The translations under genes were made by a program, and so were the position numbers. DNA of 64,000 bases from Fibrobacter sp. (lineage in GTDB: Bacteria > Fibrobacterota > Fibrobacteria > Fibrobacterales > Fibrobacteraceae), in contig JAFPWY010000008.1 of NCBI GenBank assembly GCA_017412605.1, positions 124,001 to 188,000 of the forward strand. Reading direction: 5' to 3'. The notes below the pieces were generated by a model, which ran no database searches, was not told the origin of the DNA, and worked only from the letters and a program-made list of their open reading frames with translations. How positions within the stretch are numbered: position 1 is the first letter of the stretch; each line of letters begins with the position of its first letter. Positions 1 to 64,000 of this stretch are shown in pieces.

Positions 1-384
1 GGCATCACCCGAAATAATCTTCTCTATCAATGTTTGGGCACTATCCTTCGACATATTGAGGACACCCCAACTCTGCCAATTCATGAACTCATAACGCATA
101 ACTCTTGCCATCACATAATAAAGGGAATCGGGCAAAGACATGCAATAAATCCGAATTTTGGGAACATGCGGTTCAGAAAAAACCGCACAATTTGTATCTA
201 GCGTTGAATAATATGCAAGCCCCTGTTCCGGCGCATAATTGACATACAGAGTGTCAACGGCAAGAACTTTTGATGAGTCAATATTCAAATAGCCTTTTTC
301 GAACTGGAGGTTGGCCCACCATACCCCGACAGCACTCCATGCCGAAGCTACAAATAACGCGACAGATATTAATATCAGCCTCAT
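1..384 (-). CDS. Secreted protein of unknown function (3' part outside the window)
   Basis: The reading frame is open from an ATG at 384 to the window edge (128 codons), so the C-terminus is missing. The first 18 or so residues (MRLILISVALFVASAWSA) form a signal peptide, and the rest looks like a soluble extracytoplasmic domain with no motif I recognise. A strong GGAGG ribosome binding site lies about 6 bases before the ATG. The gene starts 13 bases after the stop of the large secreted protein upstream on the same strand, so the two are probably co-transcribed and may act together at the cell surface. The function is unknown. Confidence 0.75.
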   Translation of the reverse strand, partial: MRLILISVALFVASAWSAVGVWWANLQFEKGYLNIDSSKVLAVDTLYVNYAPEQGLAYYSTLDTNCAVFSEPHVPKIRIYCMSLPDSLYYVMARVMRYEFMNWQSWGVLNMSKDSAQTLIEKIISGDA

Positions 385-397
385 AGAGCCTCCTTTT

Positions 398-3300
398 TTA
401 GACCATATCCGTCAATGGGATGGGACTGAAATGCACCCGATAGATGGTCAATCCATTTCCCAAATAAATTTTTTTGGCAACAAACGAACCATACGCATTT
501 CTTTGTATCCGCTCCAAAGCCAAGTCACACCACCTTGCATGAATCGTTCCCGCCCAGTTTCCCTCAATATGGATATTGCCGGGAGCGTACTCTATTAATT
601 TAAATCCTTTTGCAACAGTTTGCAAGTCTGAATTGACAATTTGCGCACTCCAATTCAGGGATCCATCAGCAATAATCACAGTTTCGCGCCCTGGATTCAA
701 AAATTCAACTTTACTTCCGCTTTCCAAAGAGATGTTACCCACATGTATCGTACCAGCGCCTAATTTTAATGTGCCACCAGGCCGAACTGTCAAATTTTTA
801 TACGAAATATTAGGATTCAACGTGATAGTTTGACCAGATTCAACAAACAATTCGGTCCAATTTTCCTTACCAATCAACGAATGGTGAAGATTGTCAGAAA
901 CGACATACGGCCATTCACCCACATTATGCACACTCGTCGTTCCTGTCACAGACGCATTTGAGCCAACATTCGGTGACAAAGCCCCCATCGGCAAAGAATA
1001 AATGGAGGCATTTCCCACAACATGAGCATTATCTCGTAACTGAACTCCACCCTTTGAGAAAACATCACCAATCGTAGAATTTGCACCCACAGAAATCGAA
1101 TGGTAAGGCACATCATACTCTGAAGCGACCTGACAGAATCCGTGCATTCCTGAATTACAAGTCACGCCATCTCCAACATTGATTCCTTCAAAGGCATATA
1201 TACCAACTAAGCTTGGAGCATCCCATAAGGTATTTTCTACAGGGTTGAAATTCGTAGCATAATCATCAGCAATATTATACGGATCTGTTTCGTTATGGTC
1301 CACATAACCATTATGATTTAAATCTTCGTCTCCATCCCAAAGGCCATCATTGCTCGGGTGATCCGAATCTACATCCATTTCTGCACGGAATCCATCGTTA
1401 TCGATATCGGCAAACAGTTCGAAGCGGAGAACATCTCCAAAGGGATATCTATTAAGTTCTCCCTCAGAATCGTAATGCTCATACCTATAAGCCCCCAGAC
1501 TTACATTATATATTGTTTCGTATCCACCACCAGGGACCGGAACCTGCACATTCTTGTAGAGGGGTTCCTTTATCGTATAAGAGAAAATCTCTACCTTATC
1601 TTCTATGCCATCCAAATCAGAATGTTCATTATAGGGATTTGAATGGAAACGTTCAATCTCATCAAAATCAACAATTCCATCACCATCGGAATCATTATGG
1701 ACACGCCAATCAGTCATCCTCGGATTTGTGACATATTTAGGAACAAAATAATAATCAACAGCTATATTTGAATTGTTCGTCCACTCGACTTCCCCTCCAT
1801 TTTTAACATTTACTCGATGCACTTGGAAATTATCCCCAGAATATCTGTAGCCATCAACAGTCATTATATGACCATTTTGAAGGTAGTAAATAGGACGACC
1901 CGCATTGATATGATGTTTTACAAAATTTTCGTTAAAAGAGGCTCCACAATAAGGGGCTTCCGGTCCAGGGAAGCAGCCATGTTCCAACTGAGAATCTTCT
2001 ATATTCAAGGCCCATTTCAACGTCATCTTAACTTCTGCAGGATAGCCCACACTATTACCACCCAACACAAAGGGAGAAAGGATTTTTTCTCGTTCAAGTC
2101 TTGTATGAGTTCCATAAACGGTTTTCACATTTTCAAAGCCCACCGTTTTTCCAAAATATTTAATTTCATCCTGCGTCAAGTTTCCGCCATAATATGCATT
2201 GAGTATTTGCACCGACACGGCCCAGCAACGGTTGTCTATTTCAAGGAATAGATTATTAGCATACCAAGGATAATTTCCAAAATCATACTCTGAATTAAAC
2301 ACAAAAATATCTGGATGATCCCACGAAATTTCTGGAAATTCGGCTAACTCGCCCCAGTTTAAAACAAGCATTCTTGTATCCTTATGGACTCCATATTGAG
2401 GGACCTGCAAATAGTGTTGATCTCTAATATTATCACATCTTGAAACCGTTTTTGTTTTCCAAATTGTATAATGATCAATCCAAGGATTGTTCACAACATA
2501 ATTATCATTCAAGAATTCAACACGAACGCTCCATTGATACGATCCCACACCCAAAACCAAATCCTGATGAACCTGTTGAATTTTCTGATTAAAAACAACA
2601 TGTCCATCAGATCTTTTTACCATCAAATCATAACGCACCGCCCCCTCTACCGGATGCCATGCAAAACGAACCATTCTATTCTGGGCATTACTACCTTCTA
2701 AGCACAATTCTTCACTATTCGAATAAGCAATCGGCCCAGGCCTATCAGTTATATTGATATCGTACTCATTCGTTTTGTAACTATACCATGTTCCATCAAT
2801 TTTTTTGTAGAAAATATCATTCGTAACCTGATTCCAATACTCATCATAAAGCCCATAATCATGCCGAATCCTCGTATATTGAACATTCGCTTCTCGAGCA
2901 TCTGCAGCCAAAACCCCCGCATTATTATTCCAAGACAGGTAGTCCATGATAGTCGTATTGTAACGGAGAAGAACTTCACCTTGCACATCTTGCATCAACG
3001 GCACAGCAGCAACAAGATCGTCATCAGGACAACCTAACTGGGTAGGGCAGATACGCAACCTTTTGCCAGGCTCCAACACAGCGTTCGATACCGCACTCGA
3101 ACTAGTCTCCCCCGTACTTGTGGCCCATTCTAATGTGATGTTGCTCAAATCAGCCGGCGTTGTCCCATAGTTTTCAATTTCAATCCAAGAAGGAATATCT
3201 CCATAAGGCGCAGGCTGCAATCCCACAAAACGAAGACTCGGATCCACCGAATTAGGGTCTATGTAGGCGTTTCCGCCAATCAGCGTATTTCCCTGGAATA

Positions 3301-3727
3301 CTGCATAATCCAAGGCCTGGGCAAACGTAGAGCCCAACGGGAATCCATTGGCACTCGTTTTAGACATGGGCTGCCAATCAGAACGGTGGATACCTACGCT
3401 GTATCCGTTCTGATCCGGCGCAACTCCCGAAGGAAGGTGCGAGATGTTTATAGACACAATGACATTTTCACCAGACTGTTCCGAAATGGAGAAAGACCAG
3501 TTGCCGGTATAATAGGGATCTAGGACAAACGTTTCTGAGGCATTCTTCTTTAAGTGATACTGCACGGTGACATTGTTGTACGCCTGTCCGGAATTATTGA
3601 CAACACGGACCCGCAAGCCCAACATAGCCTGATTATTCGGCTGTTCATCCTTGACATCAACCTGAACCTGGGCAAAAGAGATAACAGCCGACAACAAGGC
3701 CAGTACAAACAGTAACTTTTTCATCAA
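398..3727 (-). CDS. Large secreted multidomain protein with C39/papain-like cysteine peptidase core
   Basis: The protein has 1109 residues and a signal peptide ending near SFA-QV (residue 19). In order I see a beta-sandwich resembling a CBM3-type module (about 30-125), a lamin-tail-like domain (about 165-270: WIEIENYGTTPADLSNITLEW), an Ig/Fn3-like strand region (about 325-405), a cysteine-peptidase-like domain with NRCWAVSVQ (Cys501) and LQNGHIMTVDGY (His620), and calcium-loop repeats (DSDGDGIVDFDE, about 680; DIDNDGF, about 774; DLNHNGYVDHNE, about 802). The C-terminal 280 residues look like a right-handed repeat of the bactofilin/polymer type. The Cys and His spacing and the GH-x-DGY context fit the C10/C39-like peptidase fold, but activity is inferred. 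It is followed at 13 bases by another secreted-protein gene. A surface-bound, plant-wall-associated role is plausible. Confidence 0.7.
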   Translation of the reverse strand: MMKKLLFVLALLSAVISFAQVQVDVKDEQPNNQAMLGLRVRVVNNSGQAYNNVTVQYHLKKNASETFVLDPYYTGNWSFSISEQSGENVIVSINISHLPSGVAPDQNGYSVGIHRSDWQPMSKTSANGFPLGSTFAQALDYAVFQGNTLIGGNAYIDPNSVDPSLRFVGLQPAPYGDIPSWIEIENYGTTPADLSNITLEWATSTGETSSSAVSNAVLEPGKRLRICPTQLGCPDDDLVAAVPLMQDVQGEVLLRYNTTIMDYLSWNNNAGVLAADAREANVQYTRIRHDYGLYDEYWNQVTNDIFYKKIDGTWYSYKTNEYDINITDRPGPIAYSNSEELCLEGSNAQNRMVRFAWHPVEGAVRYDLMVKRSDGHVVFNQKIQQVHQDLVLGVGSYQWSVRVEFLNDNYVVNNPWIDHYTIWKTKTVSRCDNIRDQHYLQVPQYGVHKDTRMLVLNWGELAEFPEISWDHPDIFVFNSEYDFGNYPWYANNLFLEIDNRCWAVSVQILNAYYGGNLTQDEIKYFGKTVGFENVKTVYGTHTRLEREKILSPFVLGGNSVGYPAEVKMTLKWALNIEDSQLEHGCFPGPEAPYCGASFNENFVKHHINAGRPIYYLQNGHIMTVDGYRYSGDNFQVHRVNVKNGGEVEWTNNSNIAVDYYFVPKYVTNPRMTDWRVHNDSDGDGIVDFDEIERFHSNPYNEHSDLDGIEDKVEIFSYTIKEPLYKNVQVPVPGGGYETIYNVSLGAYRYEHYDSEGELNRYPFGDVLRFELFADIDNDGFRAEMDVDSDHPSNDGLWDGDEDLNHNGYVDHNETDPYNIADDYATNFNPVENTLWDAPSLVGIYAFEGINVGDGVTCNSGMHGFCQVASEYDVPYHSISVGANSTIGDVFSKGGVQLRDNAHVVGNASIYSLPMGALSPNVGSNASVTGTTSVHNVGEWPYVVSDNLHHSLIGKENWTELFVESGQTITLNPNISYKNLTVRPGGTLKLGAGTIHVGNISLESGSKVEFLNPGRETVIIADGSLNWSAQIVNSDLQTVAKGFKLIEYAPGNIHIEGNWAGTIHARWCDLALERIQRNAYGSFVAKKIYLGNGLTIYRVHFSPIPLTDMV

Positions 3728-3819
3728 AAGCCTCCAACTTCAACAAATTATATTCTAAGCATTGAATATAATTTATTCATTCCCAAAAGTACTTTGTTCA
3801 GAAAAATTTACTTACAAAA

Positions 3820-6750
3820 TTATCTGCAAACAAGCAGTCGAATTGCATCCAAACGAATTTGCGGATTCGAAACTGTCTTCTTCCATTCCTGCACGTTCTT
3901 GCGGAGCTGCTGGAGCTGGGCGCTGTTGCCCCCCTTGCCGCGCATGGTCAGCAAGTGGTTCATGCGCTGGTATTCCTGTTCGCACCTGGCCTCGACGGCA
4001 AGCGATGCGGCTTCCGCATATTCCTTGGCCGAAACCATCGCTATGCGGCGGGCTGCAGAAAAACCTTCTTTCGCAAAGAACTTAAGCGTCATGTCGACAG
4101 CGGGATTGCCCTGCGGCACGCCCACATCCTTGAACTGGCCGCAATGCAGCGATTCCACGAGGTCGGAATGGTCTTCGCCCTTGGCGTCGATAACCACGCT
4201 CACGTACCTGGGGCCGGCGATATCGGCAACGCCCCATTCTTCAAGGACAGGCAATTCCACTAGGAAATTGTACTGCATCATGAGACCGCGCATTCCCGAA
4301 TTCTGCCAGATGTTGCAGGCCACGGCACCATGAGAAAGTCCCGTCTCGAAATCGATAACACCCTGTGCAAGCGGATGCTCCAAACTCACAAAGTCAATCT
4401 CGTCGTGAATCATTGCCGTCGCACGATCAAACGTAATCGTGAGCGAGACGTTGTCGGAACCTTGTTCCTCTTCGGCGTTCGCGACAGCGATCATGCCCTG
4501 CGTGGGCATGCCGGGAACAGTCCCCGCTTCGATTTGCGGGCCCATCGTCACGACGCAGCAATTCGGAATTGCGCTCGGTTCCACGTACAGGCCCCTGTCG
4601 CGCAGAGATTCCACCAGCAGATTCTGGAGTTCCGGATTCTCGTCGATACGCCTGATTTCATCTGTAATTTCTTTCGCCTTCTCCGGATTGCGGGAATTGA
4701 ATTCCAGCAACTTGTCACGGCCCTTCTCGATGTTCTTGCGCATCTGTTCGCAATCTTTCTTCACCTGCGGAATAATCTTGGCGACAAAGTTTTCCAGGCA
4801 GCCCTGCGGATCGGCCAAGGCCTCGATAAGGCTGTCCGTGTACTTGAGGAACAGCTCGCCGCCACTCATGAGCGGAGCACCGAAAGCATTCAGGCCGTCG
4901 TTGTACCAGCGGAACATGACTTCCTGGCCGGAACCGGCAACATAGGGAACGTGGACCACGATATCCTTCGTCTGCCCGATTCGGTCGAGACGGCCAATAC
5001 GCTGTTCCACCAGGGCGGCGTCCAGCGGCAGGTCGAAAAGCACCAGATGGTGCGAGAACTGGAAATTGCGGCCTTCAGAACCAATTTCGGAGGCAATGAG
5101 CAGGTTAGCCCCATCCGGACGGCTGAACCATGCAGCGGCCTTGTCGCGGGCCATGATGGACATGTCCTCATGGAACATGGAGAACGTCCCCTCGCCCAGA
5201 TATTCGGTAAGCAATTGCCCAAGGGCCTGCACCACGTCGATAGACTCGCAAATCAAAAGGACCTTTTCGTCCTTGTACTCCTTCAGGAACTGTTTGAGCC
5301 ACACGAAACGTTCATCCATGGCCCAGGCGTCGGCATACTGGGTGCAGAGCAGGCCATTTTCCTGGATATCCGTGGAAGCGTCCAGGTTCTTCTCGGCGGC
5401 GATATTCACCATCTCGCGATACCGGGGATCCGGTTTCAGGCGGATTTCATCGAGAACGCGACTGGGGAAACCACCCACACCCTTACGGGTATTGCGGAAC
5501 ACGACCGAGCCGGTACCCATGGCGTCGACAATGCGGCGCATCCATTCGCCGGCAGGCATGCTCTTCGAGTTTTCCTGCTCGAGCCACGGACGGATGGGGG
5601 AATTCTTCGGGACCGATTCGTAAAGGTCGTCCCAGCTCATGTGATGATTCGGGTCCGTCGGAAGCTTGCTCAAGTCGTTCACGAGCTTGCGGTAGGATTC
5701 CTGGGACTTGATAAATTCGTTGTAATCCGAGAAGCGGGCCGGGTCCAGCATGCGCAGTCGGTTAAACTGAGATTCCGGATGCAATTGCAGCGGAGTGCCG
5801 GTCAAAAGCAGGATGCCCTTGGACTTGGCCAGGATAGCATTAGCGAGCATGTACTCGCGGCTAGTAAACCCGTCTTCGCACACAAGGTGGTGCGCCTCGT
5901 CGATAATGGTCATGTCCCAGCTCGTCTTGAGCAGGTCCTCGATAAGCGCGGGCTGTTCCATCAAGAAGTCAATGGAGCAGATGATGTCGTTACTCTGCAA
6001 GAAGGGGTTCGGTTTCTCGTCTTCCTTGTCCACGGAAATGAACAATCCGCGGACGTAACCTTCGTCGACCAAGGTGAACAACTGGTTGAAGCGGCGCTTC
6101 ATCTCGATCATCCACTGGTGCTTCAGCGTCTCGGGAACAATAATCAGCGTACGGGAAACGCGGTTGCGGGACTTGAGCGCATGCCAGATCATGCCTGCTT
6201 CGATGGTCTTGCCCAGACCGACTTCGTCGGAAAGCATGAGCCTCGGAAGAGTCGAACTTGCGCAGGCCCTGTAGCACAGGTAGTACTGGTGCGGAATCAT
6301 GTCCACACGTGGACCGATCATGCCACGCACGATGGACGACTGCCACTTGCAAGACAGCTTCATTGCACTTTCGCGACGCGCAAAGTCCTTGCAGGAATAG
6401 GTATCGCTGTTGAGCAGCGCCCTGAAAAAGTCCGCCGGCCTGGAAGAGACCTTGGAGTTCAGCTCGGACTCCTTCATCTCGCGTCCACCGCGACCCACAT
6501 AGACAACCAGCCCGTTCGCCTCGCGCACCGACTCCACCGCAAACGACGAGCCCTTTTCACTCTTGGCCGTCTCTCCCGGCTGCAACACGTACCTGTCAAC
6601 AGGGGCGCTATCCGTCCTGTACATGCGACATTGATTTACTGCGGGGAAATTAAACTTGACGGTCCTTCCCTGAACTTCGGTGACTATTCCTAATCCCAAA
6701 TCGGGTTCCAGTTGGCTTACAAAACGCTGGCCGGGCTTAAATACTATCAT
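3820..6750 (-). CDS. rapA: RNA polymerase-associated SNF2-family ATPase RapA
   Basis: The product is a Swi2/Snf2 ATPase that recycles RNA polymerase after transcription. From the ATG at 6750 it has 976 residues, close to E. coli RapA (968). The N-terminus (MIVFKPGQRFVSQLEPDLGLG) fits the RapA Tudor-like domains. Helicase motif I is DEVGLGKTIEAG (GLGKT at 178-182), motif II is IIDEAHHL (DEAH at 284-287), and motif VI is QRIGRLDRIGQ. The open frame extends 44 codons further upstream, but that stretch overlaps the divergent promoter and lacks RapA similarity, so I chose the internal ATG. The gene is transcribed divergently from the GYF/RDD gene, from the gap at 6751-6824. Confidence 0.93.
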   Translation of the reverse strand: MIVFKPGQRFVSQLEPDLGLGIVTEVQGRTVKFNFPAVNQCRMYRTDSAPVDRYVLQPGETAKSEKGSSFAVESVREANGLVVYVGRGGREMKESELNSKVSSRPADFFRALLNSDTYSCKDFARRESAMKLSCKWQSSIVRGMIGPRVDMIPHQYYLCYRACASSTLPRLMLSDEVGLGKTIEAGMIWHALKSRNRVSRTLIIVPETLKHQWMIEMKRRFNQLFTLVDEGYVRGLFISVDKEDEKPNPFLQSNDIICSIDFLMEQPALIEDLLKTSWDMTIIDEAHHLVCEDGFTSREYMLANAILAKSKGILLLTGTPLQLHPESQFNRLRMLDPARFSDYNEFIKSQESYRKLVNDLSKLPTDPNHHMSWDDLYESVPKNSPIRPWLEQENSKSMPAGEWMRRIVDAMGTGSVVFRNTRKGVGGFPSRVLDEIRLKPDPRYREMVNIAAEKNLDASTDIQENGLLCTQYADAWAMDERFVWLKQFLKEYKDEKVLLICESIDVVQALGQLLTEYLGEGTFSMFHEDMSIMARDKAAAWFSRPDGANLLIASEIGSEGRNFQFSHHLVLFDLPLDAALVEQRIGRLDRIGQTKDIVVHVPYVAGSGQEVMFRWYNDGLNAFGAPLMSGGELFLKYTDSLIEALADPQGCLENFVAKIIPQVKKDCEQMRKNIEKGRDKLLEFNSRNPEKAKEITDEIRRIDENPELQNLLVESLRDRGLYVEPSAIPNCCVVTMGPQIEAGTVPGMPTQGMIAVANAEEEQGSDNVSLTITFDRATAMIHDEIDFVSLEHPLAQGVIDFETGLSHGAVACNIWQNSGMRGLMMQYNFLVELPVLEEWGVADIAGPRYVSVVIDAKGEDHSDLVESLHCGQFKDVGVPQGNPAVDMTLKFFAKEGFSAARRIAMVSAKEYAEAASLAVEARCEQEYQRMNHLLTMRGKGGNSAQLQQLRKNVQEWKKTVSNPQIRLDAIRLLVCR

Positions 6751-6824
6751 AGTGCCCCAATTTAGTTTTTTTTGAGGATTTCGGCATACCCCGAGGTTTC
6801 TAAATACTAAATTATAGGGCGAAT

Positions 6825-7577
6825 ATGAAATGGTTTTATATTGACGAAAGCATAACCGACGGTGACCGAAGGCAAGGCCCATTTTCCATCGAGGAAATCC
6901 AGAGCTTTGTCAAGGAAGGCAAAATCACAGGTTCGACCCTAGTATGGCACAGCGGCGAAGAGGCCTGGAGACCCTGGAAGGAAGCCGCAGCCGAAATGGA
7001 ACAGAACGAGGCCAATCAAGACAAAATACTCCAGGAGACCATCAACGAAATCCTCAAGCAGCAAGTTTTGACCAAGCGCTACGCCGGATTCTTTGTCCGA
7101 AGCCTCGCCATGAGCGTAGACAGCTTTATCCTCGGCATTGCGGGACTTGTGGTCCTGGGAATCTTGTGCGCCACGGGAACCTTAAACCTCCAGGAACTCC
7201 TCCAGACATACCAAAACTTCGCAAGCAATCCCTCGATCGAGACCTTCAACAAGATTTTCACCGTGCCCGGTATGGACTTGTTCGCGAGCATATCCTTTTT
7301 CATGCAAACAGTCTATTTCATCCTCCTGCACGCCCTATACGGAGCGACCATAGGCAAGAAAATTTTCCAGATTCACGTGGAAACCGGAGCAGGCAACAAG
7401 ATTACGTGGATGGGAGCCATCATCCGCTACATAGCAAGCATCATGAGCGTAATGCTATATGGCCTTGGTTACCTTACCATCCTCATCGACCCCAAGCGCA
7501 GGGGCCTTCACGACTTTATCGCAAGCACATGCGTTGTCTATAACACACCCAAGACTTTACAAATCACGGAGAAATAG
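6825..7577 (+). CDS. GYF_2 domain plus RDD-family integral membrane protein
   Basis: The product has 250 residues. Residues 1-60 form a GYF_2-like domain (WFYIDE...GPFSIEEIQSFVKEGKITGSTLVW...W). A short linker leads into an RDD-family membrane domain beginning at LTKRYAGFFVRSLAMSVDSFIL (about 83), with hydrophobic segments near 100-120, 160-180 and 205-225, and the usual late RDD signature GLHDFIASTCVV. RDD proteins are poorly defined; some are ion antiporters. GYF_2 domains are thought to bind peptides, so the pair may sense or recruit a partner on the cytoplasmic side. It ends 2 bases before murA, so the two are likely co-transcribed. Confidence 0.85.
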   Translation: MKWFYIDESITDGDRRQGPFSIEEIQSFVKEGKITGSTLVWHSGEEAWRPWKEAAAEMEQNEANQDKILQETINEILKQQVLTKRYAGFFVRSLAMSVDSFILGIAGLVVLGILCATGTLNLQELLQTYQNFASNPSIETFNKIFTVPGMDLFASISFFMQTVYFILLHALYGATIGKKIFQIHVETGAGNKITWMGAIIRYIASIMSVMLYGLGYLTILIDPKRRGLHDFIASTCVVYNTPKTLQITEK

Positions 7578-7579
7578 CT

Positions 7580-8857
7580 ATGGATCAGTTTGTCGTCCCC
7601 CAAGTCAAAGGGCCCGTTGACGGCGAAGTAGAAATTTCTGGTGCAAAGAACGCCGTTCTCGCTGTTATGGCGGCGACACTCCTTGCCGACGGTATTTCCG
7701 AAATTACGAACGTCCCGCACCTCAAGGACATGAAGACCATGTCCGACGTGCTGCGCGTCATCGGTTGCCGCATCAGCGGCGGAAGCCATGTCCTGAAGAT
7801 TGACACCCGTGGCGCCGACCACCTCGAAGCCCCCTACGAGCTGGTGAAGACCATGCGCGCGAGCTTCTACGTGCTCGGACCGCTCGTGGCCCGCTTCGGA
7901 CGCTGCCGAGTTTCGCTCCCCGGCGGATGCGCCTGGGGCCCGCGCCCTGTAGACCTGCACCTGAAGGGCCTCGAGGCGCTCGGTGCGAAAATCACCGTGA
8001 CGCACGGCTATGTCGAAGCCACTTGCGAAGGTCGCCTGCCCGGCGGCAACTTCAACTTCCCGATTTCGAGCGTAGGCGCAACAGTGAACGTACTCATGGC
8101 CGCAACCCTCGCCAAGGGCGTGAGCGTGCTCCAGAACGCAGCCCTCGAACCCGAAATTGACAACCTCATCGACTATCTCACCAACATGGGTGCAAAAATT
8201 CAGGGACGCGGCACACGCACGCTCACCGTGCAAGGCGTCGAGAGTCTCCGCCCCGGTAACGGCAACACCATCCCCGACCGCATCGAAGCGGGCACCTTCC
8301 TGTGCGCCGCCCCCATCACCCACGGCCGCGTGAAAGTCACCAAAGTCATCCCGGAACACATTGCGTCGACACTCGACGCCTTCCGCGAAATCGGTTGCAA
8401 GGTCACCACCGGTACCGACTGGGCCGAAGTGGACGCCCGCGATGTGCAGCTCAAGCCCATCAGCATCTCCACGCTGCCCTTCCCCGGGTTCCCCACCGAC
8501 ATGCAGGCACCGCTCATGGCCACCCTCCTCGCGGTTCCGGGCAACAGCCTCATCCAGGACACCGTCTACAACGACCGCTTCAAGCACGTCGCCGAACTCG
8601 AACGCCTCGGCGCAAGCATCCAGCTGAACGGCAACACGGCAACCATCAAGGGCGGCCTCCCGCTCGAAGGCGCCGATATCATGGGTTCCGACCTCCGTGC
8701 AAGTGCGGCCCTCGTGCTCGCCGCCATGATGGCCGAGGGCGAGACAACCATCAGCCGCATTTACCACTTGGACCGCGGCTATGAGGATTTCGAGGCCAAG
8801 ATGGCCAAGATCGGGGTGACCGTCAAGCGCGTCAATCCGGACGCAGCCGAAGAATAA
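7580..8857 (+). CDS. murA: UDP-N-acetylglucosamine 1-carboxyvinyltransferase
   Basis: MurA transfers enolpyruvate from PEP to UDP-GlcNAc, the first committed step of peptidoglycan synthesis in the cytoplasm. The 425-residue length is normal. The substrate-binding K-N pair (ISGAKNAVLAV, Lys22-Asn23) and the catalytic loop SLPGGCAWGPRPVDLHL are present. Cys117 occupies the position attacked by fosfomycin (Cys115 in E. coli), so the enzyme is of the fosfomycin-sensitive type. Repeated GA(E/K)-type strands fit the inside-out barrel. The start follows the upstream membrane-protein stop by 2 bases with GGAGAAATAGCT in front. A strong terminator follows at 8876-8905. Confidence 0.97.
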   Translation: MDQFVVPQVKGPVDGEVEISGAKNAVLAVMAATLLADGISEITNVPHLKDMKTMSDVLRVIGCRISGGSHVLKIDTRGADHLEAPYELVKTMRASFYVLGPLVARFGRCRVSLPGGCAWGPRPVDLHLKGLEALGAKITVTHGYVEATCEGRLPGGNFNFPISSVGATVNVLMAATLAKGVSVLQNAALEPEIDNLIDYLTNMGAKIQGRGTRTLTVQGVESLRPGNGNTIPDRIEAGTFLCAAPITHGRVKVTKVIPEHIASTLDAFREIGCKVTTGTDWAEVDARDVQLKPISISTLPFPGFPTDMQAPLMATLLAVPGNSLIQDTVYNDRFKHVAELERLGASIQLNGNTATIKGGLPLEGADIMGSDLRASAALVLAAMMAEGETTISRIYHLDRGYEDFEAKMAKIGVTVKRVNPDAAEE

Positions 8858-8875
8858 GCCCCCTATAAAAAATTT

Positions 8876-8905
8876 AAAGACGGATTGCTAAATCCGTCTT
8901 TTTTT
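8876..8905 (+). terminator. Rho-independent terminator of murA
   Basis: A perfect 11-bp stem (AAAGACGGATT / AATCCGTCTTT) with a GCTA loop is followed by further T residues, 18 bases after the murA stop codon. Confidence 0.9.
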
Positions 8906-8913
8906 GTGCTCCG

Positions 8914-8945
8914 AAAAAAAATCCCCGCTTCACAAGCGAGGATTC
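8914..8945 (-). terminator. Rho-independent terminator of the DUF3332 lipoprotein gene
   Basis: Read on the minus strand, a stem with TCCTCGCTT / AAGCGGGGA arms closes on GTG and runs into eight T residues, 26 bases after the stop codon at 8971. It sits back to back with the murA terminator. Confidence 0.85.
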
Positions 8946-8970
8946 TTTAGGAAAAATTTCCTTATCGAAA

Positions 8971-9411
8971 TTACTTTTCGACTTCGTACTGAGCGACGAG
9001 GTTGCCTTCAGCGTCAAGAGCGCGGACGACGTTTTCATCGCGCTGGAGAGTGAGGTTAGCCTTCTGGCCTTCGGCGGTGGTGACTTCCACGGACATCGTG
9101 CCGTCGGAGTTCTTCACAGCAGCGATGGTGTTGCCCTGGGCGTCCTTCTCGAAGTAGGAATCACCGGAGGCGAGCGGGTTGGAGCCAGTCCAGAATTCGA
9201 TCGTGTTCAGGACAAGACCATCCACGAGGCCGAGGCAGATGCCGTAGACCGGGATGACGCAGAACATGAGGAAGTGGACGATGGAGTTGATCCACTTGTT
9301 GCCAAGCGTTCCGTTCCACTGGTGAAGCTTGTTGAAGCAAGCGTTAGAGCCATAGCAACCAGTGAGCATGATAACACCGGCGCAGAGGAGAGTACATATA
9401 CTTTTTTTCAT
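8971..9411 (-). CDS. DUF3332-family lipoprotein
   Basis: The product has 146 residues. It starts MKKSICTLLCAGVIMLTGCYG, a lipoprotein signal with lipobox LTGC, so the mature protein begins at Cys19. The middle (VIPVYGICLGLVDGLVLNTIEFWTGSNPL) carries one or two hydrophobic segments and the N-[ST]-IEFWTG-[ST]-NP signature of DUF3332. The C-terminal half is a small hydrophilic strand-rich domain. The ATG at 9411 is chosen because AAGGAGCG lies 8 bases upstream and because it places the lipobox correctly; the frame extends 13 codons further without support. The function of the family is unknown. Confidence 0.85.
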   Translation of the reverse strand: MKKSICTLLCAGVIMLTGCYGSNACFNKLHQWNGTLGNKWINSIVHFLMFCVIPVYGICLGLVDGLVLNTIEFWTGSNPLASGDSYFEKDAQGNTIAAVKNSDGTMSVEVTTAEGQKANLTLQRDENVVRALDAEGNLVAQYEVEK

Positions 9412-9564
9412 TTTTTTTCGCTCCTTGAGGAATGTTGTTTGAATGTCCAAAAATATAACTAAAAAAATTTTTTTTGGGGTTTAAAAGCATACATTTTTGA
9501 TCAAAAAGCTTATTTTTTTGATTTGTTTGACATACATCACAGAGGGAGGCGACATCTTTATTTT

Positions 9565-9882
9565 CTATAAGTCGTTAATTTTCAACCACTTATAAAGATT
9601 TTGGCCTGTAGAGAGGATTCTTGGGGACTCCGTATGCATTTTTACCGGGAAAAACCGATATCCGGGCATTTTTTCACAGCAAAAAGCCGGTTCCAGAGCC
9701 CCGGAATGCGCTCGTAAACCCGCCGACTCAAAGACCCAGGATTCCGTTGAATGCTCTATCGTATCCCCGAACTCCACTGGTGTCATCGGGAACTCCCAGG
9801 AACCCGCATAGGGCGCCCCCGGCAACCGCCTGCGCACAAGGACACGGTCCCCATATTCGACAATTCCCACGGCAATAAGCAT
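9565..9882 (-). CDS. Nudix-fold protein with a degenerate Nudix box
   Basis: The 105-residue protein begins MLIAVGIVEYGDRVLVRRRLPGAPYAGSWEFP, as MutT-like NTP pyrophosphohydrolases do. The following segment PMTPVEFGDTIEHSTESWVFESAGL lines up without gaps with the Nudix box G-x5-E-x7-R-E-U-x-E-E-x-G-U, but the first Gly is Met/Thr, Arg is Ser, and two of the three metal-binding Glu are Trp and Ser. Only one Glu, the flanking E-x-G turn and AGL remain. It is also short for the family (usually about 130). A GGAGGG site precedes the ATG by about 4 bases, so it is probably translated. Hydrolase activity is doubtful; a binding role or decay is possible. Confidence 0.6.
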   Translation of the reverse strand: MLIAVGIVEYGDRVLVRRRLPGAPYAGSWEFPMTPVEFGDTIEHSTESWVFESAGLRAHSGALEPAFCCEKMPGYRFFPVKMHTESPRILSTGQNLYKWLKINDL

Positions 9883-9993
9883 TTTCCCTCCAAAAAGCCT
9901 AAATATTTTTTTTCTTCGCTCTTGCGAATTTTAAAGTAATTTACAATTTAAGAATCCCGCAGGCAAATGCACCTGCGGAAAAGGTATTACCAT

Positions 9994-11505
9994 ATGACAA
10001 TTACTCTCGGGAGAATTTTCGCATCCGTTGCGCTTGCCGTGTCGGCCGTTTTTGCATCCAAGCAACCCCTCACCATATGGATTATGCCAAACGGGGCGTC
10101 TCCGAAAGAAAAGCTCGAACAGGCTCTGGCTCAGTTTACCCAGCAGACGGGAATCCCCGCCCAGGTCCAAGTACTCGACTGGGGCGAGGCGTGGAACAAA
10201 ATTTCGACAGCCCTTGAATCCGGTGAGAACGCCCCCGACGTATTGCAACTCGGCACGACCTGGGTTCCCTATTTTGCCGCACGCGGAGAACTCAAACCGC
10301 TCAACACGATTCTCCCCCAGATAAACCCCGACAGGTTCGTCCCCATAAGCTGGAGCACGACGCATATCGACTCCGACACGACTATCTATTCCGTCCCCTG
10401 GTTCATCGACATCCGTCCTGTACTCGGGAACAAGCGCATTCTCAAGAAAAACGGCATCACGCGCGAAAGCATCACGACATACCAGGGATTCATGGACGCG
10501 GTCCGCAAAGTGAACGAAGCCAAGGAAACGCTCGAAGACGGAGTCAAGGTGAGAGGTTACGCCTTTCCCGGCAAGAGCGACTGGAACATTCCGCACAATT
10601 TTGCACCCTGGGTCTGGAGCAACGGAGGCTCCTTCGTCAAGAAAGATTCGACCGGCAACTGGCAGGCCAACATCATGGACGAGCACACCCTGCTCGGCAT
10701 CGGACGCTACCTGAAATTCGTTCTCGACACGCTAGTCTCTCCTGAAGCTTTACAGAAAAATTCAGCCCAGATTGCACAGCAGTTCAACAATGGCGAATTT
10801 GCGTTCATCATCCACACCGCAGAAATCATCATGCAGACGCGCATCCACGATGACCGCGGTGGGCTTTCCAATGCGCGCATCGGTACCGACAGCGTGGACG
10901 TATTCCCCATTCCACTGGGCTCCGAAGGCAGCGTGAGCTTTGTCGGCGGTAGCAACCTCGCCATTCCATCCAAGAGCACCCGTCCCGAAGCGGAAAAACT
11001 GATATTATACCTCACACAGGACGACAACCTGGATGCCTACACAAAGCAAATTGGGTTCCTCCCGGCCTCCAAGAACGTTCTCAACTCCTGGTCCACGGAC
11101 TCTGCCTACAGAGTGCTCGTCAAGGCGCTCGAAACGGGACGCACCTACACGACCATTCCGGAATGGGGGGATATCGAACAAATTCTCGTGGCCATGTTCA
11201 GTGCCGTATGGGACCAGCTCGAAATCCAGGCCCTGTACTCCGAAGAAAAGCTCTACGACACGTTCATCGAGTACTCCAAACAAATCAACAAGAGGCTCGG
11301 CTTCCAGGGCACGACAGTCATGACACTTGCCGAATTCCAAGCCCTCTGGCACAAGATTGTCAATCCCACAGACGAGCCCGAGAAACCAAAGGAAGCGACG
11401 AGCACAGACCACATCCGGAACAACCTGCGTATAGCCCCATGGCTGTTTGCGATCCTGTTCGTATTCGGATTTGCCTCCGCCTATAAACGCAAAAGGAAGA
11501 AATAG
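9994..11505 (+). CDS. ABC-type sugar-binding-like protein with C-terminal membrane anchor
   Basis: The product has 503 residues. A signal peptide (TITLGRIFASVALAVSAVFASKQP) precedes a family 1 extracellular solute-binding domain (LTIWIMPNGASPKEKLEQALAQFTQQTGI, APDVLQLGTTWVPYFAARGELKPL, PWFIDIRPVLGNKRILKKNGI). Unlike a normal periplasmic binding protein it ends with a charged linker and a transmembrane segment (APWLFAILFVFGFASAYKRKRKK). No permease or ATPase gene is adjacent. The next gene, 5 bases downstream, encodes a membrane diguanylate cyclase. I infer a carbohydrate sensor in the inner membrane rather than a transporter. The ATG at 9994 has GGAAAAGG about 9 bases upstream; an alternative ATG at 9967 adds nine basic residues. 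Confidence 0.8.
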   Translation: MTITLGRIFASVALAVSAVFASKQPLTIWIMPNGASPKEKLEQALAQFTQQTGIPAQVQVLDWGEAWNKISTALESGENAPDVLQLGTTWVPYFAARGELKPLNTILPQINPDRFVPISWSTTHIDSDTTIYSVPWFIDIRPVLGNKRILKKNGITRESITTYQGFMDAVRKVNEAKETLEDGVKVRGYAFPGKSDWNIPHNFAPWVWSNGGSFVKKDSTGNWQANIMDEHTLLGIGRYLKFVLDTLVSPEALQKNSAQIAQQFNNGEFAFIIHTAEIIMQTRIHDDRGGLSNARIGTDSVDVFPIPLGSEGSVSFVGGSNLAIPSKSTRPEAEKLILYLTQDDNLDAYTKQIGFLPASKNVLNSWSTDSAYRVLVKALETGRTYTTIPEWGDIEQILVAMFSAVWDQLEIQALYSEEKLYDTFIEYSKQINKRLGFQGTTVMTLAEFQALWHKIVNPTDEPEKPKEATSTDHIRNNLRIAPWLFAILFVFGFASAYKRKRKK

Positions 11506-11510
11506 GAATT

Positions 11511-13274
11511 ATGGCTGCCAGCGACATCAAAACAACCCGGATTTCCAAGAGTATCATCTTCAAGAGCATCTTCCTCTTGATCGTTTCCATGTCGCTGATT
11601 ATCGTCTCGGGGACGGTGTTCTTCACGCAACGTCAGCTCAGCCTGATCTTCGAGTGGAGCCACAACAACAACTCCAGCCTTCTGCAACAGGCTTCGGCGA
11701 CCGCTCATAGCGAAATGGAGAAGTTCGGCAGCACGCTTGAACTGCTTGCCAAAACGTCGGCTATCCAGAGCATGATCGCCGATACGGCGGCCAGCTACCT
11801 CAAGAGTTACAACATATCCTCCCTGTTCATCTCCGGCGAAACGGTATCGCTCTTCAACCGCGAAAAGAAGATGATATGCGACAACTCGATGCTGAACACA
11901 TCTCCTGCCGCCTACCCCATCGACTTTAGCAGGATAACGCCACACCGTCCCCTGCTTTCTCCATGGTACCGCGACGAGAACGACACGCCCACGAGAGCTT
12001 TCGGCACGGCAGTCACGGACCTTAGCTCCGGTGACGGCAGCCTGGTCGGCAACTTCTCGTCCAAGCGCCTGTGGAAAATATTCTCGGAACATCGCATCGG
12101 GAAAAACGGGTTCCTAGTCGCCATCAACGCAAGCGGGGAAATCATCTATCATCCCAACCTGAAAAAGTGGTTGAGCGGGAGCCATAAGATTTCCGAGCTC
12201 GGCATCCAAGATATCGATCCAAAAACTTTCGAAATCGACAAAGCAACCTTTATCTCGCTGAATGACGGCAACACCTACCTTACCAACTATGTGTATGATC
12301 CGAACTATGACCTAGGACTCTTCTCATTCCAGCCACAGGCCGAGATAAACAAGCTCGCCATGGCCGTCATTACGGCAAGCGTCATCATCCTCGTAGCATC
12401 CATCATCGCTTTGCTCGCCACAGCTATTTGGCTGTTCTTTATCCTCGGACGCCCGATGAACAGCCTCATCTCGCACATCAAGCAAATCAACAACGGCGAC
12501 CTCGACATCGACGAGATCAACGTCGGACGACGCGACGACGAGATTGGACAGCTTTCCAAGGCGTTCAATACGATGCACGGCACCATCAAGCGGCAGATCT
12601 GCGAACTGAACGCCCACCGCAACATGCTTGAGCAGGAAGTCAAGGAACGCACCCGCGAGCTCGAAATCGCGAACGCGAAGCTGGATATAATTTCAAGGAC
12701 GGACGAACTGACCGGCCTTCCGAACCGTCGCGACATGAATCGCACTGTAAACAACGAAATCGGCCGCAGCGAACGTTCCAAGAAACCGTTCTGCTTTATT
12801 TTCATCGATATCGACCACTTCAAGAGCATCAACGACACGTATGGGCACAGCTGTGGCGACAAGATTCTCCGAGAAGTGGCGCATACGATACGCGGGCTGT
12901 TGCGCCGCTACGACGTGCTGGCCCGCTACGGCGGCGAGGAATTCCTCACGCTCCTCCCGGAGACCGACCTGGACGGCGCGGCCGTGGTGGCAGAGCGTTT
13001 CCGCAAGCAGGTGGAAGAACAGGAATTCACATATGCCGACCACAAGATTAAGGTAACCATCACGCTAGGCGTGACCCGCTTTGACCCAAGACTCGGAGCC
13101 AGCCGCAGCATACAGACCGCCGACAAGGCGCTGTACGAAGGCAAGGAAACCGGACGTAACAGGGTTATCATCTGGGATCCCGCACGCACGACAGAGGACG
13201 ACTACAGAGCGGCCGCCATAGAACTCGCCGAAGAACAAAAGGCGAACAAGCAAAAGAAAAACGGGATAAAGTAA
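11511..13274 (+). CDS. Membrane-bound diguanylate cyclase (cache-like sensor, HAMP, GGDEF)
   Basis: The product has 587 residues and makes cyclic di-GMP from two GTP. Transmembrane helix 1 lies at about 16-38, a periplasmic sensor of dCache-like size at 39-280, and helix 2 at about 283-311. A HAMP domain (about 312-365) and a short coiled coil (about 366-392) lead to the GGDEF domain (about 393-560). The catalytic motif is GGEEF (474-478). The inhibitory site RxxD is present (Arg465-Asp468, exactly five residues before GGEEF), so product feedback inhibition is expected. It lies 5 bases after the anchored binding protein, which suggests that the pair forms one signalling unit linking an extracellular ligand to c-di-GMP. 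Confidence 0.93.
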   Translation: MAASDIKTTRISKSIIFKSIFLLIVSMSLIIVSGTVFFTQRQLSLIFEWSHNNNSSLLQQASATAHSEMEKFGSTLELLAKTSAIQSMIADTAASYLKSYNISSLFISGETVSLFNREKKMICDNSMLNTSPAAYPIDFSRITPHRPLLSPWYRDENDTPTRAFGTAVTDLSSGDGSLVGNFSSKRLWKIFSEHRIGKNGFLVAINASGEIIYHPNLKKWLSGSHKISELGIQDIDPKTFEIDKATFISLNDGNTYLTNYVYDPNYDLGLFSFQPQAEINKLAMAVITASVIILVASIIALLATAIWLFFILGRPMNSLISHIKQINNGDLDIDEINVGRRDDEIGQLSKAFNTMHGTIKRQICELNAHRNMLEQEVKERTRELEIANAKLDIISRTDELTGLPNRRDMNRTVNNEIGRSERSKKPFCFIFIDIDHFKSINDTYGHSCGDKILREVAHTIRGLLRRYDVLARYGGEEFLTLLPETDLDGAAVVAERFRKQVEEQEFTYADHKIKVTITLGVTRFDPRLGASRSIQTADKALYEGKETGRNRVIIWDPARTTEDDYRAAAIELAEEQKANKQKKNGIK

Positions 13275-13275
13275 T

Positions 13276-13347
13276 ACAAAAAATAATCCCTCTCTTGACG
13301 AGAGGGATTATTTTATTTCTGCGGGTGCCAGGACTCGAACCTGGAAC
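13276..13347. repeat. 72-bp direct repeat, copy 1: terminator hairpin plus 3' end of tRNA-Arg
   Basis: This segment repeats at 13491-13562 with one mismatch (A at 13315, G at 13530). It contains the terminator hairpin and, on the minus strand, the T arm and 3' acceptor strand of the tRNA-Arg gene (13319-13347). The rest of the tRNA is absent here: beyond 13347 the sequence changes to GC-rich DNA with two short hairpins (GACGGGC/GCCCGTC at 13361-13378 and CGGCCCG/CGGGCCG nearby). I read it as a tRNA fragment, not a gene. Confidence 0.85.
13282..13312. terminator. Bidirectional rho-independent terminator (within the 72-bp duplication)
   Basis: A 13-bp perfect stem AATAATCCCTCTC / GAGAGGGATTATT closes on TTGAC and is flanked by A and T runs, so it could serve both the cyclase gene (plus) and minus-strand transcripts. 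An identical hairpin occurs at 13497-13527. Confidence 0.85.
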
Positions 13348-13490
13348 GGTTTTAAGACCGGACGGGCTCTCGCCCGTCCTCTCGCAGTCTCGGCCCGCTT
13401 GCGCCGGGCCGCTCCGGCTCACGAAGGTTCCGGCTCGATTCCTGGGGTTTCTGTTATCTTTCTTGGTTGCGAATAAACATCACTATCTCA

Positions 13491-13608
<118 letters not shown>

Positions 13609-13725
13609 TAGATGTGCCCCAAATATAGCTAAAAACATGCCGTTGTCAAGGGGTTTTTGGCAAAAACAAAAAAATAATCTTAAAAAGATTTCTAGATTTA
13701 GCCAAAAAATTTCAAAGAAGCATCG

Positions 13726-16065
13726 ATGAACAAGCTCCTTCCCTACCTCGAAAAAATCAAGCCCGTCCTGGACGTGGTTCTCCAGTTCCTGAAAAAGCTT
13801 TTTTCCGACAAAAAGGTCGTGAAATGGCTGCTCATCCTGTTTATCCCCGTCGTGCTGGCATTCGTTGCCGTCATCGTGACTTACGTGCATTTCTCCCCCG
13901 AACTGCCCTCCCTCTCGCAGCTCGAGCAAATCAACCCGCGCCTTGTCACTAACATCTACGACATGAACGGGAAAATCGCCCACGAATATTATGTGGAACG
14001 CCGTGAATGGGTCAGTTTCGACTCCATCCCCGAAAACGCCTACCACGCCGTGATGGCCATCGAAGACCGCGAATTCTTCAACCACTGGGGCATGAACGTC
14101 TGGGCCATCCCGAGCGCCATCCTGGAAAGCGTGACCTCCGGCAAGAAGATGCGCGGTGCATCCACCCTCACCCAGCAGTTGACAAAGCTTTTGTTCCTCA
14201 CACCGGAACGTTCCATTTCACGTAAGATAAAGGAAGCGATGACGGCCATCCGCATCGAGCAGACCTACACGAAGGAAGAAATCCTCGAATTCTACATGAA
14301 CGAGGTCTACCTGTCCGGCGGAAACTACGGTTTCCAGGCAGCAGGAAGGTTCTACTTCGGTCGCCCGTTGGACAGCCTCACCATCCCCGAAATGGCCGTG
14401 CTCGCCGGCATGCTCCAGCGCCCGGAGGCCTACCGCCCCGACCGCAAGCCTGAAGCCGCCCTCGAACGCCGCAACACGGTCCTCTACGCCATGTACGACG
14501 CCGGTTTCATTACCAAGGACCAGTACCGCGAATTCATCAAGACACCCATCACCCTCGCCGAAAAGGAAGAAGACCAGGGTGCAGGGCTGTACTTCTACGA
14601 AGAAATCCGCAAGTACATGGAAAAGAAGTACGGCGAAAACTCCCTGTACGCAGACGGTGTTTCCATCAACTCGACCATCGACCCCGATATCCAGGCCTTC
14701 GCGGACAGCGTCTCCCAGGTACAGGTGGAAAGGGTGCGCAAGCGCATCAAGCGCAGAGCCTGCAAGAGGCTTTTCCTCCACAAGAAGTATGACATGCCCG
14801 AAGACAGCATCATCGCCCACTTCGACAGCATCTACGCCCTGTTCAAGAAGGATTACCTACAGGAAGACCTCAAGCGTCCGGCACTCAAGCGCCGCTTCCC
14901 CGACAGTATCCTTTACCACCACGCCGAAGTCGCGGCAATCCTTATCGAAAACGAGACCGGAGCCATCCGCGCCATGGTCGGCGGCAGCGACTACAACCAG
15001 TCCCGCTGGAACCGCGCCGTCCAGTCCCTCCGCCAGCCGGGTTCCTCATTCAAGCCGTTCGTTTACGCTACGGCCATGGACAACGGCGCAAGTCCCTGCG
15101 ACTCCGTCAACGACTCCCCCGTCACCATTCCCGACCCGGATGACAAGAACCCGAACAAGGTCTGGCGCCCGGCCAACTTTGACCACGATTTCCAGGGCAT
15201 GATGACGCTCCGCGCCGCCCTCTACAAGTCGAAGAACCTGCCCGCCATCCTCACCGGCATGAAGTACGGCCTCAGCAACGTGGTGAACTACGCCCGTAAA
15301 TTCGGCATCAAGCGTGCACCGCTCATGGCGGTCCCGAGTCTCGCCCTGGGTTCCGTCGGCGCAACCCTCATGGAAATGACATCCGCCTACACAGTGTTCC
15401 CCAACGGCGGTAACCGCATCGAGCCCTACATGATCGAATCCATCGTGGACCGTAACGGCGAAGTCATCGAGAAGAATTCCAAGGTCGAACACGAAGTGCT
15501 CCGCCCGGCATCGGCATACCTGATGGTCGACATGCTCAAGGACGTGAACGTCCGCGGTACGGCTGCACGCGTATGGGCCAGTGGATTCACGCACCCGAGC
15601 GGCGGCAAGACCGGCACGACGAACGACTACACCGACGCCTGGTACATCGGCTTTACCAAGCAGTACACCATGGGCGTGTGGATTGGCTCCGACAGTCCGG
15701 GCACCATGGGCGCAGGCCACACCGGTACCGAAGACGCGCTCCCCATCTGGATTGCCACGATGAAGCAGTTGCACAAGGACCTCCCGCGCAAGCCTTTCCC
15801 CGTGCCTAAGGGAGTCGTGAGTCGCGGTATCTGCAACCACACCGGAAAGATTGCCGGCGAATTCTGCAATTCCAAGACGTACTGCCTCTACACCGCAGGT
15901 TATGCGCCCGAAGAGATGTGCGACGGCAACCATTTCGAAGTCAAGACGAAGTCTGCCGACGACGCAACTCTCTTCAGCAACAAGAACGCCGCCAAGGGTG
16001 TCATCAGCGATCCCAAGGACAAGAAGAGCGGGCCTGTGAAGAAGAGTGCAAGAAAGATGTTCTAG
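13726..16065 (+). CDS. Class A penicillin-binding protein (PBP1A-type)
   Basis: This bifunctional peptidoglycan synthase has 779 residues. A cytoplasmic tail and one transmembrane helix (about 33-53) precede the GT51 transglycosylase domain with AIEDREFFNHWG (catalytic Glu113), GASTLTQQLTK and the substrate-cleft motif. The transpeptidase domain has SSFK (nucleophile Ser440, Lys443) and KTGT (628-631), followed by DAWYIGFT. The C-terminal tail carries five Cys (GICNHTGKIAGEFCNSKTYC...MC), an oddity that may form disulphides in the periplasm. It is transcribed away from the tRNA-Arg gene. Family membership is certain; whether it is best named mrcA or pbpC-like cannot be decided from sequence alone. 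Confidence 0.95.
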   Translation: MNKLLPYLEKIKPVLDVVLQFLKKLFSDKKVVKWLLILFIPVVLAFVAVIVTYVHFSPELPSLSQLEQINPRLVTNIYDMNGKIAHEYYVERREWVSFDSIPENAYHAVMAIEDREFFNHWGMNVWAIPSAILESVTSGKKMRGASTLTQQLTKLLFLTPERSISRKIKEAMTAIRIEQTYTKEEILEFYMNEVYLSGGNYGFQAAGRFYFGRPLDSLTIPEMAVLAGMLQRPEAYRPDRKPEAALERRNTVLYAMYDAGFITKDQYREFIKTPITLAEKEEDQGAGLYFYEEIRKYMEKKYGENSLYADGVSINSTIDPDIQAFADSVSQVQVERVRKRIKRRACKRLFLHKKYDMPEDSIIAHFDSIYALFKKDYLQEDLKRPALKRRFPDSILYHHAEVAAILIENETGAIRAMVGGSDYNQSRWNRAVQSLRQPGSSFKPFVYATAMDNGASPCDSVNDSPVTIPDPDDKNPNKVWRPANFDHDFQGMMTLRAALYKSKNLPAILTGMKYGLSNVVNYARKFGIKRAPLMAVPSLALGSVGATLMEMTSAYTVFPNGGNRIEPYMIESIVDRNGEVIEKNSKVEHEVLRPASAYLMVDMLKDVNVRGTAARVWASGFTHPSGGKTGTTNDYTDAWYIGFTKQYTMGVWIGSDSPGTMGAGHTGTEDALPIWIATMKQLHKDLPRKPFPVPKGVVSRGICNHTGKIAGEFCNSKTYCLYTAGYAPEEMCDGNHFEVKTKSADDATLFSNKNAAKGVISDPKDKKSGPVKKSARKMF

Positions 16066-16148
16066 GGTGCGCTTTTCCCTTGATTTTAAAGGGATTACGT
16101 CATTTCGGCCCTTAACAAAAATCTTAAAATTTTCTATCTTTTGGGCCT

Positions 16149-17222
16149 ATGGAATGGCCGCGCAACATAAAGACTTTGACGACTGACGAGCTTAAGGCTT
16201 GGCTCAGGGACGTCAACGAGAAACAGTACCGCGCCGACCAAATCCAGAAATGGCTTTTCTGCCAGCAGGTCCGCAGTTTTGACGAAATGCTGAACGTTCC
16301 GCCAGCTCTGCGCGAAAAGATGGCCGAGCAGTTCAGCATGCTCGCCCTCAAGGAAAACCAGCACCTGGTCTCTACCGACGGCACCGTGAAATGGCTCCTG
16401 GAAACCTGGGACGGCCACCACATCGAAACCGTGATGATTCCCGCGAATGGACGTTTTTCCGTTTGCGTATCGACGCAGATTGGCTGCGCACAGAACTGCG
16501 CCTTCTGCCGTACCGCCAAGATGGGGTTCACCCGCAACCTCGAAGCCGGCGAAATCCTCGAAGAAATCCTCACCGTCAACTGGTACCTTAAGGACAACGG
16601 CATCCTCGACGAAGAAGGCAAAATCGCCCAGGTCACGAACATCATCTTCATGGGCATGGGCGAACCGCTCAACAACCTGGAGCAGGTCCACCGCGTCTGC
16701 TGCACGCTGCACAACCAGAGCCTTTTCAACATGGGTGCAAAGCGCATGACCGTGAGCACTTCGGGCGTTGTCCCCAAGATGAAGGAACTCGTGGACAGGA
16801 ACACGCCCTGCTGCCTCGCCGTGAGCCTCAACAGCACGAACAACGAATACCGTTCGTCCGTGATGCCCGTGAACAAGGTGTGGCCCATCGAGAAACTGTT
16901 GGAAGCCGTCGACGAATACATCCGCCGCACCGACAACTATGTGACCTTCGAGTTCGTGCTCATCCAAGACATTACCTGCACCCCGAAGGCCGCCAAAGAA
17001 CTTATCCGCATTTGCGCACCGCGCCGCGTGAAGGTGAACGCCATCGTCTTAAACGACGGCGACGATCCGACGCTGCACGCCCCGACCCCCGAAGAGGTCG
17101 AAGATTTTCTCGCCACTGTGCGAGCTGCAGAAGTACAAATAACGATCCGCAACCCCCGCGGCAGGGACATCCTCGCCGCCTGTGGGCAGCTTGCGTACAA
17201 AAAGGAAGGTAAAGAATGTTAA
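16149..17222 (+). CDS. rlmN: Dual-specificity RNA methyltransferase RlmN
   Basis: This radical SAM enzyme methylates C2 of A2503 in 23S rRNA and A37 in some tRNAs. It has 357 residues, typical for the family. The 4Fe-4S motif CAQNCAFC is present (Cys113, Cys117, Cys120), followed by FMGMGEPLNN (SAM-binding GGE-type motif) and the late AACGQL motif, whose Cys is the methyl-carrying catalytic residue. Its stop codon overlaps the start of the next methyltransferase gene by 7 bases, which suggests translational coupling. Confidence 0.96.
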   Translation: MEWPRNIKTLTTDELKAWLRDVNEKQYRADQIQKWLFCQQVRSFDEMLNVPPALREKMAEQFSMLALKENQHLVSTDGTVKWLLETWDGHHIETVMIPANGRFSVCVSTQIGCAQNCAFCRTAKMGFTRNLEAGEILEEILTVNWYLKDNGILDEEGKIAQVTNIIFMGMGEPLNNLEQVHRVCCTLHNQSLFNMGAKRMTVSTSGVVPKMKELVDRNTPCCLAVSLNSTNNEYRSSVMPVNKVWPIEKLLEAVDEYIRRTDNYVTFEFVLIQDITCTPKAAKELIRICAPRRVKVNAIVLNDGDDPTLHAPTPEEVEDFLATVRAAEVQITIRNPRGRDILAACGQLAYKKEGKEC

Positions 17223-17836
17223 CGCAAAACCTCCCGGAATTTTGGGACAACCTCTATGTCGAAGGCAAGGATTATTGGAATTTCAAGAAGGCGACACCTG
17301 CCCTGCTTGAATTCTTCAAGCACCCCTCCTGCCCTGCAACGGGTTCCGTATTGATTCCCGGCGCAGGGTTCGGCTACGACGCCGAAGCCTGGGCAGAACG
17401 TGGTCACGAAGTTCTCGCCGTAGACTTTGCCCCGACAGCTGTGGACGAACTTGACCACTTGAGCCGCAAGCACAAGAACCTGCACTCGCTGGACCTCGAC
17501 CTGTTCTCTCTTTCGCCCAAGGACGCAAAGCGTGGCGGACAGCTTTTCGACATCGTTTACGATTACGGTGCATTCTCTGCAATCCACCCGGGACGTCGCG
17601 ACGAATTTTTCGAAGTCTGCTACAAGATGCTCAAGGACGAAGGCCTGTTCATCTGCCTCATGTACCCGCTTATGAACGGAAAGACCCTGCAGGGTCCTCC
17701 GCACTGCACGAGCGAAGGCGAACTCATGGCCCGCCTGGGCGGCGTGTTCGACGTGGTGGAACGCATCCCCGCAGTGAACAGCATTCCCGGCCGCGAAGGC
17801 AAGGAAGAATTCTGGCTCATGAAGAAGGTTGTTTAG
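17216..17836 (+). CDS. TPMT-like SAM-dependent methyltransferase
   Basis: The product has 206 residues. The N-terminus (PEFWDNLYVEGKDYWNFKKATPAL) and the SAM motif LIPGAGFGYDAEAWAERGHEVLAVDFAPTAVDEL are typical of the thiopurine S-methyltransferase superfamily, which also includes small-molecule thiol and halide methyltransferases. Later motifs (DIVYDYGAFSAIHPGRRDEFFEVCYKMLK) fit the class I fold. The natural substrate is not evident. The start overlaps the rlmN end by 7 bases, so expression is coupled to RlmN, although no functional link is apparent. Confidence 0.85.
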   Translation: MLTQNLPEFWDNLYVEGKDYWNFKKATPALLEFFKHPSCPATGSVLIPGAGFGYDAEAWAERGHEVLAVDFAPTAVDELDHLSRKHKNLHSLDLDLFSLSPKDAKRGGQLFDIVYDYGAFSAIHPGRRDEFFEVCYKMLKDEGLFICLMYPLMNGKTLQGPPHCTSEGELMARLGGVFDVVERIPAVNSIPGREGKEEFWLMKKVV

Positions 17837-17966
17837 CGGTGAGCGATGAGCCATGAGCAGTGAGCAATAAGCTGTGAGCTGTTCAGCATGGTATTAACTA
17901 ATTTTTAAAATTAAAAAGAGCATTGAGCAAAAGTCCTCATCACTCAAAACTCACTGCTCATAACTG
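17835..17966. repeat. Inverted array of degenerate TGAGC/TGAG units
   Basis: The left half repeats tGAGCgaTGAGCcATGAGCagTGAGC; the right half carries the complement (CTCATCACTCAAAACTCACTGCTCAT). A perfect 12-bp inverted repeat, ATGAGCAGTGAG at 17853-17864 and CTCACTGCTCAT at 17950-17961, anchors the symmetry. The AT-rich centre contains TTTTTAAAATTAAAAA. It fills the space between the TPMT-like and ychJ-like genes; no gene is visible in it. Confidence 0.75.
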
Positions 17967-17979
17967 ATAAGGATGGAAT

Positions 17980-18477
17980 ATGTCTAAAGATTTATGTCCC
18001 TGCGGAAGCGGAAAAGAATACGGCGAATGCTGCGAACCGATTATCAAGGGAACTGCCCTGGCCGCCTCCCCCGAAGCCCTGATGCGCTCCCGCTACACGG
18101 CTTATGCCAAGCACGAAATCAAGTGGCTCAAGGATTCTCTCGAAGCAACCCAGCGTAGCGACTTCGACGAACCGAGCGTAACCGCATGGAGCAACGACTC
18201 CGAATGGCTCGGAATCGAAATCAAGCAGACCAAGACCGAAGAAGAAAAGAACATCGGTTGGGTCGAATTCATCGCCCGTTTCAAGCAGGGTAACGTCACC
18301 CGCAACCACCACGAACTCGGCGAGTTCCACAAGGTGGGCGGCGCATGGTTCTTCTACGACGGTCGTGCTGTGAAGCAGGAAACGGTCCGCCACGAAGGTC
18401 CCGTCGTTGGCCGCAATGATCCGTGCCCATGCGGCTCCGGCAAGAAGTACAAGAAGTGCTGCGGAGCAGGAAAATAG
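17980..18477 (+). CDS. YchJ-family protein with two SEC-C motifs
   Basis: The product has 165 residues. It has an N-terminal SEC-C zinc motif ([14 protein letters not shown], 5-18), the YchJ core ([26 protein letters not shown], then a small NTF2-like domain), and a second SEC-C motif at the end ([15 protein letters not shown]). This is the standard YchJ/UPF0225 layout. SEC-C motifs bind zinc and, in SecA, contact SecB and ribosomes; the role of YchJ is not settled. AAGGATGGAAT directly precedes the ATG. The TAG stop codon is itself the first unit of the TAGAG-type repeat array downstream. Confidence 0.9.
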
Positions 18478-18598
18478 AGACTAGAGATTAGAGGCTAGAG
18501 ACTAGAGCAAATAATCGAGGCTCCGCCTCTAACTCCTCATCCCTAGATCCTAGCCCCTAGATCCTAACCCCTAAAATCCAACCTCTAACCCCTAAGCA
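18475..18598. repeat. Inverted array of degenerate TAGAG / CCCTA units
   Basis: The left part reads tagagactagagattagaggc and onward as units of about seven bases (TAGAG + 2). A GAGGCTCCGCCTC hairpin (18516-18528) forms the centre. The right part is the complementary type (ccctagatcctagcccctag and onward). The organisation mirrors the TGAGC array 600 bases upstream, with a different unit. No gene or ribosome binding site is visible except that argC begins at its right edge. Confidence 0.75.
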
Positions 18599-18599
18599 T

Positions 18600-19565
18600 A
18601 TGTTCAAGATATTCGTAGACGGTGAAGCAGGTACGACTGGCCTGCAGATTTATGAGAGACTCGCGAAGCGCAACGATGTCGAAGTGTTGCGTATCGCTCC
18701 CGAATTGCGCAAGGATACCGCCGAGCGCAAGAGGCTCATCAACGAGTCCGATGTCACCTTTCTCTGCCTGCCCGATGCAGCCGCTATCGAAAGTGCCCCC
18801 CTCTGCGACAACCCGAACACGTGCGTGATCGATGCCTCGACGGCGCACCGCGTGAACCCGGCCTGGACCTACGGCATGCCCGAACTCTCGGCGGCCCAGC
18901 GCGAAGCCATCTCGAAGAGCAAGCGCATCGCGAACCCCGGCTGCCACGCCTCGGGATTCATCCTCGGCGTGTACCCTCTGGTTGCCGCAGGCATCCTCCC
19001 GAAGAGCGCGAACGTTTCTGCCTACAGCATCACGGGCTATTCCGGCGGCGGCAAGAAGCTCATCGCCGAATACGAAGAAGCCGCGGCGATGGAACACAAG
19101 GCAGGCGAATCGAAGGCTATCATGGCCCCCGCCCCCTATGCACTCGCTCTTGCCCACAAGCATCTCCCCGAGATGAAGAAGTACTGCGAACTCGAGAACA
19201 CGCCGTTCTTCAACCCGGTGCTCGGTCCCTACTACAAGGGCATGGCCGTGACGGTTTCCATCTTCGCAAACACGCTCAGCAAGAAGCTTAACCCCGAAGG
19301 CCTCACCGAAGTCCTCGCCAAGCACTACGAAGGTAGCCGCTTCGTGAAGGTGATGCCCTACGAGGCAGCCCCCGTGCTATTCAACGGAAGGCTCGACCCG
19401 ACAGTCTGCAACGACACGAACAACGCCCGCATCCAGGTCTTCGGCAACGAGAACGTGATGCAGGTGACGACGATTATCGACAACCTGGGCAAGGGCGCAA
19501 GCGGCGCCGCCATCCAGAACATGAACATCGCACTCGGCCTCGACGAAGGAATCAGTCTCGTTTAA
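18600..19565 (+). CDS. argC: N-acetyl-gamma-glutamyl-phosphate reductase (type 2)
   Basis: This NADP-dependent enzyme reduces N-acetyl-glutamyl phosphate to the semialdehyde in arginine synthesis. It has 321 residues, the length of the shorter type 2 ArgC. It has the nucleotide-binding loop VDGEAGTTGLQIYERL (8-ish to 24), the active-site Cys in RIANPGCHASGFILG, and YSGGGKKLI. The N-terminus starts directly at the beta strand of the Rossmann fold, which supports the ATG at 18600, but no clear ribosome binding site precedes it because the repeat array reaches the start codon. No other arg gene is nearby. Confidence 0.93.
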   Translation: MFKIFVDGEAGTTGLQIYERLAKRNDVEVLRIAPELRKDTAERKRLINESDVTFLCLPDAAAIESAPLCDNPNTCVIDASTAHRVNPAWTYGMPELSAAQREAISKSKRIANPGCHASGFILGVYPLVAAGILPKSANVSAYSITGYSGGGKKLIAEYEEAAAMEHKAGESKAIMAPAPYALALAHKHLPEMKKYCELENTPFFNPVLGPYYKGMAVTVSIFANTLSKKLNPEGLTEVLAKHYEGSRFVKVMPYEAAPVLFNGRLDPTVCNDTNNARIQVFGNENVMQVTTIIDNLGKGASGAAIQNMNIALGLDEGISLV

Positions 19566-19597
19566 TCTCCCAAACCACCAACCACAAGCCACTCCCC

Positions 19598-20599
19598 ATG
19601 TTTTTAGACGAAAAATCAATTGAAGTTCGCTCCGGAAAAGGCGGTGACGGCATCGTCAGTTTCCACCGTGAAAAGTTCGTGCCCCTGGGCGGACCCGACG
19701 GCGGGGACGGCGGGCGTGGCGGTCACGTGATCCTGCGAGTAAACGAGCAGTATTCTACGTTGCTCGACATGGGCAATGCGCGCCTGTACAAGGCGAAGAA
19801 CGGCCAGCCCGGCGGCGCGAAGCGCTGCACAGGGGCATCGGCAGACGACCTTATCGTAGATGTTCCGCGCGGCACCATCGTCAAGGATGCCGACGGACGC
19901 ATCCTCGCCGACCTCACCGAAGTGGGTCAGAAGTGGATTGCCGCACGCGGCGGCAAGGGCGGCATGGGCAACCAGCATTTCGCCACCCCAAAAGTACAGG
20001 CACCGCGCAAGTGCACTCCCGGCGAGAAGGGCGAAAAGCGCGAACTCTTCCTGGAACTCAAGCTCATGGCCGACGTAGGCCTCGTGGGTTTCCCGAACGC
20101 GGGCAAGTCGAGCCTCGTGAACAAAATTTCTAGCGGTCGTCCGAAGGTCGGCGACTACCCCTTCACTACTCTCGAACCCGTCCTCGGCATCGTGCAGATG
20201 AACGGGCACAGTTTCGTTGTGGCCGACATTCCGGGACTCCTGGAAGGCGCCAGCGAAGGCAAGGGCCTCGGCCACCAGTTCCTCAAGCACATCGAGCGCA
20301 CGCACACCCTTCTCTTCGTCATCGACGGCTTTGCCGAGAACGCCTACGAGCAGTTCACCGTCCTCAAGGACGAGCTCAAGGCATTCCACCCCAAGCTGGC
20401 CCAAAAACCGTATGTCATCGCCCTGAACAAGAGCGACCTCGGGATAGACGCCGCCATCAAGAAATTCAAGGCCCACAAGGAAAAATTCATCGTCACTTCG
20501 GCCCTAAATGGCGACGGATGCCGCGATTTGGCCGCCGAACTGGACAAGGCAGTCCCCCATAAGCAGAAAAAACGCTCCGGATGGTCATCTAAAGTTTGA
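19598..20599 (+). CDS. obg: Obg-family ribosome-assembly GTPase
   Basis: The product has 333 residues. The Obg fold occupies about 1-157 (MFLDEKSIEVRSGKGGDGIVSFHREKFVP, glycine-rich GGDGGRGGHVILRV and GGKGGMGNQHFA). The G domain follows with G1 GFPNAGKSS, G3 DIPGLLEGA, G4 NKSD and a G5-like TSAL. The optional C-terminal OCT domain is missing; the protein ends in a short basic tail. Obg proteins act in late 50S assembly and stress control. The start lies 32 bases after argC, in a CCACCAACCAC-rich spacer with little ribosome-binding potential. Confidence 0.96.
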   Translation: MFLDEKSIEVRSGKGGDGIVSFHREKFVPLGGPDGGDGGRGGHVILRVNEQYSTLLDMGNARLYKAKNGQPGGAKRCTGASADDLIVDVPRGTIVKDADGRILADLTEVGQKWIAARGGKGGMGNQHFATPKVQAPRKCTPGEKGEKRELFLELKLMADVGLVGFPNAGKSSLVNKISSGRPKVGDYPFTTLEPVLGIVQMNGHSFVVADIPGLLEGASEGKGLGHQFLKHIERTHTLLFVIDGFAENAYEQFTVLKDELKAFHPKLAQKPYVIALNKSDLGIDAAIKKFKAHKEKFIVTSALNGDGCRDLAAELDKAVPHKQKKRSGWSSKV

Positions 20600-20624
20600 C
20601 TTTTATCCAAAATTTTTATAAATA
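20596..20624 (+). promoter_or_regulatory. Probable sigma-70 promoter for the HU-smpB operon
   Basis: A -35-like TTGACT (20596-20601) overlaps the obg stop codon and is followed at 15-17 bases by TATAAATA (20617-20624), about 40 bases before the HU-like start codon. Confidence 0.5.
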
Positions 20625-20662
20625 TATACGAGTAAGTTCTTGATTTTTACGGAGTTACGTTA

Positions 20663-21007
20663 ATGGCGGCAGTCAAAGGCAACATTACGAAAAAAGATAT
20701 CGTCGAAGATATCTCGGCACGTACCGGCCTGACACAGGTCGATACCAAGGCTATTGTCGAATGCTTCCTCGACTCCATCATCAAGGCTATGTCCAACGGG
20801 AACAATATCGAGATTCGTGGTTTCGGCCGTTTCAAAATCAAGGAACGCAAGGAACGCCTCGCCAGGAATCCGCGCACCGGCGAATCCGTGAAAGTCGACG
20901 CCGGCATCAAGCCCGTCTTCGAAGCCAGCCGTGAACTCACAAAACTTCTGAACGATGTCGTTTCGGACGTCATTCCCGAAGAGATGACCACGCGTACCGA
21001 TGGCTAA
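20663..21007 (+). CDS. HU/IHF-family DNA-binding protein
   Basis: The product has 114 residues, slightly longer than the usual 90-100. It follows the HU/IHF plan: helix-turn-helix dimer core (ITKKDIVEDISARTGLTQVDTKAIVECFLDSIIKAMS), then NIEIRGFGRFKIKERKERLARNPRTGESVKV, in which RNPRTG is the DNA-intercalating arm with the conserved proline, and a short extra acidic/threonine tail. It bends DNA and organises the nucleoid. The last 8 bases overlap the smpB start, so the two are translationally coupled. Confidence 0.95.
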   Translation: MAAVKGNITKKDIVEDISARTGLTQVDTKAIVECFLDSIIKAMSNGNNIEIRGFGRFKIKERKERLARNPRTGESVKVDAGIKPVFEASRELTKLLNDVVSDVIPEEMTTRTDG

Positions 21008-21470
21008 CAAAGAGCAGAAGACACCCGTCATCCAGAACCGCAAGGCCAATCACCTCTACTTCGTCGACGAGACGTTCGAAGTAGGTATCATGCTCATTGG
21101 TTCCGAAATCAAGTCCATCCGCGATGGCAAGTGTACCCTGGGCGAAGCCTGGGTCGACATCACCGAAGACAAGAACGAACTCTGGCTCGTCGGGGCGCAT
21201 ATCGACGAATACCTGTTCGCGAACAGGTTCAACCATTTCCCCGCCCGCCGCCGCAAGCTGCTGGCGCACGTCCACGAAATTCAGAAAATGCGCAAGGCGA
21301 AGGAGCAGAAGGGCTGCACCATCGTCCCGCTCAAGATGTATTTTAAGAATCGAATTGCAAAACTCGAAGTAGGAATATGCCGAGGCAAGGATCAACGCGA
21401 CAAGCGACAGGATATCATCAACCGCGACGCCAAGATGGAAATCGCGCGCATTGCAAAAGCGCGTCGCTAA
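21000..21470 (+). CDS. smpB: SsrA (tmRNA)-binding protein SmpB
   Basis: SmpB delivers tmRNA to stalled ribosomes for trans-translation. At 156 residues it is typical. Diagnostic segments are NRKANHLYFVDETFEVGIMLIGSEIKSIRDGKCTLGEAWV, the beta-barrel motif GAHIDEY, and the basic C-terminal tail KGQ-like region ending RRDAKMEIARIAKARR, which reaches the decoding centre. It overlaps the HU-like gene by 8 bases. The tmRNA gene itself was not seen in the window. Confidence 0.96.
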   Translation: MANKEQKTPVIQNRKANHLYFVDETFEVGIMLIGSEIKSIRDGKCTLGEAWVDITEDKNELWLVGAHIDEYLFANRFNHFPARRRKLLAHVHEIQKMRKAKEQKGCTIVPLKMYFKNRIAKLEVGICRGKDQRDKRQDIINRDAKMEIARIAKARR

Positions 21471-22570
21471 TTTTGGCTTTGGTGCTGATGGTCTGCTGGA
21501 CATTCGCGCTAGCAGACACTAGCGAGCGTGTCGACGTCGAGACGGCGGCAAAGGACCACGGCCTCTCGTTCCACTGGTTCCCCGTCCAAAAAACATTCAT
21601 CCTTGAAAAGGCGAAAGACACGGTACGCTTCGCCATAGACATGCCCTTCGCCACATACAAGGGCAAGTCGGTCGAGCTCACCAAGGCCCCCATCATGGAG
21701 AACGGCCACATCCAGATTGTCGCAGCGGACATCGCTAAGATCCTCGGAAAGCAACCAGCCAAGGCCACCGAGACAAAAGCATCCGAGACCAAGGCTCCCG
21801 AGAAGCCGGCACAGAACGTCGCCAAATCCAAGAACGAGACCGCCGGTACACGCGAAGTCCGCACCATCGTCATCGATCCCGGACACGGAGGCAAGGACCC
21901 CGGTGCGCAAGGCAAGAAGGCCAACGAAAAAGACATCGTCCTCGCCGTTGCCAAGCTGCTGCGCGACGAACTGGAAAAAGAAGGATTCAACGTCAAGCTC
22001 ACCCGCGAAAAAGACGTGTTCATCGAACTCGGCGAACGCGCGAACCTCGCCAACAAGTGGGACGGCGACCTGTTCGTGAGCCTGCACTGCAACGCCATCG
22101 ACGCGAACGCCGAACGCAAGAAAATCATCCACGGCTACCACTTCTACGTGCTCCGCGCTCCGGAAAGCGAAGAAGACAAGGCCATAGCCCGCCGCGAAAA
22201 CAAAGTGGCCACACTCTACGGCGAGAAGAACGCCAAGGAAGAACTCTCCCCCCTCGAATGGTTCAAGCTCGAAGCCCGCCTAGAAAAGTACAAGCAGAAC
22301 AGCTACATGTTCACCGAAGAGTTGCTGAAGAGTTTCGAAGGCGGAAAAATCAGCAAGCAGGCGAACGGCGTGGGAGGTGCAGGATTCATGGTCCTCGTCG
22401 GCGCGATGATGCCCGCCGTGCTCATCGAACTTGGATTCATCAGCAACCTCGAAGACGAGGCCTACATGATGACAGCCAAGGGACAGCAAGACCTGGCTGA
22501 ACGCGTAGCCAAGGCGGTCACCAACTACAAAGCCGCAGTGCATAGCTACCGAGAAACCCTCGGGCACTAG
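21377..22570 (+). CDS. N-acetylmuramoyl-L-alanine amidase (Amidase_3, AmiC-like)
   Basis: This is a zinc amidase of the cell wall. A signal peptide (SASLILALVLMVCWTFALA) leads to an N-terminal accessory domain (about 50-125), a Lys/Ala/Glu-rich linker, and the Amidase_3 domain: VIDPGHGGKDPGAQG (zinc His), FNVKLTREKD, FVSLHCNA (zinc His) and the catalytic LIELGFISN. The start is uncertain: ATG 21377 gives a long basic N-region and a 94-base overlap with smpB, while TTG/GTG/ATG codons at 21473-21488 just after the smpB stop would give a signal peptide without a charged N-region. I list the longest form. The stop abuts the convergent lipoprotein gene. Confidence 0.85.
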   Translation: MPRQGSTRQATGYHQPRRQDGNRAHCKSASLILALVLMVCWTFALADTSERVDVETAAKDHGLSFHWFPVQKTFILEKAKDTVRFAIDMPFATYKGKSVELTKAPIMENGHIQIVAADIAKILGKQPAKATETKASETKAPEKPAQNVAKSKNETAGTREVRTIVIDPGHGGKDPGAQGKKANEKDIVLAVAKLLRDELEKEGFNVKLTREKDVFIELGERANLANKWDGDLFVSLHCNAIDANAERKKIIHGYHFYVLRAPESEEDKAIARRENKVATLYGEKNAKEELSPLEWFKLEARLEKYKQNSYMFTEELLKSFEGGKISKQANGVGGAGFMVLVGAMMPAVLIELGFISNLEDEAYMMTAKGQQDLAERVAKAVTNYKAAVHSYRETLGH

Positions 22571-23383
22571 CTACTTCACCATCATCGTATTCGTAAAACC
22601 AGTTACCTTGTCGTACTTGAGCAAGAACATGTACGAACTTGTTTGTATGTACTGAACCGGAGCCCATTGCTTTGTAATGTGGAACTGGGCGTAATCTGTT
22701 TCGGAAGGGAGTTTATCGTTCGACGACGTACGCATAAGCATGCTGCTCTGCTTGACCTTTTCGAGCTTTATCGCCACAGGCCCGTTGTGCAGATTCTCGA
22801 TAGTCCAATCCTGCAAATCGCTTGAGGAGAGCCTAAAGCATCCGCCGAACACAAGATACTCGTCCGTGGAACCGGGAATGAAGTAAACCGTGTACCCGCT
22901 GTCGTTTTCCATGATGTACGAGTTGTAGACGATATTTAGTTTATCTGTATAAAGATTGAATCGACGGTTTGCGGAATGGCTCGCCTTGACAAGCTTCAAC
23001 AAGTGGCCATCTTCTATATTCTTTTCGGCAAAGTCCTTCGTGAGTTTTCCGTCCCTGAAATCGATACGGGCCAGCTGGATATAGCGTTCATCCTGAAAGC
23101 CATAGAAAACGGCAAAACCATCCTGCATATCGCCCTGCGCCACATAGCCTTCGAGCTTGTCCAGCGCGGACGGGTCTATACTTACAACAAGTGAGTCGGA
23201 AGCTATCCAGGCAATTTTGTCCTGCGATGCGATGGAAGCCCCGACAGCTTGGCGATTTTCGATAATCCTGAAATTTTCGGCATCCAGCGCGGTGATGGAA
23301 CGAGCCTGTTCCTGCACGCCCTTATTGGCTGCACAGCCGACCATAAGGAGAGTCAGCACAGAAACAACAAGAAATGCCTTCAT
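22571..23383 (-). CDS. Lipoprotein of unknown function
   Basis: The product has 270 residues and begins MKAFLVVSVLTLLMVGCAAN, a lipoprotein signal with lipobox MVGC. The mature protein appears strand-rich, with no transmembrane segment or catalytic motif that I recognise. The ATG at 23383 is preferred because it puts the positive N-region at position 2 and has AGGTG about 9 bases upstream; a GTG at 23395 is possible. The gene is convergent with the amidase gene with no gap, and no terminator hairpin is visible between the two. Confidence 0.8.
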   Translation of the reverse strand: MKAFLVVSVLTLLMVGCAANKGVQEQARSITALDAENFRIIENRQAVGASIASQDKIAWIASDSLVVSIDPSALDKLEGYVAQGDMQDGFAVFYGFQDERYIQLARIDFRDGKLTKDFAEKNIEDGHLLKLVKASHSANRRFNLYTDKLNIVYNSYIMENDSGYTVYFIPGSTDEYLVFGGCFRLSSSDLQDWTIENLHNGPVAIKLEKVKQSSMLMRTSSNDKLPSETDYAQFHITKQWAPVQYIQTSSYMFLLKYDKVTGFTNTMMVK

Positions 23384-23417
23384 GAATGTATACACCTATC
23401 TAATTACAAATATAAAA

Positions 23418-23446
23418 AATGAACCCATTCCACGGAATAGGCCCAT
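23418..23446 (-). terminator. Possible terminator of the serine-rich lipoprotein gene
   Basis: On the minus strand, CCTATTCC and GGAATGGG arms form a short hairpin, followed by TTCATTTTTTA, about 50 bases after the stop codon at 23497. Confidence 0.5.
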
Positions 23447-23496
23447 TTGTAAAAATAATTTGTACATCAATAAAATGGCGGGATAGACCGGAATTG

Positions 23497-24513
23497 TCAT
23501 TCTTCGAGTTCGATTTCTTCTAATTTCTTATTGATTAAATCAAGGCTTTCCTGAAGAATATCATCGTACTTTTGCCGATATCGTTCCGTTATTACGGGCG
23601 AACCGTCTTCGCAAGTCTTGGTTTTGGCGATATAGCCGCTAAACCAATTTTTGGAGTCTATTTTAAAATAATAACTAGATTCAAACAAATTATCAGATGG
23701 ATAGGGAGAAACAGAAAAACCACTGATTCCATTCGGAGATTCCCGCAAAGTTTTCTTTTCGTGATTCAAAAGACTATCCAAATACTGCCGTCCAGATTCA
23801 GACAAAGTTGAATCATTCTCAAGTTTCTGCACAATTTTTTCATACAGTTCTTTTTGAACTTCCTCTAGAATACCCGTAAATGGAAGAAAATCCTCATGCG
23901 GGCAATTCTTCGTCATTTCTTCAGACGAGCTTGAACTTTGATCAGCACGATATTCGTCTATTCCATAAGCCCACACCCCAACTCCATCAACATCTATTTG
24001 ATTAGAATCTAAACGGCACCCTACATAAATACTATCATTGGAACATTCACATTCAAATTTTTCATAAACTGGAATTTTGCAAGACGGCTCAGGCGTACCG
24101 TAAAGTATACCCGTAGCATTCTCCAAAGCATGACATGATTCTAGTTCGTCTTCTATAAATGCCAGTTGCTTTTCAGAAATCAAATCATCCTTTTCTAAAT
24201 CACGTATAGCATCATAACAAGAATTATAACAAACACGAACGCCGTAATGTGTCATCTTGCAACTAATTGAAGGGTCTCTCGCCAATATATAACCCGCAGA
24301 ACTCGAACTGCCAATTTGGCTGGATGAACTTTCAGCAGCCACAGAACTCGATTCAACCGATTCCGACGAATTCGGTAGAATATCCGCCGAAGAACTCCCA
24401 GGATTAATACCGGAATCCGCACCCGTCGAAGAATCCGTATCGCCGCCGCAACTAGCCCAGAAAAAGCTCGCAACAGACAGGCAACCCAAACGAAAAATTC
24501 TACGAATATTCAT
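23497..24513 (-). CDS. Serine-rich-linker lipoprotein of unknown function
   Basis: The product has 338 residues. The signal MNIRRIFRLGCLSVASFFWASCGG carries a lipobox (WASC, Cys22). Residues about 28-72 are a poly-serine linker of the Fibrobacter type (SSSADILPNSSESVESSS). A globular part with several Cys pairs (YNSCYD, FECECSNDS, VGCRL) and a second short SSSSS stretch follows, then a helical, charged C-terminus ending EEIELEE. I recognise no family. The Cys content suggests disulphide-stabilised folding outside the cytoplasm, and the linker suggests surface exposure. Confidence 0.75.
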   Translation of the reverse strand: MNIRRIFRLGCLSVASFFWASCGGDTDSSTGADSGINPGSSSADILPNSSESVESSSVAAESSSSQIGSSSSAGYILARDPSISCKMTHYGVRVCYNSCYDAIRDLEKDDLISEKQLAFIEDELESCHALENATGILYGTPEPSCKIPVYEKFECECSNDSIYVGCRLDSNQIDVDGVGVWAYGIDEYRADQSSSSSEEMTKNCPHEDFLPFTGILEEVQKELYEKIVQKLENDSTLSESGRQYLDSLLNHEKKTLRESPNGISGFSVSPYPSDNLFESSYYFKIDSKNWFSGYIAKTKTCEDGSPVITERYRQKYDDILQESLDLINKKLEEIELEE

Positions 24514-24550
24514 ACCAACCTCTTTTTAAGAATATACATACTTTTGCGTA

Positions 24551-24580
24551 AAAAAAGAAATCCCCGCACAAGGCGGGGAT
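24551..24580 (-). terminator. Terminator downstream of the YebC-type gene
   Basis: The minus-strand transcript forms ATCCCCGC / GCGGGGAT with a 5-base loop, followed by TTCTTTTTTT. The hairpin and its GATGAC flank resemble the palindromic repeat family described at 28265, 28582 and 31575, so this may be a repeat recruited as a terminator. Confidence 0.8.
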
Positions 24581-24639
24581 GACTCAATATAACATAACCT
24601 CACAGCGACCCTGTAGCTCAGAGCGCCGTAGGCACGACC

Positions 24640-25383
24640 TTATTCAGCGTCCATGTCCGCTTCGTCGATTTCGGCGTTGTGGTACACGTCCTGCACGTCG
24701 TCGTGGTCTTCGAACTTGTCGATGAGCTTGAGGAGCTTCACGGCGTCGTCGTGACCGAGCTTCACCGGGTCGTTGGCGACGTAGGTGATTTCGGCGCTCA
24801 TCATTTCGATGTTGGCGGCTTCGAGAGCCTTGGAAACGGCATCGAAGGCTTCGGGGCTGGTGGAGATTTCATGCACGCCGTCTTCGGTCGTCATGTCTTC
24901 GGCACCGGCTTCGAGCACGAGGTCCATCACCTGGTCTTCGGGATACTTTTCGGCATCGACGACAATCACACCCTTGTAGGTGAAAGCCCAGGACACGGAA
25001 CCGGATTCGCCCATGGAACCGTTGTTCTTGTTGAAGATGTTGCGGATTTCGGCAACCGTGCGGACCTTGTTGTCGGTCATGCACTGCACCATGATGGCGA
25101 TGCCACCCGGGCCGCGTCCTTCGTACAGCGGCTCCGTCATTTCGGTACCGGAGTTGGCACCCGTACCCTTGGCGATGGCGCTTTCGATGTTCTTGGTCGG
25201 CAAGCTCTGGCTCTTGGACTTGAGGATTGCCGCACGCAGGCGCGGGTTCGCGTCGGGGTTGCCGCCGCCGAGCTTGGCAGCGATGGAAATTTCCTTGATC
25301 AACTTGTTCCAAGCCTTGGCGCGCGCGACGTCAGTCTTGGCTTTCTTGCGTTTGGTGGTGGCCCATTTGGAGTGACCGGACAT
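24640..25383 (-). CDS. yebC: YebC/PmpR/TACO1-family protein
   Basis: The product has 247 residues, the normal size. The N-terminus MSGHSKWATTKRKKAKTDVARAKAWNKL is highly characteristic, followed by GGGNPDANPRLRAAI, LPTKNIESAIAKGTG and the central YEGRGPGGIAIMVQCMTDN motif. The C-terminus is acidic. The family was long described as transcriptional regulators; more recent work links members to translation through proline stretches. It stands alone between a terminator at 24551-24580 and the secreted-protein gene upstream. Confidence 0.96.
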   Translation of the reverse strand: MSGHSKWATTKRKKAKTDVARAKAWNKLIKEISIAAKLGGGNPDANPRLRAAILKSKSQSLPTKNIESAIAKGTGANSGTEMTEPLYEGRGPGGIAIMVQCMTDNKVRTVAEIRNIFNKNNGSMGESGSVSWAFTYKGVIVVDAEKYPEDQVMDLVLEAGAEDMTTEDGVHEISTSPEAFDAVSKALEAANIEMMSAEITYVANDPVKLGHDDAVKLLKLIDKFEDHDDVQDVYHNAEIDEADMDAE

Positions 25384-25451
25384 AGATTACCTCAAATATT
25401 CAGGTTTTTGGATTTTAGTGAAACTTAATCTCTTTTTTTCTTTTTCTTCTT

Positions 25452-26183
25452 CTATTTCTTCGGCTCCGCAGACTTTGATCCTGCGTTTTTCGCCTTCATC
25501 TGGCAGCGACGTTTTTCCTTCACAGTCATTTCCGGATCGTCGCATTCGTCAGCAACAGCTGCCTTCTTCTTTTTCTTGGACTTCTTCGCCGCCATCTTGG
25601 CCTCGCGCTCCGCCTCAGCAGCGGCAGCGGCTTCCTCGGCAGCCCTCTGCATATCCATGACAGACTTCTTCGTCAGCGGATTGGCGGAAGCCCTGGTGAT
25701 TTCGCGATCATACCTGCCCTTCCAGATTTTACCAAGCAACGTACCGGAGGACTGCGCATCATTGAACGCACTCATCGCCCAGTCGTCGTTTGCAGGCGGC
25801 AAGAGGGTAAATTTCAAGTTGCGGATTTTCGTCGGTTCATCCTCAAAGAAAAGCATCATGTCGAAAAGCCCGACCTGGTATTCCTGGCCGTCCGTACCCG
25901 ACGTCGCCGACGGGACATAAGCAAGCACGGCATAGAGATCACCGTCGAAAAGGGCGTTGATAAGCATGTCGGAATCGCCACCGGGAGCAGCAACTTCACC
26001 TTCGGCCCTGAAGGCCCAAGGAGCTGCAACGATTTCCAACATAAACTTGTGGTAGCCCTTCTTCGCCTTTTTCAACTTGACCAAGGCGCCCGAGAAAGCC
26101 TGGAATTCAGGCTTTATGGAGCTGTCCTGGGCATAGCCCAGCAACGCGCACGCCATGACAATGATGCTTATGAGTTTTTTCAT
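25452..26183 (-). CDS. Secreted protein with highly charged Lys/Ala-rich C-terminus
   Basis: The product has 243 residues with a signal peptide (MKKLISIIVMACALLGYA-QD). Residues about 20-165 form a compact domain (KPEFQAFSGALVKLKKAKKGYHKFMLEIVAAPWAF ... FDMMLFFEDEPTKIRNLKFTLLPPANDDW) without a recognised family. From about 175 the sequence is helical and extremely charged (AAEEAAAAAEAEREAKMAAKKSKKKKKAA), ending with a Cys pair and a basic tail. The charged tail may bind cell wall or nucleic acid, but nothing in the sequence settles this. It lies 68 bases upstream of the yebC start, and I see no terminator between them, so read-through into yebC is possible. Confidence 0.75.
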   Translation of the reverse strand: MKKLISIIVMACALLGYAQDSSIKPEFQAFSGALVKLKKAKKGYHKFMLEIVAAPWAFRAEGEVAAPGGDSDMLINALFDGDLYAVLAYVPSATSGTDGQEYQVGLFDMMLFFEDEPTKIRNLKFTLLPPANDDWAMSAFNDAQSSGTLLGKIWKGRYDREITRASANPLTKKSVMDMQRAAEEAAAAAEAEREAKMAAKKSKKKKKAAVADECDDPEMTVKEKRRCQMKAKNAGSKSAEPKK

Positions 26184-26216
26184 GATTCCAACGATCCTAT
26201 TCCATTTTTTGCAAAT

Positions 26217-27830
26217 TTAGTTCTTGAAGAACAGAGCCTTGGCAGCCTCGAACATCGGGTCCTTCTCGTCGGGGTTGCGGCATTCCGTATAAATGCGCAC
26301 CTTCGGTTCGGTACCGGACGGACGGACGAGCATCCAGGAGTCATCGTCGAATATGACCTTCACGCCGTCAAGCGTGAGGAGCTGCTTCACGGTCTTCTCG
26401 TTCTTGCCGACCATGACCTTCGCACCCGGCTGGGCGATTGTCGCGATGGCGTCGACCTTGGCCTTGAGCGGGGCACCCACGAGGGACTTGTCCACTTCGA
26501 AGCCCGAGCGCGTCGGGTAGAAGCGGCCGTATTCCTCGTACAGGGCGTCGAGGTATTCGCCGAGGTTCTTGCCGGTGACAGCCATGATTTCAAGAGCGAT
26601 GAGGAGGCCGAACTGGGCATCCTTTTCGAGCGTGTTGTTGAGGCCCGAGATACCGTCGGATTCTTCGAAAGCAACGAGAGCCTTCTGCTTGGCGTTGCGG
26701 GAAAGCCAGGGGCGGAAGTTCTTGAAGCCCACCGGAGTTTCCATCACAGGCACGCCGAGCTTTTCGGCGATGATGTTCACAAAGTTAGAGGTAGCAACGG
26801 ACTTAGCCACGCAGCCCTGTTCCTTGCGCCAGGTAGCCATGTAGTGGAAAGCGATGGCGCCGAACTGGTTCATGTCGATTTCGCGCGTGCCGTCGTAGAA
26901 GCGGATGCGGTCGCCGTCCGGGTCAAAGATGGCGCCAAGGCGGAACCAAGACTTGCTCTCGTCCAGCACCTTGCGGACCTTCTCGAGGTTCTTGCTGGAC
27001 GGTTCAGGAGCGATGCCGCCGAACAGGGAGTCGTCTTCGTTGCGGAGCGTGATGAGGCATTCCGGATTGTCGAGGAGGGCGGCCGGACGGCGGCGGGTAG
27101 AACCGTGCACGTGGTCGCAGACGAGCGTGAGGCGGCCTTTCTTGATAAAGTCCTTGATGCGGTCGAACTTGATCGTGCCCTGCTTCACAAGGAATTCCTT
27201 GTAAATCTTGAGGGAGTCGATGATTTCCCAGTCAACCTTGCCCACCGGTTCAAACTTCCAGGTGGACATCATTTCGTTAGAAAGCTTCGTGATGACGTTC
27301 GTGATTTCCGGACCGGCAGGACCGCCGTCGGCCGGGTTGAACTTGATACCGTTGTAGTGGCTCGGGTTGTGGCTCGGAGTCATGTTGATGGAGCAAGCGG
27401 CACCGAGCATTTCGATGCAGGCACTGAATTCCGGAGTCGGCATTTCGCCACCGTAGTAGACCTTCACGCCGGCCTTCGCGAACTGGTCGGCAACAGCTTC
27501 ACAAAATTCGTGACCAAGCAGGCGGTTGTCGTGGCCGACGACCACACCCTTCTTCTGAAGTTCGGCAAAATCCTTCACGCCGAGAGCTTCGAACAATTCA
27601 GGAGTCGCTTCCTTGTAGAGGCGCACGATTGCGGCACCCACGACCTGAAGATTGCGGAGCGTAAATTCGGAACCGATTTCACCACGCCAGCCGGAAGTAC
27701 CAAAGCTCACCTTGGCGGGTTCCTGAGAAGTCAATGCGACCTGCTTCACCTGTTCGACAAGCGCCATGTCGGTAGCCGGGTTGAATTCGGGGGACTGAAT
27801 CTTTTTCCAAATCTGGGTAATGTTTTCCAT
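26217..27830 (-). CDS. Phosphoglucomutase/phosphomannomutase (alpha-D-phosphohexomutase)
   Basis: The product has 537 residues. It interconverts hexose 1- and 6-phosphates, feeding glycogen and cell-envelope sugar synthesis. The active-site loop is TPSHNPSHYNGIKFNP with the phosphoserine, the metal loop is DPDGDRIRF, the sugar-binding loop is AFEESDGISG, and the phosphate-binding loop is VRPSGTEPKVRIY. All four domains are present. I use the ATG at 27830 because AGGAA lies 6 bases upstream; the longer frame to 27899 has no family match. Which sugar is preferred cannot be decided. Confidence 0.94.
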   Translation of the reverse strand: MENITQIWKKIQSPEFNPATDMALVEQVKQVALTSQEPAKVSFGTSGWRGEIGSEFTLRNLQVVGAAIVRLYKEATPELFEALGVKDFAELQKKGVVVGHDNRLLGHEFCEAVADQFAKAGVKVYYGGEMPTPEFSACIEMLGAACSINMTPSHNPSHYNGIKFNPADGGPAGPEITNVITKLSNEMMSTWKFEPVGKVDWEIIDSLKIYKEFLVKQGTIKFDRIKDFIKKGRLTLVCDHVHGSTRRRPAALLDNPECLITLRNEDDSLFGGIAPEPSSKNLEKVRKVLDESKSWFRLGAIFDPDGDRIRFYDGTREIDMNQFGAIAFHYMATWRKEQGCVAKSVATSNFVNIIAEKLGVPVMETPVGFKNFRPWLSRNAKQKALVAFEESDGISGLNNTLEKDAQFGLLIALEIMAVTGKNLGEYLDALYEEYGRFYPTRSGFEVDKSLVGAPLKAKVDAIATIAQPGAKVMVGKNEKTVKQLLTLDGVKVIFDDDSWMLVRPSGTEPKVRIYTECRNPDEKDPMFEAAKALFFKN

Positions 27831-28052
27831 AAGGGTTCCTGTGTTTGAAATTTTACGGGCTAAATATAGAAAACAAACGAGCGACGAGATATACAACACT
27901 AGGGATTTTAATCCCTTAGTGGACGTTATCCCCTATGAGGAGACGAGCGACGAGAGAAAAAGGGGACTCTTCGCACTCGGCAGACACTTTTACATTTTCG
28001 ACTATGTTTTTACACAAACCTTCGCTTAATGTCCGCGAAGACTTCTTCTTAA

Positions 28053-31000
28053 TCAGCCTAGTTCTTGCATCAAATTATGGGTTTCGATGAGGACGGCGAT
28101 GATTTTGCGATAGTGCTCGATATCATCGTATGTGAGTGTGCGGTTTTTGCGGTCCTTGAGCCATTTTTGCGCGGGTTGGTAGCCACCGATGTAGAAGTTC
28201 CACGCCAGCTCGGGAACATTCTCGAAGCACTGCGACTTGTTGATAAAAACCTTACCCACTTTGTCTTCCCCGACTCGGTCGGGAATCTCCTTTTCATACC
28301 GAACTTCTGACACAACATTATCACCAGGAATGTTAAACGAAACCGTCAGCGGTTGTGGGATTTCTTGCATCAAGTGAAGTTTGCGAAGCTTTTCGCCAAT
28401 GGCGGCGATACGATTGAATTCCTCAGCATTCTCGGGATACGGAATTCGAGGGAAATCGATTTTCAGGAATTCCTTGTAGCGCTCGCGATAGGATGGCGAA
28501 TGGAGAACACCATAGATGTAATCAAAGATATGCTCTGGAGTCGTAGCATGTTCTTCTTGATTGTCATTTCCGCAATTTTTTTGATTGTCATTCCCGCGAA
28601 GGCGGGAATCTCCTTCTAGGCAGGCATCAATTTTTCGCCAGATGGTTTCGTCAAGGTTTGGCTTTCGCTGTTCGCCAAGATTGGCTTCGTTTTCCGTCGG
28701 ATAAAGGTAAAGTGGGAAAATGTTAGCATTATCTTTTGAAGAAAGGATAGTTTTATCAGTTATTTTATCTGAGACAAGAAATGTATATTCTCCATCTCTG
28801 CTATTTATTTTTATAGCGCACATTGCAATATTTTCCGAAAGCATCTGTTTCATAACCTTTTCCCTTGATCTCCACAGAATACGATTATCAAAACATGTCC
28901 ATCTATTATCAAAGGGTCTATAGGATGCTAGGAGAATTTTCTTTTCGTCAACAAAGAAACCTTTTTGTTTCGATGTCAATATAAAATCACCATAATTTTT
29001 TCCCAAATTATATTTTTGATTTATTTGTTCTACAGAATAAGAATTATTCACAAAATCATTTAATCTGGAAATTAACTCATTCTTTGTTTGTGCGAAAGCA
29101 AATGAATCTCCCATTGAAGTAAGACCCATTATATTTTCTTTAAAAAGGTCATCTAATTTGAATCCCGAATCATAGACATCTCGACCAACATCAGATTGCG
29201 GAATAAAAAGATAGTATGGTGATGTAGGACATATTTCTCTTAAATTCTCGTAGACTCTATGCTTTTTTAAATAATCATATTTTTCTTTTCGAAGTCCATA
29301 TAAATCTGTATAGTAGACCTTACATGTTTCCCTATTTTCTTTGTGCTTGACAAAAATATTTATGGACGTTCCAACTGTAATATCGAAAACATTTTCATCT
29401 TTTTCTCCACTTGGGGTCTTATTATTTTTCGCAGAATTTCCATGCAAATTCAGAATATATATTTCATCAAATGACTGCATTAAATTCCACCGCATTCCAC
29501 GAAAAGTCGGATTATCTAGAAATCCATTATTATTAATGTACGCAACAATTCCGCTTTTTGTTTTATCAACATAGTATTGCGCCAAACGAATGAATTTTAC
29601 ATAATCATCATTTAACCAAACTTTCTTTTCTCGTAAAGGTTCTTTACTATTCGGCTCACAACGATAGTCATTTACTTTATCAACAATCCATTCTCCGTTA
29701 TTTAACGATATTCCACTATACGGCGGGTTCCCAATCATCACCATCACGGGAGTATCGCGCTTGACGAAATTAGCTTCGCTTGCTTCTTGTGCCAACCACT
29801 GCGCAAATAGCGTTCCCGTATTGGGGTCACATTCTTCCAAGGAATTGGTTAGGTAAATACGCAGACGCTTGTTCTTTTGAGGAACGTAGCCTGTTTCGGA
29901 AAGTACCATATCGAGCTTCAAATGCGCAATCGCATAAGGAGCCATCATAAACTCGAATCCATTCAGGCGAGGCAAAAGATGTTCATCCACATAGTTTTGC
30001 CATGCACCCAAATTGCCCTGCATGCTGCTGTAAATTTTCAGCACAATCTTTGCGGGGAATGTCGCCGTACCCGTCGCAGGGTCGAGAATCTGCACACGAT
30101 GGTATTCCTTTTCCTCATGCCGCTTGTGGTCGGTGGTACGATTGTCGGTGTAAAGGTCGTTCGATCGCTTGAGTTTCACCTTGCTTGTGTCGGCAAGGCC
30201 CATCGGGAGCTTGAACGAATCCTTCAGAATATCGTCCACCGCGTTCACCATAAAATCGACAACCGGCTCCGGTGTGTAATAAACGCCGCAGGACTTTTTC
30301 TGTTTCGGGTCGTAATGGTACAGGAAGTCTTCGTAGAAATGAATCAGCGGATCGCCCTGGCCGCTTGCCTGCCCGAAGTTTTTCATCACCTTTGAAATGT
30401 CGGTAACGCGGAACGTCTCGACCAAGTCATCTACAATCCAGACGATGCTTTCGTCCATGTCGAAGCCGGCGATGCTCTGGAAAATTTTGCGCAGGAAGGG
30501 GTTCGTTTCGGGAATCAGCGTCGCCGCCTCGGCTCGCGAGAACGTGTCGGGAGTCTTGTCGTGGAGCCGCGCCGCAAACATGCCGTATGCTATCGTCTGT
30601 GCATAAATATCGGCAAAAGCCTTTTCCGTCAAATCGTGAATCAGGATGTTCTTGAAAGCATTCCACTGCCCAGCCAGTTCACCCGTCTTGTCCGTATCGT
30701 TTTCAAGCGTCTTGTGAATCGTCTCGGCAAGGAGTTTCGCCTTCGCCGCCATCATCTGCGCCAGCTTTTTCGCAGACGTAATCTTTTGCGGGAGTGCGCC
30801 CGAGAAGGAATCCACCATCTCCAAAAATTTCGTGACATTCGGCTGGACAACAACCACCTTGTCACCGCGAACTTCGGCAATGCGCACGCTATCGACAAAC
30901 TCGCCAAACTCATAGAGATGGAAATCAAGATAGTCCGTAAACAAGATGTGGTCGAGAGAATTCTTGTACCGGTTGAACTGTTCCTTGTGCTCACGGTTGC

Positions 31001-31271
31001 CGTCCAGGTCGCGGTCGTTCACGTCCTTTGCTTCGACAAACGCCACCGGAATGTTCGATGTGCCGCCCTTAGAAATGATGTAGTCCGGGGCACCGCAGTC
31101 AATGCGCCGGGGTTCGTTCGTCACCACATACTTGGGCAAGAGTTCCGACAAAAGCGAAGCCAACGCCGGACGGTAACTGTGCTCGGTCGCCTTGCCCGTC
31201 GCAAACTGCTTGGAGACTTCGGCGATGTAGCGTTCTACGGCCTGGTACTTGCTCTTATCTAAATCAGTCAT
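28053..31271 (-). CDS. Single-chain restriction-modification enzyme (type ISP/IIG-like)
   Basis: The product has 1072 residues and combines nuclease, methyltransferase and probable specificity regions. The N-terminus has a PD-(D/E)xK-like motif (APDYII, Asp63; AFVEAK, Glu80-Lys82). The methyltransferase has a YYTPEPVVDFM motif (about 331), motif I DPATGTATF (397-405) and motif IV NPPY (515-518), the signature of N6-adenine or N4-cytosine methylation. The C-terminus (YIYGVLHSPSYRERYKEFLKIDFPRIPYP) fits the type ISP/IIG target-recognition region. No helicase motifs are visible. Two palindromic repeats are inserted in frame (residues about 886-905 and 993-1003). The ATG at 31271 has AAGGA 7 bases upstream. 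AT content is high through 28700-29700, unlike its neighbours, which suggests acquisition. Confidence 0.85.
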   Translation of the reverse strand: MTDLDKSKYQAVERYIAEVSKQFATGKATEHSYRPALASLLSELLPKYVVTNEPRRIDCGAPDYIISKGGTSNIPVAFVEAKDVNDRDLDGNREHKEQFNRYKNSLDHILFTDYLDFHLYEFGEFVDSVRIAEVRGDKVVVVQPNVTKFLEMVDSFSGALPQKITSAKKLAQMMAAKAKLLAETIHKTLENDTDKTGELAGQWNAFKNILIHDLTEKAFADIYAQTIAYGMFAARLHDKTPDTFSRAEAATLIPETNPFLRKIFQSIAGFDMDESIVWIVDDLVETFRVTDISKVMKNFGQASGQGDPLIHFYEDFLYHYDPKQKKSCGVYYTPEPVVDFMVNAVDDILKDSFKLPMGLADTSKVKLKRSNDLYTDNRTTDHKRHEEKEYHRVQILDPATGTATFPAKIVLKIYSSMQGNLGAWQNYVDEHLLPRLNGFEFMMAPYAIAHLKLDMVLSETGYVPQKNKRLRIYLTNSLEECDPNTGTLFAQWLAQEASEANFVKRDTPVMVMIGNPPYSGISLNNGEWIVDKVNDYRCEPNSKEPLREKKVWLNDDYVKFIRLAQYYVDKTKSGIVAYINNNGFLDNPTFRGMRWNLMQSFDEIYILNLHGNSAKNNKTPSGEKDENVFDITVGTSINIFVKHKENRETCKVYYTDLYGLRKEKYDYLKKHRVYENLREICPTSPYYLFIPQSDVGRDVYDSGFKLDDLFKENIMGLTSMGDSFAFAQTKNELISRLNDFVNNSYSVEQINQKYNLGKNYGDFILTSKQKGFFVDEKKILLASYRPFDNRWTCFDNRILWRSREKVMKQMLSENIAMCAIKINSRDGEYTFLVSDKITDKTILSSKDNANIFPLYLYPTENEANLGEQRKPNLDETIWRKIDACLEGDSRLRGNDNQKNCGNDNQEEHATTPEHIFDYIYGVLHSPSYRERYKEFLKIDFPRIPYPENAEEFNRIAAIGEKLRKLHLMQEIPQPLTVSFNIPGDNVVSEVRYEKEIPDRVGEDKVGKVFINKSQCFENVPELAWNFYIGGYQPAQKWLKDRKNRTLTYDDIEHYRKIIAVLIETHNLMQELG
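28265..28290 (-). repeat. Palindromic repeat copy inside the restriction-modification gene (C)
   Basis: On the minus strand the copy is GGAGATTCCCGACCGAGTC followed by GGGGAAG, with the same GGAGAT left flank and GACA-like right flank as the other copies. It is read in frame as residues EIPDRVGEDK. Confidence 0.6.
28582..28613 (-). repeat. Palindromic repeat copy inside the restriction-modification gene (A)
   Basis: On the minus strand: GGAGATTCCCGCCTTCGCGG followed by GAATGACAATCA; the stem is ATTCCCGC/GCGGGAAT. It is read in frame as GDSRLRGNDNQ. A second, partial copy of its right flank (GGAAATGACAATCA) follows immediately at 28557-28575 and gives the repeated residues GNDNQ. Confidence 0.75.
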
Positions 31272-31337
31272 GGCACATCCTTGAATGGAAAGATTCTGCT
31301 CCATTCAGGGATTCAACTTCGCACGACCTAAAAAAAC

Positions 31338-31531
31338 AAAAAAGGCGTGGAGCCGAATGCACCTATCTGTTCTGCGGGCTACCACACCCTTGTACGCAAT
31401 AAGCACAAACGACCCACGCCCCAATTGGGACGTGAGCGCTCGTCTTATTCTCGCGTACTTTGAAAGTGGTAGTTTCAGAACAGAGAATAAGAGACGAATC
31501 TCAAAAACCGGTCGCCCAATGCCAAAAGGCA
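31338..31531 (-). ncRNA. Structured RNA of about 190 nt, 6S-RNA-like rod architecture
   Basis: Nested stems build one long interrupted rod: 31476-31484 with 31366-31374, 31466-31472 with 31379-31385, 31453-31458 with 31392-31397, 31444-31449 with 31398-31403, 31440-31443 with 31409-31412, and 31427-31433 with 31416-31422. The last stem has a G-U pair only if the RNA is read from the minus strand. GGCG..CCG and CGG..CGCC near the ends could close it, and a GAGA-TTCG-TCTC hairpin lies on the 5' side. A promoter (31538-31566) precedes it and a T run (TTTTTTGTTTTTTT) ends it. Size and rod shape resemble 6S RNA, but I cannot match the conserved 6S bubble bases, so identity is inferred. Confidence 0.55.
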
Positions 31532-31537
31532 ACGGGC

Positions 31538-31566
31538 TATTTAGGGGGAAATATAACTTATTGCAA
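31538..31566 (-). promoter_or_regulatory. Sigma-70-like promoter for the structured RNA
   Basis: On the minus strand TTGCAA (31561-31566) is separated by exactly 17 bases from TAAATA (31538-31543). Transcription would start near 31531. Confidence 0.5.
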
Positions 31567-31574
31567 ATAGAATA

Positions 31575-31603
31575 GGAGATCCCCGCCTTCGCGGGGATGA
31601 CAA
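31575..31603 (+). repeat. Palindromic repeat copy, intergenic (B)
   Basis: GGAGATCCCCGCCTTCGCGG followed by GGATGACAA. The stem differs from copy A by paired changes (ATTCCC/GGGAAT to ATCCCC/GGGGAT), so base pairing is kept. Confidence 0.7.
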
Positions 31604-31607
31604 AAAA

Positions 31608-31802
31608 GTGAAGCTCACCCCCTTCGATAGCACTTCAGCAGACTCTGCGTACCAGCTCAGGACTCTTCAAGTCAAGAAAGGCTACGATTCCAGGCTATTC
31701 CAAAACGAGGTCAAATTAGGGGGGCGCGATCAGGGAAAACTTTCCCTGACGGAAATCGCTGCGGTCACAAAGCTCTCGGAAAAGACAATCCAGGAACTTT
31801 AG
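31608..31802 (+). pseudogene. Remnant of a PD-(D/E)xK nuclease/transposase-type gene (3' end)
   Basis: A 64-codon frame ends in GKLSLTEIAAVTKLSEKTIQEL. This helix-turn-helix-like tail resembles the C-terminus of Rpn/PD-(D/E)xK transposase-family proteins that are common in such genomes. The catalytic part is absent and the upstream residues do not form a domain. It starts right next to palindromic repeat copy B. I regard it as a decayed fragment rather than a functional gene. Confidence 0.4.
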
Positions 31803-31906
31803 CTTCTCTTTTGTGAAGTTTCGGGCGGTCCTTGACCGCCTGTTTCCGTTTCAAAACGCCATCCCCAACAATCAAGCATAAAAACGAGCAAACATTTTTA
31901 TATATT

Positions 31907-32872
31907 ATGAGCACTATGCAGATTACTAACGCTTCTCAACTTACTGGTGTTTTCCCCGCGTTGTTCACCCCGCTCAAGAACGACGATTCCAAGAACCTTC
32001 GCAACTCCATCGACTACAAGAAGATGGGCCAAATGATCGACGACGTGATCGCTAACGGCGCAAGTGGCGTGCTCCCTGCCGTGACCACGGGTCAGAGTGC
32101 GACGGTTTCCCCGCAGCAACACCTCGATGTCATCAAGTTTACGCTCGACTATGTGGACGGCCGCGTGCCCGTGATTGCCGGTGCCGGTTCCAACTGCACC
32201 CGCGAATCCATCGAAATGATCGAGAACGTCCAGAAGATTGCCCCGGTGGCGGTCCTCTGCGTCACGGGCTACTACAACAACCCGCCGCAGGAAGGCCTTT
32301 TGAAGCACTACCGCACGCTCAGCAGCGAGACGGGCGCGAAGATCGTGATTTACAACGTCCCGGGCCGCACTTCCAGCTACGTGCATCCTGACACACTGAT
32401 TGAACTTGCCGAAGACAAGAACATCATCGGCCTCAAGCAGGCGGTCGAGTTCGGCTTTGGCGAAAAGTTCCACGAAGATACGATGCGCGTCATCAAGGAA
32501 ACCAAGGGCAAAGACTTCGCCGTGATGAGCGGTGAAGACGGCTTGTTCGCAGACCTCCTCGAGATGGGCGGCACGGGTCTCATCAGCGCTTCGGGCAACA
32601 TTCCCGAGGCCACGAAGACGTTTGTTGAGCTGTACAAGGCTTTCCAGGCCGGCGACAAGGACAAGGCGCACAACCTGCAGAAGGACGCCCGCGACTTCAT
32701 CGACATCACGTTCTGCCGCAAGAACCCGATTCCGCTGGGCACGCTGTTCAACAGCCCGCTGTTCCAGCCGCTCGTAAGCGTGAAGGATACGGCCAACGGC
32801 GCCGACGCCGTCGCCCGCATCATGAAGCTCATTGAAGAGAAGGCCCCGAGCCTGAAGAAATATCATGTTTAG
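31907..32872 (+). CDS. dapA: 4-hydroxy-tetrahydrodipicolinate synthase
   Basis: DapA condenses pyruvate with aspartate semialdehyde on the way to lysine and meso-diaminopimelate. From the ATG at 31907 it has 321 residues, somewhat longer than E. coli DapA (292). The Schiff-base lysine is Lys177 in IIGLKQAVEF. TGYYNNP supplies the catalytic tyrosine, GASGVLPAVTTGQ the threonines, and VPGRT the substrate loop. No ribosome binding site is obvious; TATATT lies just upstream of the ATG, so the mRNA may have a very short leader. The unknown gene that follows starts 10 bases later. Confidence 0.9.
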   Translation: MSTMQITNASQLTGVFPALFTPLKNDDSKNLRNSIDYKKMGQMIDDVIANGASGVLPAVTTGQSATVSPQQHLDVIKFTLDYVDGRVPVIAGAGSNCTRESIEMIENVQKIAPVAVLCVTGYYNNPPQEGLLKHYRTLSSETGAKIVIYNVPGRTSSYVHPDTLIELAEDKNIIGLKQAVEFGFGEKFHEDTMRVIKETKGKDFAVMSGEDGLFADLLEMGGTGLISASGNIPEATKTFVELYKAFQAGDKDKAHNLQKDARDFIDITFCRKNPIPLGTLFNSPLFQPLVSVKDTANGADAVARIMKLIEEKAPSLKKYHV

Positions 32873-32882
32873 GAGATAATCC

Positions 32883-33566
32883 ATGGCCAAGAACAACAAA
32901 TCTATCACTGACATCGTCTGCGACTATATCAAGAAGCAGAAACTCTCCCCCATTCCCGTCCAGACACTGAACGAGGAAGTTGAAGCATCTCGCTACTTCG
33001 GCGGCGAGCTCAAGGAATTCATCGCTGCAGCCAAGACGCTCGGCGCTAAGGGTATCTTCGTCGAAACACTCTACCTCGAAGAAGACGAATTCTACTACGA
33101 CAGCGGCATGGACGACGAAGAGTACATGGCACTCTACGGAAACGACGAATGCTGCGACGGCGAGTGCAAGTGCGGCAAGTGCGAAGGCAAGAAGTCCAAG
33201 AAGAAGGCTAAGGAAGACGATTCCGATGTCGACGGTGTCTGGTTTGAACCCGAAGACCTGGACGGACTCGACCTCACGCTTCTCAAGCCCCAGATGGCCA
33301 AGAACCTCGACCGCATCGGCGAAGCCTGCGGCGTGCGCCTCACGGTTCCTGGCGTCGATCACCTCGAAGTGGAAATCTTCGCCGACTGGTACGACGAGTT
33401 CGCCGAAATGGTGGACGAGGCTTCCGAAGCTATCGAAATCGATCCGAACGATGCTTTGAGGCAGGCTCAGGCCATGTTCGAAGAAGCCGAAGCGGCTGCC
33501 GCCAAGGCAGACAAGAGCGTCAAGAAGATTGCCGCTCATCCGCCCAAAAAGGCTTCTAAGAAGTAA
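32883..33566 (+). CDS. Unknown acidic protein with a cysteine cluster
   Basis: The product has 227 residues. The first 60 residues are helical (ITDIVCDYIKKQKLSPIPVQTLNEEVEASRYFGG). An acidic stretch leads to a cysteine knot-like cluster (ECCDGECKCGKCEGKKSKKK, about 90-109) that could bind zinc. Another acidic linker precedes a second small domain (VWFEPEDLDGLDLTLLKPQMAKNLDRIGEACGVRLTV...) and a Lys/Ala-rich tail. No signal peptide is seen, so it is cytoplasmic. It begins 10 bases after dapA with AGGAGAT in front, and is probably co-transcribed with it. I recognise no family. Confidence 0.75.
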   Translation: MAKNNKSITDIVCDYIKKQKLSPIPVQTLNEEVEASRYFGGELKEFIAAAKTLGAKGIFVETLYLEEDEFYYDSGMDDEEYMALYGNDECCDGECKCGKCEGKKSKKKAKEDDSDVDGVWFEPEDLDGLDLTLLKPQMAKNLDRIGEACGVRLTVPGVDHLEVEIFADWYDEFAEMVDEASEAIEIDPNDALRQAQAMFEEAEAAAAKADKSVKKIAAHPPKKASKK

Positions 33567-33592
33567 TTAGGCAATAGCCCCTTTACCTTTCG

Positions 33593-33618
33593 CGCCCCGT
33601 AACACGGGGCGTTTTTTT
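33593..33618 (+). terminator. Terminator of the dapA operon
   Basis: CGCCCCG / CGGGGCG with a 5-base loop is followed by seven T residues, 26 bases after the stop codon at 33566. Confidence 0.9.
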
Positions 33619-33644
33619 ACATCCTGCCCCCAAAAATTGCGCCA

Positions 33645-33690
33645 TACAGAAAGGCATCTCGGCAGAACCGAGATGCCTTAAGGCAATATG
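33645..33690 (-). other. Hairpin beyond the deleted xylanase copy
   Basis: AGGCATCTCGG / CCGAGATGCCT (11-bp stem, loop CAGAA, at about 33652-33678) is followed on the right by CAATATGAGGAGTATTAGAAT, which resembles the sequence just outside the stop codons of the neighbouring xylanase genes (AAGGAGTATTTTAGAT at 34031, AAGGAGTGTTTTAGAT at 35506). It is probably the old 3' flank of a lost gene. Positions 33619-33750 otherwise show no coding potential. Confidence 0.5.
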
Positions 33691-33750
33691 AGGAGTATTA
33701 GAATATCCACCTACGCTCGCAGCCCCTATAGGAGCGCGAAGCCAAACGCG

Positions 33751-33831
33751 TCAAGAAATGTTGACAATGGAAAAAAGGCTTGCACAGCAAACCAAAGCGG
33801 TCCTGGGGACCTCTAAGCTAACTCTATTCAT
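33751..33831 (-). pseudogene. Remnant 5' end of a sixth GH11 xylanase gene
   Basis: A start codon at 33831 is preceded by AATGGAGTTGGAT, the same ribosome-binding context as the intact xylanase gene starting at 35307 (AATGGAGTTGGAC). It encodes MNRVSLEVPRTALVCCASLF before a stop at 33751, resembling MSNKFLEVTKVALFFGIAIG of the neighbour. Leader sequence up to 34022, including the terminator, also matches the 35308-35497 leader. The catalytic region is gone. Confidence 0.6.
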
Positions 33832-33983
33832 ATCCAACTCCATTCGCCCAGGAAGCATTTTTACATAACGTCAAAAACGCCCCCCAGGCCAACCTATATA
33901 TATAAAATAGAAAGAATTCGGCAAAACAGGAGCTTCCACAAGCATATCTTTGTTGTAAAACGTCGCAACAAATTAATTTCAGC

Positions 33984-34022
33984 CAAAAAAAGAAAAGGTA
34001 CCCCGCCAAACGAGGCACCTTT
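33984..34022 (-). terminator. Terminator of the first GH11 gene
   Basis: AAAGGTGCC / GGC..ACCTTT with an unpaired GGGGT, followed by TTCTTTTTTT on the minus strand. An almost identical copy lies at 35463-35497. Confidence 0.7.
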
Positions 34023-34059
34023 AATAGCACAAGGAGTATTTTAGATCAGAAAATCCTAA

Positions 34060-35307
34060 TTAGCGAGCCACAGACACCATCTTGACCCGGTTGCCGTCCT
34101 TGACCATGTAGACACCGGTCATGCCGAACTTGGCCTTGATGGCGTCAACGAGGTTCACTCCTTCAGCCCTGGTCACGACACCGAGCAGGCGCCCCTGCAT
34201 ATCGAACACCTGACATTCAGAGGCATTGACCTGCATATGGAACGATTCTGGGATGGCATTGATGACGGCCTCGCTGGCTATGGAACTGCTCACCGGAATA
34301 ATGCCGATCGTCGCAGAACTGGATGTAACGTTGGAACTGGAAATCGGCGAAAGGATGGTAACGATAGAAGACGAAGAAACCCTATCAGGCCAGAAATTCC
34401 TGCTGCTCGAAGCCGGAGCCGCCACGCTGGAGCTGCTCCTATGGGAACGGCGGCTGCTCGAACTCGAGCGAACCGAAGCGCTGGACACCGCTCTCCTTGA
34501 GCTGCTGGATTTCGGCGTAACCTGCGTTTGGGTTTCCGAGCCGCTCGGACTCCCCTTGTTGCTCATCTTGAAATACGTAAAGTCGATCTTGCCCGTCGCG
34601 CCGCCACCGGCTTCGGCCAGCACCTTGACCTCGTACATCTTCCCGAGTTTCAAGCCGACTTCCGCCCATTTCTTGAAATGGGCGGTAATGTCGATATGGC
34701 CGCACTGGCGGGCATTGCGGCGCACGCTGAAGAACTGCGGGAAAGTCGACGTCCCTTCGATAGAAGGCTGGTTCACGCGGGTGTACGTGTAGATGTCGTA
34801 CGTGTCTCCATCCACGGTGATTTCACCCTTCTTGGTGCCAAGATATTGCGTGCTCGGCTTGGTGAACCAGTCGTCCACAATGTAATACTCGACCAGCGGA
34901 TTCTGCGTCCATCCATAAATGCCTATATAGGAATATGCCGCATTGCCCGATTTCGTAAACTTGTAATCGGCCGTAAAATAGCCAATCTGGTCATGCGTCT
35001 GCGAACTATTGTACTTGAATCCAACGCGAGCCAGGAAATCGTTCGAACCGTTCCATTCCGCAGAGAATGTCCCGTCGTTGTAGTAAGTCATCGAGTTATT
35101 GCCACCCTGGTACCAGATTTCGTAATGGTATCCCGAGTTCCCGATATTCCCTGTAACGCTGGAATTGTTTTGGCCCCTGGTTGTAGTTCCGGAACCGCTA
35201 TGGCCGCCCGCTTCAGAACAGGCATCCGCGAATGCTGGCGTCGCCAATCCAATGGCAATGCCGAAAAACAAGGCTACTTTCGTAACCTCTAAGAACTTGT
35301 TACTCAT
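34060..35307 (-). CDS. GH11 endo-1,4-beta-xylanase with poly-serine linker and C-terminal module
   Basis: The product has 415 residues and hydrolyses internal xylan bonds outside the cell. The signal peptide ends near FADA. The GH11 jelly-roll spans about 45-250. The nucleophile is Glu140 in NPLVEYYIVDDW, the acid/base is Glu232 in LAEAGGGATG, and the FPQFFSVRR and GHIDITAHFKKW strands are present. A Ser/Arg linker (RRAVSSASVRSSSSSRRSHR, about 270-305) is unusually basic. The last 50 residues are the shared module (VFDMQGRLLGVVTRAEGVNLVDAIKAKF...YMVKDGNRVKMVSVAR), possibly a secretion or attachment signal. The ATG at 35307 starts the signal peptide; the frame upstream runs into the leader and terminator. 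Confidence 0.93.
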   Translation of the reverse strand: MSNKFLEVTKVALFFGIAIGLATPAFADACSEAGGHSGSGTTTRGQNNSSVTGNIGNSGYHYEIWYQGGNNSMTYYNDGTFSAEWNGSNDFLARVGFKYNSSQTHDQIGYFTADYKFTKSGNAAYSYIGIYGWTQNPLVEYYIVDDWFTKPSTQYLGTKKGEITVDGDTYDIYTYTRVNQPSIEGTSTFPQFFSVRRNARQCGHIDITAHFKKWAEVGLKLGKMYEVKVLAEAGGGATGKIDFTYFKMSNKGSPSGSETQTQVTPKSSSSRRAVSSASVRSSSSSRRSHRSSSSVAAPASSSRNFWPDRVSSSSIVTILSPISSSNVTSSSATIGIIPVSSSIASEAVINAIPESFHMQVNASECQVFDMQGRLLGVVTRAEGVNLVDAIKAKFGMTGVYMVKDGNRVKMVSVAR

Positions 35308-35462
35308 GTCCAACTCCATTAATGCCAACAGTCCCCCTTTGCATTCGCAAAAAGGGCCCATTGGCCAACCTAGTGAGTAAAATAAACTGAAATTTTCCGC
35401 AACGTGCCGACTGTAAACATTTGTTCGTTGCAAAAATGTCAAAAACAAGCTAATTTCAGCGC

Positions 35463-35497
35463 AAAAGAAAAGGTACCCCGCCGAACGAGGCACCTTT
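35463..35497 (-). terminator. Terminator of the second GH11 gene
   Basis: The same imperfect hairpin as 33984-34022 (AAAGGTGCC / GGC..ACCTTT), 39 bases after the stop codon at 35536. The last 190 bases before the 34060-35307 gene are therefore a duplicated terminator-plus-leader cassette. Confidence 0.7.
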
Positions 35498-35535
35498 AAC
35501 AATATAAGGAGTGTTTTAGATTTGAAAAGCTTTTG

Positions 35536-37122
35536 TTAGCGGGTCACGGAAATCGACTTGACCTTGCCGCCAATCTTCACCATGTAGACACCGGCCTTGC
35601 CGAACTTGGCGAAGATAGCGTCGTTGAGGGAAGCGCCATTGGCGAAGGTTACGCTACCCAGAGAACGGCCCTGCATATCGAACACCTGAGCCACATGGCT
35701 GGTCCTGTTCATGCGGACATTTGCCAAGGTCAGCGGATCATCCGGATTGGTGTTCACGCCCGGATCGGTGCCCGGATCAGTGCCAGGATCCGTACCCGGA
35801 TCAACATTAGCTGCACCCGGCAGGCTGAACTTCACATAGTCCACATTCGTATTTGCATTCGCGATAGTGATGCGGAGCTTGTGTTCACCAGCAGTCAGGG
35901 TTGCCTTGCCCTTGGCAAGTTCATAGGCATTCCAGTCATCTGTAGTTCCCGTGAAAGCGAGAGAAGCAAGAGCCGTGCCGTCCAGGGACAGTTCAAGCGT
36001 ACCTGCACCGGAACCATTCGAAACGTTGGCTTCGATATCGTATTCACCGGCCTGAGTAACGTTAATGGTGTATTCGAGCCATTCATCAGCAGCCGTGTAG
36101 CCGATAGCCTTGCCAGAGCCGCCATTCACGATGTCAACATAGGCATAGTCTTCACCGCGATAGTCGTGGTCACCGTCATCACCCGATGCACCCTGCGCAC
36201 CGCTGTACGTAACGCCTTCGTTGCCTTCGTCAAAGTTTTCGGCTTCGACAGTACCCGGAATCGTGGCAGCAGTGCCACCAAACGCCTTGCGTTCGATTTC
36301 CTTCGGCGGAACGACCTCGGAAGGAGATCCGTTATCCTTCATATCGAAGTAGGTGTATTCCACGGAACCCGTAGCGCCACCACCAGCTTCGGTCATGAGC
36401 ATCACTTCGGTCACCTTACCGAACTTCAGCGATGCAGAGCCACCGCCCTTGGAACCCTTCAGCTGCTTGTTCTGGCCAGTGAAGAGTTCGTCCCACTTTT
36501 TGAAGTGGGCGGAAATATCGATATGGCCGCACTGACGGGGATTCTGACGGATACTAAAGAACTGAACGAACGTGGAAGTTCCCGACTTGGAGGGTTCCTG
36601 CTGGCGGAGGAAGGCATGGATGGTATACTTGGCTCCATCAACTTCGATTTCGCCAAACTTTTCACCGACGTAGTTTTCGCTCGGCTTGCTGTACCAGTCG
36701 TCCACGATATAGTATTCGGTTTCCGGGTTAGCGGTCCAGCCATAAATACCGATATAGCCGTACTGGGCAGAACCCGTCTTGCTGTACTTGTAATCAACAG
36801 TGAAATACTTGGATTTATGGTCAATACCGCCACCACCATACTGGTAACCCACACGGGTCAGATAGTCGTTGGAATTGTTCCAGTTGGCCTTGAACGTACC
36901 ATTGTCATAGTAAGTCATCGAAGCGCTGCCGCCCTGGTACCACTGTTCGTAACCCCACGGGGTGCCACTGATAGAGCCGACCGAGTTGCCACTCACGCCA
37001 TGGCCGGAACCTGCAGACTTGCTCATCTGATCCTTACAAGCATCCACAGCGAAGGCGCTGCCGAGGCCGAAAGACAGTGCAAATGCGAGGCTTAATTTGG
37101 TTATTTTGGAATAGTTCTTCAT
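35536..37122 (-). CDS. GH11 xylanase with CBM6 carbohydrate-binding module
   Basis: The product has 528 residues. A signal peptide (to about residue 25) is followed by the GH11 domain (about 45-260) with nucleophile Glu136 in NPETEYYIVDDW and acid/base Glu245 in MTEAGGGATG. A CBM6 module follows (about 288-425): TIPGTVEAENFDEG, ADEWLEYTINV and NVDYVKFSLPG are typical and predict xylan binding. A linker of repeated PGTD units replaces the poly-serine linker of its neighbours. The C-terminal module is present (VFDMQGRSLGSVTFANG...ISVTR). A palindrome at 37199-37216 lies about 77 bases before the start. Confidence 0.94.
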   Translation of the reverse strand: MKNYSKITKLSLAFALSFGLGSAFAVDACKDQMSKSAGSGHGVSGNSVGSISGTPWGYEQWYQGGSASMTYYDNGTFKANWNNSNDYLTRVGYQYGGGGIDHKSKYFTVDYKYSKTGSAQYGYIGIYGWTANPETEYYIVDDWYSKPSENYVGEKFGEIEVDGAKYTIHAFLRQQEPSKSGTSTFVQFFSIRQNPRQCGHIDISAHFKKWDELFTGQNKQLKGSKGGGSASLKFGKVTEVMLMTEAGGGATGSVEYTYFDMKDNGSPSEVVPPKEIERKAFGGTAATIPGTVEAENFDEGNEGVTYSGAQGASGDDGDHDYRGEDYAYVDIVNGGSGKAIGYTAADEWLEYTINVTQAGEYDIEANVSNGSGAGTLELSLDGTALASLAFTGTTDDWNAYELAKGKATLTAGEHKLRITIANANTNVDYVKFSLPGAANVDPGTDPGTDPGTDPGVNTNPDDPLTLANVRMNRTSHVAQVFDMQGRSLGSVTFANGASLNDAIFAKFGKAGVYMVKIGGKVKSISVTR

Positions 37123-37198
37123 AATTTACTCCTCATAAAGTTATTGTTTATAATATATGTGCTAAACCGCAAGAAATAGCGTAAAAAGACCAAAAGTC

Positions 37199-37216
37199 GT
37201 TGTTATAAGAAACAAC
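37199..37216. promoter_or_regulatory. Palindromic operator candidate upstream of the CBM6 xylanase gene
   Basis: GTTGTT - 6 bases - AACAAC, followed outward by the conserved string ACAAAACAGTTTACAA. It is 77-94 bases before the start codon and about 40 bases upstream of the AT-rich TATATTATA box. The matching site for the next xylanase gene is at 38601-38620. Confidence 0.5.
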
Positions 37217-37259
37217 ACAAAACAGTTTACAAACAATCATTTCACAGCTTTTTTTTGAC

Positions 37260-37293
37260 AAAAAAAGACCCGGTTCCGGGAGGGAATCGGGTC
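37260..37293 (-). terminator. Terminator of the third GH11 gene
   Basis: GACCCGATTCC / GGAACCGGGTC stem (one mismatch) followed by seven T residues on the minus strand, 22 bases after the stop at 37315. Confidence 0.85.
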
Positions 37294-37314
37294 AAAAATC
37301 GTTAAAATCGCGAT

Positions 37315-38526
37315 TTAGCGTTCTACAGAGATCATCTTAGCGACGGAACCGCGCTTGACCATGTAGATGGCCGAACGAGCGAACTTGCTTCCGACGGCAT
37401 CCTTGAGAGACGAGCCATCCCTCAATTCGACCAGGCCAAGGAACTTGCCCTGCATGTCGAACACCTGGTAGGTGCCAGCCATGCCAAAGTTCTTGATTTC
37501 GACCGGGAGGGCATTAGTTCCGGAGCTGCTGGAGCCGGTAGCCACAGCCGGAGCCACGGAGCTAGAAGAGTTGCTCGGGGCAACAATAGCAGACGGATCT
37601 GCACTGCTAGACGTAGCGACAACAGAGCTGGAAGCCGGAGCGTCAGAGCTAGAGGACGCGGCTACAGAGCTGGAGGCCGGAGCCTTATCAGAACTGGACT
37701 TCGGAGCCGAAGAACTGGATTTCGGGGCTTCGGAGCTAGAAGACGGAGCTGCAGATTCGAGAGGATGAGCCTTGTCGGTCATCTTGAAGTACGAAACGTC
37801 GAACGAGCCCGAACCACCACCGGCTTCGACAAGCACCTTGGCTTCGTACATCTTACCCATCCTCATGCCGAGTTCTTCCCACTTCTTGAAGTGAGCCGTG
37901 ATGTCGATATGACCGCAAGAACGGGCACCCCTACGCTTGCTGAAGTACTGCGGGAAGGTCTGGTTACCCTTGATAGAGGGGGCGTTATTACGCGTGTTCT
38001 GATAAATTTCATAGGTTGCACCATCAACCGTGAACTCGCCCTTCCTCTGGCCCAGAAGGTTTGCACCCGGTTCGCTGAACCAGTCATCCACGATGTAGTA
38101 TTCCACGAGCGGATCAACCGTCCAACCATAGATACCGATGTAGTTATAGCCACCGGCACTACCTGATTTGCTCCACTTGAAGTAAGCATCAATAGGACCA
38201 AGTTCACTGTAAGACTTATCTTCGTTGTACTTGAAACCGACACGGGCAAGGAAGTCGCCGGTGCCATTCCAGCTGGCCTTGTACGTACCGTTGTCATAGA
38301 ACGTCATGTTATTGTTGCCACCCTGGTACCAGATTTCGTAATGGTACGGAGAGCTACCGACGTTCCCTGTAACGCTCTGGTTATTCTGGCCCTGGGTCGT
38401 CTTGCTATCGCCCTGGTGGCCCATTTCGTCTTTACAGGCATCGATTTCCTGGGCAAAAGAAAGACCTACGCCGCAGGAAAATGCAAGCGCAAGGCCTATT
38501 TTGAACATTTTTGATACTTTTTTCAT
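37315..38526 (-). CDS. GH11 xylanase with long poly-serine linker
   Basis: The product has 403 residues. A signal peptide (GLALAFSCGVGLSFA-QE) leads to the GH11 domain (about 50-250), very similar to that of the 34060-35307 gene (PYHYEIWYQGGNNNMTFYDNGTYKASW). The nucleophile is Glu142 (DPLVEYYIVDDW) and the acid/base is Glu234 (LVEAGGGSGSF). Residues about 258-330 are a Ser/Ala/Pro linker with repeats of the APKSSS/APASSS type. The C-terminal module follows (VFDMQGKFLGLVELRDG...YMVKRGSVAKMISVER). TAAGAGGAGT precedes the ATG. The palindrome at 38601-38620 is about 75 bases upstream. Confidence 0.94.
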   Translation of the reverse strand: MKKVSKMFKIGLALAFSCGVGLSFAQEIDACKDEMGHQGDSKTTQGQNNQSVTGNVGSSPYHYEIWYQGGNNNMTFYDNGTYKASWNGTGDFLARVGFKYNEDKSYSELGPIDAYFKWSKSGSAGGYNYIGIYGWTVDPLVEYYIVDDWFSEPGANLLGQRKGEFTVDGATYEIYQNTRNNAPSIKGNQTFPQYFSKRRGARSCGHIDITAHFKKWEELGMRMGKMYEAKVLVEAGGGSGSFDVSYFKMTDKAHPLESAAPSSSSEAPKSSSSAPKSSSDKAPASSSVAASSSSDAPASSSVVATSSSADPSAIVAPSNSSSSVAPAVATGSSSSGTNALPVEIKNFGMAGTYQVFDMQGKFLGLVELRDGSSLKDAVGSKFARSAIYMVKRGSVAKMISVER

Positions 38527-38600
38527 TTTGAACTCCTCTTAAAGTATTACCTATAATATAGGCGGGGATACAAAAAAGGCTCAAAGAAAAAAGCAAAATA

Positions 38601-38620
38601 CGTTGTTAGTGCAAACAACG
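38601..38620. promoter_or_regulatory. Palindromic operator candidate upstream of the third GH11 gene
   Basis: CGTTGTT - 6 bases - AACAACG, a perfect 7-bp inverted repeat, followed by CAAAAAAGTTTACAATT as at 37199. The distance to the start codon (75-94 bases) is the same as at the neighbouring gene, although the sequence between differs. Confidence 0.55.
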
Positions 38621-38643
38621 CAAAAAAGTTTACAATTGGGGGA

Positions 38644-38707
38644 GCCATGGCCAACGACCATGGCTGCTAAACTAGATGACCCGATCCCGAAATGGCGAAA
38701 TCGGGTC
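38644..38707 (-). terminator. Hairpins after the fourth GH11 gene
   Basis: GACCCGAT / ATCGGGTC (38678-38707) with a 14-base loop resembles the stem at 37267 but lacks a T run on the exit side. A second hairpin, GCCATGG / CCATGGC (38644-38664), lies further downstream. Together they may end transcription, with less certainty than the others. Confidence 0.4.
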
Positions 38708-38729
38708 AAAAACGGTGATTATCGTTAGA

Positions 38730-39875
38730 TTAGCGCTTTTCGACAGAGATGACCTTGACGGCGGCACCCTGCTTAAGCAGATACATTCCGGACTTTCCGA
38801 ACTTGTTCACGACGATTTCCTTCAGGGAAGCGCCAGCCTTCAGTTCAACAGTGCCGAGGTACTTGCCCTGCATGTCGAATACCTGGGCGGTACCGGACAT
38901 ACGGAAGACCTTCATTTCGGCAGGGAGAGCGAGAGCAGAGGAGCTAGAGCCCTGAGCGGCAATGTCACTGCTGGAAGCCGGAACGGCACCAGAAGAGCTA
39001 GAAACCGGAGCAACATCAGAAGAGCTAGAACCAGCAACATCAGAAGAGCTAGAAGCCGGAGCAGCTTCAGAAGAGCTGGAGGCCGGAGTTTCAGAAGAAC
39101 TGGGAGCAGCACCTTCGATATAGACCTTGGCATAGGGGAAGTCGTACTCGCCACGGGCATTTGCACCCGAATTGCTTCCGGCTTCGCCAAGAATCTTGGC
39201 TTCGTGCATCTTACCCATCTTCATACCGAGTTCTTCCCACTTCTTGAAGTGGGCGGTAATGTCGATGGTACCGCAATCGCGCATTGTGGTACGGACGCTG
39301 AAATACTGCTTGAAATAGGTATTGTCACCATCGATGGAATAGGAAGTGCGGTCACCTTCATAAACCTTGTACTTGGCACCGTCAATTTCATACTCGCCAT
39401 GAGACTTTGCAGAAGAGCCCTGGGCAACCCAGTCACCGGGCATGTACTGGCTACCGGAGTTGTCCACGATATACCATTCCACCAGAGGTTCACGGGTCCA
39501 ACCGTAAATACCGATGTAGGAATAGTCGATTCCGGAAAGATTACCCTTGACCAGCTTGAAATCAGCCTTCATGTGGCCAATTTCCTGGTGGGTCTTATCG
39601 CTATTGAAAGAAAGACCTGCACGGCACAGATAGTCCTTGGCACCGGTCATCTTGCAGTTGAAGGAACCATCGTCATAGAACGTCGCGGAACCACCGTTGC
39701 CGCCTTCGTTCCAAAGTTCGTAGCCAATTCCATTGCTGAAAGCATCCACTTTATTCGTGGAAACCTCCACCTTAGAACCGCTATGGGCGGCAGTTTGGCA
39801 AAAATCCTGAGCCAAAGCGCCAGAAGCGGCAAAAGCCACACAAAGAGCCGAAGCTCCAATAATTCTCGTTTTCAT
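38730..39875 (-). CDS. GH11 xylanase, divergent subtype, with poly-serine linker
   Basis: The product has 381 residues. A signal peptide (MKTRIIGASALCVAFAASGALA) is followed by a GH11 domain that differs from the first three: an eight-residue-longer loop after the nucleophile strand (PLVEWYIVDNSGSQYMPGDWVAQGSS; Glu133) and an insertion near the acid/base (GEAGSNSGANARGEYDF; Glu231). Residues about 258-330 are a Ser-rich linker. The C-terminal module ends KVISVEKR. The ATG at 39875 is preceded by GGAGG at 5 bases. The GTTGTT palindrome is not found upstream, so regulation may differ. Confidence 0.92.
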   Translation of the reverse strand: MKTRIIGASALCVAFAASGALAQDFCQTAAHSGSKVEVSTNKVDAFSNGIGYELWNEGGNGGSATFYDDGSFNCKMTGAKDYLCRAGLSFNSDKTHQEIGHMKADFKLVKGNLSGIDYSYIGIYGWTREPLVEWYIVDNSGSQYMPGDWVAQGSSAKSHGEYEIDGAKYKVYEGDRTSYSIDGDNTYFKQYFSVRTTMRDCGTIDITAHFKKWEELGMKMGKMHEAKILGEAGSNSGANARGEYDFPYAKVYIEGAAPSSSETPASSSSEAAPASSSSDVAGSSSSDVAPVSSSSGAVPASSSDIAAQGSSSSALALPAEMKVFRMSGTAQVFDMQGKYLGTVELKAGASLKEIVVNKFGKSGMYLLKQGAAVKVISVEKR

Positions 39876-39969
39876 AAAACCTCCAAAGTTTGTACCAAAT
39901 ATAGATAAAAACTGCATTTTTTCTTGTTTTTTTTGTTTTTTTGCAATTTTCTGTAGTAATTAGCACAAT

Positions 39970-40004
39970 AAAAAAGGGTTTTTCTTGCCGAAAATCCCTT
40001 TAAA
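39970..40004 (-). terminator. Terminator of the fifth GH11 gene
   Basis: AAAGGG / CCCTTT with an AT-rich loop and a following T run on the minus strand, 26 bases after the stop at 40030. Confidence 0.65.
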
Positions 40005-40029
40005 ATCGTTATCAAGCCTTTTTTGCAAT

Positions 40030-41196
40030 TTATTTCGTCACGGAAAGTACCCTGAACACCCCGTCGGACTGCACCATATAGATACCCGATTTGCCGAATT
40101 TTGCAAAAATTGCGCCATTTTCGGTCATTCCCGCCGGGACGGTCACTTGGCCCAGAACACGGCCCTGCATGTCGAAGACGACCAGGTTACGGTCGGACGA
40201 ACCAACACGGGTCATTTGCGGCAGCGCCGTGGTCGATTCGGACGAGTTTGCGGCAGGTTTCAACTCCTGAGTTACAGAGCTAGAAGATTCGACGAGGACG
40301 TCGGAACTGGTCGGTGCGGCAGAGCTCAATTCCGGAACTACAGCGCTGGATTCCGGAGTCTCAGAACCGGAGGACTCGGCTACAGAGCTGGAGGATTCAT
40401 CAGGCCCACAGCAAGCCCTCGTTCCGACACGGAGGTACGTGAATTCCACAGAACCCGTCGCCCCATCGCCCACTTCGACCGAGGCGGCAATTTCAAATAC
40501 CTTCCCCAACTTGAGCACGGCACTCTTTTGGGCATTCCGGGACGTGGGAAGGGTTTCCGTCTGCCCCGTAAAGAGTTCATCGAGTTTCCTCAAATGGGCC
40601 GATGCGCTAATGGTGCCACACTGGCGCGGAGCCTCGCGAACGGCAAAATACTGCACATAAGTAGAAATGCCCGTCCACGATTCTATGTTGTCGCGCAAAA
40701 AGGCGTGAACCGAGTACTTGGCGTCATCAAGTTCGTATTCGCCGAGTTTCGGGCCGATATACGCCTCGTCTATTTCGCCGAACCAATCGTCCACAATGAA
40801 ATATTCGGCCTGCGGTTCTTCGGCCAAGCCATGGACGCCAATATAGCCGTAAGGGGTATTTCCGCTCTTGATAAACTTGAAATCTACGGTATAATTTCCG
40901 GTTTTGTAGGCATTATTAACGTCGCTGCGGATCCCGACTCGTGCCACATAGTCCCAAGTATTGCTCCATTCAGCCTTAAAAGTCCCGTCACCATAGTAGG
41001 TCATGGAGTTGTCTCCATCGGCCGACCACAGTTCAAAATTATACCCGGTACCGCTGATAGTCCCAGTCTGTTGACCCGTAATGCGGTGCGCTTCCCCCTG
41101 GTGAGCATCATTGATTGAGCAAATATCGGCCGCATAGGCCGAAATTGCAAGCCCCATCGTGAACACGAAGCCCGTTTTTAGGATTTCTTTTCTCAT
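40030..41196 (-). CDS. GH11 xylanase, most divergent copy, with Ser-rich linker
   Basis: The product has 388 residues. Signal peptide to about residue 22 (ISAYA-AD). The GH11 domain has nucleophile Glu131 in EPQAEYFIVDDW and acid/base Glu241 in SVEVGDGATG. GLAEEPQAEYF and ISASAHLRKLDE replace the more usual GWT.NPLVEYY and IDITAHFKKW, so the substrate cleft is altered although both glutamates remain. It resembles the CBM6 xylanase most (DELFTGQ, HAFLR, QYFAVRE). A Glu/Ser linker (about 262-320) and the C-terminal module (VFDMQGRVLGQVTVPAG) follow. It is the first gene of the array in transcription order. Confidence 0.9.
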   Translation of the reverse strand: MRKEILKTGFVFTMGLAISAYAADICSINDAHQGEAHRITGQQTGTISGTGYNFELWSADGDNSMTYYGDGTFKAEWSNTWDYVARVGIRSDVNNAYKTGNYTVDFKFIKSGNTPYGYIGVHGLAEEPQAEYFIVDDWFGEIDEAYIGPKLGEYELDDAKYSVHAFLRDNIESWTGISTYVQYFAVREAPRQCGTISASAHLRKLDELFTGQTETLPTSRNAQKSAVLKLGKVFEIAASVEVGDGATGSVEFTYLRVGTRACCGPDESSSSVAESSGSETPESSAVVPELSSAAPTSSDVLVESSSSVTQELKPAANSSESTTALPQMTRVGSSDRNLVVFDMQGRVLGQVTVPAGMTENGAIFAKFGKSGIYMVQSDGVFRVLSVTK

Positions 41197-41226
41197 ATTC
41201 CTGCACCTACCTTCTCAATAAACTAT

Positions 41227-41265
41227 AAAAAAAGAGGCCATCCCGGAGAGATTGCCTCTTTTTTT
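41227..41265 (-). terminator. Terminator of gyrA
   Basis: GAGGC / GCCTC with a 15-base loop and T runs on either strand; on the minus strand it lies 26 bases after the gyrA stop. It also leaves only about 30 bases for the promoter of the fifth xylanase gene. Confidence 0.75.
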
Positions 41266-41290
41266 ACTTTCTGAGTTCGTTTTTTACGGA

Positions 41291-43981
41291 CTAGACGCCT
41301 TCCGGGGACGGATTTTCGCCTTCGGAAGCGGATGCATCCACGGAATCGTCATCGACTTCGACGCCTTCCACCTTGTCGAAGGTTTCCTTCGCCTCGGCGC
41401 TGTCGTGCTCGATATCTTCCACGCTCGGGAGGGCGGTCGCATCTTGCACCACGTCGCCTTCGCGCAGGCTGATGGCCTTCACGCCCTGGGCGTTACGGCC
41501 CGTGAGGCGGATGTCGGCAGCCTTGATGCGAATGACCTGGCCTTCCTTGGTGGTGATGATCAAGTCGTAATCGTCGGCAACGCTGTCCACGAACACGGCC
41601 GAGCCGATCTTGTCGGTGACGTTCAGGTTCTTGACGCCCTTGCTGCCACGCTTGGTGACGCGGTAGGTGCCCGGCTCGCTGCGCTTGCCGTAACCCTTCT
41701 CGGTAATGGTAAGCACCTTGTTGCCCGCCTTGAGCCACAGGAGCGAAATGACCTCGTCGCCTTCGGAGAGCTTGATACCACGGACACCGTGAGTGCCGCG
41801 GCCCATCGGGCGGAAGCAGGTAATCGGGAACGTGACCGCCTGGCCGTTGCGGGTGGCAATCATCAGCAAGTCATTCGGAATCGGGCGCGCTTCCAGATTT
41901 TCGGCATCATCGCCTTCGGCCTCCCCTTCAGCCGGTTCGGCAGTCTCGGCAGACTGATCGGCGGCATCTTCGACATCGCCTGCGTTCAGGGAAGCCTTGT
42001 ATTCTTCTTCGGTCATGCCCACGAGCTGCACCTTCACGAGTTCGTCGCCCTCGTCCAGACTGATGGCGTTCACGCCCGCCTTGCGCGGACGGCTGAACAG
42101 CTTGAGGTCCATCTTGTTGATGATACCCTTCTTAGTCACGAACACGAGACAGAAGAAACCGCCGAACTTGCGTACCGGCACAATCGCCTGCACGGTTTCG
42201 CCGTCCGTAAGCCCGACAAAGTTGACAATCGGGCGGCCCTTGCCATTGCGCGTGCCTTCGGGCAGGCGGTAGACCTTGGTCCAGTAGGCGCGGCCCTTGT
42301 TGGTGAACACGAGCAGGTAGCTATGCGTGCTCGCCGTGAAGATCTGCTCCACGTTGTCCTCGTCCTTGAGGCCGGCACCGATAATGCCCTTGCCGCCGCG
42401 GTTCTGCGCCTTGAACGTGTCGATAGGCAGACGGCGGATGTAGCCTTCGCGGCTGAGCGTAATCACCTGTTCCTCTTCGGCAATTAGGTCTTCTTCGTCG
42501 CTGTCGTCGATGGCTTCGCCAATGGTGGTGCGGCGTTCGTCACCGTACTTTGCCACGACGGCATCGAGCTTTTCGAGCATGATGGCGATACGGCGTTCGC
42601 GCTTTTCGAGAATGTCCTTCAAGTCGGCGACAGTCGCCACGAGCTCATTGTATTCGGCTTCCAACTTTTCGAGGTTGAGGCCGGTGAGCTGGCCGAGGCG
42701 CATGTCCACGATAGCCTGCGACTGAATTTCGTCGAGGCCGAAACGGTCTTGCAAACTCTGCTTCGCAATATCGGTCGTCTTGCTCGCCTTGATAATCTGA
42801 ACGACTTCGTCGATGTTCTGCGTCGCGATACGCAAGCCTTCGATGATGTGGAGGCGGGCTTCGGCCTTCTTCAAGTCGAACTGCGTCGAACGTGTAATCA
42901 CGTCGAGACGGTGATCGATGTAGACCTGCAACAGTTCCTTCATCGTCAAGACCTTGGGCAGGTTGTTGATGAGGGCCAGGTTGTAAATGCTAAACGTTGT
43001 CTGTAACTGCGTGTACTTGAACAAGTTGTTCAAGACCACCTCGCCCACTGCATCGCGGCGCAGTTCAATCACGATGCGGATGTCGCGGCTGGATTCGTCG
43101 CGGATGTCGGTAATGCCGTCGACACGCTTTTCACGAACAAGGTCCGCAATCTTCTTGCAAAGTTCCGCCTTGTTCACCATGTACGGGATTTCGGTGACGA
43201 TGATACGCGGTTTGCCCTTGGAATCCGTTTCGATTTCGGTGCGGGCACGCACGCGGACGCGGCCATGGCCCGTGAGGTAAGCTTCGCGGATGCCGGAACG
43301 GCCACAGACGACTGCGCCGGTCGGGAAGTCCGGGCCCTTGATGTAGTCCATCAAGTTCTCGTCCGGAAGGTCCGGATTTTCGGCCAAGGCGTGTATTGCG
43401 GCGCCGACTTCGCGCAAGTTGTGCGGAGCCATGTTGGTCGCCATACCCACGGCAATGCCGGAGGTACCGTTCACAATCATGTTCGGGAGTGCCGAAGGCA
43501 GGACCAGCGGTTCTTCAAGAGACTCGTCGTAGTTCGGGCCCATGTCGACAGTATCCTTTTCCAGGTCTTCGAGCATGAGCGCACCGAGGTTGTTCATCTT
43601 GGCTTCGGTGTAACGCATGGCAGCGGGACTGTCGCCGTCGATGGAGCCGAAGTTTCCCTGACCGAACACCAGCGGGTAGCGCAGGGAGAAGTCCTGGGCC
43701 ATACGCGCAAGCGTCTCGTACACGGCGGAGTCACCATGCGGGTGGTACTTACCGATAACGTCACCCACGATACGGGCGGACTTGACCGTACCCTTGTTGG
43801 GCACCACACCCAGCTTGTGCATACTGAACATCACGCGGCGATGCACGGGCTTGAAGCCGTCACGCGCATCGGGCAGTGCGCGCGCAACGATCACGCTCAT
43901 GGAATAGCGGAGGTAGCAATCCTGCATGTCCTTCTCGATGAGGGACTTGAACTGCGATCCTGGGACCATTTCTTCTGACAT
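41291..43981 (-). CDS. gyrA: DNA gyrase subunit A
   Basis: GyrA breaks and rejoins DNA during supercoiling and is a target of quinolones. The product has 896 residues. The catalytic tyrosine is Tyr124 in AAMRYTE. The quinolone-determining region reads [15 protein letters not shown] with Ser85 and Glu89 at the usual resistance positions, a susceptible-type sequence. The C-terminal beta-pinwheel contains the GyrA-box-like QNRGGKG, and an acidic insertion ([21 protein letters not shown], about 665-690) and an acidic tail are added. gyrB is not in this window. The start is 2 bases after the surE stop, so both are read from one transcript. Confidence 0.97.
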
Positions 43982-43983
43982 TA

Positions 43984-44775
43984 TTATTCCTCTAACATTT
44001 CATTTATTACTTCTAAACTTTTTTCGTCGGTCTGGTCGATGCGGTGGGGAGTGACCGTCGCATAGCCTTGATTCAGCATATAATCATCGCTATCCACGGG
44101 CTGCTCGTCCCATAGTTTGTCGCCATCCAATTGCCACAAACCCCCATCGTGGGAGTAGTGGTCCGTAAACATTCCAAGGGCCATCCTCGTCGCCTTGAAA
44201 CCCTTGAAGGTTTCGGCTGTGGCCTTTGGGAAATTCACGTTCCAGAAAACACCAGCGGGAATATTTTCGAACAGGCGTTTCTCGACAATTTTCACGGCAA
44301 AATCAATTGCAACAGGCAAGAGGGAGGCATTCATCCCGCGCAGCGAAAGCGCAATGCCCGGCACCCCCCAGAGGGCCGCTTCACGCGCTCCGGCGACAGT
44401 CCCCGAATAAAGCGAAGACACACCGGAATTTTCGCCCACGTTCACGCCCGAGAAGCACACGTCAAAAGCTCCCGGACCATGCCCCGCGGTTACCTCCAAG
44501 CCATAGGAAGCAAAATGCCCCAAGGCAAACTTCGTGCAATCGGCAGGGGTCCCGTCCATCGAAAAGACCTTGTAACCGGCCTCGGAAGGGGCTTCTTCGA
44601 CCTGGAGGCCACAGCGTACCGTAAAGGCATGAGAAACACCGCTCTGTTCCGATTTCGGCGCAAACACGAAAACCTCCCCATAGGGAGAAAGAGCGCCAGC
44701 CAGGGCGTGCATATTCGCGCTACCTACCCCATCGTCGTTTGTGATGAGGATACGCGGTTTCCGTGCTTCTTGCAT
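43984..44775 (-). CDS. surE: 5'-nucleotidase SurE
   Basis: SurE is a metal-dependent phosphatase acting on nucleoside monophosphates and possibly polyphosphate. The product has 263 residues. It has the metal motif ILITNDDGVGS near the N-terminus, APKSEQSGVSHAFT, MDGTPADCTKFAL, and FSGVNVGENSG, all typical. I chose the ATG at 44775; a TTG 6 codons upstream has no advantage. There is no clear ribosome binding site. It is the first gene of a surE-gyrA unit. Confidence 0.95.
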   Translation of the reverse strand: MQEARKPRILITNDDGVGSANMHALAGALSPYGEVFVFAPKSEQSGVSHAFTVRCGLQVEEAPSEAGYKVFSMDGTPADCTKFALGHFASYGLEVTAGHGPGAFDVCFSGVNVGENSGVSSLYSGTVAGAREAALWGVPGIALSLRGMNASLLPVAIDFAVKIVEKRLFENIPAGVFWNVNFPKATAETFKGFKATRMALGMFTDHYSHDGGLWQLDGDKLWDEQPVDSDDYMLNQGYATVTPHRIDQTDEKSLEVINEMLEE

Positions 44776-44807
44776 GTAATATAAAGATAGCAAAAATAGC
44801 CGCGAAA

Positions 44808-47504
44808 TTACTCTAAATTGCGGATTATCGAGTCCAATTTGGCGGTAAATTTCACGGCCCCGTCATAGCACAAATGGTCGAAATCTCCACCCATATTCGA
44901 ATAATCGTGGTAGCCCATCTTGTTCTCATCCATCAGGTAGAAATTGTCGTATTTCTGCACAAGGGAATTGACCTTGCTGATGAGCAATTCTGCAGCCGAG
45001 CGGCGCATTCCATGGCGCCCGTATGTCCCAGTTTTCCGATAATACGGACTCTGGGGGAACACCACGCCGACAACCTTGATTCCCTTGTCCTGAGCGGACT
45101 GGATAACCCTTTCCATAAAACCCAAATTGACATCGGCGCCGTCGCTCACGTCACTGTATGTCGAGTCATTGAGGATTTCGACATACTCTTCTCCTTTGGA
45201 AGCCCAATCCTCGGTGCAGTCGACACGGCGCCAACCCCTAGAAGCGGTATCGATAGGCAAGTCAATATCCAGCCTCGAAATTTCCGCCATCCAGTTCACA
45301 AAGAAATCGTCAACCCCATCAATCCAGTAACCATGATTTCTGTCATAAGTGAAGCCCTTGGAATTCTGCGTGATGGCCTGGATGTCCTTATCGGGAGTCA
45401 GATATTGCCACATATCCGGATCGATGCTCAGCACCAGATACTTGAGTTTGGGCATATGCATATACAGGTAGTTGTTCACCAGGAATTCATAGCACTCCCC
45501 TTGGCAGGCGAGAATACCCAGGTTTAGTGCAAACTTGCTCATCCGCTCCGGAATCATGCCGGCCCACAATCTCGAAATACCCAGCCCGACCAGTTCGGTA
45601 GAATCCTTGTATTGCCACAACAAGCCCATCTTGCGTGCGAAAAGGGGACCCGCATCCGCATACTGACCCAGACTATCCAAATCCCAGACCGCCGATGTCG
45701 ACGGAGCCTGTTTTACCCAAAGGCTCGGATGCCACACCTCCTCGCCCGCGACCAGTTCCACGATATTGGAGGTTTCCAGATTCGCCGCCACGATTTTCTG
45801 ATGGGCACCATCGGCATTCGCAATCGTTGCCACAAACCTGCCACTGGAATTCTTCAGCCATTCCGTATGGTCAAACGTAAAGCCATCAGGCGCCTCCATG
45901 TAGTTTACAAGTTCTCCCGTGCTATCGGCAACAAGAACCACGCCATGCGTACCATAATCATGCCCGACAAAAGATTTCCCCCTGGCGCCTCCAAAATCGA
46001 GGAATAAAGTTTGGCGAAGAGAATCCGCGCTCAAGGAAACGTTGCAGGCCTGTTCGCCATCGTACCATGTTTCCACAGAACCATCCCGATAAGCCTTCAG
46101 CAACTTGCTTCCCGTCACGGCAAACTTGCCATCCGGCGACACTCCCCCATGGAAGGCGCCATCCATCAACTTGGACGGTTTACCGAACTTCCCTTTCGAG
46201 AAGGGAACCTGCCATGTGCTAGCCGAATTCCAGACAGATTCGTCGTTGTGCCCTGCGTATGTCACGTAGACAATGGCCGTATCGCCATTTTCAAGAACAC
46301 GCCAGCGCGGGATAGCCGCATTTTCGACATCGAGGCGCACAAGCCCGCTACCGGAAGCATCCAGGTTGCGCACATAAACGGAAGACTTTCCGGAAGCACC
46401 TTCGAGTCCTGTACAGAAGGCAACCTTGCTTCCATCGGGAGATATATCGGGGTGATAGGCGTCTATGTCATCCTTTATTTCGAACAGCTGAGGGTTGCCC
46501 AAGGTAAAATCGACAAAGGCGAGGTTTCCGGAGACATCGTTGCGGAATACCAGCTTGGCGGTCCCCTTCCCCGTCAAGGTCCTGATGGCGGACGCCCCCA
46601 CCAAGACAGTCGCTCCAGACAGGCCATCATCACTTACCTTGGTCGCCCACGACGGATCAGGAATTTTGCCAAAAGCCAGACGGAAACCGACATAATCCGA
46701 TTTCGAAATCGGCGTCACAAAATACACGTCACCGCGGCTATAGTAATTGATTGCGGATGGAGAGTTCCTGAAGGAGCCACCCTTGATGACGATTTCTTCC
46801 AGGTTCGCCACCTCGCGCCTTCCGACAAAGTCGACATACACAGAATCATGCAGGTCGGAAAGTTTGTCATTCACCCATTCCATGACGTTGCCGGCCATGT
46901 CGCAAATGCCGTGGCTATCCTTTCCAGCGGAACAGACCTCGTGAGCTCTGTAGCTGGAGTTTTCGCTGTTCCAGCTCCTGGAAGCATCCCAGTCCATCGA
47001 TGCGGTAAATGTCCATTCCGCTTCGGTCGGCAGTCGGAAAGCCTCCTTTTGAGGATTGAAAACAAGCCCGACCAGCTCGGTACAGGAGCCTCGATCGTCA
47101 AAGACAGCTTTAGTATAAGTGTAGGCCGTGTCATAGCCCAATTTAACGCTCTGCGCATTCGCATAGAGAATTGCGTCGTAGTAGGTAACGTTGGTTGCCG
47201 GCATGGAACTTGCGCAATCAAGCCCCATCTCCCCGCAAGTCACCTCGTGCTTGCCTATATAAAAGTCATAATCGAACGAGACCCCCATCGAAGGGCGATC
47301 CTTCTTGCTTGCGTTCACGTCGTCCGTTCCGAGCAAGACAGACCGGCCCTTTGCAGATACCTGCACTAGGCAATTGTCCGCATCCAGACAAAGAACGGGA
47401 TACTTCGCAGAAGGATCCTCACTCGTGACCTGGGAATTCGAACAACCATTCCAAAGCAGGAAAGACGAACCCAGAGCAAGCAACAAGATTTTTTTTGCGT
47501 TCAT
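44808..47504 (-). CDS. TIGR02171-type lipoprotein: SUMF1-like fold, propeller, SGNH-like domain
   Basis: The product has 898 residues. Lipobox WNGC near residue 20 predicts a lipid-anchored protein. Residues about 45-275 have the formylglycine-generating-enzyme fold signature (EVTCGEMG, RLPTEAEW, GNVMEWVND, VIKGGSFRN...YSRGDVYFV..GFRLAFG) but no catalytic Cys pair. Residues about 310-600 show propeller blades (YHPDISPDGSKVAFCTGLEG, AIPRWRVLENGDTAIVYVT). Residues about 640-898 resemble an SGNH hydrolase: GISRLWAG (Ser in the G-x-S-R position), KVVGVVFPQSPYY, and late DHLCYDGA. It is a solitary paralogue of the operon at 53-64 kb. Role unknown. ATG 47504 is preferred over 47510 for its GGATG site. 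Confidence 0.85.
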   Translation of the reverse strand: MNAKKILLLALGSSFLLWNGCSNSQVTSEDPSAKYPVLCLDADNCLVQVSAKGRSVLLGTDDVNASKKDRPSMGVSFDYDFYIGKHEVTCGEMGLDCASSMPATNVTYYDAILYANAQSVKLGYDTAYTYTKAVFDDRGSCTELVGLVFNPQKEAFRLPTEAEWTFTASMDWDASRSWNSENSSYRAHEVCSAGKDSHGICDMAGNVMEWVNDKLSDLHDSVYVDFVGRREVANLEEIVIKGGSFRNSPSAINYYSRGDVYFVTPISKSDYVGFRLAFGKIPDPSWATKVSDDGLSGATVLVGASAIRTLTGKGTAKLVFRNDVSGNLAFVDFTLGNPQLFEIKDDIDAYHPDISPDGSKVAFCTGLEGASGKSSVYVRNLDASGSGLVRLDVENAAIPRWRVLENGDTAIVYVTYAGHNDESVWNSASTWQVPFSKGKFGKPSKLMDGAFHGGVSPDGKFAVTGSKLLKAYRDGSVETWYDGEQACNVSLSADSLRQTLFLDFGGARGKSFVGHDYGTHGVVLVADSTGELVNYMEAPDGFTFDHTEWLKNSSGRFVATIANADGAHQKIVAANLETSNIVELVAGEEVWHPSLWVKQAPSTSAVWDLDSLGQYADAGPLFARKMGLLWQYKDSTELVGLGISRLWAGMIPERMSKFALNLGILACQGECYEFLVNNYLYMHMPKLKYLVLSIDPDMWQYLTPDKDIQAITQNSKGFTYDRNHGYWIDGVDDFFVNWMAEISRLDIDLPIDTASRGWRRVDCTEDWASKGEEYVEILNDSTYSDVSDGADVNLGFMERVIQSAQDKGIKVVGVVFPQSPYYRKTGTYGRHGMRRSAAELLISKVNSLVQKYDNFYLMDENKMGYHDYSNMGGDFDHLCYDGAVKFTAKLDSIIRNLE

Positions 47505-47554
47505 ACACATCCAATATAGCTATTTGGGCATTCTATGAATGCTATATTTCTTCC

Positions 47555-48307
47555 ATGTTTTCCGAGAAAAAGTTTTTAGCGACCAAGGAGACATCCAAGG
47601 CAAAGCGCATGGCTGAGCTCCTGCGCGTCATCATCCTGCAGCTGGGTGACGACGTTCCACGCGCAAAACGCGAATACGAGACCTACGCCGAATGGATGCA
47701 CCTCCCCGAAAGCGAACGGCTAATCGGCAAAAATCAGGCACAAATGATCGACCTCTACAAGACTTTCCGCACGCGGGCAGGACTTGGATTTGAACGAGAC
47801 GTGTACCTGGAACAGGAGCCGGGAGACCGCGAAGTCGCAAACGAAAAGCCAATCCCGTTCGCCGTGCTCGTGCATAACCTGCGCAGCGCATTCAACGTGG
47901 GCTCCATCATCCGCAGCACGGACTGTTTTGGGCTCGAAGGCGTCCACCTGAGCGGCTACAGTTGCGGTCCCGACCACGTGACCGTGAAGAGCGCTGCCCG
48001 CGGCTGTCAGGAATGGATTCCCATCAAGCGCTGGGAAAGTCCGTTCGATTGCGTCAAGTGGCACAAGGAAAACGGCTACGAGATTATCGCACTCGAAACC
48101 GGCGAAGACATTCCAAGCATCAACAAAGTCACCTGGCCTGAAAAAGGCCTAATCATCCTCGGTAACGAGGAATTAGGAATCGCCCCCGAGCTTATGGCAG
48201 AGGCGACAATGAAGGTGACAATTCCCATGGCGGGTCGCAAAGCGAGCATGAACGTAGCCGGAGCGTTTGCGATTATGGCGTTCTGTCTCAGAAGCAGCCA
48301 ACCGTAA
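47555..48307 (+). CDS. SpoU/TrmH-family RNA 2'-O-methyltransferase
   Basis: The product has 250 residues. After a helical N-terminal region (MFSEKKFLATKETSKAKRMAELLRV) comes the knotted SPOUT catalytic domain with motif 1 LVHNLRSAFNVGSIIRSTDCFGLEGVHL, motif 2 GLIILGNEELGI, and motif 3 IPMAGRKASMNVAGAFAI. These are the three SpoU signatures. The RNA target (tRNA Gm18 or 23S rRNA) cannot be decided. The ATG at 47555 is chosen because upstream codons overlap the divergent lipoprotein promoter. Confidence 0.92.
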   Translation: MFSEKKFLATKETSKAKRMAELLRVIILQLGDDVPRAKREYETYAEWMHLPESERLIGKNQAQMIDLYKTFRTRAGLGFERDVYLEQEPGDREVANEKPIPFAVLVHNLRSAFNVGSIIRSTDCFGLEGVHLSGYSCGPDHVTVKSAARGCQEWIPIKRWESPFDCVKWHKENGYEIIALETGEDIPSINKVTWPEKGLIILGNEELGIAPELMAEATMKVTIPMAGRKASMNVAGAFAIMAFCLRSSQP

Positions 48308-48338
48308 GCCAACACTCATATCGCTTTTTGGAGCACTT

Positions 48339-49175
48339 ATGAAAACTTGCAGAATTTGCGGACAAACATCAGAAGCAAAATCATACTTTGCCAAAGAAAT
48401 GATGTACCAAAACGCAGGACATTTTGAATATTTCGAATGTCCACACTGCAAGTGTTTGCAAATTGCAACCGTTCCAGACAACCTAAGCGAATACTACGGT
48501 CCCAACTACTACAGCTATACATTGCCCGAGGACACCGTCACACGCAAAGAAACCGAGCACCACAAACGCGTACTCGATGTGGGTTGCGGGGCTGGTGCAT
48601 TGCTCTGCGCCATGGCGGCCACCTCGGGAATAGAAAGTCTCACAGGATGTGACCCGTTTATCGAAAAAGATTTGGCATACGAAAACGGCGTTCAGGTTTT
48701 CAAGAAAAGCGTTCACGAAATGACCGGCGAATACGACATCATCATGCTCAACGATTCTTTTGAGCATATGACGGACCCACACGAGACCTTGGATAGTCTC
48801 AAGAGACTATTGGCAAAAGACGGAGCCATAAAAATGACGCTCCCTATTTATCCGAACATCGCCTTTGACATGTACAAAGAAAATTGGTACCAGCTCGATG
48901 CCCCGCGACATATCTTCTTGCACTCCAAAAACAGTTTAAAGTTGCTCGCAGACCAGCACGGGCTCAAAATCGTCCAAATGATTTTTGATTCCAACAATTC
49001 CGCCATTTTGAGAAGTTACTTGTACACCAAGGGCATCACATTTTGGAAACAAGATCCCAAGGACATTTTCAAATATTTCACGAAAACCGAAATCATCGAA
49101 ATTAATAAAAAGGTGGCCGACGCCAACAAAAAAGGCTATGGCGACCACGCCACAGTCTTTTTTACGCACAAATAA
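48339..49175 (+). CDS. Class I SAM-dependent methyltransferase with N-terminal zinc ribbon
   Basis: The product has 278 residues. Four cysteines in two CxxC-type pairs (CRICGQ, CPHCKC; residues 4-30) form a zinc-ribbon-like start. A Methyltransf_23-type domain follows: VLDVGCGAGALLCAMA (SAM motif I), DIIMLNDSFEHMTDPHETLDSLKRLLAKDGAI, and PRHIFLHSKNSLKLLADQHGLKIV. Proteins with this layout are often linked to methylation of sugars or surface polysaccharides. GGAG sits 7 bases before the ATG. It lies 31 bases after the SpoU gene and may be co-transcribed. Confidence 0.88.
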   Translation: MKTCRICGQTSEAKSYFAKEMMYQNAGHFEYFECPHCKCLQIATVPDNLSEYYGPNYYSYTLPEDTVTRKETEHHKRVLDVGCGAGALLCAMAATSGIESLTGCDPFIEKDLAYENGVQVFKKSVHEMTGEYDIIMLNDSFEHMTDPHETLDSLKRLLAKDGAIKMTLPIYPNIAFDMYKENWYQLDAPRHIFLHSKNSLKLLADQHGLKIVQMIFDSNNSAILRSYLYTKGITFWKQDPKDIFKYFTKTEIIEINKKVADANKKGYGDHATVFFTHK

Positions 49176-49192
49176 CAGAGCTGTATATAGGC

Positions 49193-50398
49193 TTACTTCG
49201 CCAAAGCCTTCACAGCATCAGTCAAGCGATCGATAGCCTGAATGAGTTCATCCATCTTGGCCTCGCTTACACCACCGGCAACGGCAGCAGGCACATTCGC
49301 TACAGCAGCAGCGGCTTCGGCAGCAGGCTTCGGAGATTCCTTCACCGGAACCTTGCCCAGCCAAATGTCCGGCCAGCGGTCATTACCCGTGTGGTAGGTA
49401 ATGCGGGTCGCGGTTTCCACCGGTTCGCCAATCTTCCAGATGTAGAGTTCGTAGTCGAACAGGTCGTGGTCATGACCTTTGTCGGTTGCACCCCAGACAA
49501 GCCACTTGCCATCGGGAGTGAGACGCGGGAAATATTCGTGGCTGCGGCGACCGGGCAGGTCCATAAGCTTCACGTTCTTAGGAATACCGAAGAAGCCGAC
49601 CTTTTCGACCTGCTTGCCATCCTTAGCCGAGAACCAAAGGATTTCACTCGGGGCTGCGGTACCACCGTTACCCGTCGGGTTCACACGGTAAAGTTTGCTA
49701 CCGTCAAAATTCCAGTCAATCTGGCAGCCGTCACCGGACTTGGTCCACACGGACTTTTCCAAATCCCACACGCCCGTCTCGCGCATAGAACCGCGGAGCG
49801 TGATAGCCAGGTGCTTTCCGTCGGGGCTCATATTGGGCTCCTGCAGAATCACGCCGGACTTATTGAAAGCCTTCTCGCCATCTAGGACCATCTTTTCAGC
49901 CTTGCTCGAAAGATCCATTGTAAAGACCTTGCCGGCACGGCTGAACACGATTGACTTACCATCGGGTCTCCAGGTGCCCCATGTGGCATTGTCCACCACT
50001 TTGCGGGCATTTTCACCCGTAATATCGACCATCCAAAGGTCCCACTTTTCCGGGTAGTTCGCATCGTTTTCGGGAACCCAACCACCCTTGCTGCGGTTGA
50101 ACAGAACCGTAGAGCCGTCCGGAGAAATGCGCGGGAACCAGTCCACGTTGTCACCGCTCGTAAGCGCACGGGCGTTCGTACCGTCGGCATTCATAATCCA
50201 AATATCGTGATGGGAGTTTGCACGACTCGTTGCCCAGACAATGGCACCTTCAAGCTTTCCCTTGAGGGCGGAAAGAGCCTTCTGCTCGTCGGCTGTCGGG
50301 TCAACGGCGGCACCCGTCGGGGCTCCCTGTTGGGCAAAAATCGAAGTCACGGCAAAAAGCACCGCTGTTGCAAACTTAGGATAAATAGTTTTTTTCAT
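49193..50398 (-). CDS. Secreted TolB/PD40-like beta-propeller protein
   Basis: The product has 401 residues with a signal peptide (FATAVLFAVTSIFA-QQ). Repeated blades such as DIWIMNADGTNARALTSGDNVDWFPRISPDGSTVLF and WDLWMVDITGENARKVVDNATWGTWRPDGKSIVFS are typical of TolB-type propellers, with six or so blades between about 55 and 345. An Ala/Pro-rich linker and a short helical tail (MDELIQAIDRLTDAVKALAK) follow, the latter possibly a coiled coil. Such proteins scaffold others in the periplasm. The propeller resembles the middle domain of the TIGR02171-type lipoproteins in this window. It is convergent with the methyltransferase gene, 17 bases apart. Confidence 0.85.
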   Translation of the reverse strand: MKKTIYPKFATAVLFAVTSIFAQQGAPTGAAVDPTADEQKALSALKGKLEGAIVWATSRANSHHDIWIMNADGTNARALTSGDNVDWFPRISPDGSTVLFNRSKGGWVPENDANYPEKWDLWMVDITGENARKVVDNATWGTWRPDGKSIVFSRAGKVFTMDLSSKAEKMVLDGEKAFNKSGVILQEPNMSPDGKHLAITLRGSMRETGVWDLEKSVWTKSGDGCQIDWNFDGSKLYRVNPTGNGGTAAPSEILWFSAKDGKQVEKVGFFGIPKNVKLMDLPGRRSHEYFPRLTPDGKWLVWGATDKGHDHDLFDYELYIWKIGEPVETATRITYHTGNDRWPDIWLGKVPVKESPKPAAEAAAAVANVPAAVAGGVSEAKMDELIQAIDRLTDAVKALAK

Positions 50399-50427
50399 AA
50401 AAAGACCTTTTTATGCGTGGAAAAATA

Positions 50428-50472
50428 CAAAAAAAAAGCAGGAAAGGAATTTCACCACATCCTTTCCTGCCC
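50428..50472 (-). terminator. Terminator of the GH8 gene
   Basis: GCAGGAAAGGA / TCCTTTCCTGC (11-bp perfect stem) followed by more than eight T residues on the minus strand, 21 bases after the stop at 50493. Confidence 0.9.
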
Positions 50473-50492
50473 CTTATCAATTACAAATCGAG

Positions 50493-52013
50493 TTACTTGA
50501 TACTAAACATGCGAATTTTGGCCGTACCGGCAGACTGCACACGCACCAAGTAGGTTCCGCTAGGCAAATCGGCCAGGGAAACGCTCGTGGAGTTGTCCGC
50601 ACTGGCACGGAACGACTTGACGACAACACCCGTGACAGAGGTGATGGCCACACGGGCATCCACATGCAAGTTCAGCTGAAGCACGCGTCCATGCACAGAG
50701 AACGATTCCGCCGGAAGCAATGCAGAGGCCGCGATAGCATTGGCAGCAGAACTGCTGGATGCAGGTTCAACATCCTTGCTGCTAGAGTTGGGCTGCACAG
50801 GAGCCGAGCTGCTGGAAACAGGTCCCGGCGCAACACTGCTGGAAGATTCGGACGGAGAAGACTCGGGTCCGGCACTGGAACTCTGCGGAGCCGCAGGAGG
50901 ATTGGCGAAGTTCGGCATGTTACCCGAAACGAGGAGACCGCAAAGGACCTTCATGGACTGCTCGAAATAGGCTTCGTCACCCAAGCTAACAGCTTCCGCC
51001 CAATAGGCATCCAATTTTCCCTGATTCGAAGCATCCGTAACCAAGGACGTCATCAACGTTGCGACAAAAGTACTGTTGTGGTCGTTCCACATCTGCTCTC
51101 CGCCACGTTCAATCGTTCCCTTGATTTCCGCCGGATTCTTGCCACTCACCCACTTTCCAAGCTTGTCGAGCATCGTCTTTGCCTTTGACTCTCCGAACCA
51201 ATAGAAGTCCTGAGCCAAGCGCCAGGGCGTGCGGGCTGCATCGTACCCATAGTACTTATCCATGCCCTTTCCGCTGGCATCACACCAGTTGTCGAAAAGG
51301 CCCGTAGAGTATTCCGCCGAATTGGCTTCGAGCAAAGTATAGTTGGCATTCAGCGCCGTGGTTTTCCAAAACTCGGCATTTTCTGTATCCACTTCTGCAA
51401 AAAGCTTGTAATATGCAGGAGCCGCATACGAAGGATTCTTTTTGTCGTTCCATGCATCGCCCGGCTTGTGCAATCCGTTTTCTTCAAACTCGTACTTCTT
51501 TACGTTCTGCAAAAGTGTACGCGCTTCGTCGAGATACTTTTCGTCGCCAAACTGGTACGAGGCCATGATCAAGGCGGCAGCGACATCCATTTCAGCGTCG
51601 GTCGCAGCATTGGCCTTGTTATCCGACGGAGTCAAGGTTCCAAACGCCCAATTCATGAGGCCGTGCTCGTTGGAGCCAGCCTTGTAGAACGCCCACAGTT
51701 TATCGAACTGGGACTGATAGCTCGTCGTGTTGTCGCTGAAATAGACCATCATCAACATGCCGTAGCCGGTTCCTTCCGAAACATAGCTACCCGGGTCTTT
51801 TTCAATAGCGGCATACGAACCGTTTTCCTTGTACTTGTTCTTCAAGTAGTAGTCAAACGCCGCCTTCAACTGTGCGGCCGATTCAGTCGGATTCGAAAGC
51901 ACAATACCGTTTCCACCATAATTGGTGCTCTGCGGGTACGGGAAATTGACCGTCGCCTGTGCCAAGCCGAACGCAAACAGAGACGAGACCGCTATTTTTA
52001 CCAAACCATTCAT
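50493..52013 (-). CDS. GH8 endoglucanase/xylanase with Ser-rich linker and C-terminal sorting-like domain
   Basis: The product has 506 residues and probably cleaves beta-1,4 linkages in cellulose, mixed-linkage glucan or xylan. A signal peptide (VSSLFAFGLAQA) leads to the GH8 (alpha/alpha)6 domain (about 22-375). The presumed acid is Glu80 in SYVSEGTGYGML, the presumed base lies in YGYDAARTPWR (Asp258), and ATDAEMDVAAAL (Asp139) matches the third acidic site. A Ser/Pro linker (about 380-425) is followed by a C-terminal domain (SVTGVVVKSFRASADNSTSVSLADLPSGTYLVRV) reminiscent of type IX secretion sorting domains, distinct from the module on the GH11 enzymes. Confidence 0.93.
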   Translation of the reverse strand: MNGLVKIAVSSLFAFGLAQATVNFPYPQSTNYGGNGIVLSNPTESAAQLKAAFDYYLKNKYKENGSYAAIEKDPGSYVSEGTGYGMLMMVYFSDNTTSYQSQFDKLWAFYKAGSNEHGLMNWAFGTLTPSDNKANAATDAEMDVAAALIMASYQFGDEKYLDEARTLLQNVKKYEFEENGLHKPGDAWNDKKNPSYAAPAYYKLFAEVDTENAEFWKTTALNANYTLLEANSAEYSTGLFDNWCDASGKGMDKYYGYDAARTPWRLAQDFYWFGESKAKTMLDKLGKWVSGKNPAEIKGTIERGGEQMWNDHNSTFVATLMTSLVTDASNQGKLDAYWAEAVSLGDEAYFEQSMKVLCGLLVSGNMPNFANPPAAPQSSSAGPESSPSESSSSVAPGPVSSSSAPVQPNSSSKDVEPASSSSAANAIAASALLPAESFSVHGRVLQLNLHVDARVAITSVTGVVVKSFRASADNSTSVSLADLPSGTYLVRVQSAGTAKIRMFSIK

Positions 52014-52087
52014 AGGCTATCCTTAAAGTGTTTTACGCCTGATGCAACATTCATCAAACATCCGCAATAAAAATAATGAATTATTCG

Positions 52088-52122
52088 AAAAATAGGGCAC
52101 ACCGCAGGAAACTTGCGTGTCC
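52088..52122 (-). terminator. Possible terminator of the TIGR02171 operon
   Basis: On the minus strand GGACACGCA pairs with TGCGGTGTGCC (one bulge) and is followed by TATTTTTCG, about 27 bases after the stop codon at 52149. Confidence 0.45.
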
Positions 52123-52148
52123 AACATCACTTTTTTACCTGCGAAATC

Positions 52149-53621
52149 TTACCTTTCGCTGACAAGATTCCGAAAATTGTGATTTAGAACAATGTAGAGA
52201 GAATCACGGTACACCACTTCCCAATCCTTTTGCTGTTCAAGCGCCGAGACCAGCTGACCCCAGCGAGCATAATAACGGAGTGGGAAAATGGCACGACCGA
52301 CCTGTAGCGAATCGGCATCGCGCAAGAACAGCGCAGGGTCATCGGCATAGAGCAGATAACGTTCAAAGAAATCCGCCGTCTTGAGGATAAAGCGCCCGTC
52401 AATGTAAATGGGATCGTCCGGATTCACGAATGCGAGATACCCGCCAGCACGGTCGTCGTTGAAAAGTCTCCCTTCATGCGGATGCGAGGCCATCCAGGCG
52501 GCGGCTTCTACCGGCACACGCTGGAAAGCAATCATGGACGAATCGTACATGAGGAGGGAGCGAACCCACAGGCCGAGAAGGAAAAAGAGCAAGCAAGTGG
52601 GAACGACTAGTAGTTGGCGGTTAGGGACGAACGTGACCAAGCCATACAGAAACACAGGCATAAACAGCACGAAGTTGCGCTCGGCAATAAGCGCAAGGAC
52701 TGCCGTTGCAAAAAGGCAGATATGAATCAAGCCGAGCCGCCCCTTGAGCGCATTCCAAACGGCAATCACGAGAGCGACGATACACAGGGCAATCATTACC
52801 ACGCATTCCAGGACATTCTCCCCCGCCATCAGGAGCGTCAAAGGCGAGCGGTTCTCGGCAATCTCGCTTGCAAATACCGCAGCCGACGGACTCATTCCGA
52901 CAAGACGGTCCAGCAGTCCGAACGGATAGAGGAACAGGTTCAGCCCCTCGCCGTGCAGGAAGGGCATCGCAAACAAGGCAAGTACACTGGCGACATGAAA
53001 GAACCGGAACCTTTTCGGCAACTTTATTTTCAACCGCCAGGCATCCAACCATACAGAAACGAGTACCGCCACCGCAAAAAGCGGGCCTAAGATATAAAGC
53101 CCCTGGCACTTGCACCAAAGCCATTGAACGACAAGGACGAAAAGGAGAAGGAAATAGGTTCGAGGCTTGAGGTGTGAGGCACGAAAAATGTGTGGAAGAA
53201 GGTTCCAGTAGATTCCAAGGAACAATAGCGAAAAGAGTACGGGGCGGATTTCGAAGTGATAGCGGAAAATGAAAAGGACTAGTGTAGCAAGCGCAGCACC
53301 GGCAAGTGCAGCGGGCTTACTCAGACTTTCTGCACAAAGTTTCCTTTGCGGCAACAGGAACAGCGCAAAAACGACGCCCCACAGCAAAGCCTTGAACGCA
53401 ACCAGGAGCGGAGCACCCCCTATGCCATAGACAAAGCCCACCACCCTCTGGAAATATTCGTGGACATTGACTACCGGCGAGCGGGAGGGTGTCCAGGTCT
53501 GCACCCACTCGCGAGCGCAAGCCAGATGCCACCAGATATCCGTATCCGTCAACGGAAATACAGAGAACAGGGCGGCGGCGAAAGCCACCAAAATCAACAT
53601 CCTGTTCGTTTTCGCTGACAT
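52149..53621 (-). CDS. Polytopic membrane protein, GT-C-like, last gene of the TIGR02171 operon
   Basis: The product has 490 residues with about ten hydrophobic segments across residues 8-360. An early acidic motif DTDIWWHLACAREW sits in the first extracytoplasmic loop, where GT-C glycosyltransferases that use polyprenyl-phosphate sugars carry their catalytic Asp. The C-terminal 120 residues are soluble (AAAWMASHPHEGRLFNDDRAGGYLAFVNPDDPIYIDGRF). This layout resembles GT39/GT83-like or uncharacterised DUF membrane transferases. The start lies 7 bases after the lipoprotein stop at 53629, so it belongs to the lipoprotein operon. A sugar transferase acting on those lipoproteins is conceivable but not shown. 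Confidence 0.75.
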   Translation of the reverse strand: MSAKTNRMLILVAFAAALFSVFPLTDTDIWWHLACAREWVQTWTPSRSPVVNVHEYFQRVVGFVYGIGGAPLLVAFKALLWGVVFALFLLPQRKLCAESLSKPAALAGAALATLVLFIFRYHFEIRPVLFSLLFLGIYWNLLPHIFRASHLKPRTYFLLLFVLVVQWLWCKCQGLYILGPLFAVAVLVSVWLDAWRLKIKLPKRFRFFHVASVLALFAMPFLHGEGLNLFLYPFGLLDRLVGMSPSAAVFASEIAENRSPLTLLMAGENVLECVVMIALCIVALVIAVWNALKGRLGLIHICLFATAVLALIAERNFVLFMPVFLYGLVTFVPNRQLLVVPTCLLFFLLGLWVRSLLMYDSSMIAFQRVPVEAAAWMASHPHEGRLFNDDRAGGYLAFVNPDDPIYIDGRFILKTADFFERYLLYADDPALFLRDADSLQVGRAIFPLRYYARWGQLVSALEQQKDWEVVYRDSLYIVLNHNFRNLVSER

Positions 53622-53628
53622 CGACAGG

Positions 53629-56394
53629 TCACCTTTTCTTTTTGCTCAAGAGGGAATCCAGCCGGACAGCCATCTTCTTGGCACCCAACAGTCCCAAGTG
53701 GTCATTGTTGCTAAATTCTTCGTAAGTAAAATCGTGATGGCCGTCGTGATATTCGTCCATTACCGTAAAGTTGGGATACGCTTCCGTCAGTTTCTGCACA
53801 GCCTTCTGCATCACCTTGACTGCCTTCCGTGTCGGCCCATAACGGCCCCATGCTCCGGTCTCAAGATATTTCGGAGACTGCGGATAGACAACACCGACAA
53901 TCTGGACATCATAATACCGGGCAAGATCCAGAATTTCCGAAAGACGGCTCAGGTTGTAGACATAGGCGGAACTGTCATGCGCAAACCAGAGAGAATCATT
54001 GGACACATCAGGATCTCCCTCGCCCCATCCTTCCGTAGTCGAGTGGTAAGTGCCACGATGGTATCCGTACAATTCATATTCGTCTTCAGGCGGATTCAAG
54101 GCGTTCCTCGAAATCTCGTCCATATTTTCCGGGACGCCATCGCTCCAGAATCCATGATTCTTGTCGTACTCGTAACCGGGAATGTCCGAGAACCACGCAA
54201 TCCAATTCTCGTCCTTCACGTACCATCTGTCGTAATCCAGCGTAAGCACGACAACCTTCAATTTCGGCATCAGCGGCAAGATGTAATTCTTGATGTAGAA
54301 CAAGGTTCCTGTCAAGTCCTGGGCAGAATAGGACATGTTTATCGAGAAATGCGACTTGATATATGTAGGGTCCATACCAGCAAAAGACCTGGACGAACCA
54401 ATAATTACCGCTTCAGCAGAATCTCTATACTGCCAGAAATAATCCATTTTCACCTTCATGATGCGAGTCGTCACGTCGGACACTCCCGTCATGTAGATGC
54501 AAGCGCTGTCCAGGTCCAAGCCGTCATCGTCTTCAGAGCGGCGTTCATCAGCAAACCAGAGATTCGGATGCCAAAGTTCATCGCCTTCCACAAGGGTATG
54601 CACATCGCCACTGACCACATTCACGAGCACAATTTCCGTATGTGCGCCTTCCGCATTAGAAAGCGTCGCTACGGCGACACCGGATGATCCCGGCGCCCAT
54701 TCCGTATGGTCAAAAGTACGGCCACTCGGAGCAGGAACAGACCGAAGCAGCTTTCCGGCACTATCTGCCAGGAACAAGCGTTCATGCACCCTGTATTTTT
54801 CGCCAACAAACTTCTGTCCGGTCTCGCCTGCAAAATCCAGGAAAAGGGTTCGCTTGGATCCGTCCTTCGCTAGAGAAGCGTTGCAAGCCTGTTCTCCACC
54901 ATACCACACCGTATCGTAAGCATTGTCCTCGACCGTAGAGCCCGATTCGGCGATACGTGCACGCAGCAACCTCGCCCCCGATACGGCAAGCGTTCCGTCT
55001 TCACTTATTCCGCCATGGTACGCTCCATCAAAAAGTTTCCGAGGCTTGCCGAACTTTCCCCCGGCAAAAGGCACTTCCCAGGTAGAAGTCGCCTTGAATG
55101 CGCCCTCATCCTTGTTGTTGCCCGCATCGCTTACATACACGATAACCGTATCACCGCTGTCAAGGACTCTCCACCGAGGAATCGCGGCACTCTTCACATC
55201 CAGTTTCACAAGATTCGTCCCTTCCGCATTCAGATCGCGCACATACAGCCGAGAACGTCCCGAAACGCCTTCAAGACCGGTACAGAAAGCCACCTTTTTA
55301 CCATCGGGCGATATTTCTGGATGATACACACTGAGCGTATCGTTTATCTCGATGACCGACATGCCGCTTCCCAGATAGTCGATATAGGCAAGGTTTCCGG
55401 ATACATCGTCGCGGAAAGCCAGTTTCACCTTGTTAGAATGCGTATACATTTGCAGCTTCGACAAACTAGCTACAGGAACGACCCTCGAGAAGGACACGTC
55501 GCCACTGGCCGTCATCCAGGTCGGATTGGAGATGGAGCCATATGCCAGACGGAACCCCACATATTCCGCAAACATCGAAGAAGTCACGGTATAGACATCC
55601 CCACGGCTGTAGCGCGTTATAGAAGAAGCCCCATTGCGGTAGCTTCCCCCCTTAAGGATCCTCTCTTCAAGGGAGCCCCCGTCCGAAGCCCCCACGTAGT
55701 TGGAAACAACCGTATCGCGGAATTTTCCAAGCCAGTCATTCACCCACTCCATCGCATTGCCAATCATATCACAGATTTCGTCTTCTTCGGCAAGGCTGCA
55801 AACTGGGTGCAACTTGTAATCCGAATTTTCGGCAGTCCAACCTTTGGCGCTCTCCCAATTTTTTGATGCGGCATACACCCATTCCGCCTCCGTGGGTAAA
55901 CGGACCGCATTGACTTCGGGATGGAACACGAGGCCTTCTAGATGAATACAATGATGTTCCCGGTCATAGGTCACCGAACTGTACGTATACGACGTATCAA
56001 CGTTCCAAGCCTTGCTCTTTGCATTTGCATAAAGGACCGCATCATAATAGGTAACGTTTGTCACCGGGACATTCTCATCTTCGCAATTGACCGCATAACC
56101 ATGCGATGGTCCCATCAGGTTATTAAACTCGCCGCAGGTGACCTCATGGCGCATCATGAAAACGCCGTCTTCCAAAACAACGCGCATTTGCGGACGTTCG
56201 CTTGCAGGAGCCTTCTTGTTGTTGGTTCCCAGCAAGACTTCTACATTGGCATCACTGATCCGGCGCCAATCCCTTTCCAATTCAGAACTATTGTCCACCG
56301 GCGTTTCCGCGTTGGGGGGAGCAAGGTCAACCGACGAACATGCGAACAGACACAAGCCAAACAGTCCCACCGTCATCTTATTGATAATACGCAT
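53629..56394 (-). CDS. TIGR02171-type lipoprotein, full length (paralogue 1)
   Basis: The product has 921 residues. Lipobox LFAC (Cys19 or so). FGE/SUMF1-like fold about 45-275 (RLPTEAEWVYA, GNAMEWVNDWLG, ILKGGSYRN, YSRGDVYTV, GFRLAYG); the Cys residues needed for formylglycine formation are replaced, so it is not a formylglycine enzyme. The propeller region runs from about 305 to 610 (YHPEISPDGKKVAFCTGLEG). The SGNH-like domain (about 645-921) has GSSRSFAGMDP, GVVYPQSPKYL and a late NNDHLGLLGAKK, which would supply Ser, Asp and His. The ATG at 56394 follows GGAG at 5 bases. The product differs from its neighbours mostly in the SGNH region. Confidence 0.86.
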   Translation of the reverse strand: MRIINKMTVGLFGLCLFACSSVDLAPPNAETPVDNSSELERDWRRISDANVEVLLGTNNKKAPASERPQMRVVLEDGVFMMRHEVTCGEFNNLMGPSHGYAVNCEDENVPVTNVTYYDAVLYANAKSKAWNVDTSYTYSSVTYDREHHCIHLEGLVFHPEVNAVRLPTEAEWVYAASKNWESAKGWTAENSDYKLHPVCSLAEEDEICDMIGNAMEWVNDWLGKFRDTVVSNYVGASDGGSLEERILKGGSYRNGASSITRYSRGDVYTVTSSMFAEYVGFRLAYGSISNPTWMTASGDVSFSRVVPVASLSKLQMYTHSNKVKLAFRDDVSGNLAYIDYLGSGMSVIEINDTLSVYHPEISPDGKKVAFCTGLEGVSGRSRLYVRDLNAEGTNLVKLDVKSAAIPRWRVLDSGDTVIVYVSDAGNNKDEGAFKATSTWEVPFAGGKFGKPRKLFDGAYHGGISEDGTLAVSGARLLRARIAESGSTVEDNAYDTVWYGGEQACNASLAKDGSKRTLFLDFAGETGQKFVGEKYRVHERLFLADSAGKLLRSVPAPSGRTFDHTEWAPGSSGVAVATLSNAEGAHTEIVLVNVVSGDVHTLVEGDELWHPNLWFADERRSEDDDGLDLDSACIYMTGVSDVTTRIMKVKMDYFWQYRDSAEAVIIGSSRSFAGMDPTYIKSHFSINMSYSAQDLTGTLFYIKNYILPLMPKLKVVVLTLDYDRWYVKDENWIAWFSDIPGYEYDKNHGFWSDGVPENMDEISRNALNPPEDEYELYGYHRGTYHSTTEGWGEGDPDVSNDSLWFAHDSSAYVYNLSRLSEILDLARYYDVQIVGVVYPQSPKYLETGAWGRYGPTRKAVKVMQKAVQKLTEAYPNFTVMDEYHDGHHDFTYEEFSNNDHLGLLGAKKMAVRLDSLLSKKKR

Positions 56395-56410
56395 GGTCAC
56401 TCCGTAAATA

Positions 56411-59134
56411 TTACAAGCCCTTCAGCTTGGCATCAACCCTTTCACTCATCTTATAAGCACCAATATAGCTCAGATGGTCCATATTGTAGCCCATAGATTC
56501 GTCCTTGTAATCGTGATCTCCCCACTTATTTTCATCCATCCACACGATATCGTACTTTTGGAGGGAATCAAATAATTCCTTTGTAACAGAGCGTCTCGGG
56601 CCGTATATCCCGTATGCCCCCGTATCTTTGTATCCAGCATGGCGAGGAATCACAAGAGCAACAACAGTCACCTTGTGTTTCTTGCACATATCAACAATGG
56701 ATTCGAACACTTTCATGTTCACATCGACAATCGCATCGTCCAAATTCATCGCCATCGTATCTACGGCCACATCAGGAGTATACCAGGACGTTGACGGCAA
56801 CAGGAAATTCTCGAAATCGTAAGGATGCATCAGAACGGAAATGGGTTTCGGAGCATCCTTTACCGCCTCGATAAACCCGTTCGGGATGCTGTCCACCCAG
56901 AATCCGTGATTGGCATCGTAAGCATAGCCGACTGCATTTTCCAAAACGGGATTCCAAGATTCATCGGCGTTACGCCAGAACATATCGGGCGAAATTTCCA
57001 AGACAAGGTACTTGAAACGAGGCAGATGATTGAACATGTAATTTTTCAACAGATATTCCGCACCGTAGAGGTCGCCCGAAGAATACGCCATGTTCAACAT
57101 ATTCACCGACGTGAACGATTTTTCGTACAAGCCGAACAACATGCGAGAGCTGCCCATCGCCACCGCCGTGACAGAATCCATGCGGGTCCAGAAGTTTTCC
57201 ATTTTCACGCGGAGTTCCACAGAGTAATAGGGCAAGCGGTCGCTGTAGTACATGCCGGCACTATCAATATTCACGTTGCCCTCGCCATTCATCGACAACT
57301 CCGGATTGACCCACAGGCAGGGATGCCACAGTTCATCACTCTCGGCAAGGATAATCGTACTGGAATCGCCCAAATCCGTCAGCGAGATTTGCGAATGGTT
57401 TCCGGAAGACGTCACCAGCGTTCCCACAATCAAATTCGTATTCGACACCCACTCCACATGATCGAACGTATATCCCTCAGGAGCCTTAACGGACTGAATT
57501 AACCGTCCTGTACTGTCGGCAACTAGAATATATTCATGGACAGCGTATTTTTCGCCCACAAAGTTGTCTTCGGTTCTATCTCCAAAATCCAGGAATGCCG
57601 TTCGTTTAGAACCATCCTTAGAAAGAGAAACGTTACAAGCCTGCTTGCCACCATACCAAAGGGAATCTTTGTCCGACATCCGGGCGCGCAACAGCCTCGC
57701 TCCAGAAACAGCAAGACCAAGGTCATCACTAACGCCACCGTTGTAGGTTCCGTCAAACAGTTTTTGGGGTTTCCCAAACTTGCCGCCAGAGAAACCGACC
57801 AGCCAAGTTGACTGCGCCTTCCAGGTTGCCTCGTCGTCATTTGTTCCGCAATCGGTCACGTAGACAATCACCGTGTCCCCAGCCTCGGTCACTTTCCAGC
57901 GGGGAATGGCTGCACTTTCCACATCCAACCTGACCACCTTGGAATCCACAGCCTTCAAGTCACGCACATAGAGGGTCGACTTTCCGGGAACCCCCTCGGC
58001 CTTCGTGCAGAACGCGACCTTGCTTCCATCGGGCGAAATGTCGGGATGGTAGGAATCAATCGTATCGGCAATTTCCAGAACAGATAGCGTCCCGTTCATG
58101 TAATCGATAAAGGCGATATTCCCCGAATTCTCGTTACGGAACGCCAGCTTGGAATGGAAAGTCCCCGTTTTTGTACGCACATTCATCGATGATGCCGTGG
58201 GGAAAACCCTGGAACTCGTAGCGACCCCATTTTCACTGAGCCACACAGGATCCGGAATTGCCCCAAAGGCAAGGCGGAAACCGACATAGGGGGCAACCGT
58301 CGACGAGGTCACCGTATAAATATCCCCACGGGAATAGAGATTAATCGCGGCAATGTCGTCCCTGTAGGAACCGCCCTTGAGAACACGTTCCCCGAGGCTG
58401 CCACCATCAGGAGCTCCGACATAGTTCACGACCGTCGTATCGCGGAAAAAGCCCAGCCAGTCGTTCACCCACTCCTTGACGTTCCCTTCCATATCGCAAA
58501 GTCCCGAAGTGCGAGCGCCCTTGGTGCAATAGTCGTGCAAATCGTAGCCAGAATTTCCGCCATTCCAGGATATTTCCGGAACAAAATCAAGGGACGCCGC
58601 ATACACCCATTCCGCTTCTGTCGGCAATCGGTAGCCTTCAACGTCAGGATGGAAAACAAGGTCTGCCATGTTGATGCAGTTCCCGATATTGTTGAAGTTC
58701 TTCTGCGAGTACGAGTAAACCGTATCATAACCTTCACTCATACTTTTTTTATTAGCCATCAAGATAGCGTCGTAGTAGGTAATGTTACGAATGGGCAAGA
58801 AACGGTTTTCTTCGTCGGCTGCGCCTCCCATCACCTCGGCATACTCGGCATGAGTGACTTCATGAGCGCTGATAGAATAATCGTAGGTGAATTCCACCTT
58901 CATGCGGGGACGTTCACGCGATGTCGAAAGCGTGTCGTCTGTACCCAAAAAAACAGAATATCCCGTAGAACGGATTTTCACCATTCCCAAATGTTGCAGG
59001 TCGTTTTCCGCATAGTCGTATCCTTCCTGAACATTTGGAATATTAGGCTGCGACAATTTCTCTATGGAATCCGTGCACGCCAAAAAAACAGGAACCAAGA
59101 CAACTAAAAAGAAAAACCGAATAGACCTCGTCAT
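56411..59134 (-). CDS. TIGR02171-type lipoprotein, full length (paralogue 2)
   Basis: The product has 907 residues. Signal and lipobox FLAC (MTRSIRFFFLVVLVPVFLACTDS). FGE-like fold about 50-280 (HEVTHAEYAEVMGG, RLPTEAEWVYA, GNVKEWVNDWLGFF, VLKGGSYRD) and then propeller blades (YHPDISPDGSKVAFCTKAEG). The SGNH-like region carries GSSRMLFGLYE, VVALVIPRHAGY (where paralogue 1 has VYPQSPKY) and a late DHLSYIGAYKM. CTG (Thr-Gly) after the lipobox Cys is absent here. Spacing to the neighbouring genes is 16 and 26 bases. It is the paralogue most different in the nucleophile loop. Confidence 0.86.
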   Translation of the reverse strand: MTRSIRFFFLVVLVPVFLACTDSIEKLSQPNIPNVQEGYDYAENDLQHLGMVKIRSTGYSVFLGTDDTLSTSRERPRMKVEFTYDYSISAHEVTHAEYAEVMGGAADEENRFLPIRNITYYDAILMANKKSMSEGYDTVYSYSQKNFNNIGNCINMADLVFHPDVEGYRLPTEAEWVYAASLDFVPEISWNGGNSGYDLHDYCTKGARTSGLCDMEGNVKEWVNDWLGFFRDTTVVNYVGAPDGGSLGERVLKGGSYRDDIAAINLYSRGDIYTVTSSTVAPYVGFRLAFGAIPDPVWLSENGVATSSRVFPTASSMNVRTKTGTFHSKLAFRNENSGNIAFIDYMNGTLSVLEIADTIDSYHPDISPDGSKVAFCTKAEGVPGKSTLYVRDLKAVDSKVVRLDVESAAIPRWKVTEAGDTVIVYVTDCGTNDDEATWKAQSTWLVGFSGGKFGKPQKLFDGTYNGGVSDDLGLAVSGARLLRARMSDKDSLWYGGKQACNVSLSKDGSKRTAFLDFGDRTEDNFVGEKYAVHEYILVADSTGRLIQSVKAPEGYTFDHVEWVSNTNLIVGTLVTSSGNHSQISLTDLGDSSTIILAESDELWHPCLWVNPELSMNGEGNVNIDSAGMYYSDRLPYYSVELRVKMENFWTRMDSVTAVAMGSSRMLFGLYEKSFTSVNMLNMAYSSGDLYGAEYLLKNYMFNHLPRFKYLVLEISPDMFWRNADESWNPVLENAVGYAYDANHGFWVDSIPNGFIEAVKDAPKPISVLMHPYDFENFLLPSTSWYTPDVAVDTMAMNLDDAIVDVNMKVFESIVDMCKKHKVTVVALVIPRHAGYKDTGAYGIYGPRRSVTKELFDSLQKYDIVWMDENKWGDHDYKDESMGYNMDHLSYIGAYKMSERVDAKLKGL

Positions 59135-59160
59135 GATACCCGTAAATATACAAACACACG

Positions 59161-61908
59161 CTAAGGTGGCGTTATACCTTCCAAGCTATCAAGCAGCGTA
59201 TTCAAACGGGCTGTTAACACTTCTGCGCCCAATCCGCTCAAATGATCCCTATTGGAGGCCATGGGATTACTATAGTCGTGGTCTCCCATCTTATTTTCGT
59301 CCCAGAATATAAAATGCGGGTAAACGGATTTCAGATCCTGGATTTCCTTCAACAATGCCGGGGCCTCGCTCCTGCGAATCCCGTAACGTCCAAACGAGCC
59401 CGTATTCTTGAAATTCGGACTTTGCGGGAAAACAATGCCGATAACGTACACATTATGGTTTTCTGCAATTTTCAGAATATTTTCGAAATGCGCAAGAGCC
59501 GCATAGAAATTCTCCGAGTGGGAATCCATCCACGTACTGTCAAAATCAACACTCGGCTCATCTTCCCAATCCCCCGGGGTCGAATAATCGTATCCCATCG
59601 TACTCAACAGATGCGTTGCGTAGTATTCCAAGCCCAACGAAATCTGGGTCAGTTCAGCAAGTCCCTCCGGGTATCCGTTTTTCCAGAAATCATGGTTCTC
59701 GTCGTAAACATACCCCGGATGCTTTTTGTAATCCATGTAGAAGAAATTGTATTCGCTTTGTTCATCCTTGTGCCACAAGTCGATGTCCAAAGAAACGACA
59801 AGGTACTTCAGGTTCTTCACATGGGGGAAAACATAATTACTGGCAAGGTAATCCGAGACCACCATCATATTCGGGACATTGGACATATTCAACATCCTAA
59901 AGGGTTCCCGCATGTTTTGAGGGATAATTCCCCCTTGAGAACGCGACGATCCTAGCACAACCACGTTGGCCCAGTCCCTGTACGTCCATAGCAATTCAAG
60001 TTTATAGCGCAAGATAATCGCCGTAACATCGTCCGCCACCTTAAAGTAGAGGCCGGCGCTGTCCAAATCAAGCGAGACATTTTGCACGGCATTCCCCTGT
60101 TGGCTCCACAAGGCGGGATGCCAAAGTTCATCCCCTTCGGCAAGGTCTACGATACTCCCGTCGAGAAGGTTTACAAGGACAATCTTCTCGTGAGCGCCAT
60201 TGGAATTCGTCAATGTTGCAACAGCCATGTCCCCAGCCGAGCCCCATTCGCTATGATCAAACGTATAACCCGCAGGCGCCACAACTGAACGAATCAGGTT
60301 TCCAACGCTATCCACCACCAGGATTCTCGCATGCGTGCTATAGTTTTCACCAACAAAAGTCCGTCCTGTCATTCCCCCAAAATCCAGGAACAACGTACGC
60401 TTGCTGCCATCCTTGGCCAAAGAAGCATTGCAGGCCTGTTCCCCATTATACCAAATAACGTCCTGTCCCAAGACATTTGCCCGAAGAAGGCGGGCTCCAG
60501 TCACCGCAAACAAATTATCGTTACTGACACCACCATGATACGCCCCGTCGAACAGTTTCTCTGGGACACCAAAGACGCCGTTAGCAAACCGCACTTGCCA
60601 AGTAGAAGCCAACTTGAAGGTAGCGTCATCCGCATTATTGCCAGCATCCGTCACGTAAACAATAGCGGTATCGCCATTTGCCAGAACACGCCAACGCGGG
60701 ATAGCAGCCGATTCCACTTCCAGTTTCACGAGGTTTGTTCCATCAGCATTCAAGTCCCGCACATAGAGAGCAGACTTGCCCGGCACGCCCTCAAGGCCCG
60801 TACAGAAAGCGACCTTCTTTCCGTCGGGAGAAATGTCCGGATGGTATGCATCGATCGTATCTGCAATTTCAACTACCGAAAGCACGCCTTCTGCATAATC
60901 AACAAATGCGATATTCCCCGTCTGATCGTTGCGGAAAGCAAGCTTCGTGCGGAACGTACCCGTCATAGAGCGGATTGTCGATGAGCTCGCCAACAAGAGC
61001 AAACGGCTCGTCGTCGCATTTCCACTCGAGTTCATCCAGGTCGCCCCGGGAATCTTACCGAAGGCAAGTCTGAATCCGACATAATCAGCACGCGTCGAAG
61101 AAGTCACCGTATAGATATCGCCACGGGAGAAAATGTTCAAGGCAGAAGGATCTGTGCGATAGCCGCCGCCCTTGACAATGCGCTGTCCAAGAGAGCCCCC
61201 ATCGGGAGCACCCACGTAATTCGACAGCGTCGTATCGCGGAAGTTGCCGAGCCAGTCATTCACCCACTCCATCGCATTCCCGGCCATGTCACAAAGAGCA
61301 TTTTCATCAGCAACAGCCGAACAAACGTCATGCAGCACGTAGCCCGAATTACCGGCATTCCAACTCAAATCAAGGTCCCAACTCTGAACCGCAGCAAAGA
61401 CCCATTCCGCCTCGGTCGGCAGGCGGTACCCGTCAACATCCGGATGGAAAGCAAAGCCCTCCAAGTTCGTGCAATGACCTTCCGCATCAAGATCCGCCTG
61501 GACATAGGAATAAACCGTATCGAAATTTTCAGCCTTACTCCGGGCATTGGCAAATAAAACCGCATCGTAATAGGTCAAATTCGTGGCAGGAAGATTTTCG
61601 CCGGCACATTGCAAAAAGGCGCCTGTAATAGGCATCATCAAGCTATTGTATTCTCCGCACGTCACCTCATGACGCCCAATCAGAAAATCATAATCGAAAT
61701 GCACCGGCATTATCGGGCGCTCATTAGCCTTCGCCGTAGCAACATCCGTTCCCAATATGACCTGCTGCGTATTCGACGCAACTCCAAGCATCCCCGGCAG
61801 AGATTCCTCTGCATACAACGCGGGGAGAGCTTCCGTCGACGAATCGTCAGAACCCACACATGCAGACAAAAATATGACTGAAATTATGGCAATTAAGGCC
61901 AACTTCAT
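59161..61908 (-). CDS. TIGR02171-type lipoprotein, full length (paralogue 3)
   Basis: The product has 915 residues. Lipobox LSAC (MKLALIAIISVIFLSACVGS). FGE-like fold (CGEYNSLMMP, RLPTEAEWVFA, GNAMEWVNDWLG, IVKGGGYRT, FSRGDIYTV, GFRLAFG), propeller (YHPDISPDGKKVAFCTGLEG, AIPRWRVLANGDTAIVYVTD), and SGNH-like domain with GSSRSQGGI, YVIGIVFPQSPNFKNTG and a late RDHLSGLGAEV. It is closest to paralogue 1 in the propeller. It ends with ITPP. Read from the same transcript as its neighbours (26 and 21 bases apart). Confidence 0.86.
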   Translation of the reverse strand: MKLALIAIISVIFLSACVGSDDSSTEALPALYAEESLPGMLGVASNTQQVILGTDVATAKANERPIMPVHFDYDFLIGRHEVTCGEYNSLMMPITGAFLQCAGENLPATNLTYYDAVLFANARSKAENFDTVYSYVQADLDAEGHCTNLEGFAFHPDVDGYRLPTEAEWVFAAVQSWDLDLSWNAGNSGYVLHDVCSAVADENALCDMAGNAMEWVNDWLGNFRDTTLSNYVGAPDGGSLGQRIVKGGGYRTDPSALNIFSRGDIYTVTSSTRADYVGFRLAFGKIPGATWMNSSGNATTSRLLLLASSSTIRSMTGTFRTKLAFRNDQTGNIAFVDYAEGVLSVVEIADTIDAYHPDISPDGKKVAFCTGLEGVPGKSALYVRDLNADGTNLVKLEVESAAIPRWRVLANGDTAIVYVTDAGNNADDATFKLASTWQVRFANGVFGVPEKLFDGAYHGGVSNDNLFAVTGARLLRANVLGQDVIWYNGEQACNASLAKDGSKRTLFLDFGGMTGRTFVGENYSTHARILVVDSVGNLIRSVVAPAGYTFDHSEWGSAGDMAVATLTNSNGAHEKIVLVNLLDGSIVDLAEGDELWHPALWSQQGNAVQNVSLDLDSAGLYFKVADDVTAIILRYKLELLWTYRDWANVVVLGSSRSQGGIIPQNMREPFRMLNMSNVPNMMVVSDYLASNYVFPHVKNLKYLVVSLDIDLWHKDEQSEYNFFYMDYKKHPGYVYDENHDFWKNGYPEGLAELTQISLGLEYYATHLLSTMGYDYSTPGDWEDEPSVDFDSTWMDSHSENFYAALAHFENILKIAENHNVYVIGIVFPQSPNFKNTGSFGRYGIRRSEAPALLKEIQDLKSVYPHFIFWDENKMGDHDYSNPMASNRDHLSGLGAEVLTARLNTLLDSLEGITPP

Positions 61909-61929
61909 GTTTTTAAAAATAAAAAAACA

Positions 61930-63876
61930 TCAAGGCCGCGCCAAGGGTAACTTTTTTTTAGCAATTTCCTGATTCACCGATATTCCGGGATTATCGGGAG
62001 AAAGCACCTCCGGAGACGGAACGCTTGTCACAGCATTTTCCTGTTGCACCCAAAAAGCAGGGTGCCAAAGCTCGTCACCATAGGCTAAATCTGTAATAAA
62101 GCCATTGGTCATGTTTACAAGAACAATCTTTTCATGGACACCATCAGGGGTCACCTCAATCGCAATAACAAAGTCTTTCAAACCGACAACCCACTCGGTA
62201 TGGTCAAAGACATAAGGCGAAGGAGCAGAAACCATCTGAATCAAAGTTCCACTACTGTCGACCACCAGGATTTTTTCGTGCCCTTTATAGACTTCACCCG
62301 AGAATGCCCGTCCCATTTTTCCAGTAAGGTCCAGGAACAGCGTGCGCATGCTCCCATCCTTGGCAAGGGATGCATTGCAAATCTGTTCTCCTCCATACCA
62401 TATCGTATCACGATCTCCTATGTGGGCACGAAATAAAGAAGATCCCGTCACAGCAAACAAATTGTCCGTACTGACCCCACCATGATAAGATCCATCAAGA
62501 ATTTTTTCGGGGATACCAAATTTACCATCAGAAAACTTCACTTGCCATGTAGAGCCCGACTTGAACTCTGCATCATCATTGACCGCCGCATTTGTCACAT
62601 AAACAATGACCGTATCTCCATTTTCAAGAACGCGCCAGCGCGGGATGGCAGCCGACTCCACCTCAAGCCTCACCAAGTTCGTTCCTTCTGCGTTGAAGTC
62701 TCGCACATAGAGACTCGAAATGCCCTTCAGCCCCTCGTGTTTCGTGCAGAAAGCAACCTTCTTCCCGTCGGGAGAAATGTCCGGATGAAACACATCGATA
62801 CGATCCTCGATTTCGGCCATCAACGGAGAATCACCTGAATAATCAACAAGGACCAAATTCCTTGTCATGTCATTACGGAAGGCCAATTTCACTTGAGACG
62901 CCCCCACCAACGAACGGACTTCCAATGAATTGAGCAGAAGAAGCACATGGCTATTCGCCGGATTCTCCGTGAACGACACATTGGGAATTTTTCCAAAAGC
63001 AAGCCTAAATCCAATAATATCCGCCTTCATCGAAGAGAGATACAAACCAATATCGTCACGCGAATAGTAGGTCATATCGGCAGCATTCATAAAGTAGGAG
63101 CCCCCCTTCAGAATACGCCCGCCCAGAAAACCGACATCCACTCCTCCCACATAATTTGACATTGCGGTATCCTGAAATTTTCCGAGCCAGTCATTTACCC
63201 ATTCCATCGCATTCCCTGCCATATCACAGGGCAAATCCTCCTTAGCAGCGATAGTACAGACTTCATGCACTTGAGAACCGGAATTGCTAAAGTTCCAGCT
63301 TGAATCGGGGGTCCAATTCTGCACAGCGGCAAAGATCCATTCAGCTTCTGTCGGCAAACGGAAGCCCTCTACTTCAGGATGGAAAGCGTAGTTTTCCAAT
63401 CCTAAGCAATGGTAATTGGAATCAAGTACCGCATAGGTATAGGTATAAGCGGTATCGAGATTTTTCGCCTTGCTCAGCGCATTGGCAAACAAGACCGCAT
63501 CATTAAAAGTCAAATCCGTTGCAGGGAGATTTTCACTTGCACATTGCAGCGTAAGGCCCGTTGTCAGCGGCATCAGTTTATTAAACTCACCACAGGTCAC
63601 TTCGTGCCGACCTATTGAGAAATCATAATCGAAACGCACCTGCATTATCGGACGCTCAATGGCTTTCGCAGTCTGATCATTCGTTCCCAACGAGACAACC
63701 TGATTGAACGATTTCATTTGAAGCATTTCCACAGAGACCTGAGGCCATTCCACAGGAAACGGTTCTCCAACGCTGGAACTTGACAAAGAAGAATCCAAGC
63801 CCGAAGAAGAATCATCAATAAAGCCACATCCAGCAAAAAGACTCACTAGAAGGACAAGGAATATGCTCCACCTCAT
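61930..63876 (-). CDS. Truncated TIGR02171-type lipoprotein lacking the SGNH domain, with a swapped C-terminus
   Basis: The product has 648 residues. Lipobox FAGC (MRWSIFLVLLVSLFAGCGF) and a Ser-rich stretch precede the FGE-like fold and propeller (FHPDISPDGKKVAFCTKHEG), which are intact. At about residue 615 (GDELWHPAFWVQQENAV) similarity to the paralogues stops. The SGNH domain is missing and the last 25 residues (NPGISVNQEIAKKKLPLARP) match the C-terminus of the next gene upstream (YPGISVNQEIVKKRLPDSL). It looks like a gene truncated by recombination that picked up a foreign tail. The ATG at 63876 begins the lipoprotein signal. Confidence 0.82.
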   Translation of the reverse strand: MRWSIFLVLLVSLFAGCGFIDDSSSGLDSSLSSSSVGEPFPVEWPQVSVEMLQMKSFNQVVSLGTNDQTAKAIERPIMQVRFDYDFSIGRHEVTCGEFNKLMPLTTGLTLQCASENLPATDLTFNDAVLFANALSKAKNLDTAYTYTYAVLDSNYHCLGLENYAFHPEVEGFRLPTEAEWIFAAVQNWTPDSSWNFSNSGSQVHEVCTIAAKEDLPCDMAGNAMEWVNDWLGKFQDTAMSNYVGGVDVGFLGGRILKGGSYFMNAADMTYYSRDDIGLYLSSMKADIIGFRLAFGKIPNVSFTENPANSHVLLLLNSLEVRSLVGASQVKLAFRNDMTRNLVLVDYSGDSPLMAEIEDRIDVFHPDISPDGKKVAFCTKHEGLKGISSLYVRDFNAEGTNLVRLEVESAAIPRWRVLENGDTVIVYVTNAAVNDDAEFKSGSTWQVKFSDGKFGIPEKILDGSYHGGVSTDNLFAVTGSSLFRAHIGDRDTIWYGGEQICNASLAKDGSMRTLFLDLTGKMGRAFSGEVYKGHEKILVVDSSGTLIQMVSAPSPYVFDHTEWVVGLKDFVIAIEVTPDGVHEKIVLVNMTNGFITDLAYGDELWHPAFWVQQENAVTSVPSPEVLSPDNPGISVNQEIAKKKLPLARP

Positions 63877-63907
63877 ATTTTTCAATCTAAAAAAATAATC
63901 CACTTCT

Positions 63908-64000
63908 CTATAATGAATCCGGCAATCGTTTCTTGACAATTTCCTGATTCACCGAAATGCCCGGATACGCAGGGAAAAATTCCTCCGCCATCCGGTACCA
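63908..64000 (-). CDS. Unknown protein, C-terminal end only
   Basis: Thirty codons and a TAG stop at 63908-63910 are inside the window; the rest lies beyond the right edge. The visible residues are WYRMAEEFFPAYPGISVNQE and IVKKRLPDSL. The last part matches the tail of the truncated lipoprotein that follows 31 bases later. The family cannot be assigned. It is the most upstream visible member of the lipoprotein operon. Confidence 0.65.
   Translation of the reverse strand, partial: WYRMAEEFFPAYPGISVNQEIVKKRLPDSL

Follow-up and report, generated by a model that had tools for sequence, protein, structure and literature searches.

A putative two-state RNA leader ahead of restriction-modification and surface genes in Fibrobacter

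How bacteria time the expression of restriction-modification genes is little known, and we know of no restriction-modification systems that are gated by a common RNA leader. C proteins exert local protein control over such genes. The locus described here resembles those governed by C proteins and by RptR (PMC12255303) in that restriction-modification operons would be controlled locally; there the control is by a protein, whereas the conserved element here is a putative RNA leader that many unrelated systems share. With attenuators and transcriptional riboswitches it shares the position in a 5' leader, a co-directional gene, a predicted intrinsic terminator and a predicted, mutually exclusive antiterminator. 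It differs from them in having no known ligand and no Rfam match, in its predicted antiterminator, a long rod that would arise by strand exchange between two hairpins, and in its targets, which are restriction-modification and surface genes. The put, EAR and LoaP hairpins are likewise structured RNAs near the 5' ends of operons; they are not known to carry a competing terminator of their own. 6S RNA (RF00013) is also a rod of about 200 nt, but the family described here is multicopy, stands ahead of genes, has an alternative terminator fold and does not match the 6S model. Searches of the open-licence literature returned no paper whose title or abstract opening describes a leader RNA shared by restriction-modification genes, or this RNA in Fibrobacter. 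By text word search, the words Fibrobacter and restriction are absent from PMC11109978 and PMC8632094, and Fibrobacter occurs once in PMC2864571, in a reference title.

In the window, that is, the whole stretch of 64,000 nucleotides of Fibrobacter sp. DNA that was analysed, the minus strand of positions 31338-31566 folds with a calculated energy of -92.8 kcal/mol (z -7.10, with 0 of 200 shuffles as good); the plus strand folds less well (z -3.96). The nested minus-strand stems described in an earlier note on this DNA are borne out by these values, and the weaker plus strand agrees with its remark that one stem is stabilised by a G-U pair on the minus strand only. A T run after a G+C-rich 3' arm and the downstream restriction-modification gene are found as well. 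Its promoter and its size are not upheld. TAAATA had been read as the downstream hexamer of a promoter TTGCAA-17-TAAATA, but TAAATAG aligns to a conserved GACATAG block at the presumed transcript start, and the predicted -10 box is the TATATT further upstream. With GACATAG as the presumed start, the RNA would measure about 206 nt to the U run, not about 190 nt. On sequence grounds, the minus strand carries a structured leader RNA from 31543 to 31338, with the following parts and the gene behind it:

31550-31555, minus strand: predicted -10 promoter box TATATT; a -10-like hexamer is present in 112 of 115 family copies
31537-31543, minus strand: TAAATAG, the window's version of the conserved GACATAG; presumed 5' end of the transcript
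31514-31537, minus strand: P0 hairpin, 10 pairs, covaries independently
31491-31502, minus strand: P1 hairpin GAGA-UUCG-UCUC; 97.4% of cells paired in alignment A3
31483-31491, minus strand: A strand; partner A' (terminator form) or C' (rod)
31476-31482, minus strand: V1, freely varying; partner V1'; 97.8% of cells paired
31462-31476, minus strand: h1 mini-hairpin GAAA/UUUC, its 7-nt loop complementary to the h2 loop
31453-31458, minus strand: V2, freely varying; partner V2'; 98.1% of cells paired
31444-31452, minus strand: A' strand; partner A (terminator form) or C (rod)
31427-31443, minus strand: B, the putative antiterminator strand; partner B'
31405-31422, minus strand: B', the shared strand; partner B (rod, read-through) or T' (terminator)
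31398-31404, minus strand: C strand; partner A' (rod) or C' (terminator form)
31392-31397, minus strand: V2', partner of V2
31376-31389, minus strand: h2 mini-hairpin GGG/CCC, its loop complementary to h1
31368-31374, minus strand: V1', partner of V1
31362-31367, minus strand: C' strand; partner C or A
31344-31355, minus strand: T', G+C-rich 3' arm of the putative intrinsic terminator; partner B'
31338-31343, minus strand: terminator U run
28053-31271, minus strand: type IIG (ISP-like) restriction-modification gene (PADLOC E 1.4e-299; Pfam Type_ISP_C)

The start codon of the type IIG gene is probably the one at 31271, which is conserved in relatives. Hairpin P1 overlaps the outer extension of hairpin A:A'. 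P0 has 87.2% of its cells paired, with 99 two-sided changes against 31.2 in shuffled alignments (47 sequences, alignment A4, out of 78 distinct P0 segments). A leader peptide was not evident when the sequences were read by eye. Elsewhere on the minus strand, at 34060-38526, three tandem paralogous secreted proteins are encoded, which resemble GH11-type xylanases in sequence.

At the locus no Rfam family reaches its gathering score, and over the whole window Rfam matches just one tRNA (13535-13608). A permissive scan returned FtrB (E 0.013), ceN108 (E 0.17), isrC (E 0.55) and others, all below the gathering score; we regard these weak matches as chance, and FtrB and CRISPR-DR28 sit on a neighbouring palindromic repeat. 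This repeat, of the CCCGCCTTCGCGGGGATGAC type, occupies 31582-31601, immediately ahead of the predicted RNA promoter. A nearly identical repeat falls within the coding sequence of the restriction gene, at 28587-28606, where it is read as ...SRLRGNDNQ... around residue 900. The earlier note had proposed 6S RNA from the rod shape and the size, a novel RNA as equally possible and, from the position in front of the gene, an attenuator; the first of these fares badly. No Rfam 6S match was found at the locus, whether with curated thresholds or with a cut-off relaxed to E 10, and a search with RF00013 matched 0 of 37 same-genus genomes and 5 of 14 control genomes. The predicted rod has the h1/h2 internal region, without a large unpaired bubble. 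With many copies per genome, always ahead of a gene, we give practically no credence to a 6S RNA or a 6S-like polymerase decoy. The novel RNA and the attenuator have fared better: pairing is kept by compensatory changes in related loci, and a putative terminator that competes with the rod stands ahead of the gene.

The RNA in the window is, by sequence comparison, one copy of a leader family that is absent from Rfam 15. BLAST searches with the stretch matched all 37 same-genus genomes and none of 23 outside the genus (37 of 60 in total). In the related loci, homology starts near the promoter and stops at the T run, and the flanks beyond differ. A covariance model built from 23 copies (R1) finds matches in 79 of 80 Fibrobacter genomes and in 90 of 167 genomes of the phylum, spread over 6 of 40 genera; outside the genus, ten of these genomes belong to Fibrobacteraceae and one to another family. 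Since copies and genomes are related, such counts are not independent. Matching genomes have 1 to 17 copies; the window has one and its genome five. The isolate F. intestinalis ATCC 43854 also carries the RNA. The single match to an Rfam family in ten related loci, DUF3800-XI at L294 2710-2760, lies outside the RNA. In a longer subclass (L291-L320, about 226-237 nt), the B:B' tip is enlarged by additional sequence, and the genes that follow encode C5 methylases, Tsp45I-like enzymes and Fib_succ_major lipoproteins. Some contigs bearing the RNA are labelled Bacteroidales, Bacteroides or archaeon (L202, L213, L215, L220, L233, L259) and may be misbinned Fibrobacter contigs or cases of transfer. 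Phage and plasmid collections gave no BLAST match with a single-copy query, and viral contigs no exact-pattern match, searches by which divergent phage or plasmid copies would be missed.

The main set for the following comparisons has 126 copies, which are 134 model matches minus 8, namely low-scoring or cut second matches in L087, L108, L147, L149 and L150 and antisense or overlapping matches in L096, L132 and L134; the same exclusions apply to the base frequencies, the T-run counts and the cross-pairing test. Alignment A2 was made from A1 by omitting L002, L034 and seven other rows, and L003 and L031 were left out of one early comparison as duplicates. The GACATAG block is present with at most 1 mismatch in 115 of the 126 copies, and in 112 of these 115 a -10-like hexamer lies 3-18 nt upstream of it. 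The U run has at least 5 T in 123 copies and at least 4 T in all 126. A -10-like hexamer in the 16-nt segment tested between U run and gene, which is a limited control, occurs in 2 of 126 copies only.

The orientation of the family is fixed. In the main set, the longer downstream frame is co-directional with the RNA in all 124 copies that are long enough for this test (two are not); a second set gives 39 of 40. The median gene start lies 71 nt past the end of the RNA model; the upstream frames are mixed, with 8 sense and 21 antisense. The many copies with differing neighbours would also suit a dispersed DNA repeat, MITE-like or a cassette recombination site, whose palindromes act as DNA, and several genomes do have a small gene module flanked by two copies 1.8 kb apart. 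We consider such a repeat very unlikely, as the orientation to the gene is not random, the promoter box lies outside the palindrome, a U run is present, and the helices, including G-U pairs, covary freely. As to the module itself, copies in L075, L082, L084, L116 and L126 precede a set of small genes (proteins of about 224, 139 and 118 aa), and in L082 a second copy of the RNA follows 1.8 kb on, and then an ISP restriction gene.

Orientation and distance also bear on the idea of a free-standing small RNA that acts in trans, has its own terminator and is followed by neighbour genes with promoters of their own. Its own promoter-like box, the U run and the very stable rod fit this idea, but orientation and short distance are kept across very different genes, few promoter-like hexamers follow the U run in the tested 16 nt, and both alternative folds are kept. 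Moreover, the copies within a genome show no sign of avoiding cross-pairing. We looked for such copy-specific avoidance and found no support for it: arms pair with their own partners in 98.8%, cross-pairing amounts to 42% within and 46% between genomes, and compatible pairs within genomes are not below shuffles (4 against 5.2, with 134 of 300 shuffles at or below). A trans-acting RNA therefore appears unlikely to us.

The gene classes behind the RNA are diverse. The first genes after the 126 copies fall into 42 clusters, of which 40 representatives were scanned against Pfam (all but L182 and the 55-aa L111, which lies at the end of a contig). They include N6_Mtase/HsdM, HsdR, Type ISP, type III Mod and MmeI proteins as well as EcoRI methylase, D12 and C5 methylases; PADLOC adds DISARM DrmD and an HKD+Snf2 protein. 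By a hand sum over clusters, 83 of the 126 copies precede methyltransferase or restriction genes, in a set that is biased by coming from the top of the score list. Other first genes encode a TPR protein (8 copies), a weakly type II methylase-like protein (7), a 224-aa protein (5) and EndoU nucleases (3), and the remainder is various. When all 73 copies in six genomes are considered, 34 precede restriction-modification genes (two weakly), about 22 precede genes of lipoproteins or secreted proteins, and the rest other genes, by a hand reading in which only some proteins were scanned and lipoproteins were called mostly from N-terminal sequence; the downstream-gene comparison in these genomes took 72 of the 73 copies, leaving out G078:C5:365567. 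In the reverse direction, 12 of 32 N6_Mtase matches and 13 of 26 C5 methylase matches in the six genomes have a same-strand copy no more than 2 kb upstream, against about 0.4% expected by chance (5 of 37 and 3 of 29 rows, respectively, were dropped as second fragments of listed genes). These counts speak for a strong enrichment of restriction-modification, yet the association is neither exclusive nor universal: over half of the methylase matches in the six genomes are without the RNA, and many copies stand before non-defence genes. At L131:581-4621, a copy precedes genes for a 385-aa cysteine-motif protein, presumably radical-SAM-like by its motif, a PD-Lambda-5_A-like protein and an SNF2 helicase, which are possibly an undescribed defence operon.

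Two folds can be drawn for the segment order A-V1-h1-V2-A'-B-B'-C-V2'-h2-V1'-C'-T'. The rod is made up of A:C', V1:V1', V2:V2', A':C and B:B', together with the pairing between the h1 and h2 loops; in the terminator form, the pairings are A:A', C:C' and B':T'. The pairings of both folds are conserved across the family, and the folds are mutually exclusive, as both use A, A', B', C and C'. For the rod, 97.1% of cells pair in 114 aligned copies (105 distinct), and the covariation in related loci, a check that the earlier note had named, amounts to 906 two-sided changes against 233 in shuffled alignments, a count that leans towards the rod because the alignment was fitted to it. The rod's covariation score is 0.511, and 0.049-0.101 when the partners are slid. 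An unfitted MAFFT alignment of 23 sequences gives 96.6% paired cells and 116 two-sided changes against 29.9. Pairs between the h1 and h2 loops are formed in 99.6% of cells, with two-sided changes at all 7 pairs, the stems of the two mini-hairpins in 92.9%, and as many as four kinds of Watson-Crick pair occur at individual positions of V1:V1'. The terminator form, which was no part of the covariance model, has 95.2% of its cells paired, with 49 two-sided changes against 10.7 in shuffled alignments. Being nearly constant in sequence, its helices show little covariation. B' and T' pair in 99.3% of cells, and their stem has compensatory changes at two positions beyond single sequences (U-A to C-G in 7, C-G to U-A in 4 sequences). 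The outermost part of the A:A' extension holds less well: at two of its positions, 30 and 42 of about 100 sequences lack the pair.

The two-partner strands A, A', B, B', C and C' are frozen, with mean major-base frequencies of 0.86-0.98, and the strands that pair only in the rod are free (0.52-0.53 for V1 and V2, 0.72 for the loops). Near-invariant shared strands next to free rod-only strands are the pattern expected of a two-state RNA; T' is an exception, frozen as well (0.96) despite a single named partner. Another reading takes the RNA as a binding platform for a processive antitermination factor (LoaP, RfaH or EAR/put-like) rather than a bistable switch. A structured 5' leader ahead of operons of foreign character and the strongly conserved GACATAG at its 5' end would suit a platform, but the loops to be recognised vary freely and no NusG paralogue was seen. 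Five RNA-bearing genomes (G063, G032, G078, G005, G158) have one NusG-domain match each, which makes a factor of the NusG-paralogue type unlikely; none was found in the window's assembly (G000). Overall, we think it quite unlikely that the RNA serves as such a platform.

Together, our data suggest that the RNA is probably a cis-acting leader that works as a bistable transcription attenuator, akin to an orphan riboswitch, and gates restriction-modification and surface genes. RNA polymerase would start about 8 nt past TATATT. P0 would fold first, then A:A' with h1 in its loop, and then B:B'. On emerging, the segment C-V2'-h2-V1'-C' could undergo strand exchange with A..A' to form the long rod, probably nucleated by the contact between the h1 and h2 loops. 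The rod would hold B' on B and leave T' single; by keeping B' from T', it would permit transcription to read through into the restriction gene. Alternatively, C:C' would close on itself and B' would pair with T', giving a terminator stem before the U run at which transcription would stop. The sequence family, its two exclusive folds, the constant orientation towards the gene and the gene classes come from our comparisons; transcription, termination, the order of folding and the default form are what we infer here, with the rod predicted to be the more stable form. Prefix folding of the window copy predicts that A:A' forms before B:B' and that the rod follows after V2' and V1' have emerged. Energy calculations make the rod the best fold in about 95 of the 100 copies used (the first 100 of the 114 rows of A3); it is a median 9.4 kcal/mol better than the terminator form, which ranges from 18.7 kcal/mol weaker to 11.0 stronger. 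The calculated preference implies that something must oppose the rod for the switch to matter. No conserved pocket is evident; it is helices and loops that vary freely. The loop closed by the terminator would be about 60 nt long, which is unusual for an intrinsic terminator.

In nearly all Fibrobacter genomes, a single RNA family precedes methylase genes of types I, II, IIG, III and others. Finding what shifts the RNA between its folds would reveal the on/off signal of a defence repertoire, and the predicted loop-to-loop exchange of strands would offer a neat model, taken from nature, of how an RNA can be bistable. It is possible, if rather doubtful at present, that the copies form an RNA-switch regulon throughout the Fibrobacteraceae, in which defence (nearly all restriction-modification types and other operons) and surface lipoproteins share one signal. 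If so, a single cue, such as an attack by phage or the entry into a new host, would act on immunity and cell surface alike, and the shared leader would be the RNA-level counterpart of a global immune regulator.

Follow-up and report, generated by a model that had tools for sequence, protein, structure and literature searches.

The window, that is, the whole stretch of 64 kb of DNA that was analyzed (G000:C7:124001-188000), belongs to a Fibrobacter-type genome of 3.5 Mb. Five of its open reading frames, all on the minus strand, match the NCBIfam family TIGR02171 in a profile search. Four of these, named here by their lower coordinate as 44808, 53629, 56411, and 59161, are full length, and their products score 1044–1252 bits against the family cut-off of 544. 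The name and description of TIGR02171 in NCBIfam state neither a function, nor the domain content, nor an SGNH part. The window genome has 11 full-length copies and, of 101 genomes from the bacterial family, 73 have a match above the cut-off.

Table 1. Features of the window, with block coordinates in nucleotides and, from a motif scan by script, the residue positions of the three motifs in each full-length product
Coordinates	Strand	Feature	SGNH domain	Block I	Block V	Motif residues	Remarks
44808..47510	-	TIGR02171 lipoprotein, 900 aa, three domains	~44811-45680	GISR 45570-45581	DFDHL (canonical DxxH) 44871-44885	GISR 644, VVGVVFP 813, DFDHL 876	
49193..50398		TolB-like propeller protein					signal-peptide-like start; adjoins the GH8 gene
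50493..52013		GH8 enzyme					T9SS sorting tail
52149..53621	-	490-aa predicted polytopic membrane protein					last gene of the conserved string
53629..56400	-	TIGR02171 lipoprotein, 923 aa	53632-54516	GSSR 54388-54399	NNDHL 53695-53709	GSSR 668, IVGVVYP 834, NNDHL 898	
56411..59134	-	TIGR02171 lipoprotein, 907 aa	56414-57271	GSSR 57143-57154	NMDHL 56471-56485	GSSR 661, VVALVIP 824, NMDHL 884	divergent middle block VVALVIPRHAGY
59161..61908	-	TIGR02171 lipoprotein, 915 aa	59164-60075 (modelled)	GSSR 59941-59952	NRDHL 59239-59253	GSSR 653, VIGIVFP 822, NRDHL 886	
61930..63939	-	shortened TIGR02171 lipoprotein, 669 aa as called					FGE-like and propeller domains only
63908..64000	-	transglutaminase-like gene (PF13369), 3' end					runs on beyond the window; the AlgX-domain gene precedes it

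Most of these genes lie in a string that spans 52149-63939 and continues to G000:C7:193513. The order of transcription is a further TIGR02171 gene (L159 4649-7513), an AlgX-domain gene, the transglutaminase-like gene, 61930, 59161, 56411, 53629, and the membrane protein gene 52149. The AlgX-domain gene, located outside the window at C7:188682-190613, matches PF16822 with an E value of 7.9e-20 and carries the motifs D-T-H-W and G-D-S-F, while the transglutaminase-like protein matches PF13369 at 3.3e-9. Pfam gave no match for the membrane protein, either with the window copy or with 11 homologues. A TDTDIWWH stretch is near-invariant in its N-terminal part, and the D-x-D near its first membrane span recalls GT-C glycosyltransferases.

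The string recurs elsewhere. In a neighborhood sample of 109 other loci, fetched for TIGR02171 alone, homologues of the AlgX and transglutaminase-like proteins occur at the same 21 loci, and the membrane protein at 23. There the genes share one strand and one order, namely AlgX, transglutaminase-like, one to several TIGR02171 genes, and the membrane protein. The sole exception is locus L117 (76-1623 and 1610-4409), where the membrane protein gene comes first, ahead of the TIGR02171 gene. Other neighbors are not conserved, with SurE found at none of the 109 loci, the rRNA methyltransferase at one, and GH8 at five. Across the 101 genomes of the bacterial family, with a strong TIGR02171 match defined as E < 1e-100, 70 have both TIGR02171 and the membrane protein, five TIGR02171 only, none the membrane protein only, and 26 neither (Fisher 1.8e-19, shared descent being ignored). 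Almost all the same genomes also have a strong match (E < 1e-70) to the AlgX protein. The link between the TIGR02171 genes and the AlgX-domain gene string is new.

Regarding the fifth copy, 61930 covers the TIGR02171 profile only to position 630 of 912 and is without the SGNH domain; its start probably lies nearer 63876. Its end at 61930-62010, PGISVNQEIAKKKLP, is almost identical to PGISVNQEIVKKRLP, with which the transglutaminase-like gene upstream closes, and the two 3' ends are similar over 59 bases, including 19 in an unbroken exact match. Judged from this resemblance, it looks like a rearrangement swapped the SGNH domain for a short piece of the neighbor's 3' end. Open frames of 1595 and 1988 residues were considered as fusions of tandem pairs and rejected, the pair in the window being split by a TGA stop and the other consisting of two separate frames.

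TIGR02171 proteins begin with a lipobox, and the model of the full-length mature 59161 product (pLDDT 91.4, pTM 0.87) separates what follows into three parts. Residues 15-271 are predicted to adopt an FGE-like fold, with Treponema TvpA (Z 27.7), PvdO (23.2), and PorK (~21) as structural matches and FGE itself at Z 21-22. The catalytic Cys pair of FGE sits at the C-terminal end of its domain; here that end has no Cys, as seen from KGG to GFRLA in all 11 paralogues of the alignment. Residues 287-588 are TolB-like (Z 22.9), and residues 596-899 are the SGNH domain. In the predicted layout of the full-length proteins, a lipobox is followed by an FGE/C-type-lectin-like domain that lacks the FGE cysteines, then by a TolB-like beta-propeller, and finally by the C-terminal SGNH domain.

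This last domain was the subject of the initial annotation, which had read the C-terminal third of the TIGR02171 paralogues as SGNH-like on account of a G-[SI]-S-R motif, a V..VFP block, and a near-terminal D-H-L. Each of the three is present in all four full-length copies at the positions given in Table 1. The Ile that it singled out as the varying residue in the 44808 product is confirmed as well (GISR, against GSSR in the other three), and the middle block of the 56411 product is indeed set apart, reading ALVIPRHAGYKD against GVVFPQSPxYxxT elsewhere. The placing of G-[SI]-S-R near residues 640-660 is roughly right, with an upper end that is too low, the real range being 644-668.

To obtain a fold, the SGNH domain of the 59161 product was modelled alone with AF2 from an alignment of 92 sequences (pLDDT 96.9, pTM 0.94). 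In the model, five core strands (38-41, 61-63, 91-95, 210-215, and 255-259) alternate with helices, the Ser of G-x-S follows the first strand, 38-41, and the His precedes the last helix, 281-299. The most significant Foldseek matches are SGNH enzymes (PAF acetylhydrolase, E 3.8e-5, and EstL5) and CgnD, with PatB and rhamnogalacturonan acetylesterase lower down and one non-SGNH chain at rank 5 (probability 0.33). VIA-align returned top rows that are SGNH enzymes (Z 11 to 14.5), including PAF acetylhydrolase (PAF-AH; Z 14.4, 3.4 Å over 192 residues), DltD 3bma (Z 13.3, 3.7 Å over 237 residues), and PatB (Z 11.8), and the carbohydrate esterases PbeAcXE and AlAXEase are also among its matches. The larger overlap with DltD probably reflects an insert that the two share. 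As modelled, the domain has the alpha/beta/alpha sandwich, the Block I Ser, and the Block V His of the SGNH superfamily (Pfam clan CL0264). A non-SGNH fold had been named beforehand as an outcome that would speak against the proposal; it did not arise, and the solved structures that match best are SGNH enzymes. On this model, the C-terminal third of the TIGR02171 lipoproteins is almost certainly a divergent SGNH-fold domain.

Profile comparison points in the same direction. Four stand-alone SGNH-like proteins of Fibrobacterota (L131-L134) were aligned with the family profile A2 by hhalign, giving a probability of 99.0 and an E value of 3.6e-18 over 256 columns and bringing Ser, Asn, Pro, and the [DN]xxHL motif into register. 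Taken singly, the four proteins reach 95–98% against the family profile, and control proteins from the window (SurE, the rRNA methyltransferase, and another methyltransferase) stay below 1% each. The genes of two of them, L132 and L133, lie directly 3' of a gene called MBOAT-like from its sequence, and L131-L133 have Pfam matches to DUF1574 (best 1.9e-6), GDSL_2 (0.0024), and DltD (0.0022). A search with one of the four stand-alone proteins, MBOAT-adjacent, as the query retrieves TIGR02171 C-terminal regions in other Fibrobacter genomes (E 1e-4 to 1e-6) as well as the 53629 product of the window (E 1.9e-5, 31% identity), and the reverse search from TIGR02171 recovers the query (E 2.9e-6).

When 92 family domains were scanned singly against Pfam, DltD was the commonest family matched (8 of 92, best E 2.5e-6), with one relative, L126, above its cut-off (25.4 against 22.7); separate single scans of twenty members for DltD matched two. 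Among the window proteins, none reaches the DltD (PF04914) cut-off. The best DUF1574 match in the window, the 56411 product (E 0.029), scores 14.1 bits against a gathering score of 29.1, and membership of DUF1574 (PF07611) was rejected on that score. The SGNH reading of the C-terminal third is therefore upheld by structure prediction and fold search, by the profile-profile match, and by the Pfam DltD, DUF1574, and GDSL matches of family members. One search counts against the overall interpretation given below: a PDB sequence search with profile A2 found no solved structure at E <= 1. The deeper family A6 found PAF-AH only, at E 1.7, and a profile with three bridging proteins reached PAF-AH sequences at E 9.4e-4, a match that is significant only with the bridges. 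In the bridged alignment G-D-S, L-N-F-G, and D-Y-L-H of PAF-AH stand in register with G-x-S, N, and D-x-x-H; the Asp and His of PAF-AH (Asp192, His195) are catalytic.

Three known groups come close to the domain, which is predicted to be of the DltD, or MBOAT-partner, type. DltD (PF04914) and the stand-alone SGNH partners of MBOAT proteins share with it the order S..N..[DN]xxH and a long insert that separates strands three and four, and DltD aligns over 237-247 residues. However, DltD acts alongside DltB/DltX at the cytoplasmic membrane, whereas the TIGR02171 protein is a lipoprotein with two extra domains, often has Asn at the position three before the His (-3), and has no adjacent MBOAT at the loci examined. 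Neither by the window array nor by five other paralogue loci was an MBOAT gene found, the two MBOAT genes of the genome being on contig C1 (C1:41871 and C1:331480). This absence counts against the overall interpretation, and filing the family as DltD was rejected for want of a partner MBOAT (DltB) gene at those loci. The Lipase_GDSL group, with the catalytic subunits of PAF acetylhydrolase Ib, has the same fold, as the Z of 14.4 attests, and the G-x-S of Block I, the N of Block II, and the D/N-x-x-H of Block V line up. Finally, AlgX/AlgJ (PF16822) belong to the SGNH superfamily, and a true AlgX-domain protein is encoded in the same string; AlgX, however, is circularly permuted, with His before Ser and a DxH motif, whereas all TIGR02171 copies have the standard Ser before His, and membership of AlgX was dismissed on that ground.

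The conservation of the domain was followed in 162 distinct C-terminal domains from the window genome, other genomes of its bacterial family, and GTDB genome contigs. All 162 keep both residues of G-x-S that define it, Gly and Ser, as well as the final His, in an alignment with a mean column identity of ~46% and only 15 fully invariant columns among ~300. The four window copies are identical at 42 columns, of which these 15 remain in all 162, and three given columns would survive by chance with p ~0.04; the evidence is therefore the depth of the family and not the four window copies alone. Variation is seen at the middle residue of G-x-S and at the Arg that follows the motif.

A review of the superfamily (PMC9487903) defines its canonical blocks by Ser in Block I, Gly in Block II, Asn in Block III, and D-x-x-H in Block V. 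The initial annotation had proposed the pattern G-x-S / D-x-x-H, and its Ser and His hold, being invariant and in register with Blocks I and V. The Asp of D-H-L, in contrast, precedes the His by one residue instead of three and was ruled out as the Block V Asp on spacing; it is also not invariant (134 of 162). At -3, 83 of the 162 domains have Asp and 76 have Asn, the remainder being two with Gly and one with Ser; in the window, Asp occurs only in the 44808 product and Asn in the other three full-length copies. The Block II position holds Ala (89), Gly (40), Ser (29), or Thr (4), so that the classical oxyanion Gly is not conserved, and the Asn directly preceding it is invariant. The Block III region reads S-L-D-x-D, with D-x-D standing where Asn is expected. 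Read from the alignment, the putative site pairs Ser with His, with an acid that varies and an oxyanion hole that departs from the standard one. Accepted members such as AlgX, PatB1, and SASA also deviate from the canonical oxyanion blocks (PMC9487903), so the domain is placed in the SGNH superfamily by its fold, though not in the canonical GDSL/SGNH group. It is an unlisted SGNH subgroup: the literature searched has no mention of TIGR02171, and Pfam is blank above cut-off for the C-terminal third of the window proteins, in agreement with the earlier impression that this part had received no SGNH assignment.

Taken as a whole, the best explanation, to which we give a probability of about 0.68, is a three-part lipoprotein whose SGNH domain acts through a Ser-His acyl-enzyme on a polysaccharide, together with the partners of the AlgX string. 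The active site would consist of Ser from G-x-S and His from [DN]-x-x-H-L, with an acyl group taken onto the Ser, and the acid would be the -3 Asp or would be missing altogether, a situation known from the Ser-His dyads of CE2 enzymes. A glycan would most likely be bound or positioned by the first two domains, and the SGNH domain would remove the acyl group from the polysaccharide or pass it on to the polysaccharide. The AlgX-domain protein and the membrane protein may work with it, the latter being, speculatively, a candidate acyl donor component. AlgX-type proteins O-acetylate alginate (PMC9487903) and, in MBOAT-SGNH pairs, a Tyr shuttle hands the acyl group on to the Ser of the SGNH partner (PMC12148441). 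Because the genes travel with an AlgX-type acetyltransferase-like gene, the TIGR02171 proteins probably modify sugar polymers; that the domain itself acts on a polysaccharide with the AlgX partner is a tentative proposal, for which we put the odds somewhat below even.

A different role can be drawn from the habitat of Fibrobacter, which is plant fiber. The domain could be a secreted or surface acetyl-esterase for plant polysaccharides such as acetylated xylan, with the paralogues meeting different plant esters. F. succinogenes has characterized SGNH acetylxylan esterases of the SASA family, Axe6A/B (PMC9487903), the window contains a GH8 gene with a T9SS tail, and PbeAcXE and AlAXEase are among the structural matches. 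The arrays nevertheless keep company with AlgX (21 of 109 loci) and the membrane protein (23) far more than with GH8 (5), the proteins are lipoproteins in which Pfam finds no carbohydrate-binding module, and their nearest sequence relatives are MBOAT-partner or DltD-like proteins. We therefore regard the plant-esterase role as having perhaps one chance in four of being correct, and keep the polysaccharide-modifying lipoprotein as the preferred reading.

The variation at Block V raises the further question of whether all copies are enzymes. The fold may have been kept while catalysis was lost in many copies in favor of ligand binding, with the N-type inactive and only the D-type, such as the 44808 product, at work. 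The frequency of Asn at -3 (76 of 162) and the unconserved oxyanion residues are in line with such a loss; both, together with the at least 14 D/N swaps at -3 counted on the tree, weigh against the preferred reading. However, Ser and His are invariant in the N-type copies too, the swaps look like tolerance and not decay, and CE2 esterases and NanS are working enzymes without a Block V Asp (PMC9487903). With the non-standard oxyanion hole of PatB, these examples mean that the missing residues are no strong argument against activity. Widespread loss of catalysis seems unlikely, and the Ser-His pair is probably catalytically active in most copies. The suggestion that the -1 Asp of D-H-L replaces the -3 acid in N-type copies is very doubtful: Asp is missing at both positions in only 4 of 162 domains (sequence-level Fisher p 5e-5), but independent pairs on the tree give no association (median p 1), so that compensation is unsupported once shared descent is counted, and an outgroup member, L165, is without Asp at both.

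In other bacterial families of the phylum, the -3 residue is Asp in 10 of 13 and the -1 residue in only 4 of 13, often as D-x-N-H-L-N, and for this reason D-x-x-H is likely the older form of Block V. In addition, the motifs Y-D-x-N-H, G-x-H-D-Y, and D-[EA]-N are near-invariant in the C-terminal domain and may line the active site. The HDY/DEN motif just upstream of Block V, with D258 and H265 nearly invariant, was considered as a possible alternative acid or metal site.

A broader proposal is that the TIGR02171 arrays are the acceptor-side enzymes of a previously undescribed, MBOAT-free machine of Fibrobacterota for polysaccharide acylation or editing. Its parts would be the AlgX-type SGNH protein, the transglutaminase-like protein, the new polytopic membrane protein standing in for an MBOAT, and SGNH lipoproteins, varying in number, that would choose the glycan through their FGE-like and propeller domains. 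We consider this extension unlikely as it stands, perhaps one chance in five.

TIGR02171 is a large multi-copy lipoprotein family, without an assigned function, of a main fiber-degrading rumen genus, and a Ser-His acyl-enzyme domain would give it a directly testable biochemistry. The conserved AlgX string is a pointer to acylation or de-acylation of glycans at the cell envelope, which would be relevant to the way in which Fibrobacter assembles its surface or breaks into plant fiber. Furthermore, the repeated Asp/Asn exchange at Block V offers a natural experiment on the need of an SGNH site for its acid. As a minor observation on the surroundings, the TolB-like propeller and GH8 genes of the window are neighbors of TIGR02171 arrays in only 4 or 5 of the 109 loci.
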